Source: Kappaphycus alvarezii (Eukaryota > Rhodophyta > Florideophyceae > Gigartinales > Solieriaceae). Taken from it: a DNA stretch of 64,000 nt. Under the pieces are notes generated by a model. It was not told the DNA's origin, did no database searches, and saw only the letters and a program-made list of their open reading frames with translations. Of the stretch, positions 1-64,000 are shown one piece after another. Within the stretch, counting starts at the first letter, position 1; each line of letters opens with the position of its first letter. Location of the stretch: assembly GCA_002205965.3 (NCBI GenBank), contig NADL03000780.1, forward strand, positions 24,932-88,931, in the 5' to 3' direction. Position numbers and translations under genes: made by a program.

Positions 1-3000
1 GCCGCATTTGAGAGTTGCAACTTGAGTATTTCAATATTTATTTGATTCGTCCTGTTTCGTGTTTTGGGGTGGACTTGGCCTTCAAGTGGCTTGGAAACCT
101 TAGAAGACTATCTCATATCTTGGACGCATAGGATAAAGTGATATCATATATCATTTCGGTAAGGATGTGATCTATTTATATTTTTAAATGTTTATATTAC
201 TGTTTCTGATTTTAGCTGGAGAAGATATTTGTAAATGGTGGTTAAGTGCCACATATAATGACTTGTTTCACTTCTAAGTCGGAGAGCTAGGAGGTCTAGT
301 ATGTGAAACGTGTTTTCTCATCAGAAAAAGTCGCTGAATGCCCAAAAATCAGTGTAGTATTTCTTTTATTTACTGACAGTAAGGCAAAAGTAGGTGCTCT
401 AACATGTTAAGAACTTTGCTACGTTGAAACCTATTGCCGGAGCCCTTCAGTAGTTTCTTTACTAAATCTTATTACACTAACAGTAGTCGGCAAAAAACAA
501 ATGAAGTGTTATATTTCTTGAAAAAATTTGTTACGCAAGAGCGAAAAGGTCTTTTCGAGGTCATTGTTTATTCCCTTCGTCATTTAAAATGAATACGTTC
601 CAGGACGCCACACGGACTTTCAACCCCAAATAAAGTCAATAAATATCTTTGTTACGTCAGAGCCAGAGGAGTGCGCTATACGTCTTTTATGTATTTTCAT
701 TCGCTACTGAATCGTTACCTGCACACATTTACTAGGAATAATAATACATGATGTTCCATTGCCACCTCAGAAAAACAACTTTGCTTTATTTATTTTATAA
801 TTTCGAGAAGAGCTACAGTATGGTCTCAAAACGCTCCAAACTTCACCTTCGACGTATGAGAACAGTCCATAGAAGTGCTGGGGCGTATGAAATAGGGAAA
901 GCCTTCCCAAGTTTTTCCTCATTTACATGCTGTCTCACAGCAATTAACGACAAAGAAACCCTTTTAAATTAAAGAAGACCGAATTTTTGGAACCGGAAAA
1001 TTAGATTCTCGTCAACTTATTACTCTTGAAAGCCAAGCATCACAACATTAATATCCCATCACACTAAAAAAGTGCAAAAATTGATAAACGTCTCGTTCAT
1101 CAACAAGTTGGAAAGACTTATCCACAAAGAAATGTTTTAAGTCAAAAAACATTCCTGAATTCCTTGCAACTCGACATATTACTTCCATTACTTCTAAATT
1201 CTCCACAGTGCGATTTCTTCCATTCCTGTAGTCGTTTTTTTATACTTACATCAATTTACGTTGTATATTAGCTTCTTCATGACTCTATTAGTTTTTTGAA
1301 AAATAAAGCTTGTACGCATTGGAAAAATATTTTCTTAACCAATTTCTCGATTTCTGTTTTAGTGTCAGTTATAATTCCTTCGAAATATTATTCAATGCTA
1401 CCAGTAAATGCTTTCGTATCCACTATCGCAGCAATATACTCCGAATTTGAGCTTCAACTGACAATTATCTTTCAAGCGATACTAATTAAAGATTGATTTC
1501 TTGGTCAAGCGCCTCCCGTTCATGCCAGCTGTGCAATAGCAGTACCTAGAATTAAATTATCACTGTATTTTAACAATACATTAGGTCTTCTGCTTAAAAA
1601 ATTCCCTTTTGTTTCCTTATTAACGCTCTTTTGATTCATTTGCTCCATTGCGGACGAAGTGTCCTCAGACATTCAGGTCGAAAGCCCCTTCGATTCAGCA
1701 AGTTCACAAAAATAAAAGCTAGTTCCAAAAAAGATACAATTGGTCTGTCCATGATATTGCACCTCATTTGAAGGTTATTCATTGAAGTTTCGATAAGCGA
1801 AGCGGGAAAAGTGCGTCAAAACCAATCAAAAAAAGTATACTGCAGGCATAAATTGAAACAAGTTGCAAAATTAGTTGTTTAAACCACTTATAAATCAATA
1901 GAGAAACTTTACTGGTGGATTAAACCACAAAAGCTCCACAGTATAACGAATGTTATTTGCTTATTGATCAATAGTAAAATGTTCGAAAAGAAGTATTTCG
2001 AGGCTCAGATTCGAGAAAAAGCTCCAAAACAGAGGTATCTTTATTAGAAAAAGGTAATTTTAAAGTTATTCCAAAATAAATGAAAGTACTGTACCGGATC
2101 ATCAGCCATGGTTTGGAGATTTTCCGAATATTTAGAGCAGAAAGAACAAAAAATCACAATCTGATTAATGCAGCTAGCATTTTCTTAACTCAAAGAGTTA
2201 TTCTGGTAACAACTATGAGACAGACAAAGGATTAACATCGTTTATAGGCCTGATATCTAAGAACAAGGTTTTTCCAGACTGTCCTGGTATTTGCACGGAG
2301 AATATGACTGATTCTAGTAGAAAATACTGCCACGGCAAGCAAAATGAGCGTAAATGTTTTAAAAGCAAGCCTAGCGGTGATGTGAGCGAGATCTCTGCTC
2401 ATTTTTTTTGAATCTTAATGTATCCCCAATTTATTTCCTTCCAGGGCTTGAGCTTTTCTGTTGTATAGTGCTAATTGTGCTATTTGGTGATCCGGTTCCT
2501 CAGACAACTTTTTTACAACAGTAACTATTGATGAGCACAGCAAGCCAAATCCTAGTCGTAGATTGATCAAACCATAATAGCAACACACTTATTGTAATTT
2601 CGTATACAGAACTGGGAAAGGAAACAGTCACTTAGAAAAGATCTTGTGTCTACAGGAAAAGAGTTCATAGGCGTAATTCCAGCCATTTTGATGACAACAG
2701 ATTCTTTTTAGGCCATACCACATGAAAGAGTGTAAAAAAGAATTCAGTCCCAGCTTTTATTGGAAGTCACTAATTGGAATGCTTGAAGTGTTAATTTACA
2801 GTTTTCAAAGCAGCATCTCAAGAAAACTCGAAGAAACTCTCATTTTATATGATTCTTTAAAAACTGCAGGACCTAAACGCCTTCCAGCCCACAAAGGGGT
2901 GCGGCCTCTCCCCTTTCGCCTAGATTTTGTATATGAAACCAAGAGATGAGGGCCAGGTGTCCATTGACGAGTGAATTTAAGCAATAGTCTCTAAAGCGAA

Positions 3001-6000
3001 GAATAACTGTATTTATACACAAGTCAGGCAGACATTCTATGATTTAGTTAAGATAATACGGAATTTTCAGAATAGGTTCTAATAAATCTACCCATTCAAG
3101 GCTTGGACGACAATGTTCAATATAAATATTCCTATTCTGCAGTTGAAGGTAATATTAGGGCCTACTCAGTGCAGCAGGGAGTCTTCGTAAACCACAGCGA
3201 GCCAGATCTATTTAGAAACATATCTGAGTACGAATACCTGTCTTTCGAGCTGAGTGGTAAAAAGACCACTTTTTTTGTCTAAACTTCGCTTGAAAGTCTC
3301 TTTTATGTTTCAAATTGATTTACGAACGATTACGACAGCCAATGTCAAGTACTCGTGAGCAAAAAAAGCTTTAAGTCGGCAACACAATAGTCTCATATAT
3401 TAAGTCCTTTTACATATTTTATTTCATGCCTAGCCGTGGATAAGTAGCTTCACAAATAACTTTCTACACGGCCTGTGGCTTATTATGTCTTGACTAATCT
3501 ATACTCGCCAAATTAAGTGATAAAAAGGCCGAACAACTCAAAAACTGATTTCTTAACATCCGCAAAGTCTACAGTTAAAGATACAAAATGAAATCAAATA
3601 AGAAGTCATAACTAGACTTAGATAGACAACTTCGAGCTCAACGCAAACAGTGGGAGAAAAATCAAGCGCTTATTGTGCTACTTTTTTGCAGAGATCCAGT
3701 CATGTATACTTAATCATACCAGGAAGGAAGACCAGGATTGTTTCAAAGGAAAATATATGTTGCAATCTGATTTTTTGCATTTTGGTTTTTGCCATGAATC
3801 CTGCTCAAATTAAGGGGTTTAATTACATTAATGCACCCAAAATAATTGTGTCGATATGCCGCTTTATTCATTGGTGTGTTTGGCTGAAACGTGTGATACC
3901 TGAATTTCACTGAAGTGTGACATTTCTAATTAAGTGCTTTCGATTCCCTCTAAAAGATTGAAATTCTAATCGTGTAGTCTGTTTATTTTACTCAAAGCAG
4001 TAAAAGGTAGTATTTATTTGCATATATGCGTTCAAAACCCACTTGTAGAAAGCTATGAAGCAAGCAAGTCCGTAGAATCTACACGAATGAACATGTAAAC
4101 AACAACATAACTAACTTGTATTCTTTGGAAGTAGATTTCATGACTATCGGTTGAAATAAACTTCCTATGAACATTAGTTCTTCTCAATCCTGAAGAAGTT
4201 GTATAGACTAGAAGTTTTTTTAAGATAGCCTTTCGCGGTATAAAATTGGCGATCATGACAATGTGCCTTTTTTCTCTGAGACTCTGTCCTCTTGGCCTAG
4301 ACGAAGACTAAATATCGTTGCAAACATAAAAAGGTGAGATATATTTGTTTTCCAGTTCTAATATAGCATCGGCCACGTACCTGGGATGAACACGTATGGA
4401 TTGAAATATAGGTACTATGAACGATCGTTTACCACATAAATGATCTCAGTTCCCACATATATTCTAGCTTCTTCTAAATTGTTAACCGAGGTTCGAATCC
4501 AGCAGATTTTATCGCTTGGCCTAGCATTGATGCTTCCCATTAATCATGGAGAAAGCATAGGGCTCCTGTTTCTACTATCCCACAAAGAATGATAAAGTCA
4601 AAAAAGGAAGTATTTTCCCTGTTTGAGGTAACTATGTACTCTAAATAAAAATTATAATATCTTGCAGGCGAATATCATCAAGTTAAGGATAGTACTAAAA
4701 GAATCTTAAGAGATTGATTTGTATTTAATTGAATTCTTTGGAATATAATCGACATCTTCAGAAATTGTCTGTACTTTATAGTAGCCGGAGCTGTTGGCTC
4801 TGTATATATACCACTTGGTTCTAGCCTTCAAATTTAAGGGAAAAATGAGGTTGCTCACTTTGACCAACTTTCGTATGTTGACATTGTTACATATTTAAAC
4901 CATGTTTTCATCGGTGTAGAAAACTTAATTGGCGTCCTATAAATTTGAACAGGAGTAAATGAGACCAGAAAAGCTGCAGCAAATTCGATCATCACGTTGA
5001 CAGCTACCAGTGAGGTATGTAAATGATTATTATCGCCCCAAAAGCCAAAATGTTCATACAAATTGTTTCTCTAACTACGATTTTAATTATCGAGTTTTTG
5101 TAATGTTTGAGCTCGGATAAGCTTTACAATACAGAGAAATTGCAACCACAGGCAGTTTTCGCCACGATTTAGTTGAAACAGTTCTGAAGAATCTAGATTT
5201 TAAATTTGAACTTGGAACTCTTGTACTGGTATTCTATGGGCTTCGTTTGAAGTTTTTTACGTATTTTGTAATATCTTCTCAATAACTACATAAATAAGAA
5301 ATAAATTGTTTTATGCCTCCGAAAATAGTTTGATCTAACTCTGCTTGGCTGGAGGAAGTACAAAATCTAGTAAATTATGAACACTAGATTATTTATTTAA
5401 GACTATTGACGTTTTATTCAGTTTAGCTGAAAAATAGGATCATAGAATCACTGCTTTTAAAACTGGGAGACTTTTCAGAATATTAAAACACAAAAGAAAT
5501 TTATGAAATAATTTTCGAGAGAGAAATGTCCAGAGTCTTGAAAGCTTACAGATAATATTGATCAGATTGATCAAGTACAGTATCTAATGAGGTCGCTCAG
5601 AAAGAATTGACTGAACACCTAGACTACTTTCTTTGCGTTTCAAACTATAGTTCTTACAAAAATCGCTAGATCATACACAAACTATACCATGAATTCTCCA
5701 TGATTTATTATGAACAGAGGAGTACCCGAGCTAGCGCACTTACAATATTTGTGAGGAATCCATGAAATTCTTCCCTAGAGAAAATTCCGTGCCTTGAGAA
5801 GCTCTTCAAGTTAACAACTGTTATTGAAATACTATTGATTGCCATGAATAGGTCCGTAGAAAAAGAAAGGATCACAACACAGAGTTCGGTAGCAAATATG
5901 TTTTGCGGAATCGAACTATTGTCCCCGATCAATTTGTGACAACAAGGAAGCAAGTGAATGTATGAAAAAGTTCGAGACATCAATTGGCCTTAATCAATTT

Positions 6001-6150
6001 TCCTGCGGCGGATATATAAACGTCCAGCTAATAAATGGAGACTCAGTCGATAAAGACACGATGAGTCTTGATTTTTAGTGGACTAGAATAGCAAGGAAAG
6101 GAAACGGGATGAGGACAGTGAAGGCATTTTTTATTTATATCACGTACTGT
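1..6150. other. AT-rich stretch with no recognised gene
   Basis: Reading both strands I see only short AT-rich frames (all under about 95 codons) with no family resemblance, no clear direct or inverted repeats and no RNA gene. A GGTTCGAATCC string near 4,490 looks like a tRNA T-loop but has no paired T stem. Probably decayed intergenic or old repeat sequence. Confidence 0.5.
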
Positions 6151-6402
6151 CGGCAGAAAAACTAGAATCGGAGGGCTTCAGTAAGAATTGTATCGGGATG
6201 GTTAGAGTGGTGCTTACTCAAGGCACACTGCTGCGGCCGTCATGTCCAACGCGGCATGCATGCTCGCCAACATTGAGCTGGCCCTGTAAACAAGGTCATT
6301 TACTGTTGTGTTACCCATCAGCGACGACTTATCCCGCGTAACGTATTAGCCTCGTGGATATAACCGACCACACCTTCCATGCATTAAAATAACCTGGATA
6401 TT
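6150..6402 (+). mobile_element. MSNAACL-family element, 3' end copy
   Basis: Contains a frame at 6,223-6,290 reading HTAAAVMSNAACMLANIE and ending in TAA. It is followed by about 110 bp and then the family's 3' terminal sequence (CCATGCATTAAAATAACC, about 6,375-6,393). The last 75 bp match the reverse complement of about 26,706-26,775. The 5' boundary is not visible, and the upstream frame is broken. Function of the peptide is unknown to me; homology to the loci at 15.1, 26.3, 62.5, 63.1 and 63.4 kb is by direct reading. Confidence 0.55.
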
Positions 6403-6572
6403 CCACCCTTCATCATAAGTGAGCCATATTGAATTTATTTTCGATGTAGTTTGAGGCGTTTTTTTGTTTGTAACTCCTATGAAAATTTGGACAGAATGAA
6501 ATCTGCACGCCACTTGCATAGAAATGCTATACACAGAAATATTGTTTATACAGCACGAGCATATCGACCATT

Positions 6573-6905
6573 TGCTGTCACTTATGATAGGGTCAAATCG
6601 TCGAAAGAAGAGATACTCAGAACCAACTACCCCAAGAAGGAGGTGTTTCAAGCGACAAAAGTGGTACCGTGGTGTAATTGAACGAATAAAAAGGAGTGCA
6701 TATGGAAGAAAGTTGAAAGGGCTACAAGCAAGTATGGAAGGGGCAGAGTCTACCACTCATCTTCTGCGACAAGCGTAGGAAATATATTTCTTGGGTCTGA
6801 AGTTGACTATCAACTCCCTACTACTCGGAGCTTGACTTGAAGTTGTCTGACAACTCCCTTGCTTGACCTAACCATGAAAAAGCAGTTTATTCAGCCTATA
6901 TAGAC
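6573..6905 (+). repeat. Family A element, 5' portion
   Basis: Starts near TATGATAGGGTCAAATCG and encodes an Arg/Lys-rich peptide with RYSEPTTPRRR and KRQKWYRGVIERIKR. It is followed by the near-palindrome at 6,799-6,817 (GAAGTTGACTATCAACTCC) and a TATA-like CTATATAG at about 6,896. The same order recurs at 11,651-12,000 and, reversed, at 10,990-10,650. The acidic ORF at 7,015-7,683 lies downstream on the opposite strand, as in the 11.7-kb copy. I do not recognise the protein. Confidence 0.55.
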
Positions 6906-7014
6906 TTTTGGATACAACTAAAGTGCGATCAGAACTTGAAGGTACCAGGAAATGCATAAAAACAATTTGCGTGAGCAATATATTCAAAGCAAAAGATACG
7001 CAAGAAACTAACAA

Positions 7015-7683
7015 TCAATGAGGTCCTCTTATTTCCCGTTCTCTAAATCTGATCCAAAAGACTCCTCTAAAATATCCATGCTGTCCAAGCAGCCCCCAAA
7101 AATTATCTGCAAACGACTCATAACTATCTTTTTCCTCTTGGGAGATATCTAAACTACTAAAGATTCCTCCATCCGGTTCCATAGTCGGTACCACTTGTTC
7201 CATATATACCACCATTCCAACACTTCCCATGCCTCCCTGTCCCTCATCCTCTTCTTACTCGTCCTCGTCCTCGTCCTCGTCCTCGTCACCCTCCTCATGA
7301 TCCTCCTCGTCCTCCTCGGGATCCTCTTCATGATCCTCATCTTCCTTAACCTCGTAGACCAACTCCGGGGCTGCCCACTCCTCGAAGGTCTCCCCAGCTT
7401 CCCCCTCGACCTTCCACTCCTGCCCCTCAGGGACCTCCTCGGACTCATCCTCGACGAAGAGTTTGCGGACGAACGCGATTCTCTTCTTCTTAGTCTGGCG
7501 TCTCAGGTAGTCGTCTGCGTCTGTCGGGCCATACGCAGCGAGTGCAAGGCCATTTAGGGTGAGAGAGGGGCGGTTTTTGGTGATTGCAGCAGAGGGGCGA
7601 AGGTTGTTTATTTTGGTAGACTTTGGAGAATAAGAGGCAATAGAGGGTGTTTTGGGTGTATAGGGGAGAGGGGTAATGACCAA
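7015..7683 (-). pseudogene. Acidic protein of family A element, one in-frame stop
   Basis: One reading frame of about 222 codons starts at the ATG at 7,683 and is interrupted by a single TAA at about 7,255. The first half is basic (K-K-K-R near residue 70) and turns into a long Glu/Asp run, which is a CCTCGT-type hexanucleotide repeat on the plus strand at about 7,258-7,290. After the stop the frame continues through TMEPDGGIFSSLDISQEEK and ends with WGLLGQHGYFRGVFW. A diverged, more broken paralogue sits at 12,160-12,650 in the same position of another family A copy, so this is element cargo rather than a host gene. No catalytic motif is visible; function unknown. Confidence 0.5.
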
Positions 7684-7699
7684 AATGATCGCAGACGTT

Positions 7700-9180
7700 T
7701 GGAACTTGGAATAAAGAAGTTTAAATAGGCTCCCGGGCAGGTTCTATAGATTAGGAATAGGTAAAATAAATCTGCAAGGGATTTTGTTGGAGCAAATTTG
7801 CGCCCTTTTTATCAAAAGAACGAATTTGGAGGAGTAGGTAAGCTAAAAAGGGAAAAAACTTGATTCAGGGTCGATTCAGAGGGGTGGATACAGTTTAAAA
7901 TATCTAGATTAAATGAAGTAAATTTCGGGAGGACCGCAGTAATGATAAGCAAGGCTCAGTGAGGACGAGGAAGGACCGCAACATTAAGCAATTTTGGACA
8001 AGGGAAGATAGTAAAGTAAACTAAAGTTCTATAGATGACTGAGACCAAAAATCTGTTCCTATCAGCACGTGCCTCACAACTTGTCAGGTTTATGCCGGTC
8101 CTATGCCATTATTGGCCAAATCAGGATAAAAATGTGTATGAAATACTTTTTGCAAGCCTAAAAGTATTCAAACGTCCTAAAATGGCTCTTCAAAGTAGAA
8201 AAATCTAACAGAAGCCCTCAAGCAACTTCATGTAAAAAGTGACCACTCCCTCTTAACTTTTAAGAATGCTGATAGCGTGCAAAAAAAAATTTGGTACGGA
8301 TAACTGCTCACGAATAGAGTAATCGGTTCATAAATCTTTACTACATTCCACTTTAGCCTATCACGGCTATCTGAATCTGTATCTAGCGGATCGGTGCTGA
8401 ATTAGGTTTACAGAGATAATAATAATTGGAGCCATAGAAATAGAACTGACGTATTTCCAATGGATTTCTCTTTCTGAGCCTACGGCCTCCTAATCATCTT
8501 CTGTTTAATATTGCACTTTTTTCTTCATTCATGAGACTTAGTCGTAATCACATTTGTACCATTTGAGATATGGGAAAATTTTGTAATTCTAAGTTACAAT
8601 TGCACTCAACAGCGCATAAATCCTGATGTTTTTTGCGTTTCAAAATGTATGGTGTACGTTTATTAATAGAAATTCAGTTTCATTTCAGTGTGAAGATTAT
8701 TAGTTTGAAAACAGAAGGCACTACAATCTAAGCAATTTCGATGCTGTTTGAAGCAGTCAGCCATTTTGAGTTTCATTTCCCTTCCATTTTATGTAAAAAT
8801 CAAATTTGATAGTTTGAATTGTTACAAAGCCCAGCTGATTAATCATTTTCTACATCACACATGCACCGACCAGAATAAACTATGTCTACCCGGTCCCGGT
8901 AAGCAAGCCTCGTACAATGACGAAAGGAATACAGTACTGGGATTACATATCGGACACACTTCTATCCAACGTGCCTCTATGCTACCAAGGCCGATCTTGG
9001 CGAAGCCTCAGTTTTATCCTCGGTCTATACGCACGTTATAACTCCAGGGTACGCCACTTGCGAAGCTTTGCCTCTCTCTTTACGTTCTGTTGTTCACGGG
9101 AATCGACATGCAATAGTCACTCTACACATTAAAAGTAATGAAAGAGCTCAGAAATTAATAATAGTGAAAATCATGATAGA
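7700..9180. other. No recognised gene
   Basis: AT-rich. Short frames at about 8,748-9,132 show no family motif. The right-hand end of the family A copy that starts at 6,573 should lie here, but I could not place it. Confidence 0.4.
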
Positions 9181-9420
9181 GATAAATCGTCTTCGAGAGA
9201 AGATATCCTCAGAACAAACTACCTCTAGAATAAAGTGTTGCGAACAACAAAAGTTCTATCGTGGTACAGTCGAGCAATCAAAAATAGACGGGTATTTTTA
9301 AAGAATCAATGGGCTTCAAGGAAGTAAAGAAGGGGCAAGGTCTACTACGTATGCTCTGCGACCAGCATTGGAAAAATGCTTATTGGTTTTAAGCTTAATT
9401 TCAACTTCTTAACCACTTCG
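9180..9420 (+). repeat. Family A fragment
   Basis: Diverged copy of the family A 5' portion. The frame reads SSEQTTSRIKCCEQQKFYRG where other copies read YSEPNTPRR..CKRQK.YRG, followed by remnants of the AAGTT/CAACTT block near 9,400. It ends without the acidic ORF. Confidence 0.45.
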
Positions 9421-9796
9421 AACTGAAAAAAAAGCGTTCTGCCAAAATTATGGTGGCAATTAAAATCAATAAATATATATTTCCATGCTAAATATCTACT
9501 TTTTCTCCTAACAATCGCTATCCTCGATATTTGAAACAATCTATACCTGTATAATATCTGTGCTACTCATGCACTCCACAAATATTGCCCCAATTGGTTC
9601 ACAGCTCCCCGTGACGTACAACTGTAATATCTGGGGTATTTAAAGTATCTTTTCTCAGCTCTATGCCCAGCGCCCCTGGGCATCCCCTCCTACGTCTTTA
9701 TGTACTGTTTCATACTCCCAAAAGTTGAGGTACCTGAGTAGTATCTTCCGTATGTAAGGGCAACATCGCTACTGTACAGTAAAGTACAGTACGTTG

Positions 9797-9936
9797 CCGT
9801 AAATCCTAACGAGTTGTACAGTGTTGTATAGAAGCTTGCGGAGGGTCTTTGGAAATTAACTACGAATGCAGAGGACGGGTGGGAACCTTTCGCGCCTGCG
9901 TCACTGCGATAATAAACGCAAAACGGGTAGAGAAGT
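9797..9936 (+). repeat. Family B short repeat
   Basis: About 140 bp shared with 26,921-27,056 and, in part, 25,403-25,490. Shared blocks are GTTGTACAGTGTTG, CGGAGGGT, AAATTAACTACGAATGC and CGCGCCTGC, ending GCAAAACGGGTA. No coding sense. The 26.9-kb copy interrupts a reverse transcriptase frame, so the family is mobile. Confidence 0.55.
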
Positions 9937-10304
9937 CGCAGAGCTCCTGTTTAGGTGAGAGACCGCGACGGGAAGCAGTGAAGGAAGCAAGGCCGCGGAA
10001 AAAGCCGTGGCCGTCGTCGACTGAGGCGCCATAGTTACCAATACCGATAGGAGAGAGGAATGAATCGTTTTGGTGGCAATAGGTGCTGTAATTATAATGT
10101 TCTCGCGCTTTACAAGTGGCGCTGCAGCTCCTGCGGTATCCGTACTTGGCCAGATGTGGCGGTGTGGGGGCGAGTGAAGTGGTGGGTAACAGTAGCTCCG
10201 ACGGCAATATTGGTACTTCCCAGTACACAGCAACATTGCACACATCATTAAAAATAAATTTAATAGCACTGCATTCAAAATTCGCACACGAAGAAGAAAT
10301 TTGA

Positions 10305-10990
10305 GAGAGCACCAAATTTGGATACAGTATCGGAATTTGGAAGATAGATTTACAGTTTCTGAATTTGCAAGATATTTTTAATTTGGATGAGTGGTGCAAA
10401 TTCATCAATTGATTTTTATTTTAGGACAATCTATCATAATAGATTTCAGTACAGTTCCATATTCTGGGTGATACTAAGAGTGACTCGGAAAGGTCTATAC
10501 AATAGCCACGTTATTTCCCACCTTTGGCCAATGGGTGGCTGGCATGGGTGTGTCACCCAGATATTTGCCTTGAGGACATATCTTTTAAATGGTCCCTCTG
10601 GTTCACACGATACCCATGAATGTATTTTATGGTTATTAGTATGTTTGTTTGAGACTTTAGAGATAACCGAAAGTCTACTTAAGCCGAGAAAACTGCTTAT
10701 TCTTGTGGAGGTCAAGCAAGTTGGCAGACAACTTCAAGTCAAGTCCCAAGTATTACGAAGTTGAGAGTCAACTTCGGAATCAAGAAACATTTTTCCTAAG
10801 CTGGTCACAGAGCACCAGTGGTAGACCGTGCCCTTTCTGTACTTGCTTGTAGCTCTATCAACTTTCTTCCTTATTCGCTTTATTTTTCGGTCAACTATAC
10901 CACAGTAGCACGTTTGTCGCTTGCAACACCCCATTCTTGGTGTATTTGGTTCAGAATATCTCTTATCCCGACGATTTACCCCATACCAAG
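10305..10990 (-). repeat. Family A, internally deleted copy
   Basis: Reverse orientation. From 10,990 downward come the start motif, CCKRQTCYCGIVDRKIKR, the perfect palindrome at 10,757-10,775 (GAAGTTGAGAGTCAACTTC), and near 10,310-10,400 the other terminus (TGCAAATTC/CCAAATTTGGATACAG). The acidic ORF is missing between them, as in a deletion derivative. Confidence 0.5.
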
Positions 10991-12159
10991 TACAGTTCCA
11001 GCGCAGCCGGTGCAGTAAAGTATATTAAACCAGCAGCCAGCGTTTATATTTTAAAGATTGCCAAAAATTCTGAAACCAAATCTGCCTCGTTCTCAGAGAT
11101 TACATATGGGCCTCTGCTATTTTATTGGTGATTGAGAAAGGTTTGAGTATTTTAATCTTGGATAATATAATGACTATATCATGTTGCTACATTCATGACT
11201 CGAGTCATGGGTTAGGGTTGTGATACAGGGACCAAATGAATCCCTACTCTAAGGAAATAAACGTTCAATGCAACCAAAAAGTAAAGCATCAAAATATTTA
11301 TTATATAATCATCTCCTTCTATTCAACTCATTTGGAACCCAATGTAGTCAAATATAAATACATTGATAAAATGCAGTTCATAGCGGCTTACTGTATCTTA
11401 TTGCGACACGGAAAGTATAAACGGACAAAGGATGTCATACAAGTCTTAAAAACGACTTTTCGCGTCAGTTCTTGTTCTCTGTAATCGATAAGGCTATAAA
11501 TAACGACCAACAACATTTCCTTCTATGTGAGTAATGTACAGCTAAAATTTTACAGTAACATAAAGACATATTCGCAGGAACGAGCTATACAATGTTGTAG
11601 GTGTGAGATCTTTCAGGTCTTTGTCAACCAGTAATCTTGTCTTTGCATGGTAAGAGGGGTAATTCGTCGGGAGAAGAGATATTCAGAACCAAATACCCCA
11701 AGAAGGGGGCGTTGCAAGCGACAAAAGTGCTACCGTGGTATAGTTGAACGAACAAAAGTAGTTGATAAGAAAGACAGTTGACAGGGCAACAAGAAAGTAT
11801 AGAACGGGCAGGATCTATCACTAATGCCTTGTGAGCAGTGTGGGAAAAAACGTTTCCTGGGTCTGAAGTTGACTCTCAACTTCCTACTACTCGGGATGTG
11901 ACTTGAAGTTGTCTGCCAACTTGCTTGACCTCTACAACAGGAAGCATTTAACTCAGCTTATATAGGCTTTTAGGCTAAATCTAAAGTCTCAAAGTAAAAC
12001 ATGTAGAGCCATAAAACGGATCAAATGGAGTTTTGTGAACGAGAAAGACTACCAGCACATACTATCAGAGTAAATATTTTGATTTTTTCCTATAAATCTT
12101 ATATCTGTATACCAGAGCCAAAAAGTTCCCCTAAAATATCAATTCTACCGAGGCAATCC

Positions 12160-12650
12160 CCATAAATATTCGCGAACGGCCTATATTTCTTCATTTACTC
12201 CTTGGAAATATCTAGACCACTGAAGTTGCCCCAATCCGGTTCCAGAGTCCGGACCACCTGGTCCATATTTCCGGCCCCTTCTTCTCTATTACAGCACTTT
12301 CCATGTCTCTCTCCTCCTCATCCTCCTCATCTCCCTTTTCATTCCTCTCTTCATCTTATTCAGGAGAGTCAGATGTCACAATTAATCCCTCATTCTCTCC
12401 TTCGCTCTCCATGGGAGCCCCCGCACCATTGTACTCTCTTGGCTCCCACGGGGCCACCTAGTCCTCTACCTCATCTTTCTTTTCCTACTCTTCATCCTCG
12501 TCTACCTCCTCTCCCTCCTCCTCCTCTGTCTCTTCTGCCTGCTCGAAGCAGTTACGGCGTACCTACATCTGAATGCGTTCCCAGTCCAGTCTTCTACAGC
12601 AATCATTGTAGTCGGTTGGACCCTTTGCCATCAGGGACTAAGCGTTGAGT
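12160..12650 (-). pseudogene. Acidic ORF of family A, decayed paralogue
   Basis: Minus strand, frame-shifted and with stops. The Glu-rich stretch contains EDWVAPWEP, matching EEWAAPELV of the copy at 7.0-7.7 kb. The C-terminal part reads LEPDWGNFSGLDISKE, matching MEPDGGIFSSLDISQE. The plus-strand Pro-rich frame here is only its shadow. Confidence 0.5.
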
Positions 12651-12892
12651 GGACCGCGGCCTCGGGATGACTTGGCGATGTTGAGATAAGTGCGGATTTT
12701 GGTCATTAGGTTGAGTTGATGGAGTAGTTGACGGGGTTGCCTCAACGAATTCGATTTTAAACTTTAAATACTGCGACGTCTTCGAAAAGTATAACAACCT
12801 TGAACGCGTAATGACATCTAATAATGACACTGTGTCTTAAAATAAAAAATCAGCCCATGTATTTGCCACACGCATCCAAAATTAAAATATAT

Positions 12893-13032
12893 TGCAAATT
12901 CAGAAACTCTTACAATATCTTGCAAATTCAGAAACTCTTACAATATCTCGCAAATTCAGAAACTCTAGCGATATACTGCAAATTCAGAAACTGTAACGGT
13001 ATCTTGCAAATTCCGATACTGTATCCAAATTT
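12893..13032 (+). repeat. Five 28-bp tandem repeats
   Basis: Unit TGCAAATTCAGAAACTCTTA plus 8 bases, starting at 12,893, 12,921, 12,949, 12,977 and 13,005 with increasing divergence. Related sequence lies reversed at 10,320-10,400. It sits at the right end of the family A element, so it is subterminal element sequence. Confidence 0.75.
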
Positions 13033-13586
13033 GGACCTATTCTGGATTTTCCATGTTCGATTTTTGCGCACATCACATGGCATTGAAAAATGACAAAAGA
13101 ACAAATTCTGGCCTCCAGTCTCGACTTGTCGAAGTGTTGCAATCGCGAATCATTACCAGCTCCATGGTCATGCTGCTCAATTTTTTTGACGATTCCGGTA
13201 ATCGACCAATGCAATGTTTCAATATAGATACCAGCGAGAGTGATTCCTCAGGGCATGATCGAGCACGTGCGGTATGTTTATCCGATACAGTGCATACCTT
13301 CAACCGATTAATGCTTTGTAATGGTAAAACTATAATTCACCATTAGTAATGGTCGTTTTACCTCCCTCCAGTTACTTTTAGTTACTGGAAATGCTACGTT
13401 ATTCGTACAGTAGACATTGAGGCATATTTTGAGCTGAGGTTCGTAAGACTCCCAACCTCAGAGCAGCTAGCTCAAAGCCGACCTCGTTCACTTTGCTTAT
13501 TACTTGCTTTACGCTGGTTTGGTAAGTCTCCAGAAACACCCGTATGTTCCTTCAGCAATACATCACTTAAAAGTTTCACACCAATC

Positions 13587-13965
13587 TGTAACAGAGTTCT
13601 TATCTGTAATGAAGGACTGTAAGCTTCAGGTGATACTCAGGTACCGTACTCGGTCATTCTATGTTTCGGCTGAGAAATCGGCGTGAATTTGGTCATAAGG
13701 GCACATTTTATTGCCTTGGGGCCTCTAGACTAGGGTGTCGGTCAATATCTGCAGGCGCCCAAATCTCGTTTGTGAGTTATAGTTTGGATTGTCACGATGT
13801 TTCTGCCAAATTATGAAGCCGTATAACGGTGAGACCCCTTTGATTTTATTCAAATGAAAGGTAGGTCAAGGACCTAAGACTGCCTTGCTGGGAAAACGGT
13901 ATAAATATCAGGGAGTGAAGGTAGAGGTAGACGGATAGGTCATCGAACTTCGGGATCATTAAACA
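13587..13965 (+). repeat. Probable solo LTR
   Basis: About 380 bp present in copy 1 and absent from copy 2 of the duplication. It starts TGTAACAGAG and ends TTAAACA, with CAATCT on both sides. A TATA-like GGTATAAATATC lies at about 13,895. No coding sense. A TG...CA block with a promoter-like box and flanking duplication is what a solo LTR looks like; no partner LTR is in the window. Confidence 0.5.
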
Positions 13966-14117
13966 ATCTGCGTTTCTTGGCGAGATTCAATCAAGTTTCC
14001 TAGAATTGCGCGCTCTTGGTAGCCCTTAGTATATGCAAATGCTTCCTCTCTTTCGAGAAGCAGCCGCCAGTGCCATATAAATAAAATTCTAACCACTTTG
14101 CTTTTCCTCTGTGTCTA

Positions 14118-14280
14118 CGAGAAGGTTTTAGGTATTTTACTCTCGGTAAAATATATACAATCTATCTGTTTAGAGACAAGCATTGCAAGGAATGCACACA
14201 AAAATAATAAAAATTGCATCATTATTCTTCTCTCAATCAAATAAATCTTCCAAGAGTAAAACATGCAAGATTTTCTACGT
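14118..14280. repeat. Small inverted-terminal element, copy 1
   Basis: Left end carries GTATTTTACTCTCGG, right end (reverse complement) GTTTTACTCTTGGAAG, about 155 bp apart. The orthologous element at 61,888-62,060 has the same layout, so it predates the segment duplication. The terminal motif is the same one that ends the MSNAACL-family elements. Confidence 0.5.
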
Positions 14281-14475
14281 AGAGATTTTTAAATACTTAT
14301 GTAATTCAAGTGACGTACGTTTTTACTCTAACGTACCTTACTTTTTCGTCATAACAACTAGAAATTAATCTGTAATATATGTCGCTAAAATATCTAAATA
14401 AGAAAACAGTACTTTATCGGATAGATCGAATCAATCGAGCTTTCAGTGATGATGTGAACAAATCTAGATCACCTA

Positions 14476-15290
14476 GGCTCATGCCTGTCACAATTTAAAC
14501 TCTTTGAAGGTGGCTAAAACAGAAGGGGAGGAAGCCGGGGCACTGCTAAAGGGACAGTGGAGACGATAGTGGTGGGTTTCAGAATGTTGGGGGCAAAGGT
14601 CATAAGGCAAAAGTGATATGGAGTTTACCTGGATTCACAAGAATCCAGATGCGTCCCCTTCTATAGACAGTAAGGTAGCAATTCTAAACGACTCTCAGAA
14701 TTGTGCCAGCGCAATGGAAAGCACTAGAAAGCAGAGCTCCACGCAGATTGTAGAGCTGTAACTAAATTATAATACTATTTAGAACTTAAACAAGTCGACG
14801 ACGAGGGGCTCCACGTCAAATAAAAAATACTTTAGAAAACATAAATACTCATCAATAAAACTGCTACTCAATTACACACAGCTTCTACATTCTTCCAAGA
14901 GTGATGCAATTTCTCTGCTACACCACGGTGTAATAGAGAATTTGAATAGGGACAGTTAACAGGTCTCTATTACTCAGTGGTGTAACAGAGACATTGTTAC
15001 AGTGAAACTCAGATGCATATGCAATGCTGAATGACGTGGCAAAGAACGTGACTATGGTCGAACTGGAGACGCATGGAAGTATTGACGGGGTTTGGATGGA
15101 AAGGCAAAGTGCAGCAGCCGTCATGTTCAGTGCGGCCTGCTTGATGTCTGGCCTAAAGAAAAAATTTAGAAAAAGTCATTCCTTTTGCATTACTGTGTCT
15201 GTATGCCTTTTTCGAGTCGATTATGGTGATCTTGAAAACCATGGGATAGATCGAATATATGTTACAAAGAAAAACACCTAAACTTTTTTC
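14476..15290 (+). mobile_element. MSNAACL-family element inserted in copy 1
   Basis: About 0.8 kb absent from the duplicate locus. The frame at 15,024-15,281 starts at ATG and reads METHG-like LETHGSIDG, then SAAAVMFSAACLMSGLKKK at about 15,108-15,158. The block ends with the family 3' terminus (AAAAACACCTAAAC, about 15,270-15,283). A short inverted repeat GTAATAGAGA/TCTCTATTAC lies at about 14,930-14,974. Protein function unknown. Confidence 0.5.
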
Positions 15291-15359
15291 CTCATTCCAA
15301 AAAAAATACAACTAACAACTCCATAAGACAGGTGTTCCAAATTTCAACTTTGATTTAAT

Positions 15360-15540
15360 TCAAACGGAGAAATAGGGTGCTTTACTGATTAGTATTTTCT
15401 GAGAGTAGCGGGGGCAGATATGTGCCTTGAAGATTGTGAAAAAGAGTCATATTAAGGAAGGAAACTCTTCTAAGGTTGGTGGAAGGCCAGCGTTGGAGAA
15501 AACCGTCGTCGCAGCGTGAGACCGACCGCATCAGCCCTAT
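15360..15540 (-). pseudogene. MSNAACL peptide remnant (minus)
   Basis: Minus strand reads SHAATTVFSNAGLPPTL, equivalent to QRHAAATVSSNAACQTTGL at 62,455-62,545 in copy 2. Its 3' terminal motif is at about 15,360-15,390 on the plus strand (reverse of AACACCCTATTTCTCC). Confidence 0.45.
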
Positions 15541-15819
15541 ATTCATTCCATTAGATCGAGTAAATCTCGCGCTTGGGGGCTGGGACTCGGGGCGTGGTAG
15601 GTCGTCGAGGAACTTGTGGGAACTGCCTTCAGCTGTGTGATTGAACCCGTCTTGGTGCGGTACAGTTTGGGTGTTTTAATGATTAGAAAATATGTTAGTC
15701 TTCGTTACAAAGGGTTACAGGAGGACTTTTGATTACTGTGACAGATTTATTGACTATAATCCAATCACATTCCATATTTGAGTGTTACATTGGGTCCGCG
15801 TAGTGATCAAATCTTAAAA

Positions 15820-15865
15820 GAGAACAACAAGGCCTCTCAACAGACAAGCAGTATTGGACATAACT
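15820..15865 (-). pseudogene. Distal part of MSNAACL gene split by Copia
   Basis: Minus strand reads MSNTACLLRGLV here, while the preceding codons (QRHAEAAV) lie 8.4 kb away at about 24,236-24,260. The Copia element inserted between them. The uninterrupted copy is at 63,345-63,530. Its 3' terminal motif follows at about 15,655-15,690 on the minus strand (ATTAAAACACCCAAACTG). Confidence 0.6.
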
Positions 15866-16176
15866 TTTACCATCTGAAGAAAGTTGTCCCGGTCCGATGC
15901 CCCCTTTTCGTTTTACTGAAAAAGATACATAAGTACTAGTTTCGACGTCTTTTTCCTATTTTGATGAGATCATTGCCTGTAAGCGTAGTGCATGTGCTAA
16001 GCTAAGTCAGTGTGGCTAAATCTAATAAGAAGATGACTGTACAGTCTGCATGGCGGTGCGCCAGAGGAGGAGGAACTGTCGGCACGACATGAGTGTAAAA
16101 GCCAACGCGCCAGCGCGCACTAACGCACGTTTGCACTGGGAAAAAGTGCATTGGTACCGCGTCAAACATCTCAGTA
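15866..16176 (-). repeat. 3' LTR of minus-strand Copia
   Basis: Aligns end to end with 23,918-24,228; long shared blocks include ATGACTGTACAGTCTGCAT and AGGAGGAACTGTCGG. In element orientation the LTR begins TACTGAGATG (TGCTGAGATG in the other copy). A purine-rich AACGGGGCG precedes it as a polypurine tract candidate. Confidence 0.85.
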
Positions 16177-16189
16177 CGCCCCGTTGACT

Positions 16190-16632
16190 ATTTTGCCCAC
16201 CATCTCCAGGTACTGCCGATTCAATTCATGCATCGCCTTGCCGAGGATCTTTGTGAGCGAGTTCGCCTTGCTTTCCCCAGAATATCTGTAGACCACCTTG
16301 ATTTGACCGTCCCCGATAGCTCCGCATACATACTAGTGGCGAAGCACGACGTGTGCAATGCGGTGGAGGCCCTGGACGTGACCCGACCAAAGAAAATCCC
16401 CTATTTTTCTTGGAATACGATGGTTTCCGATCGACTGTGTACCGTCGATCTCATTCAGCAGCTTTCGCATCCACAAAACGTCGTGCAGACAGCTTGCGAA
16501 CACGCCAGACGCCGCCTTAGTGTAAGAGGAAGGAAATTTCTCAATGCCACGAAAGGTACTGAAACTACCGAACAACCAGATGTCCTTTGAATCTTTGCGT
16601 AGACTTCCTCTGCACAGCAAGTAGAGCTTCAA
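16190..16632 (-). pseudogene. Copia RNase H C-terminal part
   Basis: Minus strand reads VLWMRKLLNEIDG, then GLHRIAHVVLRH, a stop, and GDGQIKVVYRYSGESKANSL with TKILGKAMHELNRQYLEM. This is the standard end of Copia pol (W-x-R-x-LL-x-E, then K-H-I-like, then I-x-V-x-Y ... LTK). It is the distal part of the element whose reverse transcriptase is at 20.4-21.1 kb; the sequence between has been replaced by the plus-strand fragment. Confidence 0.8.
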
Positions 16633-16671
16633 TCTACCGGAGGCCCTCTTCTCTCATCTATTTAATGTATC

Positions 16672-18210
16672 ATCGACTCAGGATGTACATCGCATGTCAC
16701 TCACGACCTCTCAGCTTTCACAAGTTATCATCTTCTCTAGTTCCCTTCAACTCTCGACCTCTGGGCAGATTCTACGGCTATGATTATTGCCTCCGGTAAC
16801 GTTGCTCTCACGTTACGAAGGAAGGGACAAACCTTCAAGTGTGTTATGAGAAACGTATTACACGTTCCAGACCTTCGCTAGCAACTGCTCTCCTTATCTG
16901 TCATGGCAAATCTTGGAATTGAGACACGTTTTAATATCGATAAAGTCACCCTTGTTCATCATTCAGACTCTAAACTTGTGGGGACGGGTACCCTCTCTAA
17001 TGGCCTATACTTTTTGGGTGTCACCAAGCCTACACTAAAGCCACCGATAGGATCTCAAGTTTCCTTTATATGACCAGTTTCAATCTGGCATCAGATATTG
17101 ACGCACGTACATGTTCCTGGAATCAAATTAACGATCAGAAGCGCTGTCGTGAAAGGTGTAAAAATTTCACAAGGAGAGGAGGAGGATAATGTTTGCGTCG
17201 GCGGCATACTTGGTAAATCCCATCGCGCTCCAATTCCGAAGAATACAAAGCCGTTCAGCAAAAATCCCTAGAACTGGTTCAATTTTATGTCTTGGGAACG
17301 GTTGCAACTCCTCTCGGAGGGGCTAGGTATTTAGTATCATACATCTACAACTACCCCAAGTTGACGGTTGTATATTCTATGAGCCATAAGTCAAAGTTGA
17401 TAGATTGCTTTGAAAACTAAACAGCCTTGCGGAGAAACACACTAGTCAGTCTCTGAACTATCTCCAACTCCGTGAGTTTCCTGAACTAAAAACTCCTTTT
17501 TGACGAAGATGAGCTTCTTTTCCATTAATGGTTGAAAGTCCGACAATGGCGGAGAGTACCTCTCAACCGAGTTCAAGAACGTTCTAAAGGAGAACGGCAT
17601 AAAACATCAGCTCACCGTGGCTCACGGCCCGCAGCCAAACGGGACTGCAGAACGGATGAATCGAGCCCTTCTCAGTCTTGTCCGTTGGATACTACACCAC
17701 AAGGGTCTCCTAAAGCATTTCTGGGCTGAAGCCCTTTCCACGGCTTTCTATGTTCTGAATCGCGTTACTTTAGACTCTTTGCCAGAGAGCACCACTCCTT
17801 AACACCGCTGGAACGGCATTGTCCCTGACATATCTCACATGCGGAATTTTTTGACCCAGTGCTGGTATGTCGTGCCAAAGAACACACTCAAGAAGTTGGA
17901 TCCCAGATCTCGTCAAGCTCCTATGGTGAGGTACTCTTCTCAGAGCAAGGAATATAAGCTGTGGAATATTGGCTCAGAAAGAATGGTAATATCCAGAGAT
18001 GTAGTTTTCAATGAAACTGGATTTTGTACACAGTGTCAAGTCATCAGTGAGCTACTGAATGAAAATCACAGCCAAAATATTTCCTCCGATGAATATAAAA
18101 CCTCTTTTGAGGAGTTTATCGAAGTACATAATTACGCTGAGGAAGAAGAAGATTCTGAAGGGTCCACTGCTGGTGAAAAAAATCAACTTTCATCTATAGA
18201 AGCCCATTAA
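16672..18210 (+). pseudogene. Copia protease and integrase
   Basis: Protease motif IDSGCTSHVTHD at 16,672-16,710, then MRNVLHVPDLR and LLSLSVMANLGIETRFN. GAG-pre-integrase begins at about 17,088 (WHQILTHVHVPGI, VKGVKISQGEE). The integrase core is frame-shifted; its C-terminal part reads HGPQPNGTAERMNRALLSL (from about 17,620) and LLKHFWAEALSTAFYVLNR. The tail runs at 17,839-18,210 (LKKLDPRSRQAPMVRYS, MVISRDVVFNE). Confidence 0.85.
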
Positions 18211-18282
18211 GTAGCTCTTTGTCGTTCATTTCGGTTCTTAAAGAAGCCTATCCGCTGGTATCTCTCTAGCTATTCCTCAAAT

Positions 18283-19850
18283 GTGTCGTTTGCCAAAGAA
18301 ACTGCATTACCCTCAACAGGTGTTCCTGCAACTTACGAAGAAGCAACTTCTGCAGAAAACACTGATTTTTGGATGCTTGGGATCAAGAAGGAAGAAGATT
18401 ATATCCGTGAGAATAGAATCTTCAATCTCTTTCCATGGAAACCAAGAATGCACTTGATTTCATGTCACTACGTTTTTCGTATCAAACCCGACGTTAGTCC
18501 TATGGATAGAATCTTCGCTAAAGGATTCAGATAATTTCCCGGACTATAGGACACCTACATGTATGCTCCTATCGTTTCTATTGCAGTTGTACGCAGCATG
18601 TTCCTCTGCTTGACAAATCTGTTAGATCTATAATGGGATCAGGTGTACGTACTAACCACGTTTCTAAGCGGTGACTTGGACGAAGAAATATTCATGAAGA
18701 TTTCAGCTGTTTTCCGAGTTGAAAACAAGCCCAACCTCGTCTGGCGACTTTTGAAGGACTGGAATGGATTGACGCAGGCTCCTCGCCAATGGTATGCAAA
18801 AAAGATGCATTTCTGAGTTTGCAACTCAATTTTGTTAACAACCCACACGATCCATGTCTGCATGTGTATCGTAAGAATATTATGTTCTGCATGATAATAC
18901 TATATTTTGATGATTTTTCATTTCAGGCAGCAGTCGACATATACTCAATTAAATCGAGTTGAAACTGAAGAATAGATTCATTATGAAAGACTTGGAGCCT
19001 GTCCAGAAGTTCCTTGGTATTCAACTGCAGCGAAACTGCTCTGAGAGAACACTGCATCTTTCGTAATCGAAATACACAGAAAAGATCTTGGAAAGGTTCC
19101 AACTGGCGGATTCAAAGCATGCCGATACTCCAATGGTCCAAAGTTATCCAAACGAGGACGGAACTAATGATAAAGAACTTCCTTTATCAGTACTATATCG
19201 CTTTGCAAGATTCAGTTTCATCTGCTTGATGTTCTGCACTCGTCCATACATTTAATTCGCTGTAGGCAAGCTTTCGTATTTCTGTTAGAAGCCGATAGTC
19301 ACTCACTGGAGAGCTGTCAAACGTGTTTATCGCTACTTGAACGGATCGAAAACTGTTGGAACTCGTTACGGTGCGTCTTCAGCTCACACCATTGCTTAAT
19401 TTAGTGAATATAATTGGGCTGGCTGCCTTTCTAATCGCAAATCTACCGAAAGCTTCGTGTTCATGTTGTCTAGTGGACATATGTAATGGTGCTCCAAGAA
19501 CCAAGGGAGTGTTGCGCTGTCGTCCTGTGAATTAGAGTACATATATCTGTGCATTGCCTCTAAAGAATCTCTTTGAGTGTCAAACTTTTCTCTGCAGGTT
19601 AATGGATAACATTTTCCCTACTCCTAGAAGGATATCAGTTGACAACTCGGGGGCAATTAGCTCGTTCTAGAGCGAATAAATTATTGAACGTAACAAGCAC
19701 ATTGATATTCGGTATCATTTCGTTCGTGAATCTGTGTCGTCTAAACAGATCTCTGTTACTCACTGTCGAATCGAAGACCAAGTCTCTGACATTCTAACAA
19801 ACCTCTCCTGTGAATCAAGTTTGTCAAGTTTCGAAATGAGTTGGTCATTT
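18283..19850 (+). pseudogene. Copia reverse transcriptase and RNase H
   Basis: RT opens with PATYEEATSAENTDFW and continues with YVFRIK, GDLDEEIFMKI and GLTQAPRQWYAK. The catalytic region is badly degraded. RNase H is recognised by NWAGCLSNRKSTESFVF, SKNQGSVALSSCELEYIY near 19,495-19,545, and ISVTHCRIEDQVSDILT near 19,750. Confidence 0.8.
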
Positions 19851-19923
19851 TTCCTCCTGGCATGTCAAGTTAGTATTTTATTGTTTTCAGATCAAGGCGG
19901 CGCTGCTGAGGCAGATTCTAGTT

Positions 19924-20153
19924 TGAAGGGGTATGTTAGCGTACCTTCACTTCTCTATCTTATTTTTCTGAAAGCTGATAACTCGCAAAGAATCTTACAG
20001 TTATTACTGTTCAACCTAGAACTTGAATGTTATGTTTATTCACTGTGCAGTTCCGTAAGCTTGAGCTGATCTGTTGTAGATCAACCGAAGCAAGTTTAGG
20101 GTTACACACTCACTGTCGTCTACACGTCTTCTGAAAACATCCCTACATCAACA
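19924..20153 (+). repeat. Polypurine tract and 3' LTR of plus-strand Copia
   Basis: GAAGGGG-type purine tract at about 19,925-19,931 is followed by TGTTAGCG at 19,934; a plausible LTR runs to CATCAACA at 20,153 (about 220 bp, TG...CA). No matching 5' LTR exists in the window. An imperfect tandem duplication (AAGCCCTGGTCTATC twice) follows at about 20,185-20,220. Confidence 0.6.
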
Positions 20154-20390
20154 GAAATCACCTATCGTCTCGCCTCGAAGTTTATAGAAGCCCTGGTCTA
20201 TCGAAGCCCTGGTCTATCTCCATCTTGTACCTGAGTAAAGTTCCTCACGACCTTCTCCTCTCTGATCTCCCTTTCTCAGACCCTCACTCTTTCTACCCTT
20301 TCCTCTTTCTCTCTCTCTTCTGCTCTCCCTCACTACAGTCTGGCTCCCTCCATCCCTCTCTCTCGTTCTTTCCATTGCAATCAGCTTCTT
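20154..20390. other. CT-rich/AG-rich tract at Copia junction
   Basis: Plus strand is dominated by CTCTCT runs from about 20,235 to 20,370. It marks the point where the minus-strand Copia RT frame loses similarity (after TTVKKKLIAM), next to the plus-strand LTR. Low complexity, no gene. Confidence 0.5.
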
Positions 20391-21110
20391 CTTAACTGTA
20401 GTCACGTCTGTGTTCGTCTCAATTTCGGGTAAAGAGTCGACGTACGCGACGATGTAGACAATGTCACGACCTAGGCTCCCGATGAAGAGGCATTTGCTTG
20501 ACTTTGCACGACGGAATCCGACTCCGGACATTTTAGCAGTTATGTGTTCGTTCCACAGCTTGGGCGCCTGGCGGAGACCGTGAAGTGATTTCCCCATTCT
20601 TACAGTTGTATTGTTCGCGGAAGAAATTCCAGGGACGGTGAGTATTCGTACCCATATCTTGTCGATTTCGAGCAGTCTGTTGTACAGGAACGCCCTGAAA
20701 ACGTCTAGCTGTTATACGGCCCACTTGTTATAAACGGAATCGGCAAACATCAGACGCACGAGCGCGATGCAGGCCACAGGCGCATACAGCTGAGAATAAT
20801 CGATAACGTCAGCTTGCAGATTCACACGGACTACAAGTCTTGCTTTGTACTTTGCCACGTTGCTGTCGGCGTCCCGCTTGATCCACATGAATATACTCGA
20901 CTATAACTCATCTACTTCTTTCGGAGGGTTGCGTCCATTTCTGATATTCCAGGTCTTATTGCGCTAGATGCTATCGAACTCGTCCTTGATGGCTTCGAGC
21001 CATTTCTGACTGTAAGCCGACTTGAAAGCACGTCCCAACTTGGATTTATCAGGCAGTCGACGATGTCCGTCCGTTTAGCATAACTGCATTTAATGTCACC
21101 ACGTTCCAAC
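20390..21110 (-). pseudogene. Copia reverse transcriptase (minus element)
   Basis: Read downward: FKSAYSQKWLEAIKDEFDSI (about 21,030-20,970), KYKARLVVRV, QLDVFRAFLYN, SLHGLRQAPKLWNEHI (about 20,590-20,545) and IVYIVAYVDSLPEIETN. The catalytic Y-x-D-D is YVDS here. Several stops. The frame ends in the CT-rich tract. Confidence 0.85.
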
Positions 21111-21192
21111 AATGATACGATATCTACGCTCCGGTACAAATTTACTGGATACCAACCCACATATCTACCACAGTAAATTAACCCCCATTTAC
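21111..21192 (-). repeat. 82-bp micro-insertion (type E) with 9-bp duplication
   Basis: Flanked by CGTTCCAAC at 21,102-21,110 and 21,193-21,201. The insert is also found at 25,514-25,600 and 38,465-38,545. In minus orientation it opens GTAAATGGGGGTTAATTTAC, a variant of the conserved terminal motif. It splits the Copia frame between integrase and RT. Confidence 0.8.
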
Positions 21193-21326
21193 CGTTCCAA
21201 CAGACTGTACCCTCTAATGCTTGGTGGTATGTTGTCATCGTCGTTGTCACTTTTTTCGCAATCTTCAGAGAAGTCTTGATTATTGCTCTCTCCATATTGG
21301 TTCGGCTTGAACGGAATGAGCGTCAG

Positions 21327-22185
21327 CTACTCCTTACCAAAAAAGTCTATCGGACCATCCTTCGGCGTGTCGTCATGGACTTCTATTTCGACCATATCTC
21401 CGGCGATGTCATCATCACGCTCACGTTGAGTTCCGTCATCGAGGACTGGCAGTCTCTGAAAGATCTTCTCGTGGAGTTGTTTCGTCCTGACGATTTCGTC
21501 TGAGTGAGGACTAGGTAGACGCCGCCGCCGTCGAAGAAGAAACAAAGACTGTCATTATCTCGAGCCTTGAACGTCCCCAGCTCCCTGAATGAACGCCGTT
21601 AACTGATTGACAGCCAAAGGGACGCACATGCGACAGACGAGGTGGACGTCGACCGTCGTACCGAGTGGTCCCAGAAGCGGAGCGGAAGCTTGGGTTGTGC
21701 GAGACATGTCTTTGCTAGGCCGAGAATCGGCGGCTACGTGCTCTCGGCAAGTCCGTCTGGCTTTGTTGTATACGGCAACGTTATCGACACTTTACACCTT
21801 GATACGCCAGCGCATCGAGCGTGCGGGTGAAGCCGGGCCCACCATCGGTGTGAAACCTTTTTACTGTACAGCCGTTTTGCCGTTCGTAGAAGCGCACGAA
21901 GCGGAGGACTGCTTCGGATGCGTCGGTCTTCGACTTGATTGGGCGGACAGCAGTATAGCGCGAGTACCCATCAACTATACAGACAAAATGGTGCTGTCCG
22001 CTGACGGATTCCGTCTCTATGCTCCCCTTTTTGTCGAATTGAAGAGTGCTTATCTCAGTGGCATGGGTCAAGGAGCCGGCGAATCGGCGGCGATACTTGC
22101 CTTTGAGACAGTCTTTACAGTCTCTGGCCGTGCACAACGTGTGTGGCAACAACCCGGACTGGAATTCACATCCAAAAGCCTTCAA
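21327..22185 (-). pseudogene. Copia integrase
   Basis: Zinc-finger/pre-integrase part CTARDCKDCLKGKYRRRF, then a core with HHFVCIVDGYSRYTAVRPI (first D) and KRFHTDGGPGF (second D), frame-shifted after about 21,781. A basic/acidic tail is at 21,327-21,545. The 223-codon plus-strand frame over this region is its shadow. Confidence 0.85.
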
Positions 22186-22890
22186 GAGGAGTGCGTAACC
22201 CAGGCTAAGGTGCAGGAGTGTGACGGTACCGTCCTTTGTCTTGATTGGCTTCCGCCTTTTTGGTTATGCAGGAGTTGACGGTTAGTCTTCAGTGTCGTCA
22301 GCGCCCCCTGCACTGCTAGTGCTGACATCGCTGTCGGTTCCGTCATCTGTCGCGCCTCGGATGGGTATATAATGTTTTGCACATCTTCTGCGGCTGCGCA
22401 GCTGGTCGGATCCGTCTCGAGCATATCTCTCGCGATGGCCATAATGGCGGAGGCATTCTCATCTTCAGAGTCGGAAAGGCGAGGCAGCGATCTCGAACCG
22501 TCGTTGCATACGTAGAACACGTCGTTGCATACGTAGAACAGTAAGTCGCGGTCTTGTTCAGCGTAACCAAGTGTAGACGTGAAGTCTCGAAATTCGAAGA
22601 GGATGGCACGTCTCGGGATGAACAGTACCCCAATACCCTTCTTCACCAACGATGGTACCGAAAATTGGCCTATGAATGCATTCGCGCCAACGAGTATGTC
22701 TGACAGGCTAACTTTCTGCGTGTCAGAGTCCGTCGGAAAGCGTACTTTGGGCACGCCTTTGTGGCTAGCCCTTACTGTCGATTCGTCGGCTATTCTGATC
22801 TTTGTGTAGCATGGCGATTTAGACTGGACGCGTTCTTCGTGCGCGTGATTTGCGACGTCGTACCGCTGTCAAGCACCATCCTGTCGGCTT
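22186..22890 (-). pseudogene. Copia protease region
   Basis: VLDSGTTSQITRTKNAS places the active-site DSG at about 22,862-22,870. Downstream SVPSLVKKGIGVLF and ILFEFRD match the conserved spacer between protease and pre-integrase. The linker contains a tandem duplication (FYVCND twice). Confidence 0.8.
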
Positions 22891-23756
22891 TTAGTCCTTT
22901 GAGTGACGTACCGTCGCGCACCATGGCAAAACGCTCTTCGTTCTTTTTTCCTTCCAATGCCTGTCTGATTTACAGCCTTCCTGCGGGTCGCAAAGCTTCC
23001 CGCCCATGATATCCTTCACGAATTTGGACGGTACATCAACGCGGGTATTCTTACCAAGCTGGTTGAGGAAATACTGCGACGTCGAATGGCTAGTCTTATG
23101 ACAGATCTGACATCGACCGTGCGCCGCGCTCACCCTGCAATTTTGCGACCCGTTTGACGGAAACGACTTGGCTTCTTCAATCAGACGGCTCGTCACTTCT
23201 TCCCATGTGATGTAGGATTTTGCCAGTGTCTTGATAGCGGCAGTCACCGGCTGCAGGTAGAGTGCGTCAACGGAAGCGACAAGTATTCCCATACCGAGCG
23301 ATTCGTCGAATGTCGTCCCCATGCTGCGGAGTTGCTCCACTAGCGCGACCATCTTGTCGAAGTGTTCCGACATGATTCTTTTAGACAAATTTACCACGTC
23401 GAAACGAGTTCCGACATCTTGGCAATCTTCGAGACGGTAGAACGCGAGTTTTACCGTCGGTCGAGCTTTGCAAACATCTCCGCCGGATTGCCAATGACAG
23501 CGCGAAAGACGCGCAGCACCTGATCGCTAAGCGTAATAACAATCAGAATACTCGCTTTGCGACGATGTTCCGCGTCGTCGGTGACGAAATCTTCGGCAGC
23601 GTTCGAGGCGGTTCCCTAGGTGCTTAACGAAGATAGCGACAAAGTCTTTCTCAGTCCTTTCGCGTCGATCGCGGCTACGATGCTAATGCGACATAGCGAG
23701 TAGTTTGTTTTGTCGTCGAGCGCGTGGATGCGAATCCTCTCGTCGTGATCGGCCAT
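22891..23756 (-). pseudogene. Copia gag (UBN2 type) with zinc knuckle
   Basis: Probable start ATG at 23,756 (MADHDERIRIHALDDKTNYS, then a W-to-C change in the usual NYxxW). The capsid part continues through VLRVFRAVIGNPAEMFAKLD and FDKMVALVEQLRSMG, and a knuckle CQICHKTSH lies near 23,095. At least two frame breaks. Order and content are those of a Copia gag. Confidence 0.85.
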
Positions 23757-23776
23757 GTTGAGACGGTTCTGCCAGG

Positions 23777-23840
23777 TCTGGAAAACCATGGGATAGATCG
23801 GATATACCTTCCAAGAGTAAAACACCCAAACGTTTCCTCC
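23777..23840 (-). repeat. 64-bp micro-insertion (type D) with 11-bp duplication
   Basis: Flanked by GTTCTGCCAGG at 23,766-23,776 and 23,841-23,851. The minus strand carries TTTGGGTGTTTTACTCTTGG, as at 47.65 and 58.92 kb. On the plus strand it is bounded by CAG|GTCTGG and TTCTGCCAG|G, so a GT-AG excision would restore the target exactly. It lies in the leader between LTR and gag. Confidence 0.8.
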
Positions 23841-23879
23841 GTTCTGCCAGGGGGGGTTGATAGCGGCTCGATGAAAGTT

Positions 23880-23917
23880 GCAGAGCAGGATTCACGTTAG
23901 CTCTGGGTCCATAACGT
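23880..23917 (-). promoter_or_regulatory. Candidate primer-binding site
   Basis: Just inside the 5' LTR the minus strand reads GTTATGGACCCAGAGC. A similar GTTATAGGCCTAG sits just inside the right repeat of the other Copia at 40.5 kb. Position and similarity suggest a tRNA primer site; the priming tRNA is not identified. Confidence 0.4.
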
Positions 23918-24228
23918 TTTAGAATCTGGCGAAAGTTGTCTAGGTAAGATGCCCCCGATTTGCTTTATTAAAGACAATCCATAAGTACTAGCGTAGTTGT
24001 GTCGAAGTTTGCGTCATATTTTGGTGACGTTGTCTCACGTAAGCATAATGCATGTGCCACTCTAAATAGGCGTAACTAAATCTAATAAGGAGATGACTGT
24101 ACAGTCTGCATAGCTGTACGCCAGAGAAGGAGGAACTGTCGGAACGAGTTGGGTGCAAGCGCCGGCGCGCACTAGCGCACGCGTGCACTGGAAAGTACTG
24201 CACTGGCACTGCGCGACACATCTCAGCA
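23918..24228 (-). repeat. 5' LTR of minus-strand Copia
   Basis: Partner of 15,866-16,176, same length. Starts TGCTGAGATG in element orientation. Flanked by AAACT (24,229-24,233), matching TAACT before the other LTR. Confidence 0.85.
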
Positions 24229-24235
24229 AAACTGC

Positions 24236-24676
24236 TGCTTCAGCGTGCCTTTGAATCAGCAAGGCTCTGACTTTGCGATATGTTTCCATGGTACACATAG
24301 TCTCGTTCCTCACAATCTCGGTAAGCACGGCATGTGAGTCCGGGTAGCAATCGCCGAGAATAGATATAGGTACATTCATAAGTCTACCTCTGGCGGAAGT
24401 TGGAAAGAGTGCTAGTTACTTCTTATGTTTTGTAGTGCTTGTCGCGCTGAGGGATGTCAATCGGTTTCGACCAGGCCCTCTTCTACTGGAGGGTGCTAGA
24501 AGGTTCACAATGGGGACATCGAAGAAGTCGAAGTTAACAATCCAGTTCGACTTGGTTTGTTCTAGGTGGTTTGGGAGGGCTCTGGATGCTTGGCAAAAAG
24601 GCATATTTAGCGTGGCAATATCATTTTTAGTTTTATTTTGCCTGTAGACATTTCCAGATGCATTGCTGTTGCGCAT
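24236..24676 (-). pseudogene. MSNAACL-family protein, proximal part (copy 1)
   Basis: Minus strand carries FDVPIVNLLAPSSRRG and LTSLSATSTTKHKK at about 24,530-24,416. After a frame change come ILGDCYPDSHAVLTEIVRNE and METYRKVRALLIQRHAEAAV, down to 24,236. The gene is cut by the Copia LTR, with its end at 15,820-15,865. It is homologous to 63,345-63,793. Confidence 0.6.
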
Positions 24677-24915
24677 CTGTATGTTTCTAGATAGTTTTCT
24701 AGAGTAGTTTACAGCACTTTGGAACTATGGAGTCAGTGTATTTGATACGTGTGATTTCCCGCCCATTTGCAGGGGTGAAAACTGCTATATAGGGGACGGT
24801 TATTGCCGAGTAGCGGCACTAATACCCAACCAACAATTATTCATCAATCAAAATCAAAGATCTGAGTTTAATTCACCTGGGTCCCTTTGTTCGAGCTGTT
24901 ATTCCGTTTTATCGA
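24532..24915 (+). repeat. 384-bp insertion, solo-LTR candidate
   Basis: Present in copy 1, absent at 63,675 in copy 2. TCGA occurs immediately before and at its end (ATCGA, 24,911-24,915). Contains a TATA-like CTATATAGGGG near 24,792. No coding sense. Ends are not clean TG/CA, so the class is uncertain. Confidence 0.4.
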
Positions 24916-25402
24916 CACCTACTGCGACCCCTGGTGCTCCAAATTGCAATAAATGACTGGTACAATTAGTTGAAATGGAGGAATGTCGATATCCGTTTAG
25001 ATTCCCCTCGTCAGGGAGTGTCGGATGACCAAGTATACTACCCAATCATTCCCCCCGGAACCAGAAAGGGGTGCAAAGGATTCTTTTACAGTCGCATAGA
25101 CAGTAATCTACAATACAGCTTTTTTGCTTTCTGGTAGAATAAAGCACTATAAGCGCCTGCCGCAAGCTTTCAAGAACATGCTCACAACCACCAGACAAGT
25201 TGACTGGTTATCAGCCACCCTACCTGTTACAGAAAATTATCTGGTCGTGTTCCCCACCTATTTTAATCTGTCGCATTGGGCAAATTATGGTATCTGTTGT
25301 CAAGTATAAATGGTACAGTGGGCAAATGAGGGTGTTTCACCGTGAAAGGTGCGAAGTTTGGGAGTCGCATGAACATCCACTCAACCAGCCTGCAGTGTGT
25401 GG

Positions 25403-25490
25403 TGGTAAATCTTTACGGGTTGTACAGTGTTGCACAGAAGCGTCCGTAGGGTGTTCAGAAAATAACTACGAATACGGGAGAGTGGAAATG
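25403..25490 (+). repeat. Family B short repeat, partial
   Basis: Shares GTTGTACAGTGTTGCACAG and AATAACTACGAATACGGG with the 9.8 and 26.9 kb copies, then diverges into a GTGGAAATGGGGG direct repeat (twice, about 25,482-25,518). Confidence 0.5.
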
Positions 25491-25513
25491 GGGGAAAACT
25501 TTGGGACAAGTGG

Positions 25514-25622
25514 AAATGGGGGGTTAATTTACTGTGGTAGATATCTGGGTTGGTATCCAGTAAATTTGTACCGGAGCGTAGATATCGTATCATTGTCAAG
25601 CCAATTGCGAAACCGTACAAAA
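25514..25622 (+). repeat. Type E repeat with adjoining Copia scrap
   Basis: Second copy of the 82-bp sequence (GTGGTAGATATCTGGGTTGG ... CGTAGATATCG). It is followed by about 23 bp matching the RT piece at 38.44 kb (reads VKPIAKPY). The shared junction with 38,443-38,545 means both loci descend from one rearranged Copia. Confidence 0.65.
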
Positions 25623-25829
25623 AACTTTGGGTGCTTTAATGATTGAAAAATAAGGTCGTCTGTAGTCCCAGATAACATTGGTATGTGAATGTACGGTCTT
25701 GCAATGTCACAACCTGCGCGTAAGTCCAACAGTTACTGAAACACGTCCTCAATCTAATATAGCTCCCATGGGTCGGTCGTCACCCTCCACAAAATTAGAG
25801 TCAGATCAATTCATCCACCTAACCGGCAC

Positions 25830-26210
25830 ACACACGCGCTCAGTTCCATAGGGACCCTGTAGAGGCAAACCGGTGGTCGTCTCCAGGCTCGTAATAGCCT
25901 CGCTCGCGCGCCTACTGTGCGCCTGGCCATAGACGACTTCGGGGTTAAATATGATGGAGGCGGCTTCCGAAGAAAATGAAGGCTTCACATCATCGACAGA
26001 TGATGAGCGTGAGGGGCTTGGTAGACAAGATATTTTGCCGGTGGTTTGTTTGTTATAGAGGCTGATGAAACAGGGCTCAGTTCCAAAAGGGCCAAGTTGT
26101 TCGCCGTTTCCGAGCTCGTAATATGCTCACCCACGCGCCATGTATACGCCTGCCCATAGGTGACTTCGGGGTTTAATGTGATAGGGTGGCTTTCTAAGAC
26201 CCTCTACCCT
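25830..26210. repeat. Two diverged direct repeats of about 140 bp
   Basis: 25,830-25,975 and 26,068-26,210 share GGCTCAGTTCC, GCTCGTAATA, CGCCTG.CCATAG and GACTTCGGGGTT. On the minus strand both read a peptide of the form PEVxYGQA ... ITSxET. Origin unknown. Confidence 0.6.
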
Positions 26211-26256
26211 CGGAGGATGACACCCGGGCGCCCACGTGTTGTTAACCGACGTCCCA

Positions 26257-26497
26257 CGCAACGTCGCCACGAGGGCAAGCGAGACCTATGCAAAGGTGAA
26301 AAAAGTCTCAACACAGCGTGATGCCGCAGCAGCAGAGATGTCCAATGCAGCGTGCCTGTTGGCCGGCCTCCAGTCAATCTTCTAGTGTTTTGACGGCCCC
26401 CCGCCCATCCTTTGCATTATAAGCCTTTACCATCACGACATGCCTCAGGGAACAGCTGACCATATTTTTCACGCATTAAAAACACCCCAAATTTCCC
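26257..26497 (+). mobile_element. MSNAACL-family unit, 241 bp
   Basis: Nearly same length and limits as 63,046-63,285: both start CGCAASGTCGCYACGAGG and end CACCCCAAATTTCC. An open frame reads RASETYAKVKKVSTQRDAAA, then EMSNAACLLAGLQSIF and a TAG at about 26,384. The remaining 110 bp is a 3' tail ending in the family terminus. Confidence 0.7.
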
Positions 26498-26705
26498 ACG
26501 CCTTCTGAGAAGATAGAGGCTGCTCGTTACTTATTGGTAACGGGCGTAAGGGGTTCGTTAGACACGGAACGTTGACGATGGTGCTGTCTGATCTGAGGAC
26601 TGAAGGGGCAAGCTCGGGGTCCTAGCGAATTTCTTCATAGACGGTGCCCAAGTGAAGAGCACCAAAGTGCCGTCTTGCGCGTTGTTCTAGTAGTGGGGAA
26701 TTTAG

Positions 26706-26775
26706 GGGTTATTTTAATGCATGGAAGATGTGGTCGGTTATACTCACGAGGCTAATACGTTATGCGGGATAAGTC
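26706..26775 (-). repeat. MSNAACL-family 3' end, truncated
   Basis: Reverse complement matches 6,325-6,400 over about 75 bp (CGTATTAGCCTCGTG, CCATGCATTAAAATAACC). It ends at AAATTCCCC and abuts the LINE RT remnant. Confidence 0.55.
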
Positions 26776-27360
26776 CTCGCTGATCCGTTGAAATTCGTCG
26801 AGGAGAGTTTGGAGGAGGGAAGGGTCGTGGGAGTGGAGGAGGACGTCGTCTGCGAATAGTTTGCATGGAGGAGGGAGGCAGAGGGAAGTCATGATGTCCG
26901 TCAGGGCCTCGGGAAGTGGTGGTAGATCTTTATTTGTCGTACAATGTCGCACGGAGGCGTGCGGAGGGTATTCATAAATTAACTACGGATGCGGGCGGCG
27001 GGTAGAAACCTGTCGCGCCTGCATTATTTGGAGGCTAAATGCAAAACGGGTAAGGCCGTTAATAAAGACATTGAAAAGGAGTGGGGAGAGAGGGGAATCT
27101 TGGGTGAGACCGAGGCGGATTTCCGTTGTCGTAGAGGTAGAGACGTCTCTTTTGCGGACCGTGAGGGGCAGGAGGCATGCTGTTATCATGGCTGTTTCTG
27201 TGTGGGAGAGCATGCGTCCGCAGTCGTGCAAGAGCAGTTGACGGTTGACCCTGTCGTAGACCTTGAACATGTCCAGGGCAGCGAGCCAGCGATCCCCTTG
27301 TCTTATGGCTGCTTCCGTGGCTATGAGAGCGTGGAGGGTTGGAATGGAAAGTGAACAGTG
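26752..27360 (-). pseudogene. Non-LTR (LINE) reverse transcriptase remnant
   Basis: Minus strand: HALIATEAAIRQGDRWLAAL and DMFKVYDRVNRQLLLHDCG, then EIRLGLTQDSPLSPLLFNVF and ING. After an interruption (26,921-27,056) it resumes with DLPPLPEALTDIMTSLCLPP and CKLFADDVLLHSHDPSLL. YDRV, GxxQxSPLSP and FADD are the RT palm motifs of LINEs. Endonuclease and 3' parts are absent; a family unit cuts it at about 26,760. Confidence 0.8.
26921..27056 (+). repeat. Family B insertion in LINE RT
   Basis: About 130 bp between the ING and DLPPLPEAL codons of the RT frame, matching the repeat at 9,797-9,936 and ending GCAAAACGGGTA. Its position inside an otherwise contiguous RT domain shows it is an insertion. 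Confidence 0.65.
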
Positions 27361-27689
27361 TCAATCTCACGCGAGGTGTAATTGCTAAGGTTTCGAAGAT
27401 CCTACCCGATACATTTCCAGACCAGCCTCGCGACTTTTCGTACGTAATGTTGTGTGGCAGCAATCTTTGGGAAAAACTGGCCTCACTTTCCAAGCAAGAA
27501 AACGAGATGGAAACTACCTTTAATTATAGTTGAATGTGGACCTTGTAAATAGACACACCCCGGCAGAGGCTTAACCTTTGCCTTTTCCAGCAGCGGGGAC
27601 GGACGAAACGCCACCAGGCTCTTCCCCCGATGGCTGCCGTGGGCGTAAATAAATTGCTGAAGCAGTACTGACAATTCATGGTCAGCTAG

Positions 27690-27983
27690 CACGCGGACCG
27701 GTTGTACTTTAAGACTCTACAAGCGGACAACTTTGACAAGCTTGCTGGATTTTTCGCTGATATGGTCTCTATAGAATCAACAAGTTTATACTTAAGAAAG
27801 CAAGGGGCAAGAGCAGACCTGGAAATGCCTATCACATGTTTGGACAAACTGCTGGTCTGCCGTTTCCTCAATGGCGTTGTATGGAAAACCTTTCCCCGTT
27901 TGTGCAGTCAAAAAAAATTGTCTAGAGGGGAGAAGATGATTTTACCCATTCCATATCTACATACACACGTAGACTGCGCATGA
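27690..27983 (+). CDS. Unrecognised small ORF
   Basis: Open from a stop at 27,687 without an ATG at its start (ADRLYFKTLQADNFDKLAGF, then FADMVSIESTSLYLRKQG). Amino-acid composition looks protein-like, but I know no family. It may be an exon or a fragment. The stretch 27,360-27,690 upstream shows nothing. GTAC-rich short palindromes lie at about 27,990-28,015. Confidence 0.2.
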   Translation, partial: HADRLYFKTLQADNFDKLAGFFADMVSIESTSLYLRKQGARADLEMPITCLDKLLVCRFLNGVVWKTFPRLCSQKKLSRGEKMILPIPYLHTHVDCA

Positions 27984-28205
27984 GCTGTGCAGTACGGTAC
28001 TGTACGGTACTGTACTAAACAATTCAATCTTACCCCTTTGTCATTTAGAGGCCAGAGTACTCAAAGTACCTACGCCGCCTCAAAACCCTTCTTGCTTTTC
28101 AGCCCGTCAAAGTCTCGCAAGAAACCCCTAACTCCTCATTCCTCATTCCTGAGTTCAACTCGGTCACTGGTCTGGGAACCAATGGTCTGGGAACCAAGTA
28201 CTATC

Positions 28206-29573
28206 ATGGATTATGTCGCCATCTACGAATTAGCTGGAAACAAGAGAGACCAGAACGGTGGCATGCACATTCCCATTTTCACTTGTGCCAAATCTTTCGG
28301 TGAAACCTATGCACGCTCTGTATCCTTCGGTCTCAGCGCAATTTTCAAAACGGTCAGCAAATCTGATGTCGATATCACAGAAGTTGTTTTTAGATATCTG
28401 TTGAAGGTTTGCGCAGGGCAAGTAAGAGACGAAGATATTGACAAATTATACGTAGATGTTATCATGGGACTCGCTCATGGGAAATTGTCAGTGTTCGCCA
28501 TCTCGTACAAGCATCAGGTGTTTGGTGGACCATACGGCAAAAGGCAGAGATTAAGGAGGAACGGAATCAGAAAGATGGCCACGGAAATCGTCGAACACGC
28601 TCGACTTGCCCGTACAGAACTGTTTTGCTTTTGGTTGGACCAGATTCTTGGGCAGAGAAAGCCGAAATCGGAGAGAAGATGGGTCGACAACGGCCTGTTG
28701 CCATACGCCACGTTCGATACTATCGTCTTTGACTATACTGCTGCAGAGAGGGGAGCATGGCTCTTATCTGAGCTCTTGTTGGCTCAAGGAAGACGGAACT
28801 CTTCTCAACCAGGGCACCATTCGCGATTGATTAGACGTGATCGGCTCGAGGGTGGTCCTGATTCTCTCATGCGTGCCGCCTCCGCTATCGCATGTGGCGT
28901 TATTGATGAGGAGAGAGGCCAACTCCAGGACAAAACAAGTATAGTGAATTGGGCACTCGAAACACTAGACATGTCTGCCTTTATGAAGGGAAACCAGATC
29001 GAACATTTCACGAGATTGATGTATGCTCGAAAACCGTGGGACCGTGTTAGACTATCATCAGTAATGTTCAACCTCGAAGTTCTTCCAAAAGAGTTGGAAC
29101 GGAGTAACAAGGGGCTCGAATGGAAGCACGAGGAGCAATTTCTTAGCAAACTGATACCGCATGATCTTCGATCATGCTGTGATGGGGCTTGGCTCTCTAA
29201 AGTTCGGACCATAGTATACAAGACGAATTTGGCAAACAGATTCGTTTTCTTCCAACATTTTTATCGCTCAATAAGGGACTCGCTTCTGGTTGTCGCAGTT
29301 GTGTCGAATGCTGAAAACAAACCGGACAACCAGGTGCACAGATACACGGCTATTGCATTCGATGAGCTTACGAACGATAAAGCGGCAGAAGTTGTTCGTA
29401 GTGGACGCCCTAGGATCGAATGGGACCCAGTCGTGGACTTTTTGCGTCGCTGTGAAATCTCCTCGCTTTCGCAGATCAAAGAATTCGACGGCCAGTGGTT
29501 TGGTGGAGGTCAGACAGAAGAAAAGTCTCGTTACATTGGTACAGTAACTAATTTTCTTGATAGCAGACAGTAA
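28206..29573 (+). CDS. HET-domain-like protein (tentative), intact
   Basis: Uninterrupted frame, 455 residues from ATG 28,206 (MDYVAIYELAGN). An ATG at 28,182 is an alternative, and the frame is open further up to 27,987. The N-terminal 210 residues show a spaced pattern like the heterokaryon-incompatibility (HET) domain: FAISYKH near 97-103 (family ALSYxWG), EIVEHARLARTELFCFWLDQ near 127-146 (family Ax..r.lg..yLWID..C..Q), a Y-A-x-x-D-T-I-V stretch near 167-174, and ERGAWLLSELLLAQGR near 181-196 (family RgWtlQE.lLs.R). The C-terminal half is not recognised. In fungi HET proteins trigger self/non-self cell death; a role here is only inferred. The intact frame among decayed repeats implies selection or recent arrival. 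A further open stretch in another frame overlaps the end (29,557-29,829), so a longer product through a frameshift is possible. Confidence 0.6.
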   Translation: MDYVAIYELAGNKRDQNGGMHIPIFTCAKSFGETYARSVSFGLSAIFKTVSKSDVDITEVVFRYLLKVCAGQVRDEDIDKLYVDVIMGLAHGKLSVFAISYKHQVFGGPYGKRQRLRRNGIRKMATEIVEHARLARTELFCFWLDQILGQRKPKSERRWVDNGLLPYATFDTIVFDYTAAERGAWLLSELLLAQGRRNSSQPGHHSRLIRRDRLEGGPDSLMRAASAIACGVIDEERGQLQDKTSIVNWALETLDMSAFMKGNQIEHFTRLMYARKPWDRVRLSSVMFNLEVLPKELERSNKGLEWKHEEQFLSKLIPHDLRSCCDGAWLSKVRTIVYKTNLANRFVFFQHFYRSIRDSLLVVAVVSNAENKPDNQVHRYTAIAFDELTNDKAAEVVRSGRPRIEWDPVVDFLRRCEISSLSQIKEFDGQWFGGGQTEEKSRYIGTVTNFLDSRQ

Positions 29574-29829
29574 TGATCAACAATCAATCATTGGCGTTTC
29601 CATGCAGTTGTTCCCATCGTGGCGTCAAACAAGCGACAAAAATCGTGAACGAGATGGGATATTTACAGTCAATAAAAAGCAGCACATCGACATGCATGAT
29701 GTCATTTTAAAACTTAGAGGATATAATCGTTTTCGAGCTATGAACGCAACCTTTCGCCGTCCAAGAAACTTAGGCCAATACTTCTATGTCGGTCATATCG
29801 TAGAAAACCCGAGCATTGAAGAGAAATGA

Positions 29830-32730
29830 GGAAATTCTACCTTCATTTGCTATTAGAAATATATCGCTCAACACTCAGAAAAGCTATATCGCGTAAAGAC
29901 AATGATTAGGGGTTTTCTCATCTTAAGATAATGATTAGTGGTTTCACCTCCAAAAGATCCCCTTCAATGCATTCTAGAGCGTGAATTATATCTGTTTGAG
30001 ACTCTTGGCCCAGTCGAAAAGTCTACAAAAATGATTCGTTTGCTTTCATTGAGCTTTCTCGAAGCGATTCCGGAAAAAATTGAATTAAAAGCCCAAACAG
30101 AATCGAAATTGAAAGTCAACTTCTGACCTAGAAAGCATTTTTTTGATTTTGGTCTCAAGCGTAGGTGGTACAAACTGCTTCCTCAATACTAACTTTTATT
30201 TTATAGACCCCCACCCCTATTAACGTCTTCCTATTTCCACTACTATGCTTCGGTAGTACTTTTTTCTTTAGCAACATCTCCGTTCTAAAACATTGACTCT
30301 GAAAATGTCATTCTCGCGTATTTATTACTTTCTCTCCGTAACCACGGAAATTACAGTCCAAATAAACCCTCAAACTGTTGAGATAGTGATGAGAAGTGTC
30401 TTGCTTTTCACCAGAAGCAATTTAATCGACAATGTTGCTGTTACCACGGCCTCCCTCTCCTAATGTGTTTCCTTGATTTTCATGCTTGGTTAGAATGCCC
30501 AAATTCTGGTACAAGGATTGATAAATGATGTACCAGAATATTTCCTGCCATTAGAGACGAAATATTATTCATGAAAGGGACTTAGCGGGAATGGAAGCAG
30601 AATTTATGCTGGTACTGAGCAAAAAGGGCTCGTAATCTGCGGCTTGCAACTCACATGGCACTTTTCCTGCAATTTAAATAGAGGCTTAAACGTCTCTAGG
30701 CTTACTCAAGTCTAATGGTCCGCAGAAGCCTCTTCAGCTGTGCTTTCCATAATGAAATCCCCGTTTTAAGTAAGATGTTGAGCAAAAAGGACGTTAGATA
30801 GTGTCACAGCTATTTCAAGCCACTAGAGACCCCTGAAAGTAAGTAGAACTGAAGTTGTTTTCGTATGTAAGCCCTGTTTCCAAAGTAGCCTCTTTGAGCT
30901 CTAGTACTATGCGAGGGCCAGCTTGAGACTCAATTTGGGCTCTGAATCTCATATTATATGATTTAGACCACCGTCGTTAAGAAAGTAGATGTTGTATGGA
31001 CTAAAACTAATCAATTAAAAAATTGTTATTGTAGAATACTCGTCAACATCAACTGAAGTACGACAAATGAACAGATCTGAAAATATCCATAGTTATAAAG
31101 TAAGAACAACCAAAAAATAGATAGCGGATATCATTCGTCGCCCATTATAAGAGAATGACATCCCCTCTATCAAAATGAGTAGATTAGACTTGTGTCATGA
31201 ACGATGCAACATAAAGCATATCAACGGACAAGTGCTGTGTCCCGGAGATTGAGCTATCTGACATTCCTTCTTTTTGAGAACAGTTTAAATAAATATCTCA
31301 AAAAAATAAGACCCACTTCGTGCTTACTGGGGCCGTAAAGCCGTAAAATGCATAATAAATTCCTTCACAGTGGTAGCGAAATGTTTTGGACGAGGCATGC
31401 GCATTTTAATTTTCAAAGAAGGAGGTAAAGAATGGGTCAATTAAGTTGATGATACTCACTATATAATGCGGTATAAACGAGTGTGAATTATATCAAAAGC
31501 ATATAAATAGAGTAATGGAAAGAAATTGCTGCCGTATAGCATGCAAGTATTCAGAATCAGTCTAAAATAAAGATAAAATACATAATAAATCGTCCTTTAC
31601 GTATAAACTACGAAATATGAAGAGGAAAACATATTGTAGGAACCGCAGACCTCAGTTAAATTTCACAGGTGATCGGACTTTTCATAGGGAAAAACTAGAG
31701 TCAAAAGAAACATTAACCATTTAATATATTAGATGAGGATTTTTGTAAGCTACGTAAGTGCTGAAGTAGACATCACCTGAGAAAAAATAGGCGTGGAGTT
31801 GAAAGAATGGTCTATTCTCTTGTAAAACTTTTGTAAAGCACCAGACCCCTGTAACTCGCTTACAGGCTAGAAATCTGACCGATTCTTTTTGGTTGGCAGT
31901 TGAAATTTAAATATTCCTCTTTCTCTGTAGGGGGAACTTTATTTAGCTTACATGGAACTTTTCCCACACTTAGATATAAAGAAAACTACCGAAAGCATAT
32001 TTAAAAGCAGAGCGAAACATAATGTGGACAAAGATAATTCAACAGAGAAAACTTCCACAAATTTAAAAAGTGTATTCCTGAAACCTTTCATTCTCAATAT
32101 TATAGTATTTTTAGTTCCCCAATAAATCATATGTAATTATGTAGTCCCAGAATTTACCAGTTGACGGCTTGTGGTTTCCTACCACTACTTCAGTAATTCC
32201 AGCTCACACAACTGTACTCCAATTTAATCCATGGTGAGGATCATCGAATCCATCTAAATCATTTCTTGCCCTTTCATGTGTCACAGGACAAACTCTCCTT
32301 CATCATCATCGGAGCCTGTGACCTCTTTTTCTCCATTTTTGGACTCCCTCTCGCCCTGCTTTTCATTTTTTGCTTAATAGAAGAGTTCAAGGGCTATGCA
32401 CTGTTTCAAGTACTCCAAAGCATACCATATCCCTTTTCCAAATACCCTTGGTCCACGTCTTGAGCGTCCATCTCTACCAGATCCTTAGCGACCAGCTCTG
32501 TCAGGATCTTTCTTTCTTGAAAACGAAGGTAGTCCCCTACGATAGTTTTTTCCGAAGCTATTAGTAAGGAGTAGGTGAGTGAAGAGGTATATGTAAATAT
32601 TTGGAAGTAGTGCGCAAGGGGCGAATTACGTGCATGATCCCTGTAAAGGGGGTTTTACTTGTCGCATTGTTATGTTACGGCCAAATTTATTATTAAACAT
32701 ACAGATTAACATTAATTTATATTTTATTTT
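29830..32730. other. AT-rich, no recognised gene
   Basis: Only a weak family A remnant (about 29,975-30,170, reversed; AAGTCAACTTC block near 30,112). A frame at 32,266-32,463 with hydrophobic runs has no supporting motif. Confidence 0.45.
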
Positions 32731-32736
32731 GAATAA

Positions 32737-32794
32737 AAGAGAGGGTAGGATTCGAACCCACGGAACCTTACAGTTCATCTGATTTCAAATCAGT
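32737..32794 (-). tRNA. tRNA-Ser(UGA), 3' half only
   Basis: Minus strand folds as an anticodon arm (4 pairs, loop TTTGAAA, anticodon TGA at plus 32,785-32,787), a long variable arm with perfect GAAC/GTTC stem (loop of 6) as in serine tRNAs, and a T arm of five pairs closed on TTCGAAT (plus 32,745-32,761), then a purine/pyrimidine 3' acceptor strand (32,738-32,744). No D arm or 5' acceptor strand precedes it, so it is truncated. The AT-rich arms resemble organellar tRNAs, so it may be a fragment of mitochondrial or plastid DNA in the nucleus. Confidence 0.6.
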
Positions 32795-32799
32795 TTTAG

Positions 32800-34200
32800 A
32801 ATTAAAATGCACATTAAGGTTTTGCTGCTTTGGCATCATAGACCAATATGAAGTTTACAAACTTTTCCATTTTATATCAATTATAAAAGAAGATTAAATA
32901 AAATAATAGTACCCTAAGTGTGTCAAAGGCACCAGAATATTCAGAATGAAAAGCTTTCGAACTACAATATAGTGTATACTAGTTTGCTGTATACATTATT
33001 GGAAATAAACCTGGAGAGACTCACTTAAAGCGAAAATAGCGTGTTATGGTCTGGATTATAGTAATTGATTTAGGTTCGAAAGAAAACGAATAACCGGAAA
33101 AGGCTGAAATATCTACCAGCAACAAAAAAAAGGTTTATATAGAAGATAAAAAGCGAAACAGAAACCAGAATGAGATTACGTAAACCTCACGGTGTAAGGG
33201 ATAAATAAAAGTACATAGAGAAGCCTAACGAGAAATCGTTTATGCGCTTAAAGAGAATTGAATATATATTTTTTATATAAAAATATGAAATAAGGAATTA
33301 AATGAGAGTAGAGTAAAAGAGAACAGCTTGGGCAATAATATCTTATATTCGTATAAAGAGTTCGTAGCGAGCTGAAGAAGATCAATTTAGAATAAAATCA
33401 CAGTCTTTAAGACCTCAGTGGTGTTCTATGGGCTATTTCTAATTTTTTTATTCATAAAAGGATACATTTCCAATTTTTACGACAAATGAGAAAGTATAAA
33501 AGAGTTTCAATGCTTTGATGACTTTCATTTACACCGCTTGTTTTTTGAATGGAACAAAGTTGGACGTGGAATGTAAGGAGGATTCAATAAAATGATCCAT
33601 GTCTTAAGAGCGAAACTTTGTGTTGCTTTCATCTACAAAGCGGCTCATGCAAATTCTTTCACTATGAACAAGTTGTTCGGATCATGGAAATGTGCACTCA
33701 TATTTTGGTCTAATGCATAAAGTTGAGCGGATTTGGATGAATATTACCGTATCAGGAAATTCTTATATATGATCGAGTAGCTTTTTACAGAAAAGTACGT
33801 GGTAGCAGGGAAACTTCTGAGGAAAAATTGTAAGGCTACACTTTCGTAATGTGGAATGAGCTCTTTTGTAGGTATATCCTGAATGAAATATTTTACCGTG
33901 CAGTATAGTGCACAAAGTCTTTGAACCAGCCCACTTTTCCTAATTGTATGTACTTTCTCCATCTAAGATAGTAGACAGGAAGAGGAGAAATTACTTGTAT
34001 GCTTCACTAAGTTTCAGCTCGAACGGATGTGATACAAGTGTGCGGCAATTTATGAAACTTGGAATTATGCGGACTCTCTGCGTGTGTCTGCATGTAGTTT
34101 TTTATAACTAAATTGAATAATAAATGGTCAGAACCCCAATGAACGCAAAATTGAAAGCGTTAAACGTTTTTATCTACTTTTTACGGTTGTTTTTGGCTTC
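32800..34200. other. Very AT-rich, no recognised gene
   Basis: Nothing supportable on either strand. If the adjoining tRNA piece is organellar, part of this stretch could be too, but I recognise no organellar gene in it. Confidence 0.4.
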
Positions 34201-34208
34201 GCTCAATG

Positions 34209-35200
34209 TTGGAACTTCACTTTCTCTATGTATGCGCCGCGTTCTTCTACTCGTAGAGCAGTAGTAGCTGCACGTGGTACTTCCGAGTCACGAGTTAAAT
34301 CAGCGCCATCGTTGTAAACCGCTTCCAATTCTTCATCCCCTTCGGTTCTGGCCTCTCTCTGTTTTCTTTGTTTCTCCTACATATTGTTTGTCCGCAAAGC
34401 TGATGGTGTGAGATGTAACAACTTTAGCTCATTCGTGTTATGCCAAATATTCCAGAAACTTTTTCGAAGTACTCGATATAACCCCAAAAAGAAATGAGTA
34501 GCACAAATGGGACAAGAATACGAATTCCGTTGCCCCCGCCACTGCGTGATATTTTTACAAAGCAATTGGCCGTAAACAAAAACAATGTGTAAAATTATAC
34601 TTCTGCAAACACATAAACTAATGGATATTCCTTCCCTTTTGTTGAAAGAAGCAAGTAGTTTTGCCCTTTGCCTCGACAAGTTGTAGATTAACAACATTTC
34701 TGATTAGCTCTTTCGATATTTTATATATGAAATCAGCGATTACTTGTACTGTGCCCAGCAATACTCTATAGATAGCCAGAAAATTCAGTTTCTGCGAAGC
34801 TTCCAAACACTCGTTGTGTTAAAACATCCGCGGAGCAAAAAAAATTCGCCGCTGCTTTCTTGGTAGCTAGAGAAACAAATTTCTGCTCCCACATAAAAAA
34901 AGATGTTAACCGGAGGAGAATGGAACGCTACTGGGTTTCTTTATCTACTACTCCTTTTTTGGGGGATATGCTTTTTGCAGCATGAGAAAATAGCTTCAGC
35001 AAAGGGTAAGGACCACTTAAGAAGGCATGATTGTTAACAACTTTCCAAAAATCTAACCTGGTCTTGAGCAGAGCTTTCGGACCTTCCTCAAAGAAACTTG
35101 GTATCCTTTCTTCTGCAACATAGGCCAAATCTACTAACGCTCCGGTGATACCTTTAAAATATTCCTCACTGCGCTGGAGAAGAGACGCAGGGTAGTGCAT
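34209..35200 (-). CDS. Possible multi-part gene, unrecognised
   Basis: Three protein-like pieces on the minus strand. 35,200-34,928 has ATG and 90 codons (SEEYFKGITGALVDLAYVAE, FFEEGPKALLKTRLDFWKVV). 34,806-34,618 has LNFLAIYRVLLGTVQVIADF. A charged block at about 34,373-34,209 is richer in GC than its surroundings (REARTEGDEELEAVYNDGAD, ATTALRVEERGAYIEKVKF). They are in different frames, so either introns join them or the gene is decayed. No known domain seen. Confidence 0.25.
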
Positions 35201-35365
35201 CTTAACTGACTAAAGTATACAAGATTCTGTACCAGCAACATACAGTTCGAAATATGTTTCTAGCAGAACCATGTGCTGCAAGATTTGTACACAGTGCTCG
35301 CGTGGTATATTAGTTTTATATTTTTCGTCCCCAGCGTCACATTTTTTCACGTTCACTGCTGAAAG

Positions 35366-35442
35366 TTACTGCGCACCCTCTAGGATATTTCAGACCACAA
35401 CCGACCATATTTTCAAATATTAAATCAACCCACATTTTCCCC
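35366..35442 (-). repeat. 77-bp micro-insertion with 10-bp duplication
   Basis: Flanked by CTGCTGAAAG at 35,356-35,365 and 35,443-35,452. Minus strand opens GGGGAAAATGTGGGTTGATT and continues GAAAATATGGTCGG, the same terminal motif that ends the 26.26 and 63.05 kb units (CAAATTTGG-type, GACCATATTTTT). Confidence 0.75.
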
Positions 35443-35452
35443 CTGCTGAAAG

Positions 35453-38270
35453 GGCCAGTACAGTTAAAACATGTAGGGGTGAAACAAGTGTTTTGATCTC
35501 CACTGTTGCCATGGATAGCTCATCTCCACGTTCATTTGACTTCAACAACTTCTAGTTAAGTAATTGTTATCCTTCAAACTTTGGAACCTCACTCAAGGTC
35601 TATAAGAGGTATTTTGAACGTTTTTGATTAGGTGAAATCTATTATTAGACCAAAGCTGTCATTTTAAATTTTCTATTTACAACTTCGGACGTTTTCGGAG
35701 TAGAGTCACTTCTTTTAGCTTTGACCATATTTTTAATATATTTCGACCGCAACTGTCAAGCTCTGTTGCAATATTCTCTAAATAGAAAAAACTTCCCCCA
35801 TATATACAAGTAATGTGCTAATTCATCAACCCAAGTCCAGATAATGCCCTGAAAGTTAAAGAAATCAAAACTTCATACGCATCAGCAGGTAATCAAGTAC
35901 AATTATCAAGGGCTCATATCCGCCAGTTTCCACAGCAGGGGAGCAATATCACATAAAACACGCCATATCTTACGGAAATCTTTACAGGGCGTACTAGGGC
36001 GTGGCTGAAGTATTGTTATTAAATAATAAATTAATAATATAAACAAAAATATGGGATCAGATCAGATTGAGTCAACAATAAGTTATATTTTTGTACAGTT
36101 TACCATTTTAACAAGTACTCAGCGCCATTTGTAAATCACGTCGGCCCAAAAACGATGTTCATTGAAAGCTTAAATATTGCATGTATAACTGAGAAAGAGC
36201 GGGTCTTAAACCTGTAAAAAAAATTAGCAGTACTAGCAGGAGAGTATTATTTGTCTCATAGAATGATCTTCATTGTTTGATATGAGCACTTAATTGGGTA
36301 AAATGGATTATGGATGGATAATAAGTAGCTTTGGGGCACTATGTTAGTTTAATGAACAGCTTTGGAGCTCATTACACTCTATATCTCGTTTTTAAAATGA
36401 AGTACGCTTATGGAATTGTAAATCTCTACAAGTTCCATTTTTTACTGCGTTCTATCACATAAACAAATACTAAATTCTCTTAATCAACATCTTGCGGCCT
36501 AGTTATTGTATTGAGGCGCAATAATCGATTTCTTCATTGCAATTCCTAAGCAGCACTCCAAGTATGCCTTACCTTTGTTGGAGAGAAATCCTTTGGTACT
36601 AAAGCTGCCTCATCTGCTTTGAAGAGTTGATAGGAGTTCCATACAAACCTATTTATATTTATATTGGACAGATAAATCATTTATTACAACAGTAAAAAAA
36701 CCGAAAATGTTCGGTCTTCATATTTTGCTTTTGCATTCGATAAATTTTTTTTTGTATTCTTCACTTGAAAATATAGCTCTCATACTCCCTTAACGTTTTA
36801 GTAGACGCTCAAAGAATGGGTACTTTCGTATTCGATACATGTTTTCAAAAAACTATGATGTACCAATGTTCTATTCAGATATAAGAATTTCGAGTGACCT
36901 TAAAGAAAAGATTGTATCTCATTAATGACAACAATAGCATTGCTAACTTCCTGAGTAGCGAGAAACTTACAGAATTTTACCAAGAAAAGGTCTCATATCC
37001 TGTCAATCCATCATCAAAATAGCTTCGAGAAAACCCGATTCCTCTTCTCGCCCGATACTGACCTTCCATACGTTTTGCCGGAATTGCTCCGTAGTTTTTG
37101 AGTGAGAATTCATCGCATAGCTATACTTTTGCCGACTTTGTACATTTTTTATCTGAATTGAGATCGATCGATAGAAAGCACGCAAAGTGCACCAATGAGT
37201 TTGAGAATTTGTCAGTGGTAAATAAATCTTCAAAACCGAAGTAAGCGTTCAGTGCACATTTATTTGCTGGAAATGATATTCTGCAAGCCATTAATTCTAC
37301 CAAAATAGTTCTTAGCAATAATCATGTTGCATGCAATCAATATGTTCCTCGTTTTCTCATCGCACGGCAAGTGCACATCTCCAGGCTTTTTGTTAGGATT
37401 CAATGTACTGTAAGCTCCATTTTACCTTGATATAAATTTTCACACAAAGCACCCCAGTGTTCAGGAAACCCCTCTCTGCCCTAGTCCCATCATTCAGTTG
37501 CCCGTATTCTTCTTCACTTACAGCAAGCGCTTCATAATGTCACTAGCGCATCAGATGTTAAATATCAATATCGGATACTGAACAAGTAAAAATCGCACTA
37601 CAAACAACTTTTAATTAAATTAGCAGGACAGACATTTCAACTTTGTAGCCATAATATTTTTTCTTGCCACTGAATTAATGCCGACCTTCCTCTAAGTTTC
37701 CTGAAGCCTTGTTTCCCTGCTGGAAGGTGACTTCCCTGGCATAAATTGCATTAAGAAAAATTTGAAATCCTTTAGCGCCTGATGCTACCTTGTGCATCGT
37801 AAACCTTTTTAGTAGTCCTGCAATACATTATTTATACATCGGCACAACCAGTTTTGTTATGAACCAATACATAATCTGGTCGAAAGACGGCCCTTTAATT
37901 CCGAAGATACGACCAATAAACCTTCATGTCCCCCGTGTCTCAGCACTACTGGAATGATAATTTAATATTTTCTCCCGTGTACTGACATCTCTTTCCCCTT
38001 CCTAGAATGTGTACTGGTATTTATTTCCCGTTCCAGAAGTGTGTAAGGCAAAATTTTGTGTCAGGGTCTTATTGAAAATTGTTTTGGTTTGTCTTGAATT
38101 GATTAAAGTCATCTCAATTACTGTGTTCGAGCCTCCAGCGGATTGTAAAGAATAAAAACACGACAATCGCTGTCGTCATCTTCATCGCAGTCGGAAAGAT
38201 ATGAATTTGTGTTCTATCAGCCGAGTTCTGCTGAACTTTCTGCAGCTCTCTCTGCGAAAAGCGTCGTTGG
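35453..38270. other. AT-rich, no recognised gene
   Basis: No domain, repeat or RNA gene that I can support. Frames at 37,003-37,318 (-) are short and unsupported. Confidence 0.45.
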
Positions 38271-38280
38271 GACTTGGGCC

Positions 38281-38460
38281 TCAGAGGTGCTGATGGTGAC
38301 CATTGTGTTTGGAATGTTTGTTCTGAGTAAAAAATGCGTGAAATTTGTTGACGTCAGTGGGAAGGATAAAGATAAAATGTGCTAGCCTCCCTTCCACCTT
38401 CTGGTAGATTGGAGTTCCATCCACAGCTTTCGACGCATCGTACGGTTTTGCAATTGGCTT
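38281..38460 (-). pseudogene. Copia RT/RNase H junction fragment
   Basis: Minus strand reads VKPIAKPYDASKAVDGTPIY and then QKVEGRLAHFIFILPTDVNK, matching the Copia stretch between the palm domain and RNase H (P-Y-D ... Y..lvGrL.y....TRPDi...v). Abuts the type E repeat at 38,465. Confidence 0.7.
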
Positions 38461-38464
38461 GACA

Positions 38465-38545
38465 ATGATGCGATATCTACGAATCGGTACAAATTTACTG
38501 GATACCAACCCACATACCTACCACAGTAAGTTAATCCCCCATTTA
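38465..38545 (-). repeat. Type E repeat
   Basis: Third copy of the 82-bp sequence (GCGATATCTACGAATCGGTAC ... CCCCCATTTAC, in parts). It lies between the Copia scrap and the pogo-like transposase; no flanking duplication visible here. Confidence 0.7.
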
Positions 38546-38574
38546 CACAGTATATTATTTGGTTCCTTTCCTCA

Positions 38575-39216
38575 ATGAAACTAACAACACGAAACGACTA
38601 TGTCTCCCTCTCTAATTGCGAACAAAAAATGGCGACTAAAGCGCAAAGCTTCTCATGGATAGCGCTTGAGAAAATCAAGACTGGCTACTCCTGTCGCAGT
38701 ATCTCTGGAAGCGTAGTTGAAAACCACTTTGTACTTTCCAAATCGGCTCTGCAGCAATGGAGCATGCGAACTACACCTGTTACTCGCCGTACCGAATATG
38801 GGTCGTATATCTTATCCTCGAAGGGACTGGACAGGTCCACTATTTTTACCATGGATCTAGAGAAGGTTTCGGTGGCACTCATAGCTTTTATTCGGAAAAA
38901 GAAACCTTTTCTGGATAGCGATGAATTTTGTAATGTAGCACGACAGTATGCTGACGACCTGGTGAGTAGGGGAAATGTGTCTTATTCACCAATGCAAGCT
39001 AAGTCCTCCCGGCGCTGGGTGAAAGTATTTATTCCCCGCTATTCCGATGACTACATGTGTTCCGTTGGAAGGCCCGTTGATTGGCTACAATTTCAATATT
39101 TGAATGGTGAGACTTTAGCTCTAGTTTTCGCATAGGTTGCGCTAGTTGAAATGTTTTGCAATAACAGGTACAGCAGACAAGTATATAATTTGGATGAAAC
39201 GGGTTCCTTCCCTGGC
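38575..39216 (+). pseudogene. Pogo/Tigger-type transposase, N-terminal part
   Basis: Opens at ATG 38,575. The first 60-70 residues have the psq-type helix-turn-helix pattern (KIKTGYSCRSISGSV, SKSALQQWSMR). Then comes a CENPB-like second helix-turn-helix (DEFCNVARQYADDLVSRG, RRWVKVFIPRY). After a TAG at about 39,135 the sense continues with RQVYNLDETGSFPGR (about 39,178-39,216), whose NLDETG carries the first catalytic Asp of the DDE domain. It is broken off where the Copia derivative starts. Confidence 0.75.
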
Positions 39217-40830
39217 AGGTATCTCTTACGATGGCAAAAGGAATTAGTTTTACCATACTTATCTTCTTCTCTACCGAGTACAGAGGTAGCCTCGCACTTT
39301 TAATAAGAAGTTGGGCCAGACAACTCTAAGACACCTTCACTAAGAAACAAATGGTTACTCTCCAGGCGAGCTAAGCTAGCTTAACGTAACTATCTTTTAA
39401 ATAGTAAGATGCATGTGTACATATACCAATCGTCATCCTCCACTACGGATAAAGAATATACAGCACCATTATTCATCAAGGTTTCTCGCCAACTCATAGC
39501 CCTCGAGGAGATATTTCTATCTCTATACTAAGATTTACATGTGACCAGATCCATCAAATAACCACATTCGGGATTTTTTGAGCTCCTAAATTCTTCGTTA
39601 ATATGCCAGCAATCGTTTCATTGGTACATACATAGCGTAACTTCATATCACCCTTTCAAACATGATCAATAACAAACGGATACTTAAGATCAATATGTTT
39701 AAAGATTTAAGACAAAACAGGACTCTCAGAATCAGCAGTGTACGCCTGGGTATCTTCTTTAATCTTGATATCCTATAAAGCGCTCACTATTCCCTTCTCA
39801 AGTATCTGTGCCAACATGAGGCAAAACTTCCTCATCCATAAAACCTCTCTAATACAGTTGCCAAAGCAACAAATTCTTCCCCTTTCGAACTCTGGGCTAC
39901 AAAATTCTGCCTTTTACAACGCCAATTTATTGGACTACCAGCGTAAATTATAATGTTCCCTGAGATAGATTTTCTGTCAGGCTTCTCTTGCCGCCAATCT
40001 GCATCAGAAAACGTGTCTAAATTCTTTTTTCCCCTGAATTGTAGCAAATACCAAGCTCACGGGTTCCCTGCAAGTAGAAGAGGATATTTTCGCTTCCTTC
40101 TATAGCTGCTCTGCTGGGTTATGCATAAACCTGCTCAAGTACCCGCCTGCATATGAAATGTCTCGTCTTACTGTATTTGCCGAATATAACAATGGGCCAA
40201 TTAATTGCATGTAAGGAATTTGATCACTGAATGCATCATTCTAATCAGTACTCAAATCTAATGACGGCGGGAGAGGATTGGATGCGGAATAACAATTTAT
40301 CGTCTGAAAGTGTTCCAACAGATGCCTCACCATGGGGCCATTATTTAGCTTGATTTAGCTACCTGTATCATGAACAGAAAAACCTACGAACTTCTCAATA
40401 TTCTTAGACACGCAAAACTTAAACTTCCTCTTGGAATGCTCAGTTACGTGACGAAGAGACTTCTCATTTTCGGACAGCAACAAGACATAGTCTACGTGGA
40501 TACTAAAAATGACGAAATTCGCGGTGGTCAGTTTCTCACAACTAGGCCTATAACCTCTTACGATGGCAAAATGAATTATTTTTACCTTACTTGCCTTTTT
40601 CTCTACCGAGGAGAGAGCTAATCTCACACTTTTAATAAGTAATTGGGTCGACCATCACTAAGAAAAAATAGGTACTCTCTGTCTCAGCTGCGATAGTTTA
40701 GCGTAGCTATCTTATTCACAGTAGAATTCATGTGTAAATAACACAATCGTCACCCTCCACTAAGGATAAAGAATATACACCACCATTATTAATAATGCTT
40801 TCTCACTAGCTCATAAAGATCTATGTGCGA
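39217..40830 (-). mobile_element. Copia deletion derivative inside pogo transposase
   Basis: Two direct repeats, about 39,220-39,499 and 40,552-40,816 (shared CTCTTACGATGGCAAAA, CTCTACCGAG, GGATAAAGAATATACA), look like its LTRs. Between them the minus strand has IHVDYVLLLSENEKSLRHV and NIEKFVGFSVHD (RT, VDYV for VDDV), then DTFSDADWRQEKPDRKSISG and QNFVAQSSKGEEFVALA (RNase H), and KHIDLKYPFVIDHV (C-terminal). gag, protease and integrase are missing. GTTATAGGCC just inside the right repeat resembles the primer site at 23.9 kb. Confidence 0.75.
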
Positions 40831-41801
40831 AGAATTTGAAGCGTGCAGTTGCATCAGCAGGAGGGACTGCTACGTGGCCAAGGGTCTATTTTCAATACAA
40901 GAATCGAATTTCAATTCTTTCATGTATAAGACCATGTGCGAAATCTTTTATGCTTGCTGGAGTATTCAGGGACATTCAGGAACCCAGAATCAGTAATGAA
41001 ACATTCATCGAAAGGGTAACCAATCGATGTATGCTTCATTACTAATGTGATTCCAGAATGTTTACACGCTTTTTGAAGACGCGATGAAGCGAGTGTTGAT
41101 GCACATATTTTAAAGAGCTGGGTCATAAGTACGAGAAAAGCATCCTTAGTAGGAATGAGTTGTTATTTTCTTCGATGCGTCCTGCTCCTATCTCGTTTTA
41201 AATGCTATATCGGACCTCAGTTATGGTCAAATTTCTACAGATGCGCTTCCGGCGCATATCTCCTATCGTTTGCTGCCACTTCACTTATCAGTATTTGGAG
41301 CATTGCAGCTGTTATAAAGAATTATTTCAGAATCAGTGGTTAACTGTCTTCAGGTATCACTACACTGCATGGTATCCACGTCTGAGATGCAAGTCTGAGA
41401 TGCTATTCAATCATATTATAAGAATGCAGCTAGCGAAAAGAACATTGGAAATGGTTTCAGAAGAACTGACCTTTGTCACCTGGACATTATTTCCCCAGCT
41501 AGATCTCGGGTTCTCAAGTAAATGCTTTGTCAAGACTTAAATGCCCGTTCAGGGAGTGGTAAAGAAGACAAAGTTACTCACTTTGGACATGAAAAATCAT
41601 GGCTCACCGGAACCAGCTGTGAAAACTATACTTAAAGACATAAGATTTGGTACTGAGGTCTATCGTTCTGATGTTATTCTGCTACTGCAGTCCCTGAAAG
41701 AAAAGAAATGTGAAGAAAACACCGAAAAGCCACTCGACGTAAAGCTACAAAGGGTGAGTGAAGAAACAGAACAGTCGCAGAAAAGGCGTAGATGGAAATA
41801 A
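40831..41801 (+). pseudogene. Pogo/Tigger-type transposase, C-terminal part
   Basis: Resumes after the Copia derivative: VIFFDASCSY near 41,165 (second Asp region), DALPAHISYRLLPLHLSVFG at about 41,240-41,300 (family LPxHTSHxLQPLDVxVFGPLK), and NIGNGFRRTDLCHLD near 41,430. A stop at 41,538-41,540 interrupts the frame used for the tail, which reads charged sequence to KRRRWK at 41,799. Frame-shifted between blocks. No terminal inverted repeats identified with confidence. Confidence 0.7.
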
Positions 41802-42834
41802 TTCCAAGGTTCAAAGCGCAAGGTCGCGTAATACGCTACAGAGAAGCATTTTAATTGCCAAGAAACAAAAAGGACGGCGTTGGGCACTTCAAACCCGTAC
41901 TGAACAAAAAAATTGTTCTAAATGGCTTCCTTTAATGAGACAGTTTACATCATCTGTAACGCATATCTGATAACCTCGTTCCAATTGTTTACTGAATTCC
42001 TTTTATAGTATATATACAACAAAATTTAGATTAAAGGTATATTTTCACCCCCGCTGTTTTATTTTAGCACCAGTTTAAAAGCAAAATTGTGTAACGAGCA
42101 AAAACATGCTTCGAACTCAGAAAAGGGCGGGCGCGCCTGTCTCGCGCCCGGCGTCTCTTCCCCTACTCAACCACACGGTCACACCAACAAGGATCTTCAT
42201 CGGCAATTGGTAGTAAAGATGCAGTTCTACTGAAATTGTAATTCATAAATTTTTGAAGCTCTCGTACATTTGTGCACTTGGGCTACGTGCTCCACCCTTT
42301 TAGCACTTAGCTAGCAGCATAATCAGTTCCTGTATTGGACCCCGATATTCATGCTATACAATTTTCTCGAGACATGATAAGAAATAAGAAAAAATACTCA
42401 TCTCACCTCCTTCTATGCGTATCTTCATGGTTAATGCATACTACAGTAGCGAGTACTAGTTTCTTGCATAATTGCAAATTTATACGAAATTTCGTGTCAT
42501 CGTGAAAAATGTGAATGCACGCAGGAAATGGCCTGTCCTAAAACCCCGTACCTGACTGTTACTGTTCACTTAGACATTTTTCGAGTGAATCAGCTCATTG
42601 CGAGTTACAGTATATATATGTTTTTTAATATTCTGGATAATGTTGAATGACGGCATGCTCGAAGCTTTTGCAGTTTTTTGGAAAAATTGAGCTTTAAGAA
42701 AACTTCGATGTTCATACAGTGATAAAATGCTTACCGTACAATGGTTTTTCCGTGGTGCATACTTTTTTTGCCACACTTTGTTCGATTCCGTGTGTATACA
42801 CTCCGAATGATAGACGAGTTAAAATTTTTAAATT

Positions 42835-43300
42835 ATGCAGATTTCTAGTCCCCGCCAAACAGGAACATGCTGGGCCCAGGCCACAATCTTCTTCCACTCA
42901 AGCCTACTCCTAGTCGCCACTGAAGTAGCTTGGCTTTTAAATCTGCTTAATAGCATTGTAATTCTTCATAAAGATCCAAATGTGACATACCCAGACAATA
43001 AACGCTCAATTAAATAGTCAGTGGGCATTTCCAAGTTTGGGAAAAACAAATACGTCCACATTCAACATCATCATATCTGATATCTGATATGTGAAAAGAA
43101 TATAAAGATCAATTATGTGGCTACTGCTGAAATGCTCGTGGACTGTCTCACTAAACAGCTTTACGGTCCCAAACTCAAGAAGGACGGGATTCTCTTCATG
43201 TTTGAGCATGAAAAAGAGTGGAAGCGTTTATGCAGCTACACAACGACAGAAGAATCAATTGAAAGATGACAACTTTACTGTCTCAATTTATCAAACATAA
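42835..43300 (+). pseudogene. Copia RNase H, 3' end of a third copy
   Basis: LLLVATEVAWLLNLLNSIVI, then ISKFGKNKYVHIQHHH, and INYVATAEMLVDCLTKQLYG. These are the EVAWL, K-x-K-H-I-like and D.LTK motifs of Copia RNase H. A purine tract AGGAGGGG at 43,331-43,338 and TGTTGAGCC at 43,339 mark the start of its 3' LTR. Confidence 0.75.
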
Positions 43301-43338
43301 AAATAAATCAGAGAGAACACATTAAGATTCAGGAGGGG

Positions 43339-43571
43339 TGTTGAGCCACTCTAAATCATTAAGAAGCTTATGTGGTCAAACGGATTCCATTAATCAAGGC
43401 TGATGCATGATTCATACATTTCGCAATGACAATTAACTGTTGTAATGGTCTTTATTTTAATCAAGTAAATCATGCGAGAATGAAATCCATCGAAGCGATT
43501 TAGATTCTCTGTGAATTCAGGTCCTGCCGTCTAACCCAAACATGTCCGACAAAATCATCATCGCATCAACA
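43339..43571 (+). repeat. Probable 3' LTR of that Copia
   Basis: Begins TGTTGA right after the polypurine tract; a plausible end is CATCAACA at about 43,571. No partner copy in the window, so the right limit is a guess. Confidence 0.35.
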
Positions 43572-43739
43572 TCAAATCAAACTCAACTTAAGTGAACAAA
43601 AAAAGCCTCTGTTATTCTTGAGTTAAAAGTGTCTTGACTGACTCCGTCAAGTGGCCTTGGACTCTTCCATGATTCTGATGGCAGCAACAGTGGCTTGGAA
43701 AAAATCAGAATCCTTGAAAGCTGCCAGGTGAATTGCCAC

Positions 43740-44130
43740 CTGCAATAACTGAGCTAATCACTGTTGAATTATATTGTCACACTGTTTGCTAGTGTTTTCT
43801 AACTTGGCGAAAGATGTCTCCATGTCTCCAATAAAGTCACTTAAGTCATTTCCAGGATTGCATGTTTCAGAAAATTTTTCACCAAGTATACTGAGCTTGT
43901 TGCATACAGTCTTCACTGCATAGCGAGCTTCCATCTTGTCCCACGTTATTCTAGGATTCTTGAAATGCTTCTGCACTACCTACAAAGTTATTTCTCCAAG
44001 AGAAATGATGTTGAGAGAAGATGCCTTATTACGCCTTTCATCCTAATTTCCTTGTAATTATGTAACATTTTCTTTACCATTTGCAGGTTTCGGTTCAAAT
44101 ATAGTCACGGTTGACATACGTTTCTTTGTT
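43740..44130 (-). pseudogene. Copia gag fragment
   Basis: Minus strand: KPANGKENV, DERRNKASSLNIISLGE, then KHFKNPRITWDKMEARYAVK and LSILGEKFSE. It matches UBN2-type gag (W-x-K-x-E-x-x-Y ... KT ... L). No zinc knuckle or pol follows, so it is a separate minus-strand remnant. Confidence 0.65.
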
Positions 44131-44239
44131 TATAGTACAGCTTCGAATCTCAGTTTCCACTGCTGAGAACTGTCAGTAGTTTTTACACAAAATTCGGCTA
44201 AAACAATCCTGTCCCCCTCGTTATCGATCTTGCGAATAA

Positions 44240-44970
44240 AGGGATGCTACCACTGATAGAATAACTTCGTCACGAAATCGGCACTAGTGCAACAGGTTCT
44301 TGATCTTACCCCATTTCGTACTCCATGCCTTCTCGGTCCATCATAGGAACCCCTTGGAGTCTCCTTTCACCTCCGCCCTGACCTCTCACTACATAACCTA
44401 CTCTCTAGAACGTCCCAGCAGGACGCCTTCGAGCCCATCATATCTAGCAAGAAATAAATCCACACCTCCACACCAACATATTACTCCGTTTGGAATAGCA
44501 AACACCCACATCCTCCAATCATCTCCATGCCCGTTTGGCAGCCGCTGCCTCTACAGCCGCATCCGCTACATTCTACACCATTATCCAGTAATGAAATCGA
44601 GGTCGAGGTCTGGCGTACTATGTTTGACGTTCGCCTCGGTAACCCTATGTTGGACCGCTTTCTTCGGGGCGCGATGTGCGCACAAGTCACCCCAGCACTT
44701 CCACATACTTGATGCAACCGGTCACCACGACTCTGTTTGCAACAGGGCAGTAGGGGTCGTGTGGCGGCACAACCGGATACGCGACACTCTACTCCGCTTC
44801 CTTATCAACCATGCTATAGGCGTGTTTTTCTCACTATAACGATACATGGCGGCTGATCTTAACAAAAGTCGGCTGAGCAACGGAAAGTTAAACTCGTCAT
44901 CGATGTCCCTCTCTTCTCTCCCTTTCCACAAGTGTTTAACGTTGCCATTGTCAAACCCTACTCACTTCCC
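44240..44970. other. Higher-GC stretch without recognised gene
   Basis: Several overlapping frames on both strands (longest 44,300-44,839 +) with no family motif; none preferred. Confidence 0.3.
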
Positions 44971-44976
44971 TTCTGA

Positions 44977-45207
44977 GATCTCGCTGATGACAGGACATTC
45001 GCGCACGAAAGCGCCGCCCTGAAGAAGCATATATACTATGGTCCTCCATGCCGTTCTGAAGGCATCGCACTGCACCTCCAAAAAATTAATGTTTATGGTC
45101 GGATCGAAATCTACGTCGTCCAGTTCCAGGGAAACGCAAATAGCATCACCACGAGTGGAGGAAAATCTGCTCCAACAGAGTTTTGCGGGATCCGAACAAA
45201 TTTGTAA
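44977..45207 (+). pseudogene. Possible jacalin-like lectin fragment
   Basis: Open from a stop at 44,974 without ATG, ending TAA at 45,205-45,207. Reads FAHESAALKKHIYYGPP, then ALHLQKINVYGRIEIYVVQF and NSITTSGGKSAPTEFCG. The run L-x-K-I-x-V-x-x-x-x-I-x-x-V-Q-F followed by a GG turn resembles the central strands of jacalin-like lectins (I-x-V-R ... ID.IQf.Y ... GG). About one third of a normal domain, so a fragment at best. Confidence 0.3.
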
Positions 45208-45209
45208 TC

Positions 45210-46020
45210 TTTCGTGCCCTTATACTGTCGAAAAGGCCAACTGACGCAATTTAAGCTCCGTTGAGCCCCAATTGGTCCAATAAGGGTCGTTAAGTCTCCT
45301 CAAACTGCATTTGTACTAACACAAACCTTCTTTAGTGTCAGGTTGTCAAAGGGAAAGGTATGGGTGTTTTTTTATGAAAAATGTATCCAGTATACGTTTG
45401 TTCTGTGCAATATACTGCTATAATTATAACTATGTTAAAAGTTGAGAAAGTCCACTGTTTTCCAGAATTTATTTCTGGGTGTCGGAATTCGGTATCTCAG
45501 ACTGTAGTATCGCCCCGTAAATAAGCGGGGCAAAAGATAATCTAGGTCAATTGGTTTGTGCTATACCTAGCACAGTAATAGGTTAGACCGGACGCACACA
45601 AGCTTTGATGTCTTTTTTGTCTTTTGTTTGTTTGTTTATGGTGGTGAAGTTTTGCGGTCTGCAACAGTAACACTCCTTTTTCACTCTTTATTTCCCTTTC
45701 GGAGGGTCGCAGGTCGGGAGTAGACTGTAGGCTAACTTACAAATTGCAGTAAAATTTTGTAGCCCACCTTACAGTATGAAGTGCAATAAAATAATCTAAA
45801 ATTTATCAATTCGAATCATCAACCGCAGATATCTCTGTCAGCACTATGCGTACCTAACAAATTGTAAGTACTGTAGGTTGAAATTTTCCTCTGAAGAAAC
45901 CTGCTTCGAATTCTAACGTCCCTATCTTTTCTGTCCGTTTAGGTCAAAACCGATATAGATCTCCCTTTCACCTCACTGCAAATGTAAATGAATAAATGCG
46001 ACCTTATCTAACAAGCGATT
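45210..46020. other. No recognised gene
   Basis: AT-rich; no repeat or frame I can support. Confidence 0.4.
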
Positions 46021-47360
46021 TAGAATGGAGGCAATTTTGAGCTTAGTCAATGCATCGGCGGAGTTGAGTTCGAAGCAAATAAAGTTGATGTTTTGAAGCT
46101 GTTTCGATTTTGTTAGAACCCCTAACATTGGAAATATCTATCATAAGTCGCTTCTCAGTAGGCTTAGTACCCCTTGTAACAAAGTCAAAACGAAGTGCTT
46201 TGTCGCTGAACATGAAAATCGGTACAAAGTGTGATAGCATTTATCGTAAGTCATGTTTCAAGGCGTAATGGATATCTAAAGCGTCGGCTAATGCCATAAA
46301 TTCACTGCCAAGTACACCTTTTGTCACATGTTTAGACTTATGCGACGACAAATAGAGAGGTTGACATTTGTCGGTGTCTCAAACAAGAGTATAATGTAAC
46401 CAAACTGTGAGGATCCGTCAATATGTGTCGCAACAATACATCCGAATAAAATAGTAGGTGAAGTTAAGTAGGATCAAGTTTTGGGAACTTGAGTTGCATG
46501 GATTTGTAATTCTTGACGGCATTTAAAGCAAGATAGTTTATTCTGATATGGTTTGCGGATATTCCTGAACAAGCATTCAGTAAATTGAGCTGCTTGAGCA
46601 ACTCTAGGTGAATTGCAAGGTCTATTGTACGATAATATAGCAAGTTTACCATTCTGTAATTTGTATCAAGTAAAAGATACATCAAAGGGGAGTACCTTGA
46701 ATCTCTATATGTTTCGTATTGATACAATTCGACACTGAAGGGCCTTTTCTCGATCTGCGCTCCGGATCATTGTATGCTGCATATTTTCTTCGTTTACATT
46801 TGAAGCGATTCTCTGTTTTCCTTAGGACGTTTTCAAAGTGTTCATTTCCGGCTTGTAGTAAACCATCTAAATATATCACGCAAAGGCCAGAAAGCCTCTT
46901 GACAATCATTTTGAAGAAGAATGATCCGTCGTTAGTTCTGGATTTAATTCAAATATCAGATCGAAGGTTCTCGTAGATTGTTCTTCTTCAGTAATCAAAG
47001 ATATCAGAAAGTCCACGAAGTGGCTTCATAAGCGTTAGCTTTGCATCAGGACCAAGCTAGAACGCCTTGGTAGGCTTCATATAAATGAATCTTAGGAGCT
47101 TCCTGCAAATTTGGAGATATGCCTATGTAACACCCGTTGAGAAAATTTGAAAGCCGAAAATTGGATCAAGTCCAACCAGTATGCTAATTCAATTTTGGCG
47201 AGAAAATCTGTAATCGTGACCGAGAAGTTCTTTAATTTTATCCCTATGCCCTTGGGCAACGAATTTAGCTTTCGATGCTTAGCTACTAGCGCCGGAGTCC
47301 TTGATAAAAAGTACAAATCTTCCACCTCGAACGTTGGCGTTGTCTGGAACTTCATCAATT
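46020..47360 (-). pseudogene. Copia of a second type: RT and RNase H
   Basis: Minus strand, downward: KLTLMKPLRGLSDIFDY (about 47,070-47,010), LSGLCVIYLDGLLQAGNEHF (YLDG for YVDD), YKSMQLKFPKLD, then LSSHKSKHVTKGVLGSEFMA, LADALDIHYALKHDLR and KRLMIDISNVRGS. The VLGSE..A.ADA motif and TEKRLMID are typical of a Copia group best known from fungi and oomycetes, distinct from the 16-24 kb elements. Stops and shifts throughout. Confidence 0.75.
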
Positions 47361-47645
47361 CATTTACACATTACTGTTTTGCTTAATGCCGTCTGAGTAG
47401 AGACTCTGTACTGACCCTGGAGGGGCCATAGGCCACCAGACGGTGCACTTAGACAGCGAAACGTGCAATACTCAGACTTCAGCATCAATGGAGGAAGTAC
47501 TTCGATGGCTTTGACGAGCTGGTCGTGGCGACCGATCTTGTACTCTCAATCGTGGTACCACAGTTGAAGGAACCAACAATTGCCAAATCTCTATTCTCTC
47601 ATTCCTTTAAACTAAAGTGTTGTTGTATTTTGAGGATAATAGGGG

Positions 47646-47712
47646 GGAGAAAGGTTTGGGTGGTTTACTCTTGGAAGATATATCTGAACTATCCCATGGT
47701 TTTCCAAAAGCC
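47646..47712 (+). repeat. Type D repeat, about 65 bp
   Basis: GAAAGGTTTGGGTGGTTTAC followed by ATCCCATGGTTTTCC, matching the reverse complement of 23,777-23,840 almost throughout. I see no flanking duplication here. Confidence 0.65.
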
Positions 47713-47870
47713 GAAATCGATTCAAAAAGGGTATAGAGACACAGTAATGCACAGTAGAAGTTCTTTGTGTCTCATAAATATATTGTTTCCCTCATTTTGT
47801 CCATATAAGAGTACCGTACGTATTCATTAGAGCAGGAATCTGACAAGTCATAGTGGGTGGACCGCCGGTA

Positions 47871-48121
47871 TGAACGGTAAGTTGCAACCCAAAGCTCCTT
47901 GCAACCAACAATTGCGTCATTCTGGGTGACATTACCGATGAGGAAACACTTGTTCTAGGAAAAACTTGTCCATTTCCCTTCTAGAAAACACACAACAGTA
48001 CTTGAAGGTATAATATTCCTCACAGTAAAGATGAGAGTCATTGGAATTTCAGATACTTCTGAATTCACAACCTTCGCGCCACAACTGCGCACAGTGATCT
48101 CTGCGATACTGCGTTTCAACA
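47871..48121 (+). repeat. 5' LTR of Gypsy element
   Basis: Starts TGAACGGTAAG, ends TTTCAACA. TATA-like GGTATAATATTCC at about 48,008. Aligned with 53,886-54,130; ends differ somewhat and no clear target duplication is seen. Confidence 0.75.
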
Positions 48122-48140
48122 GTATTCTGGTCGATCAACA

Positions 48141-48494
48141 CTATGCCGTCTGAATCGCCACCTTCGTTTGAAAATGAAAATGAACACCACATTGTAGTGC
48201 AATGCGCGTTGCGCAGTTCTTCTCGTATAGGAACGGAACACCGTCAGACAATGACAAATACAACACACACACACGAAAACTCACAGGGTGGTCGGTGTCC
48301 TTCTTTCTCTTTAAGCACCCTGCGATGCAGTAGAACAGCTCGCCGACGGCGAGGAGAACTGAGGTTGGAAGAGCGAGGGTAATTCCTTGGGCGGCTGGAC
48401 GGTATACTTGTCCTCCGGGTTGTAAGGCCGGACCGTGGTCCGCGGAATGCTGGAAACTTGGTATGAGTCGATTTAAAAGAAAAAGAGACAGCAA
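48141..48494 (-). CDS. Unrecognised ORF with hydrophobic segment
   Basis: 118-codon frame, with LALPTSVLLAVGELFYCIAG near the middle as a possible membrane helix followed by KRKKDT. A good splice donor (CCT|GTGAGT, about 48,286) lies in it, so the real coding part may be 48,286-48,440 plus other exons. No family recognised. It lies in the Gypsy leader region. Confidence 0.2.
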   Translation of the reverse strand: MLSLFLLNRLIPSFQHSADHGPALQPGGQVYRPAAQGITLALPTSVLLAVGELFYCIAGCLKRKKDTDHPVSFRVCVLYLSLSDGVPFLYEKNCATRIALQCGVHFHFQTKVAIQTA

Positions 48495-49154
48495 GAGTGT
48501 AATACAGGACGAAGAAGATGTAGTATTGGATCAGCTATGCTGATTATCTCCTTTGGAGATTAGTATGTTGTCACCAACGACAACCTTAAAGTTCCTATTT
48601 GTATATAGATGCCGGAGTCCGGGGCCCAAAGCGTGAGTAAACATCACAAACAAACAATAAGAGGGGTATTATAATGCTGGGTAGAGAGAGGGGAATAGAA
48701 AGGGAGACCAGAGCGGATAAACGTGGCTATAGCCAAAGTTGCGTTGGCAAGGTTTCTGCAAAGGCGGAAGTTGGGAGTCAAGTTCAGAGCCAACACCTGG
48801 TAGCTGTTTAATCTGGGGCCCTAGTTGCCAGGTAGGTATAAATACTAGTTAACTAGGTTAGAGTTATCTAGGGCGGCGGGGTGAGTGAGGTTAGGGTCAG
48901 CCAAGTTAGAGATAAGTAAAGTCTACACTTGGCCCAATAGGTGCCTTTCACTTGCGAATATATCAGGTCCCATTTGGAGGCCGAGTGGTCCAGATTGCAA
49001 GCCCTCAAGCCCCATCGGGTGAGGATACAGTACCAAAAATAATAGTAGGCGACAAAAGAAAATTGCCCTTACTGTACAGTACAGTGCCTGCTGGTTAGCA
49101 GTGAATCAGATCAAAAAAAGATCACAAAATTAGCTCTGCCGATGGCAGTACAGT

Positions 49155-49907
49155 ATGTGTGCCAATTGCACTACACACATCTCCCAACCGCCGTCTCCTG
49201 TCGCTTTCTTGGGAGACCACCCGCATTTGCTTTCTACAGCATCGAGGGCGATTCGATTATTTCTGCGTCATTTTAATCAATATGTCAAACAAATGACAAC
49301 CCGGGCCCTCCAGCTTACGGTACCGGATGCCATGACTAAGGAACATGTGCGTCCCGTTAATCTGGCGTACTGTGTCGACAGTGAGTGGCTACAATCTTCG
49401 ATTGATGGGGATTAAATCTCTGGCCTTAATTTACTAGAGAAATTGACCGACAAAAAACTTCGCGCATATTTTGAACCGGAGACAGAAGAAGACAAAGACA
49501 TGGTGACCATTGCAGCAATTCAGATAATCATCAGACGTGAAGTATGAATTAACATGACAGACACATCCTGACATTCACGCATAAAGCACTTGTTCAAGAC
49601 TTATGCCTCTGCATTATGCCGAAATAGGCTCACATGGGTAATGAAAGAACACCCGAAACTGCTTGCAGGCCACGTGATTTATGAGATCAAGCCAAGAAAT
49701 ATGCAGAAAATGCTGCGAACAGATCTAAAGTTGGCTCATGTCTCGCTCAACAGCGACTTCAAAGGTTTCCAGAAACATGCCATGAATGTTGCCGAAGCTT
49801 TTCAGATCATTAGAAATGAGACACCGCCCAAATCGAGAACACAGGAAACGCATATCTCGTCAATACTATCACAAAATCTGCTGCCAGCGAATCCCGTAGA
49901 TAAGTAG
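49155..49907 (+). pseudogene. Gypsy gag remnant
   Basis: Two adjacent frames (49,155-49,415 and 49,590-49,907) with polar, Lys-rich sequence (VIYEIKPRNMQKMLRTDLKL) between LTR and protease. Assigned by position; no zinc knuckle seen. Confidence 0.45.
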
Positions 49908-50179
49908 GACTCTGATTGTGTCGCCTCCACGATACCTGTCTCAGGGAAGAGCACATCCCGGAGATCGCCTCTCTTCTGCCCTCACACGCCTTGAAAGAAA
50001 GCAGAAGAAAGATATTGGATTGACGACTACCCGTCAGCCATTTATCAAGGAAACGAAGCTCGCAAAGCCATTACTGCTTCTGAGAAAGCCGCATATAAAC
50101 CGTCGCGCTCTCACACTCTCAGAAGAACAGACAGAATCAAGTCAGCTCCGGAACAGTAGGAAGTTCGCATCCATCGCAC

Positions 50180-51770
50180 GATGCCGGATTCTTCGTTACC
50201 AAGTCTAATGGAACGGCCTCTCTGGACTCGAGTGGACGTTTTGAACACGGGAGCGATGGAAAAATCGTCTCACCATGGCTTGCCGAAGCATCAGCTGCCA
50301 AAGGAATTAGAGAAATGGTGGCCATTGAAAAAGTAACGCTGTCCGTTGCTTTGAAAAAGAAGAAACGATACTGACAAAAGATCACATTCTCAAGGATGTG
50401 GACTTCACCACAAATCATATTTCAACTCGCCTCTGGTAATCTTGCATTGATGAACGTATCATTCCTTGTGGCAGACGAAGACCTTGCCTGCGAAGAACTT
50501 CTCATCGGCAGGCCCTATTTTAAACACCTTCGAGTACACGCCAACACACTGTTGGATGAAAAAAGATCCGCTCTTAACGGTTCCGACTGTTCAGACGTTG
50601 GAAATCTAATATTCGTCGCCGCTAACGGGCATGAAAGCCGTCTGATGATCGATTGACTTCATGATTCCCTCAGAACATTGGAACAAGACGCCTTAGCAGT
50701 TGACCGTCCTAGGGTGAATTACCACACGGCCCGCCAAAATTCTGATCCATTTCCTGACCCTGCATTCTTGTATTTAGTCGATGAAGGTCAACACGAGGAC
50801 ATTAGATCAGCATCCAATGCTATTGTAACAGCAGCAGTCCAAAATAAACTGGGAGTGGAACACGCCAAAGAACTCCAAAACATTGTGGACGCTCTCATCG
50901 ACATCTTCCGCACATCTCTGTCTTCAAGACAGCCTGCACAAGTACAGTCTCTGAAAATCACGGCTAGGCCAGATGCCACTCCTGTGCGTGTGCGCCTACG
51001 CAAATAATCTCAGAACCGAAGAAAGTTTCTACAACGTTTTGTCTCTGAGCTAGTGAGAACTGATATGGCTTATCCTAATCCATCAACCTTGTGGGCTTCA
51101 GTGCTACTCCATGTCCCAGAGCCAGAGCCAGCTATTTTTCGATTCAAAGTTGATCTGCGGCCTATCAATAGCTACACTGTGAAGCATCAATACCCCATAC
51201 CGAACATAGAACAAGTTTTTTTGAAGGTAACGGGTTCGTAGGTCTTTGCTACAATTGACTTGTCTCACGTATACTGGCAGTTTCCTTTGGATAAGGATTC
51301 ACAGGAGTTGCAGTCGTTCATCACTCCGGATGGCGTTTTCTCACCCACCGAGTTTTACATGGTACCACAAATGCAACCACACATTTAAAGTCGGTCTTGA
51401 CTGACGTTCTACCGAAATAACTCCTCATATAACGCCTTTATTAGCTCGATGACATGCTTTTACATAACCTAACAGTCAAGGGCCTGCTAAACGTAATTTG
51501 CTTCCTTTTTCACACATGTGTACAGTTTTCTATCCGGTTGGACCCAAAAAATGTGTTCTGTTCGCTACTTCCATCCGTTGGTTAGGTCTGGTTATGTCCA
51601 ATTGTGGCGTCCGCTACGATCCACAGCAAGTGAGCTGGCTGCTTAGCATAGAACCTACCACTTCTGGTTCCCACCTGGAGCAGTTCATTTGTGCCCGTCA
51701 ATTGGTAGAGACAGGGATCGCCGACTTCTCTAATTTCATATTTCTTTTAACGTTTTTCACATAACGCGTT
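50180..51770 (+). pseudogene. Gypsy protease and reverse transcriptase
   Basis: Aspartyl-protease tail at 50,396-50,656 (VADEDLACEELLIGRPYFKH). RT: FKVDLRPINSYTVKHQYPIP (about 51,140-51,200), FATIDLSHVYWQFPLD (51,243-51,290), a degraded FxPTEF region, and LDDMLLHN near 51,450 (catalytic DD kept). Then IRWLGLVMSNCGVRYDPQQV (51,570-51,630), the thumb region. Confidence 0.85.
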
Positions 51771-51899
51771 TATGCGCAAGCATGGAGGAGATCTAAGCGA
51801 GCTGTTGCGTCTGTTGATCTGAAGAGCTTGGTATCGGGTCACAACGATCTGTTGGCTTTCAGTCGCAGCAAGAAGGCCTCAGCCGAACTCGTGAGCCTC

Positions 51900-53010
51900 G
51901 CACATCGCAATGAAGAGCAGCTGTTTTGCATTCATACTGATGCTTCTGACATCTTCTGATCGAGGATTGTCACTCAAGTCCAGTACGATGACTTATCCAA
52001 GCCTCACGCGAAGGGGCGCCACAGCCCTCTTGCTTTCTGTTCAGGGAGATTAAACGTCACGAAGTTTGGTTGGTTTACACTTGAGAAAGAAATGTTTGCC
52101 ATCATGGGTAATGCAGAAAGCATGTACTAGCTCGCAGCGACAGGAGCACCGAACATAACAACCTTATCTTTCTCTCCGATCCACTCTTCTTTGTTCCTGA
52201 TCTTAGCCAGTCGTCGAAACGAAAGGTACTTCATCGGTCTGTATGTCTAAGCGCGTACTCATGCACCTGATTTTAGATCACCAGACTAGAAAATATTTGG
52301 CCAGACATGTTCACGAGATGGTCAGAGCCCAACGTCGTACTTCGCCTGGTGCAGGTGCTTTTTTTGGCTTCTGCATTATCCGAAATCTAAGCCCAGCCAT
52401 CATTGGAAGGATTCCAGGAAGCTCAGAAGTACAGCCTCACGTATCAAGCGGATGGATCTCGGCTCGTAGAAGGGATATGGGTAGTTTCAAATGGTGCCAT
52501 TTGGATTACAGACAGCGCAAGCGAAATCCAACTTCGTCGCTGAATCATTACCCACACAAGTCCTGGGGGTCATCGTGGTCGCCAGGTAACGCTGGAAACG
52601 TTGAGCAAGAGATATTACAGGAGAACGCTGCCTGCGGACATACAAACATTTGTGAAGGCATTTATCCACTGCGTTTTTACGTTGAGCGATGAGTAGATGC
52701 CGCGCCCTTTCTGACCCGCCGTTCATGGTAATCATCCTAACGACCTGTTACAGTTCGACTATCTCGAAATTGGTTCCAGTTGCATAGGAAAGAAAGATAT
52801 TCTCATGCTGCTTGACAAACACTTCGACTACAAGTGGTTCTTTTCCACGCCAGACACTGCTGCCGACAACGCCGCGCTCGCCATAATCGACTGGTACGAA
52901 GCTTTCAGCATTACCAGGGTTTAATTACCGACGGGCTAATCAACTTCAAGAACAATACAGTGTGAAGAGTCACCAAAGGTTTACGCGTCCCTCACTACTT
53001 CACCTTGACT
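51900..53010 (+). pseudogene. Gypsy RNase H and integrase
   Basis: RNase H: FCIHTDASDIF and AFCSGRLNVTKFGWFTLEKE (about 51,930-52,090). Integrase zinc part: HTSPGGHRGRQVTLETLSKR and IHCV (52,550-52,670). Core: DLLQFDYLEIG, ILMLLDKHFDYKWFF (52,740-52,845). Shifts and stops present. Confidence 0.8.
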
Positions 53011-53299
53011 GTACACCGTGAAGTAATGGTGCAGTCGAACGTCTTGGTAAGGACGTTTTGCGGATATTCTGCGCTCTGGTTTCCGAACTTCAAATGGATT
53101 TTGAGGAAGGGCCTGACCTCCTTCCGATCATTCAGAATGCTTTGAACAACAGTTCTACTCCATTACATAGAACATATCGCGCCATTCACTGCTTTTCTTG
53201 GCATGGAACTTACTCCACCGACTGCTACCTTTTCACGCTCTGTTACTCTCACACTTGTCGGCATCACCTCTGTCCAACTGGAACGCTGCATCAATGTGA

Positions 53300-53944
53300 A
53301 TAGGTGAATTCTTTGATTGTGGACTTGTACTCTGTCGTGTACAACGTGTTACAGCATCATCGAGAACAATCTAGAAACCGTGCTCCAAAGGGCACACTGC
53401 CAAATTTCTCCACGGGGGATTTTGTTTTAGTAGCACAGAAACACTTTATGGCTGGAGAAAGTTGGCTTTACGTTTGCGTGGCCCGCGTCGTATTGTCCAA
53501 TCGATATCTGATTATATCTTTCAGGTTGAATATATGCGAAATGGAACCTTTGAAAACGTGCATGGAACCGGCTTGAAGTTCTACCATGACGCCTCTTTGG
53601 GCCAAGCCGCTATCATGACCCATGGTCCTTCTTCCGAAAATGGTGTACCGGTAACCAGATAGCTCGAACTAGTGCAGGAAAATGGTAACCTTTTTGTCAA
53701 CGTGCGTTGGAAAGGATTAGGAAAATCTGAAGACACTCTCGAACCACTTGCATGTATCTACGATGATGTTCTTCATCTGGTTACAAGGTTGTTACACTGT
53801 AAGAACATGACATCAGAAATGGCTACCAAAGCGAAAAAGAGCTTTATATTTGAAGAAGTGGAGTACAATGGGTCGCACATATACATGAAGGGTACGTTGC
53901 TACCCAAAGCTCCCCGCAACCCACGATTTCGTCACCCTGGGTGA
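53300..53944 (+). pseudogene. Gypsy integrase tail and chromodomain
   Basis: Tail LALRLRGPRRIVQSISDYIF; then NLFVNVRWKGLGKSEDTLEP and IYDDVLHLV (53,690-53,800). V-x-W-K-G-L ... EDTLEPL ... IY.DV..LV is the diagnostic chromodomain end of chromoviruses, which bind histone marks to direct integration. Confidence 0.85.
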
Positions 53945-54130
53945 CAATTACCGATCAAGAAAAACTTTTTTCTAGGAAATTCTTGTTCCTTTTCCTTCTA
54001 AGAAACACCCAACAGTACTTAAAGGTATAATATTCCTCTAAATAAAGATGAGAGTCATCGGACGTTCATACACTTCTGGATTCCAAACCTTCGGTCCCGA
54101 CCTGCGCACACGATTGAATATTCGTCAGCA
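53886..54130 (+). repeat. 3' LTR of Gypsy element
   Basis: Starts TGAAGGGTACG inside the end of the last pol frame, as is common; TATA-like GGTATAATATTCC at about 54,024. Confidence 0.75.
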
Positions 54131-54229
54131 TAACTGCTTGGAACAGAAATATGTTTGTGAGCGCCTGAGTTGCTCGTGAATTCTCAGCAAGACAAGAGTT
54201 AACTCTAAAACTTCATTGATATGTGTATA

Positions 54230-54700
54230 TCCTAAATAGTTAATTTGAAATAAATGAAAAATAAATCGATTGAATAGGACTGGGAACAATATTGAAAACA
54301 AAACCAACGTTAATTGAGAGATGGGGATAATTCGATGGCCCGAGGATTTCTAAATTTTTCTAACAGCCCAAGGCTATTTATACTGCACATCATAGTGATT
54401 TTCTGATTCCAATAGTAGAAGAATTCTTGCAGAAGAAATTCATGCTCAATAATAATTAAAGAAACTTTACCCAAGTGAGCATTAATCCGAATAATAATTT
54501 ACTGGCAACATAATTCTTATAATTATAACTTTGGAATTTAAAAACCAACTGACAGAAATCAAAAATGATTCAAGTGTTTTACGGTACAAACGATGGGCCA
54601 GAGTGAAATAAAAATCGTTTCACAATTTTTCATCACTTATTGGACATGGAAAACCAATGAAATAGTTTTTCAATACTTGCAAAGTTGTTTTCCAGTGTTA
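54230..54700 (+). repeat. AT-rich repeat, copy a
   Basis: Aligns with 56,990-57,275 plus 57,866-58,130 (GGCCCGAGG, TCTAAATTTTTCTAACA, CAATAATAATTAAAGAA, CACAATTTTCATC). About 470 bp; copy b is split by a 590-bp insertion. The two copies flank the minus-strand retroelement at 54.8-56.7 kb as direct repeats, so they could be its LTRs. Confidence 0.6.
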
Positions 54701-54846
54701 CACCTCTTCCTCTTTGAAAGTATGAATAGTATATATTATTATCCTCTCGACTAAAACGAATCTCGAGGTAAAGTATTACTCATAGCAATAGGTATATATT
54801 CGTCAAAAAGAAGAATCTTAAGTGTGTGAGATACAGAACTGTACTT

Positions 54847-56690
54847 TTATGTTAACGGGTCGGATGGATTAATTGAGCCATGTCTCCAACACATTTTCTT
54901 GATTTTGTTTGATTCATAATTGTATATTACTGACTGGACATCAGCTCTTATATAGTCGTATTCAGGTACACGACATATGAAAAGAGAGCTGAATAAATCT
55001 GTCGAGTCCACAGAAATATGTAGAAGAACATTGACATTGAGCATCTTACTATATAATTCTGTGATAAGTTTTCCTTGTTCAATAGCTTCATCAGCATCCA
55101 ATTTTTCATAAGATGCAATTGATTAAAAGAAACTCTGCGATAAATGCTAATGCCTATAAATAGTGTAAAATATAGACTTTTAATTTAAAGATCAAATTAA
55201 GAGTCCAGCAATACATCCCAGTTGCTTATTTTTCAAGCATTGATATTTCCTGTATCAGAAAATCAACAACTGATAAATTAAAATTCCAGAAATTTTCGGG
55301 CGTCGATATGTACTGTTACAGTCAAAGATTTTTGAGTTTCGTAACATCGAAGATTGAATAGGTGAATCAAGAACCAATGGATCGGACCTTTTTTATGCAG
55401 GCAACGGGCTGTAGAAGCAGATATAGGAGAAGCAACCATACGCAAATAAACAAGCGAACCATTCAGAGAATTAAAAGATAACTTTTCAAAAGAATTCATT
55501 TCGTCATCTGGTTGTTTCCGGCAATTTTTTGATATAATATGAGGTTCAAGTTGACATAAGTTTTCATCAGCTGGTACATTAATTTTGTAATCACCAAGCT
55601 GTGCAATTTTAACAAAATTAAAATTGAAAGACCTAGGCATGTGCACTATTGTTCTAAACTTATATATGCTTCCAAGGTCTTGAATAAAACTTTTCTTGAA
55701 TTTATCCGGTCCTGCAGTAAGTATTCTATCGACCAACATAACAACAAGTAGTATCAATGACCATTTTGAACACATAAAAAATAATTGAGGAACAGAAAAC
55801 ACTGCTTACGAGCCATGATCAAAAAACACATTATCCAAATATATTTGCCATTTTTCACTCGAGTTGACGGAGCCAGACAATGCATACAGTAATAAAACGT
55901 TAAAAGATTTTCTATACATTTTCGAGGGGACCTCACGTAAACATCGTGAAGCGCTGATCCAGCTTGTGAAAAAGCTAATTTGACCTGTATATTTGATAAA
56001 TTCCATTTAAAAACTTCAGAAATAGATAAAAGTATACTTATTGCCTTAGGGGAAAAAGATCATGAATCTTTATTAGCATTTTTCCCTTGTCCTCATTTGC
56101 ACAGGGAGAAATCTTTGCCTTGCAATAATAATCTCCATCATCTATAGTTTTGATCTTGTATAACGCTTGGTTGGATATTATATTTGAGTGCGGGGGAATT
56201 TTCGGAACTTTAATTTTCGAAGAAGTGCTTAAACCGTTGCTTACATTTCCACGGTGCTCATTTAATTTTAAACGTGAGTATAGGTCTCTTCATTTACTGT
56301 GTTTCGATTCAATAGATTTTTTTGTGGCAGCGAGAACCAATAGGACAGAGTAATATCCCCTTTCCTCTAAATACATTTTTAAATATCAATGTCAAATGTC
56401 TGAGATCTCATTATATTATAAGGGTCCAAACTGCGTGTTAAAAAAGAGTTTCAAAAGAATTAATACAATTTTTCATTTTCAAGGAGGTCAAATATATCAA
56501 CAGAATAATATCTGGTAACTTAAACCCTGGCTTGAAAAAATCCAATCTTTCGAGTAAGAAGTGATTCACACACACCAATTCATTATAACGGCAAGATAGA
56601 GAACTTATAGATACTTCATGAGGAGGAAATGGGTTTTTTGGACACCGCAAAATTTGCATGAGTCAACCATGATTGATAAATATATTTATA
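54847..56690 (-). pseudogene. Third retroelement type: integrase to RNase H
   Basis: Downward on the minus strand: PHEVSISSLSCRYNELVCVN and HFLLERL (integrase-like, about 56,620-56,540), degraded RT, then 55,802-55,278 with EKLSFNSLNGSLVYLRMVAS and PISASTARCLHKK (RT to RNase H connection). Last, 55,101-54,847 has NVLLHISVDSTDLFSSLFI, IRADVQSVIYNYE and SINPSDPLT (RNase H: VDSxDLF ... NPADPLTK). This is the pattern of a Copia-related group with VDSKDLF-type RNase H. The hydrophobic start of the 174-codon frame is not a signal peptide in this light. Confidence 0.6.
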
Positions 56691-56989
56691 CTTTTCAGAT
56701 TGAAGTTTTGTATGTGGAATTTGCTTAATGGTATCAAGAGCTCGTCCATGTATAATTTTGATTGTAAAACAAAGCCTTGTACAGCTTTCGAAATCTAAAT
56801 AGAATTAAGTACTGGTAATAAATCATGGACACATTTCCATTTGTGTACAGCATTAAATTAACTTTCTAGAGGTCATTTATCATCTCTCCAAGGAGACGTT
56901 CTCAGATGCCACGAAAACTTTGGCCTTAAAGGAAGTTCGGGGCGATTTCTGCGCATAACTGTAAAAATTAAAAGATATGCATAGATCCC

Positions 56990-58130
56990 AAATACATAAT
57001 TCCAAATATATAAATAATAAAATGCCTGAATAGGACTGAGAATAATATTGAGAAGAAAACCAATATTTACTGATCAACGAGAATAGTCGTTGGCCCGAGG
57101 CTTTCTAAATTTTTCTAACAACCTAAGGTTGTTTACACCGCAGATCGTAGTGGAAAAGCTACAAAAATGATTCCAACAGTATAAGAATCGCTTAGACGAA
57201 ATTTATGCCCAATAATAATTAAAGAACATTTTTGTAAGCGAGAAATCTCCTTAAAATAATGATTATATGAAGTATTAGTGTTTAAAGGGGGTTGTAGGGG
57301 GTTTATTAGGGTAAATATTGAAAAGGTACGAAAAATGACAGGTAGCGTACCAAATTAGGCATGTTACAGTGTGCGGTAAACGTAGGAAAAATACCCAAAT
57401 CGCACATTCTGTATTGCGGGATGCAACTTCCCAAATATGAGTTTTTTCGAGTATGATCTGCGAAAAAATGTCAAACGTCCTCAAAATGAGAGCCAATCAG
57501 AAAACCCAACGACAGCATCATCATCAGCAAAGCCTAATTTTCATTGGTAACCAAATTTTCAAAAATTAGCGAAATTTAATTTTTTCCGACCAGTGCGCAC
57601 CGAGGGCACGAGTGCACTGTGCTGTAATTGCCTTCTAAACTATTTTTAATAAGTTTCACTCGTCGGCTGTAGGACTACCGATTTTTGGCCAATGGGCTGG
57701 TGCCAAGCTTGCATGGCACTGCACCCATTGGCCCCGATCTCAAGGTATGTTTGACTTTACTTTTAAAAATGTAGTTCCCGCTGATATTAACTCCTCGTTG
57801 AAGCGTTTCCCTCGCACAGAAAAGGGAGACCCCGCGAAGCGGGGTCGAGGTTTTTGGGTCTTGGTAATCCAAATAGTAATTTACTGGAGCATAGTTCCAG
57901 TAACTATAACTGTAAAATTTAAAACCCTAATGACAGGCATCAAAACTGCTTCACTTGTCATGCAAGTATGAAAATGGGCCAGTGAAAATAAATAATTTTT
58001 GTGATGATTCACAATAAATAAAAGTTGTTGACCTCTGATAAAAAAAATTATTCCACAATTTTCATCGCTTTTATTGGTCAAGGAAATTCAATTAAGTGGT
58101 TTTCCAATACTTGTAAATTTATTTTTCCAA
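56990..58130 (+). repeat. AT-rich repeat, copy b (interrupted)
   Basis: Matches 54,230-54,700. Interrupted at 57,276-57,865. With copy a it brackets the 54.8-56.7 kb retroelement. Confidence 0.6.
57276..57865. mobile_element. 590-bp insertion with two strong hairpins
   Basis: Absent from copy a of the surrounding repeat. Contains GGCCAATGGG/CCCATTGGCC (57,687-57,696 and 57,724-57,733) with an inner TGCCA/TGGCA stem, and GACCCCGC-GAA-GCGGGGTC (57,828-57,846), a perfect 8-bp stem with a 3-base loop. No open frame of note. Class unknown. Confidence 0.5.
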
Positions 58131-58398
58131 ATTTTCCGTTCACAGCGTCGTCCGTCGACTTTGCATACGTCTCTGGTAGACAACCGCGGAGCTTTGTCGT
58201 TATGTGCGACATGACAAGGGTGTGGGATGTAAGGATCTCACTTAGAAAGTGCAGAGACTGTTCACAGGGGTCAGGGTTCTGTGATGCGATGTTGGCCCTC
58301 TGGTTTGGAGCTGAGGGAGCTGGGTCATCTGAAACCGGTACCGGTGTATTGTAGTCGACCTCATCCAAAGGAATATGCTCCAGGACAACCTGATCCAT
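58078..58398 (-). CDS. Unrecognised ORF, 106 codons
   Basis: ATG at 58,398: MDQVVLEHIPLDEVDYNTPV, Pro/Ala-rich middle, then HFLSEILTSHTLVMSHITTK. Its last 17 codons run into the AT-rich repeat, so the original protein was longer and has been truncated. No domain recognised. Confidence 0.35.
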   Translation of the reverse strand: MDQVVLEHIPLDEVDYNTPVPVSDDPAPSAPNQRANIASQNPDPCEQSLHFLSEILTSHTLVMSHITTKLRGCLPETYAKSTDDAVNGKFGKINLQVLENHLIEFP

Positions 58399-58923
58399 GT
58401 CAGCGATAAAAAATGTTCTTCGGCCAACTTTCGGCGGTTACTTACTGCTTTTCTTCTCTGATCGGGCTGCGAACGAGTATACCTCCTAACCGGACAGCCA
58501 GCCGACCGTCTTCGTTATTATCGTTCGCAACGACCCTCCAGTGCCAACAAACAGTTTCTGAAACGAGTATTCGTTAAACGAGTATTCTCATATTGAGGAA
58601 GCGGTTTCCAAGCGACGACTTGATGTCAGCAATGTTACCAGTTATTGAAAGTCATATTTGGCTGCAATGTTATCTGGCGTGCAAACTTGATATTTCCAAC
58701 GGCTATCTCAACCGAAATTTTCGAATTTTGATGATCTCCCTGGAGATCACGCCGAGACGAAACGATCACGTTTTTAGGTTGAGGTAGTGCAGCGTGGCCG
58801 AGGTGTGGGAAGGGGGCGATCTGGACGAGGAATCCCTCGCGAGCGCTAGAAAGGCTCGGACAAGGGGTAGATAGATGTGATAGAGAATTTCTGTACCTTT
58901 GGTGGAGATGGAGGTAATGAGGG

Positions 58924-58965
58924 GAAAGGTTTGGGTGGTTTACTCCTGGAAGATATATCTGATCT
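58924..58965 (+). repeat. 42-bp micro-insertion with 11-bp duplication
   Basis: GGTAATGAGGG at 58,913-58,923 and 58,966-58,976 flanks just the core motif (GAAAGGTTTGGGTGGTTTAC then TCCTGGAAGATATATC). The smallest member of the D/E-type insertions. Confidence 0.8.
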
Positions 58966-58976
58966 GGTAATGAGGG

Positions 58977-59719
58977 TGATGTGCGCCCAAAGGAGTCATC
59001 ACGAAGGAAATATGTTAGTGAGAAACGAGGTAGACCACAAGGCGTGCCGCTCGGACACGGTCCGCGCCGTGGCCTGTGCCGTGTGCGCGGAGGCAGCTTA
59101 GGAGGGGAGAGGAAAGGAACGGGTGGGAAAGAGACTAGAAGGTCATGATTGCTCAATAATGTGAAAGGATTTTATTTTTCGCTGATTCTCCAAATTTCGA
59201 GCTTCCTGGAATCCCCAAGAGTAATTCGTTCTTGCACTGCTTCATGGATTGCGCCCGGCAACTTCTTTTGCGATGGTGTTTTTTGCCAGCAAATTACACT
59301 GGACAGGATAGTCTTAGACAGACTTAAAGTCCAGTAAACCTAGCATACTCGTGCTCTACTATAATATGTTGAAGACCCAAATAACTGTGTGGGAAATTGG
59401 TGCAGCTCCCGTCAGTGCATAACACAGTAGATCGGCCTGGAAGCACCACAGTTCCTTACAGTAGCTGGAAGGTAGCCTGTACCTTAGCCAAGTGAACTTG
59501 GCGATTTTCCCTGTCCTCCTGGACACCCGGGCGTCGCCTCCGTGATTAGGGCAAAAAACAAAAAAAGAACCCAAGAGCAGGACGGTCATACTCAGGCGTA
59601 TTCGTTTACCAATAATTGGATGCTGTAGATCTTGCAATATGAGCTCCCGATGAGCTTCCAATGAAGTTGATCTTGCAAGAACTACAGCTGTGCGACAAGG
59701 AATCGCTACTTGTCAAGAT
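58977..59719. other. No recognised gene
   Basis: A 100-codon minus frame (59,359-59,661) with MTVLLLGSFFVFC could be a hydrophobic tail of the LamG gene in another frame, but nothing supports it. Pro-rich minus frame at 58,635-59,156 looks like a shadow. Confidence 0.3.
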
Positions 59720-60361
59720 CTAACAGTGAGTTAGGAGAAGGCCTTTTGCAATAACTAGCTCCCTGAGCTTGCCACAGAAGAAATCGCTTTCAGAATCAGC
59801 CTTGTACCCAACCTCATGAACAGGAGAGTTGTTCACCTGTACGTCGGTCTCTTCTCCAGCATGCTGATTACGGTTTCCCGAAACTTTAAACTCGCCATCA
59901 ACGAAAAGGTTCAACACACCCTTGCTGGTATCCCACGTAATGGCGATGTGTTGCCACGTGTTAGGTGTGATTTGTCCCCCGACACAAGAAACCAAGCCCT
60001 GGGTAGGAAGTGATCCGTTTGAATTGATATTGCGACGAAGCTCTACACCGGCGGTGTAGCAAGAGCCCTGTGGATTTAGACAGATGTAAAACGACCAATA
60101 CTTCTTCCAGTTGGCGTAAACGAACATTCGACCCTTTCCAGGCTCTGGGCGCACCCAGATACCAATTGTGAACGATTCGGATTCGAAAGGCACAGCCTTC
60201 ACGGTTACATGTCCTTCATTTTTCATGCTTATACCTGAGGGTAAAGACATCCATGTAGCATCACCAAACAGAGCTGTATACTTGTCTCCTTCCTGATCCG
60301 GACCAACAAGGTAGGTCGCAAGAATTTGAGGCTCGGTCATAACGTTGAAATTGTTTTCCAC
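59720..60361 (-). CDS. LamG/concanavalin-like domain protein, intact
   Basis: 213 residues from ATG 60,361. One jelly-roll domain fills most of it: FTIGIWVRPEPGKGRMF (64-80), WSFYICLNPQGSCYTAG (89-105), ITPNTWQHIAITWD (131-144), GVLNLFVDGEFKVSG (148-162) and FFCGKLRELVIAKG (194-207). The W-x-H-I-A-x-T-W-D ... L-x-VDG pattern is that of laminin-G-like/pentraxin-like lectin folds, which bind glycans or cell-surface ligands. No signal peptide or membrane segment in this frame, so either cytosolic, or the true start lies in an upstream exon. Codons are regular and the frame has no stops, unlike the neighbouring repeats. It lies about 250 bp from the start of duplication copy 2. Confidence 0.75.
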   Translation of the reverse strand: MENNFNVMTEPQILATYLVGPDQEGDKYTALFGDATWMSLPSGISMKNEGHVTVKAVPFESESFTIGIWVRPEPGKGRMFVYANWKKYWSFYICLNPQGSCYTAGVELRRNINSNGSLPTQGLVSCVGGQITPNTWQHIAITWDTSKGVLNLFVDGEFKVSGNRNQHAGEETDVQVNNSPVHEVGYKADSESDFFCGKLRELVIAKGLLLTHC

Positions 60362-61887
60362 AAGATGCTACGAGACGACTAGATGCTGAGGATTTTGTGA
60401 TGTGATATCTATGAATGTGGCGCGTTGATGATATCACCATGGTTCTTATACAATCTGATTGAAGACCAGTTTCCCTCTTCAACTGACTGTGTGCTTCAGC
60501 CCAGAGTTTAGAACATGTCAAAGAGTTACTACAGAGGGGCGTAGGAGATTGCTTCAAACGATTGTGGACAGAATCTAACACGGTGCAGGAGCAGAAACAA
60601 GATTTCAGGAGGACCACTTGCTCAGAGATTACATGTGGGCCACAGCTATCTTATTGATGATTGGGAAAGGTTTGGGTATTTTATTCTCGAATGATATAAT
60701 GCCTCTATCATGTTGCTACAGTCATGACTCGAGACATGGGTTGAGGTTGAGATACAGGGACCAAATGCATCCTTACTCTCGGGACATAACCGTTCAATGT
60801 CACTAAAAAATAAGGCATCAAACCCTTTATTCTATGATCATCTCCGTTTATTGAGCTCATTTGGAACCCAATGTAGTCAAATATGAACATCTTTATCAAA
60901 TACATTGATAAAATGGGGTTCATGGCGGCTTACTGCATCGTATTGGGGCAAGGAAAGAAAACACGGCCATAAGGGGCTATATGCGCCTTACAAACGATTT
61001 TGCGCTTGAGCTCTTGTTATCTGTAATCGATAAGGCTGTCGGTAGCGACTAACAAAGTTTCCGTTTCTGAGCTTGCAAATGGTATAGATATTCGAATCGA
61101 GTTGAGTAATATATACCTAAAAAATTTACAGGGATCTATCGACATGATCGCAGTAACGAGTTATAGAATGTTGTAGGTGTGAGATCTGTCAGGTCTCTGT
61201 CAACTATTAGTTTTGTAATTGCATGGCATTGAAAAATGACAAAAGATCAGAATTTGTCCTTCAGTTTCGAGTGCTCGAAGTGTTTCAGCCGCACTTTACT
61301 ACCACTTCCTCTGGTCACACTGCTCCGTTTTTTTGGCGATTGAGCTAATCTTACAGTAGAAGGTTTCAATATAGATATCAGCGTGAATGATTCCTCCGGG
61401 CATCATTGAGCACGTGCTGCATTCGCAGTGTTTATCGGATACAGGGCAGAGCCTTCACGGATTTACGCTTTGTAATGTTAAAACTAAAATTCATCATTAG
61501 GAAGGGTCTTTTTTCCCTTCCCCCAGCTACTTCTAGTTTCTGGAAACGCTGCGTTATTCGCACAGTAGATTTTGAAGCAAGTTTGAATTCAGGTTCATAA
61601 GACTCCCAACCCTGGAACAACTCGCGTGAAGGCCACCTCATTCACTGTGCTTATCCCTTGTCTTACGCTGGTATGGTAAGTCTCCAGAAACAGCCGTATG
61701 TTCCTGTCAGCAGCACATCACCCAAATTTTTTTCATCAATCTGTGTTTCTTGGCGAGGCTCAATCCAGTCTCGCAAGATTACGCCCTCTCGTTAGCCTTT
61801 AGTACATACAAATGTTTCCTACCTCTCGAGAAGCAGCTGCCAGTTCCACATAGAATAGAAAATCTGACCACTTTGCCCTTTATCTGT

Positions 61888-62060
61888 GTTTAGGGGATTG
61901 GATATAAGTGTTTTACTCTTGGGAAATATATTCAATCCATCCGTTTAGTGACAGACAGTGCAAGAAATACACAGGCAGATGATAACAATTACATCATCAT
62001 TCTTTCCTCAATCGAATAAATCTTCCAAGAGTAAAACACGCAAACCTTTCCCAGTGGGGA
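61888..62060. repeat. Small inverted-terminal element, copy 2
   Basis: Left GTGTTTTACTCTTGG, right (reverse) AAGGTTTGCGTGTTTTACTC with CTTGGAAG. Orthologue of 14,118-14,280. Confidence 0.55.
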
Positions 62061-62324
62061 TTTTGAATACTTATCTAAATCAAGGTACAGTACGTGCTTG
62101 CTCTGACCTACATTACTTTGAGGTCATAACAAAAAGGAATTTTACTGTTTATGTCGCTAAATTATCGATATTAGAAGACGGTATTTTATCGGATAGATCG
62201 AGTCAAGCGTGCTTATGTGAGGATATGAAAACTTCCGGATCGGTCATTCAAAAAAAGGAGAACGAATTACATCCATAAAACAATATGAGTTTCAAATTTC
62301 AACTCTGATTTAATTCAAACGGGG

Positions 62325-62560
62325 GAAATTTGGGGTGTGTTACTGATTTGGGATGTCGAACGGCTATTTTCTGAGACTAGCGGGGGCAGGTGTTTGTATT
62401 GAAGAGTGTGAAAAGGAGGCAGAGTAAGAAGGGACAATCTCACAAGGCTGGAGTAAGGCCAGTCGTTTGGCATGCCGCGTTGGACGAAACCGTCGCCGCA
62501 GCGTGTCTTTGCATAAGGACAGATCGCACCCGCCCCACAGCCATTCATTTGGATCTAGTA
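62325..62560 (-). pseudogene. MSNAACL-family C-terminus (minus)
   Basis: Minus strand reads LMQRHAAATVSSNAACQTTG then LTPAL and TGA. Its 3' tail ends at about 62,325 in AACACACCCCAAATTTCCCC. Counterpart of 15,360-15,540. Confidence 0.6.
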
Positions 62561-62639
62561 TATCTTCCAACAGTAATAACATCCAAACTTCCCCCTTTAG
62601 TCTGGAATTCACCTCCAACAAAGGACAAGACTGGATATT

Positions 62640-62935
62640 AGGGTGGTAAGAGTAGCTGGTGAAATGAACCTTTTCTACGTAACGTTCGTCAACCCTCTTG
62701 CACCTTTCTATGCCAACGCGGAGAGATTCAACCTCCTCACGAGCCTCCACGCAGCCCACGCAGAGAAGAAGCGGAAAAAGAAGGATTTCGTGTCGAATTC
62801 CCGGTTAAAAGCAGGTTAGTTCCCTTCCCCATCTAAGCGCTCGGAGGCTGGCACCCGGGGATGTGGGAGGTCGTCAAGGAACTCGTGAGAACCGTCGCCA
62901 GCCGCGTGATGGAACGGGTTTCAAAGGGGGAAAAT
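62640..62935 (+). pseudogene. MSNAACL-family upstream block (plus)
   Basis: NLFYVTFVNPLAPFYANAER and FNLLTSLHAAHAEKKRKK at about 62,667-62,790, homologous to FVNLLAPYSRR ... LTSLRAKSTA on the minus strand at 63.6 kb and to 24.5 kb. A second frame further on reads MWEVVKELVRTVASRVMERV and ends in TGA at about 62,937. Confidence 0.5.
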
Positions 62936-63045
62936 TGAGGTGTTATAATAATTGAAAATAGTTTAGCCTTTGTTCCAAAGAGGGAAACGAAGGGGTTCGA
63001 TTACTGTGACAGATGTATTGGCTATAACCCAATCACAATGCATAT

Positions 63046-63285
63046 CGCAAGGTCGCTACGAGGGCGAGGGAGACCTACGCGAGGTCAAACAAGTCTTAAC
63101 ACAGCGTCATGCCACAGGGGCAGCGATGTCCAATGCAGCGTGCCTGATGACCGTCCTCCAGCCAGTTTTCTTAGCGTTTTGACGGCTTCCGCCAATCCTT
63201 TACATTGTAAGCCCTTACCCACATCACGTCCCTTAGAGAACTGCTGACCATATTTTTCATTTATTAAAAAACACCCCAAATTTCC
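63046..63285 (+). mobile_element. MSNAACL-family unit, 240 bp, inserted in copy 2
   Basis: Absent at the matching place in copy 1 (15,775). Same limits as 26,257-26,497. Frame: LREVKQVLTQRHATGAAMSN, AACLMTVLQPVFLAF and TGA at about 63,180. CATAT occurs before it and again at about 63,294-63,298, a possible target duplication. Confidence 0.7.
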
Positions 63286-63344
63286 ATCATTTCATATCTG
63301 AGTGTTACAATTGATGCGTGTAGTGAGAAACCTTAAAAGGGAAT

Positions 63345-63793
63345 ATCAAGGCCACTCAACAGACAATCTGCATTGGACATAACTGCTGCTTCAGCGAGCC
63401 TATGAATCAGCATGGCCCGGACCTTGCCATATGTTTCCATGGCCCTCACAGTCTCGTTCCTCACAATTTCGATAAGCACGGCATATCCGTCCGGGTTCAA
63501 ACAGCCGAGAATACGTATTGGTAGAGGCACAGGTTACCTCTGGCGAAAACTGGAAGGAGAGCTGGGTCCCTCCTATGTATTGCAGTGCTTTTCGCCCTGA
63601 GGGATGTCAATGGGTTGCAACGCACTCTTCTACTGTAGGGTGCTAGGAGGTTCACAAAGGTGACATCGAAGATGTCGATACCCCCTGTGCTCCCTGGTGC
63701 TCCAAATTCCAACAAATAACTGATACAAATATTCGACATGAGGGAACCAGGATATCCGTTTAGATTCCCCCCACTAGAAGTGTCGGACGACAA
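63345..63793 (-). pseudogene. MSNAACL-family protein, uninterrupted copy
   Basis: Minus strand: GGIDIFDVTFVNLLAPYSRR, CNPLTSLRAKSTAIHRR (63,690-63,580). After a frame change come IRILGCLNPDGYAVLIEIVR, NETVRAMETYGKVRAMLIHR and LAEAAVMSNADCLLSGL, then a stop near 63,335. Copy 1's equivalent is split by the Copia at AEAAV|MSN. Function unknown; not a known transposase or RT motif. Confidence 0.6.
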
Positions 63794-64000
63794 AGTAAAC
63801 TACCCCATCATTACCCCCGGAACCAGGAAGCGGTGCGAGGGATTCTTTTACAACCACAAAGGCAGTAATCTCCATTGCGGCTTGTTTGCTTGCTGGTACA
63901 ATGGAGCATCATCAGCGACTGCTGCAAGCTTTCAGGTACATGCTCACTACCAACACACAAGTTGACTGGGTATCAGCCAGCCTATCTGTTACAGGAAATT

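Follow-up and report, generated by a model that had tools for sequence, protein, structure and literature searches.

What kind of repeat leaves the same short peptide at scattered places along one stretch of DNA, and to what protein does that peptide belong? The question arises at positions 63046–63285 of the window, the 64-kb stretch of Kappaphycus alvarezii DNA analyzed here. A preliminary description had read variants of an MSNAACL peptide at nine places in the window, followed where traceable by a constant tail, and had proposed that these copies and a set of micro-insertions arose by retroposition with loss of 5′ sequence. We conclude that the repeat is almost certainly a dispersed non-LTR retrotransposon (LINE) of the R2 group, with one ORF, a central reverse transcriptase (RT), and a probable C-terminal restriction-like endonuclease (RLE) that ends in the MSNAACL peptide.

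Peptide and Tail Copies in the Window

We searched the window by tblastn with the C-terminal 130 aa of two intact genomic elements that lie outside it. A peptide of the MSNAACL type was recovered at seven of the nine places (6.2, 15.1, 24.3, 26.3, 62.5, 63.1, and 63.4 kb; E ≤ 1e-3). At the other two, the tail DNA was confirmed by nhmmer but the peptide was not: the peptide match is weak at 15.8 kb, and there is no tblastn match at E ≤ 1 at 15.5 kb (Table 1). The similarity among the peptides far exceeds chance, with five C-terminal queries giving 26 window hits at E ≤ 1e-3 (three of the queries were taken from the window, thus including self-hits, and two from elsewhere in the genome). At the same threshold, these queries gave no hit on the reversed window and none on each of three shuffles.

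DNA profiles (nhmmer) showed that the similarity among copies continues past the stop codon to a common terminus. In the 6.2-, 26.3-, and 63.1-kb copies, the tail runs ∼100–130 bp beyond the stop and shares a terminus of the form ..CATTAAAA(A)(C/T)ACC.. to ..TTCC. The claim of a single constant tail, however, had to be amended. The window holds two tail types, with constancy within each, and the two terminus types point to two subfamilies. The micro-insertions proved to be pieces of 3′ tail, as had been described, and three in the window are flanked by target duplications. Nine window insertions were tested for duplications over 10 intervals (one copy was tried twice); three of the nine have a duplication of 10–11 bp, and the other six, among them the copy at 63046–63287, share ≤6 bp. 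For the micro-insertion at 58922–58965, the first two C's of the duplication CCCTCATTACC may belong to the element.

The interval 63046–63285 is the extent of a match to the last ∼240 bp of an intact element. The copy that occupies it is matched by nhmmer at 1.6e-78 (it is a seed of that profile) and has a degenerate duplication, with 6 bp common to both flanks. This copy appears to sit inside an older copy on the opposite strand, of which it would separate the coding part (63326–64000) from the tail (62927–63045), because the joined pieces match a related copy at 15830–15662 by nhmmer at 2.6e-19. Moreover, blast and tblastn searches with reference elements placed LINE fragments at many points of the window, including RT and N-terminal pieces.

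Table 1. Copies and fragments of the LINE in the window
Positions	Strand	Feature	Evidence
6180–6405	+	Short copy, peptide and tail	nhmmer 5.5e-54 (profile seed); tblastn 5.2e-5
14946–15290	+	C terminus of a copy, second terminus type at its end	tblastn 6.9e-13; terminus 15290–15234, 6e-12 (profile seed)
15372–15491	-	c5-like tail, peptide not recovered	nhmmer 3.2e-13
15662–15864	-	Tail-bearing copy, weak peptide match	nhmmer 2.6e-19; tblastn 0.05
23777–23840	+	64-bp micro-insertion, second terminus type; target duplication GTTCTGCCAGG after CG	
24227–24529	-	C-terminal coding part; peptide ends after AEAAV	tblastn 6.5e-29
25622–25710	-	Weak 3′ tail	nhmmer 1.4e-4
26202–26498	+	5′-truncated copy, last 296 bp	88.5% to L029 element
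26695–26797	-	3′ tail of another copy	nhmmer 9.6e-16
35366–35443	+	78-bp micro-insertion, L030-type tail; target duplication CTGCTGAAAG after CA	90.3% to last 72 bp of L030
47376–47596	-	RT-domain fragment	tblastn 1.1e-14
47647–47705	-	Second-type tail; no duplication found	nhmmer 1.4e-17 (profile seed)
54117–54335	-	Weak N-terminal fragment	tblastn 5e-5
58138–58374	-	N-terminal fragment	tblastn 1.1e-9
58922–58965	-	44-bp micro-insertion, second terminus type; target duplication (CC)CTCATTACC after CA	
59181–59333	-	Fragment of post-RT region	tblastn 5.7e-8
62322–62541	-	Short peptide-bearing copy (c5), tail end at 62322	nhmmer 1e-9; tblastn 9.9e-9
62580–62926	+	Fragment of endonuclease region	tblastn 62580–62801 and 62810–62926; 1.4e-17 for group
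62927–63045	-	3′ tail, probably of the 63326–64000 copy, separated by the 63046–63287 copy	nhmmer
63046–63287	+	5′-truncated LINE, last 242 bp: ORF C terminus, 3′ UTR, terminus	85.5% to L029 positions 3998–4237
63326–64000	-	Older copy, coding for the C terminus from RLE region to peptide; extends beyond window	tblastn 63336–63700, E to 1.5e-28

Other sequences share the window with these copies. It contains 10 ORFs of ≥150 aa, and a laminin-G ORF is present. A Copia-type LTR retrotransposon, broken into gag, rve, and RVT_2 pieces that occupy different frames (matches at 20.2–23.5 kb), lies at 20200–23530 on the minus strand, and an uninterrupted frame of 529 codons at 27984–29573 on the plus strand has no Pfam match at E ≤ 0.01. 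We found no relative of the 529-codon ORF in viral contigs, none of the Copia region in plasmids, and no match to 62300–63400 in phage records; Rfam gave no family at gathering score on the window. Two copies of a dispersed multi-part region (11085–14292 and 60614–62067) are ∼77–84% identical piecewise and have no LINE coding matches, yet second-type termini are present in them. Finally, a 28-bp unit is repeated five times in tandem at 12882–13020, with inverted relatives at 10312–10422.

The Peptide Ends an RT-Encoding ORF

Full-length copies of ∼4.2 kb with intact ORFs are present in the genome, and in these MSNAACL is the extreme C terminus of a LINE protein. The two intact frames, L029 (1226 codons) and L030 (1230 codons), both end in MSNAACLL[AG]GL followed by the terminus, and both carry an RT upstream of the peptide (Pfam RVT_1, 1e-7 and 1.1e-9). 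From the N terminus onward, they have Cys/His motifs, the RT domain, a CCHC-like motif, and the RLE-type motif RPD-X13-D. In L029, the motifs read C-X4-C-X9-H-X3-C, RHD, and RPD-X13-D, and the CCHC-like and RPD..[DE] motifs are conserved in relatives. A CPLC..H..H motif near the frame start was read by eye, with no zinc finger scored by Pfam at E ≤ 1. At that threshold, RVT_1 was the sole Pfam domain in L029 and L030, with neither a match in the endonuclease region nor Ulp1, and three peptides assembled by hand had no Pfam match.

We compared the protein with known structures. In a profile comparison with the PDB, which covers R2 and LINE-1 alone among LINE clades, R2 proteins matched best (3.8e-21 to 4.2e-9) and LINE-1 proteins gave 4.6e-9 to 6.1e-8. 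A second match, collinear and weak (i-Evalue 0.014), fell in the C-terminal region of R2Tg. With a model of residues 430–1226 (pLDDT 75), the first seven Foldseek rows were R2 entries, and in VIA-align these seven rows extend to model residues 791–797, whereas six LINE-1 rows end at 548–603. The whole model aligned to R2 with an rmsd of 8–9.4; spliceosomal Prp8 chains also cover the whole model, at an rmsd of ∼14–16. Membership in the R2 group, which takes in the RLE clades CRE, NeSL, R2, HERO, and R4, is supported. Folded alone, the endonuclease region gave a poor model (pLDDT 49). Because of this and the lack of a Pfam match, the endonuclease call draws on the motifs, the weak profile match, and the whole-model alignment, and it is made less firmly than the RT assignment.

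The protein is conserved where this could be measured. The RT gave a dN/dS of 0.09 and the final 60 codons gave 0.10, at a dS close to 2; elsewhere in the ORF, synonymous change is saturated and the ratio was not computable. Of the 9031 candidates at first look in an RT search, 98 were scored, and at least 102 matches were returned. Among nine related proteins from elsewhere, four carry a C-terminal motif RHAA..V..NA.CLL, with variation, of which MSNAACL is one version. Seven of the nine were aligned over this part (all but P0008 and P0009), and the remaining three of these, P0003, P0006, and P0007, end before the motif. Two of the nine relatives, P0004 and P0008, carry a Ulp1-type peptidase domain (PF02902).

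Truncated Copies and Target Duplications Across the Genome

We then turned to the genome, a 336-Mb assembly in 884 contigs. The 18-mer terminus AAATTTGGGGTGTTTTTA occurs 2402 times at ≤2 mismatches, against 64 occurrences of the pattern read backwards. A sample was drawn from the first 44 of 100 exact 18-mer places listed, one of which repeated its neighbor's flanks and was dropped, leaving 43 copies picked by their 18-base 3′ terminus only. These copies are anchored at the 3′ end and differ at the 5′ end, in agreement with the preliminary description. Their lengths range from 23 to >2600 bp with a median of 160 (for four copies, the stretch examined gives only a minimum length); 17 of the 43 are ≤100 bp and 7 are ≥1 kb. 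An all-against-all comparison of 29 termini showed that coverage drops away from the 3′ end and that the longer copies have the same upstream sequence in common.

Target duplications of ≥8 bp flank 17 of 40 testable copies, whereas in 200 shuffles of the flanks the number averaged 0.17 and never exceeded 2. The other 23 copies have no duplication of this length, and three of the 43 copies were excluded from this test for too little upstream sequence. In the shortest class, a 25-bp insert (L004) is made up of nothing but the terminus and is flanked on both sides by ATATGATATG, a 10-bp duplication, and inserts of ∼55, 57, and 85 bp (L002, L011, and L012) lie between exact repeats of 10–13 bp. 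Full-length L029 and L031 are flanked by exact 11-bp duplications; a target duplication of its own was not found for L030. From 10 further full-length copies, seven were used: one had no recognizable tail, one had no duplication above 6 bp, and one, with a 9-bp candidate duplication ∼200 bp upstream, was not counted. At the 5′ joints of 15 truncated copies, with the tail C-run allowed for, 10 have 1–5 bases that fit both element and target, three have no common bases, and two have 2–4 extra bases.

The element has an RT ORF, no LTRs, a constant 3′ end with 5′ truncation, and duplications of variable length, as LINEs do. The idea that the micro-insertions are dead-on-arrival copies fits the genome-wide truncation and duplications, and the earlier reading of 5′-truncated retroposition is supported.

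Insertion Site Preference

Among 25 sites selected for a duplication of ≥7 bp, of which a few may be due to chance, 19 have the dinucleotide CA directly before the duplication, once any C-run is passed, compared with a window background of 8.2% (binomial p 2e-16), and the last base before the duplication is A at 24 of the 25. These sites comprise 16 truncated copies and nine full-length ones, L029 and L031 included. The duplication often begins with C, which is indistinguishable from the C-run at the element's end. Two of the three window micro-insertions with duplications also follow CA, and the third follows CG. The 3′ flanks printed for 40 copies are all different.

Exchangeable 5′ Modules

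Full-length copies have 5′ starts in common, one per module. With the L029 module as query, 36 of the 39 other matches listed start at positions 60–71 (40 scored of 65 candidates), and with the L031 module, 16 of the 17 best nonself matches start at 65–72 (40 scored of 44). Although 4.0 kb of L029 and L031 (C629 and C109) match at 97.5% identity, the 5′ modules of the two are unrelated. Conversely, the C141 element (L081) has an L029-type module (97%) and 5′ UTR block (97.7%) with an RT only 65% identical to that of L022. From these swapped pairings of module and ORF, we infer that 5′ regions have been exchanged between subfamilies.

Between the duplication and the L029 module, six full-length copies have filler that belongs to neither (L052, 18 nt; L054, 91 nt; L056, 27 nt; L058, 24 nt; L060, 34 nt; and L029, 62 nt). 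With the L031 module, filler measures 0 nt in L062, ∼4 nt in L070, and ∼66 nt in L031. Extra bases at the 5′ joints of the 15 truncated copies amount to ≤4 nt. For Drosophila R2, nontemplated bases and microhomologies are reported at 5′ junctions, and fillers of 18–91 nt were not found in the available portion of that report (PMC2718515).

A 262-nt block of the 5′ UTR (L029:3791-4052:- and L030:3792-4053:-) is 90% identical, although the coding dS between the subfamilies is ∼2. It holds two copies of CACGTGGCCAC exactly 185 nt apart, and a ∼110-nt core seems almost unchanged among copies, L073 included. The block may be a functional RNA, or it may have been exchanged recently. Its RNA structure gave z values of -2.4 and -0.5 in two copies, and the six sequences are too alike for covariation to be judged. 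The two 5′ modules folded with z of ∼-2.1 each, and the 3′ end folded with z of 0.45. In 12 further 5′ regions, the block was found in three (E < 1e-10), one gave a chance-level hit, and eight gave none, where the fetched stretch possibly missed it. Rfam returned only SgrS below threshold (E 0.58) on L022, L029, and L031, nothing on L030, and no known ribozyme on any of the four.

Proposed Mechanism

The element probably works like R2, by target-primed reverse transcription with a one-ORF protein that carries a C-terminal RLE. The endonuclease would nick the bottom strand across from the base that follows CA (CA^C), and the 3′ end released by the nick, in many cases a G, would serve as primer on the element RNA at its C-rich 3′ end (..AAACACCCCAAATTTCCCCC). 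Reverse transcription would often halt early, the top strand would be cut ∼7–11 bp away, and joining of the short cDNA would commonly involve microhomology of a few bases. The expected outcome is many 5′-truncated copies, a large share of them <100 bp and unable to move again by themselves; the 63046–63287 copy is one of these truncated copies. We infer these steps from established knowledge of R2 and LINEs, and also the nick site and the pairing of the G-ended primer.

A further proposal is put forward tentatively. The element might belong to a separate lineage of dispersed RLE LINEs, outside the named R2-group clades, whose insertion no longer depends on a fixed genic target but follows a minimal CA^C rule. 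In such a lineage, very short copies would be a main product, 5′ regions would be exchanged, and many full-length copies would carry 18–91 nt of foreign filler, either from RT jumping to other RNAs or from donor-flank sequence at the RNA 5′ end.

Alternative Explanations

Some window termini face each other in inverted orientation (25618 with 26498 and 62927 with 63287, for example), as they might in a DNA transposon or MITE with inverted terminal repeats whose transposase included the peptide. However, genomic copies are single-ended, the 25-bp insert of L004 is the 3′ end alone between its duplications, full-length copies begin with sequence unrelated to the terminus, and the ORF upstream encodes an RT. 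We give an inverted-repeat transposon practically no credence and dropped it on account of the single-ended micro-copies with duplications; the facing termini are taken to be neighboring insertions in opposite orientation. Conservation of the peptide at the protein level would also suit a nonmobile host gene family that includes pseudogenes and whose proteins end in the peptide, but a host family is extremely improbable given the RT domain, the duplications around exact inserts, the 3′-anchored truncation, and the dispersed sites. With 17 of 43 copies at ≤100 bp, the micro-insertions could instead form a separate SINE or other nonautonomous family that borrowed the LINE 3′ end. Against such a family, lengths spread from 23 to >2600 bp with no common 5′ end, the longer copies run into the same ORF, and no common head sequence was seen, which makes it very unlikely. 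The dispersed LINE, with its own truncated copies, is the reading that we retain.

Whether this LINE might belong to a named site-specific clade, Utopia or NeSL, and have lost its target touches the clade name, not the mechanism. Two of the nine relatives carry Ulp1, as do NeSL elements and Utopia-1_TSP; in nematode NeSL, the Ulp1-like protease is N-terminal. Weakly specific Utopia families are described (PMC4640811, available part). In contrast, the LINE's own ORF has no Ulp1, and we consider membership in either clade possible but doubtful.

Comparison with Known Systems

R2 has as its target one site in the 28S rDNA. The present element resembles R2 (R2Tg and R2Bm) in having one ORF with an RT, a CCHC-like motif, and an endonuclease motif of the PD..D form, and R2 is its best PDB match, by profile as by Foldseek. 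It differs in that its sites are dispersed, following CA with duplications of ∼7–11 bp, with no fixed 28S site. Because the insertion sites are dispersed, both R2 proper and a strictly U2-specific Utopia element are disfavored. The element is a further, dispersed member of an already known kind, the R2-group LINEs. Being scattered at high copy number, with full-length copies that are nearly identical and keep open frames, and preferring two bases at its insertion site, such a relative would supply a natural set of very many junctions. These could address how far reverse transcription extends, where the second strand is cut, how the 5′ end is joined, and how target choice is loosened, questions beyond the reach of a single-target element. 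Moreover, genomic inserts of 25–80 bp can be complete retrotransposition events. R2 is itself described, in the source text available, as under development as a gene-insertion tool.

The endonuclease of the Entamoeba LINEs is of the restriction-like type. Drosophila R2, like the present element, has 5′-truncated copies with microhomology at junctions, as far as the accessible report goes (PMC2718515). Utopia and NeSL, described as RLE LINEs that target U2 snRNA or spliced-leader genes, with some weakly specific families among Utopia, resemble our element in its probable RLE and in the Ulp1 domain of two of its relatives (PMC4640811, available part). Our element differs from both in its dispersed sites and in an ORF without Ulp1; in particular, all 40 flanks differ, unlike a U2 snRNA target, as judged by flank diversity alone. 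The majority of RLE LINEs have been described as inserting at specific targets (PMC4640811), and the HERO clade and some R2-like RLE LINEs are reported, in the text available, as not strictly so (PMC4640811; PMC7650587). Because of these exceptions, dispersed insertion is the rarer habit yet has precedents, and it is these elements, compared by description only, that our LINE resembles in having a probable RLE without a strict target. The Entamoeba LINE/SINE system offers a further likeness, again by description and not by sequence: its insertions are dispersed and bear target duplications, which the available part of the source attributes to the LINE-encoded endonuclease (PMC3118788).
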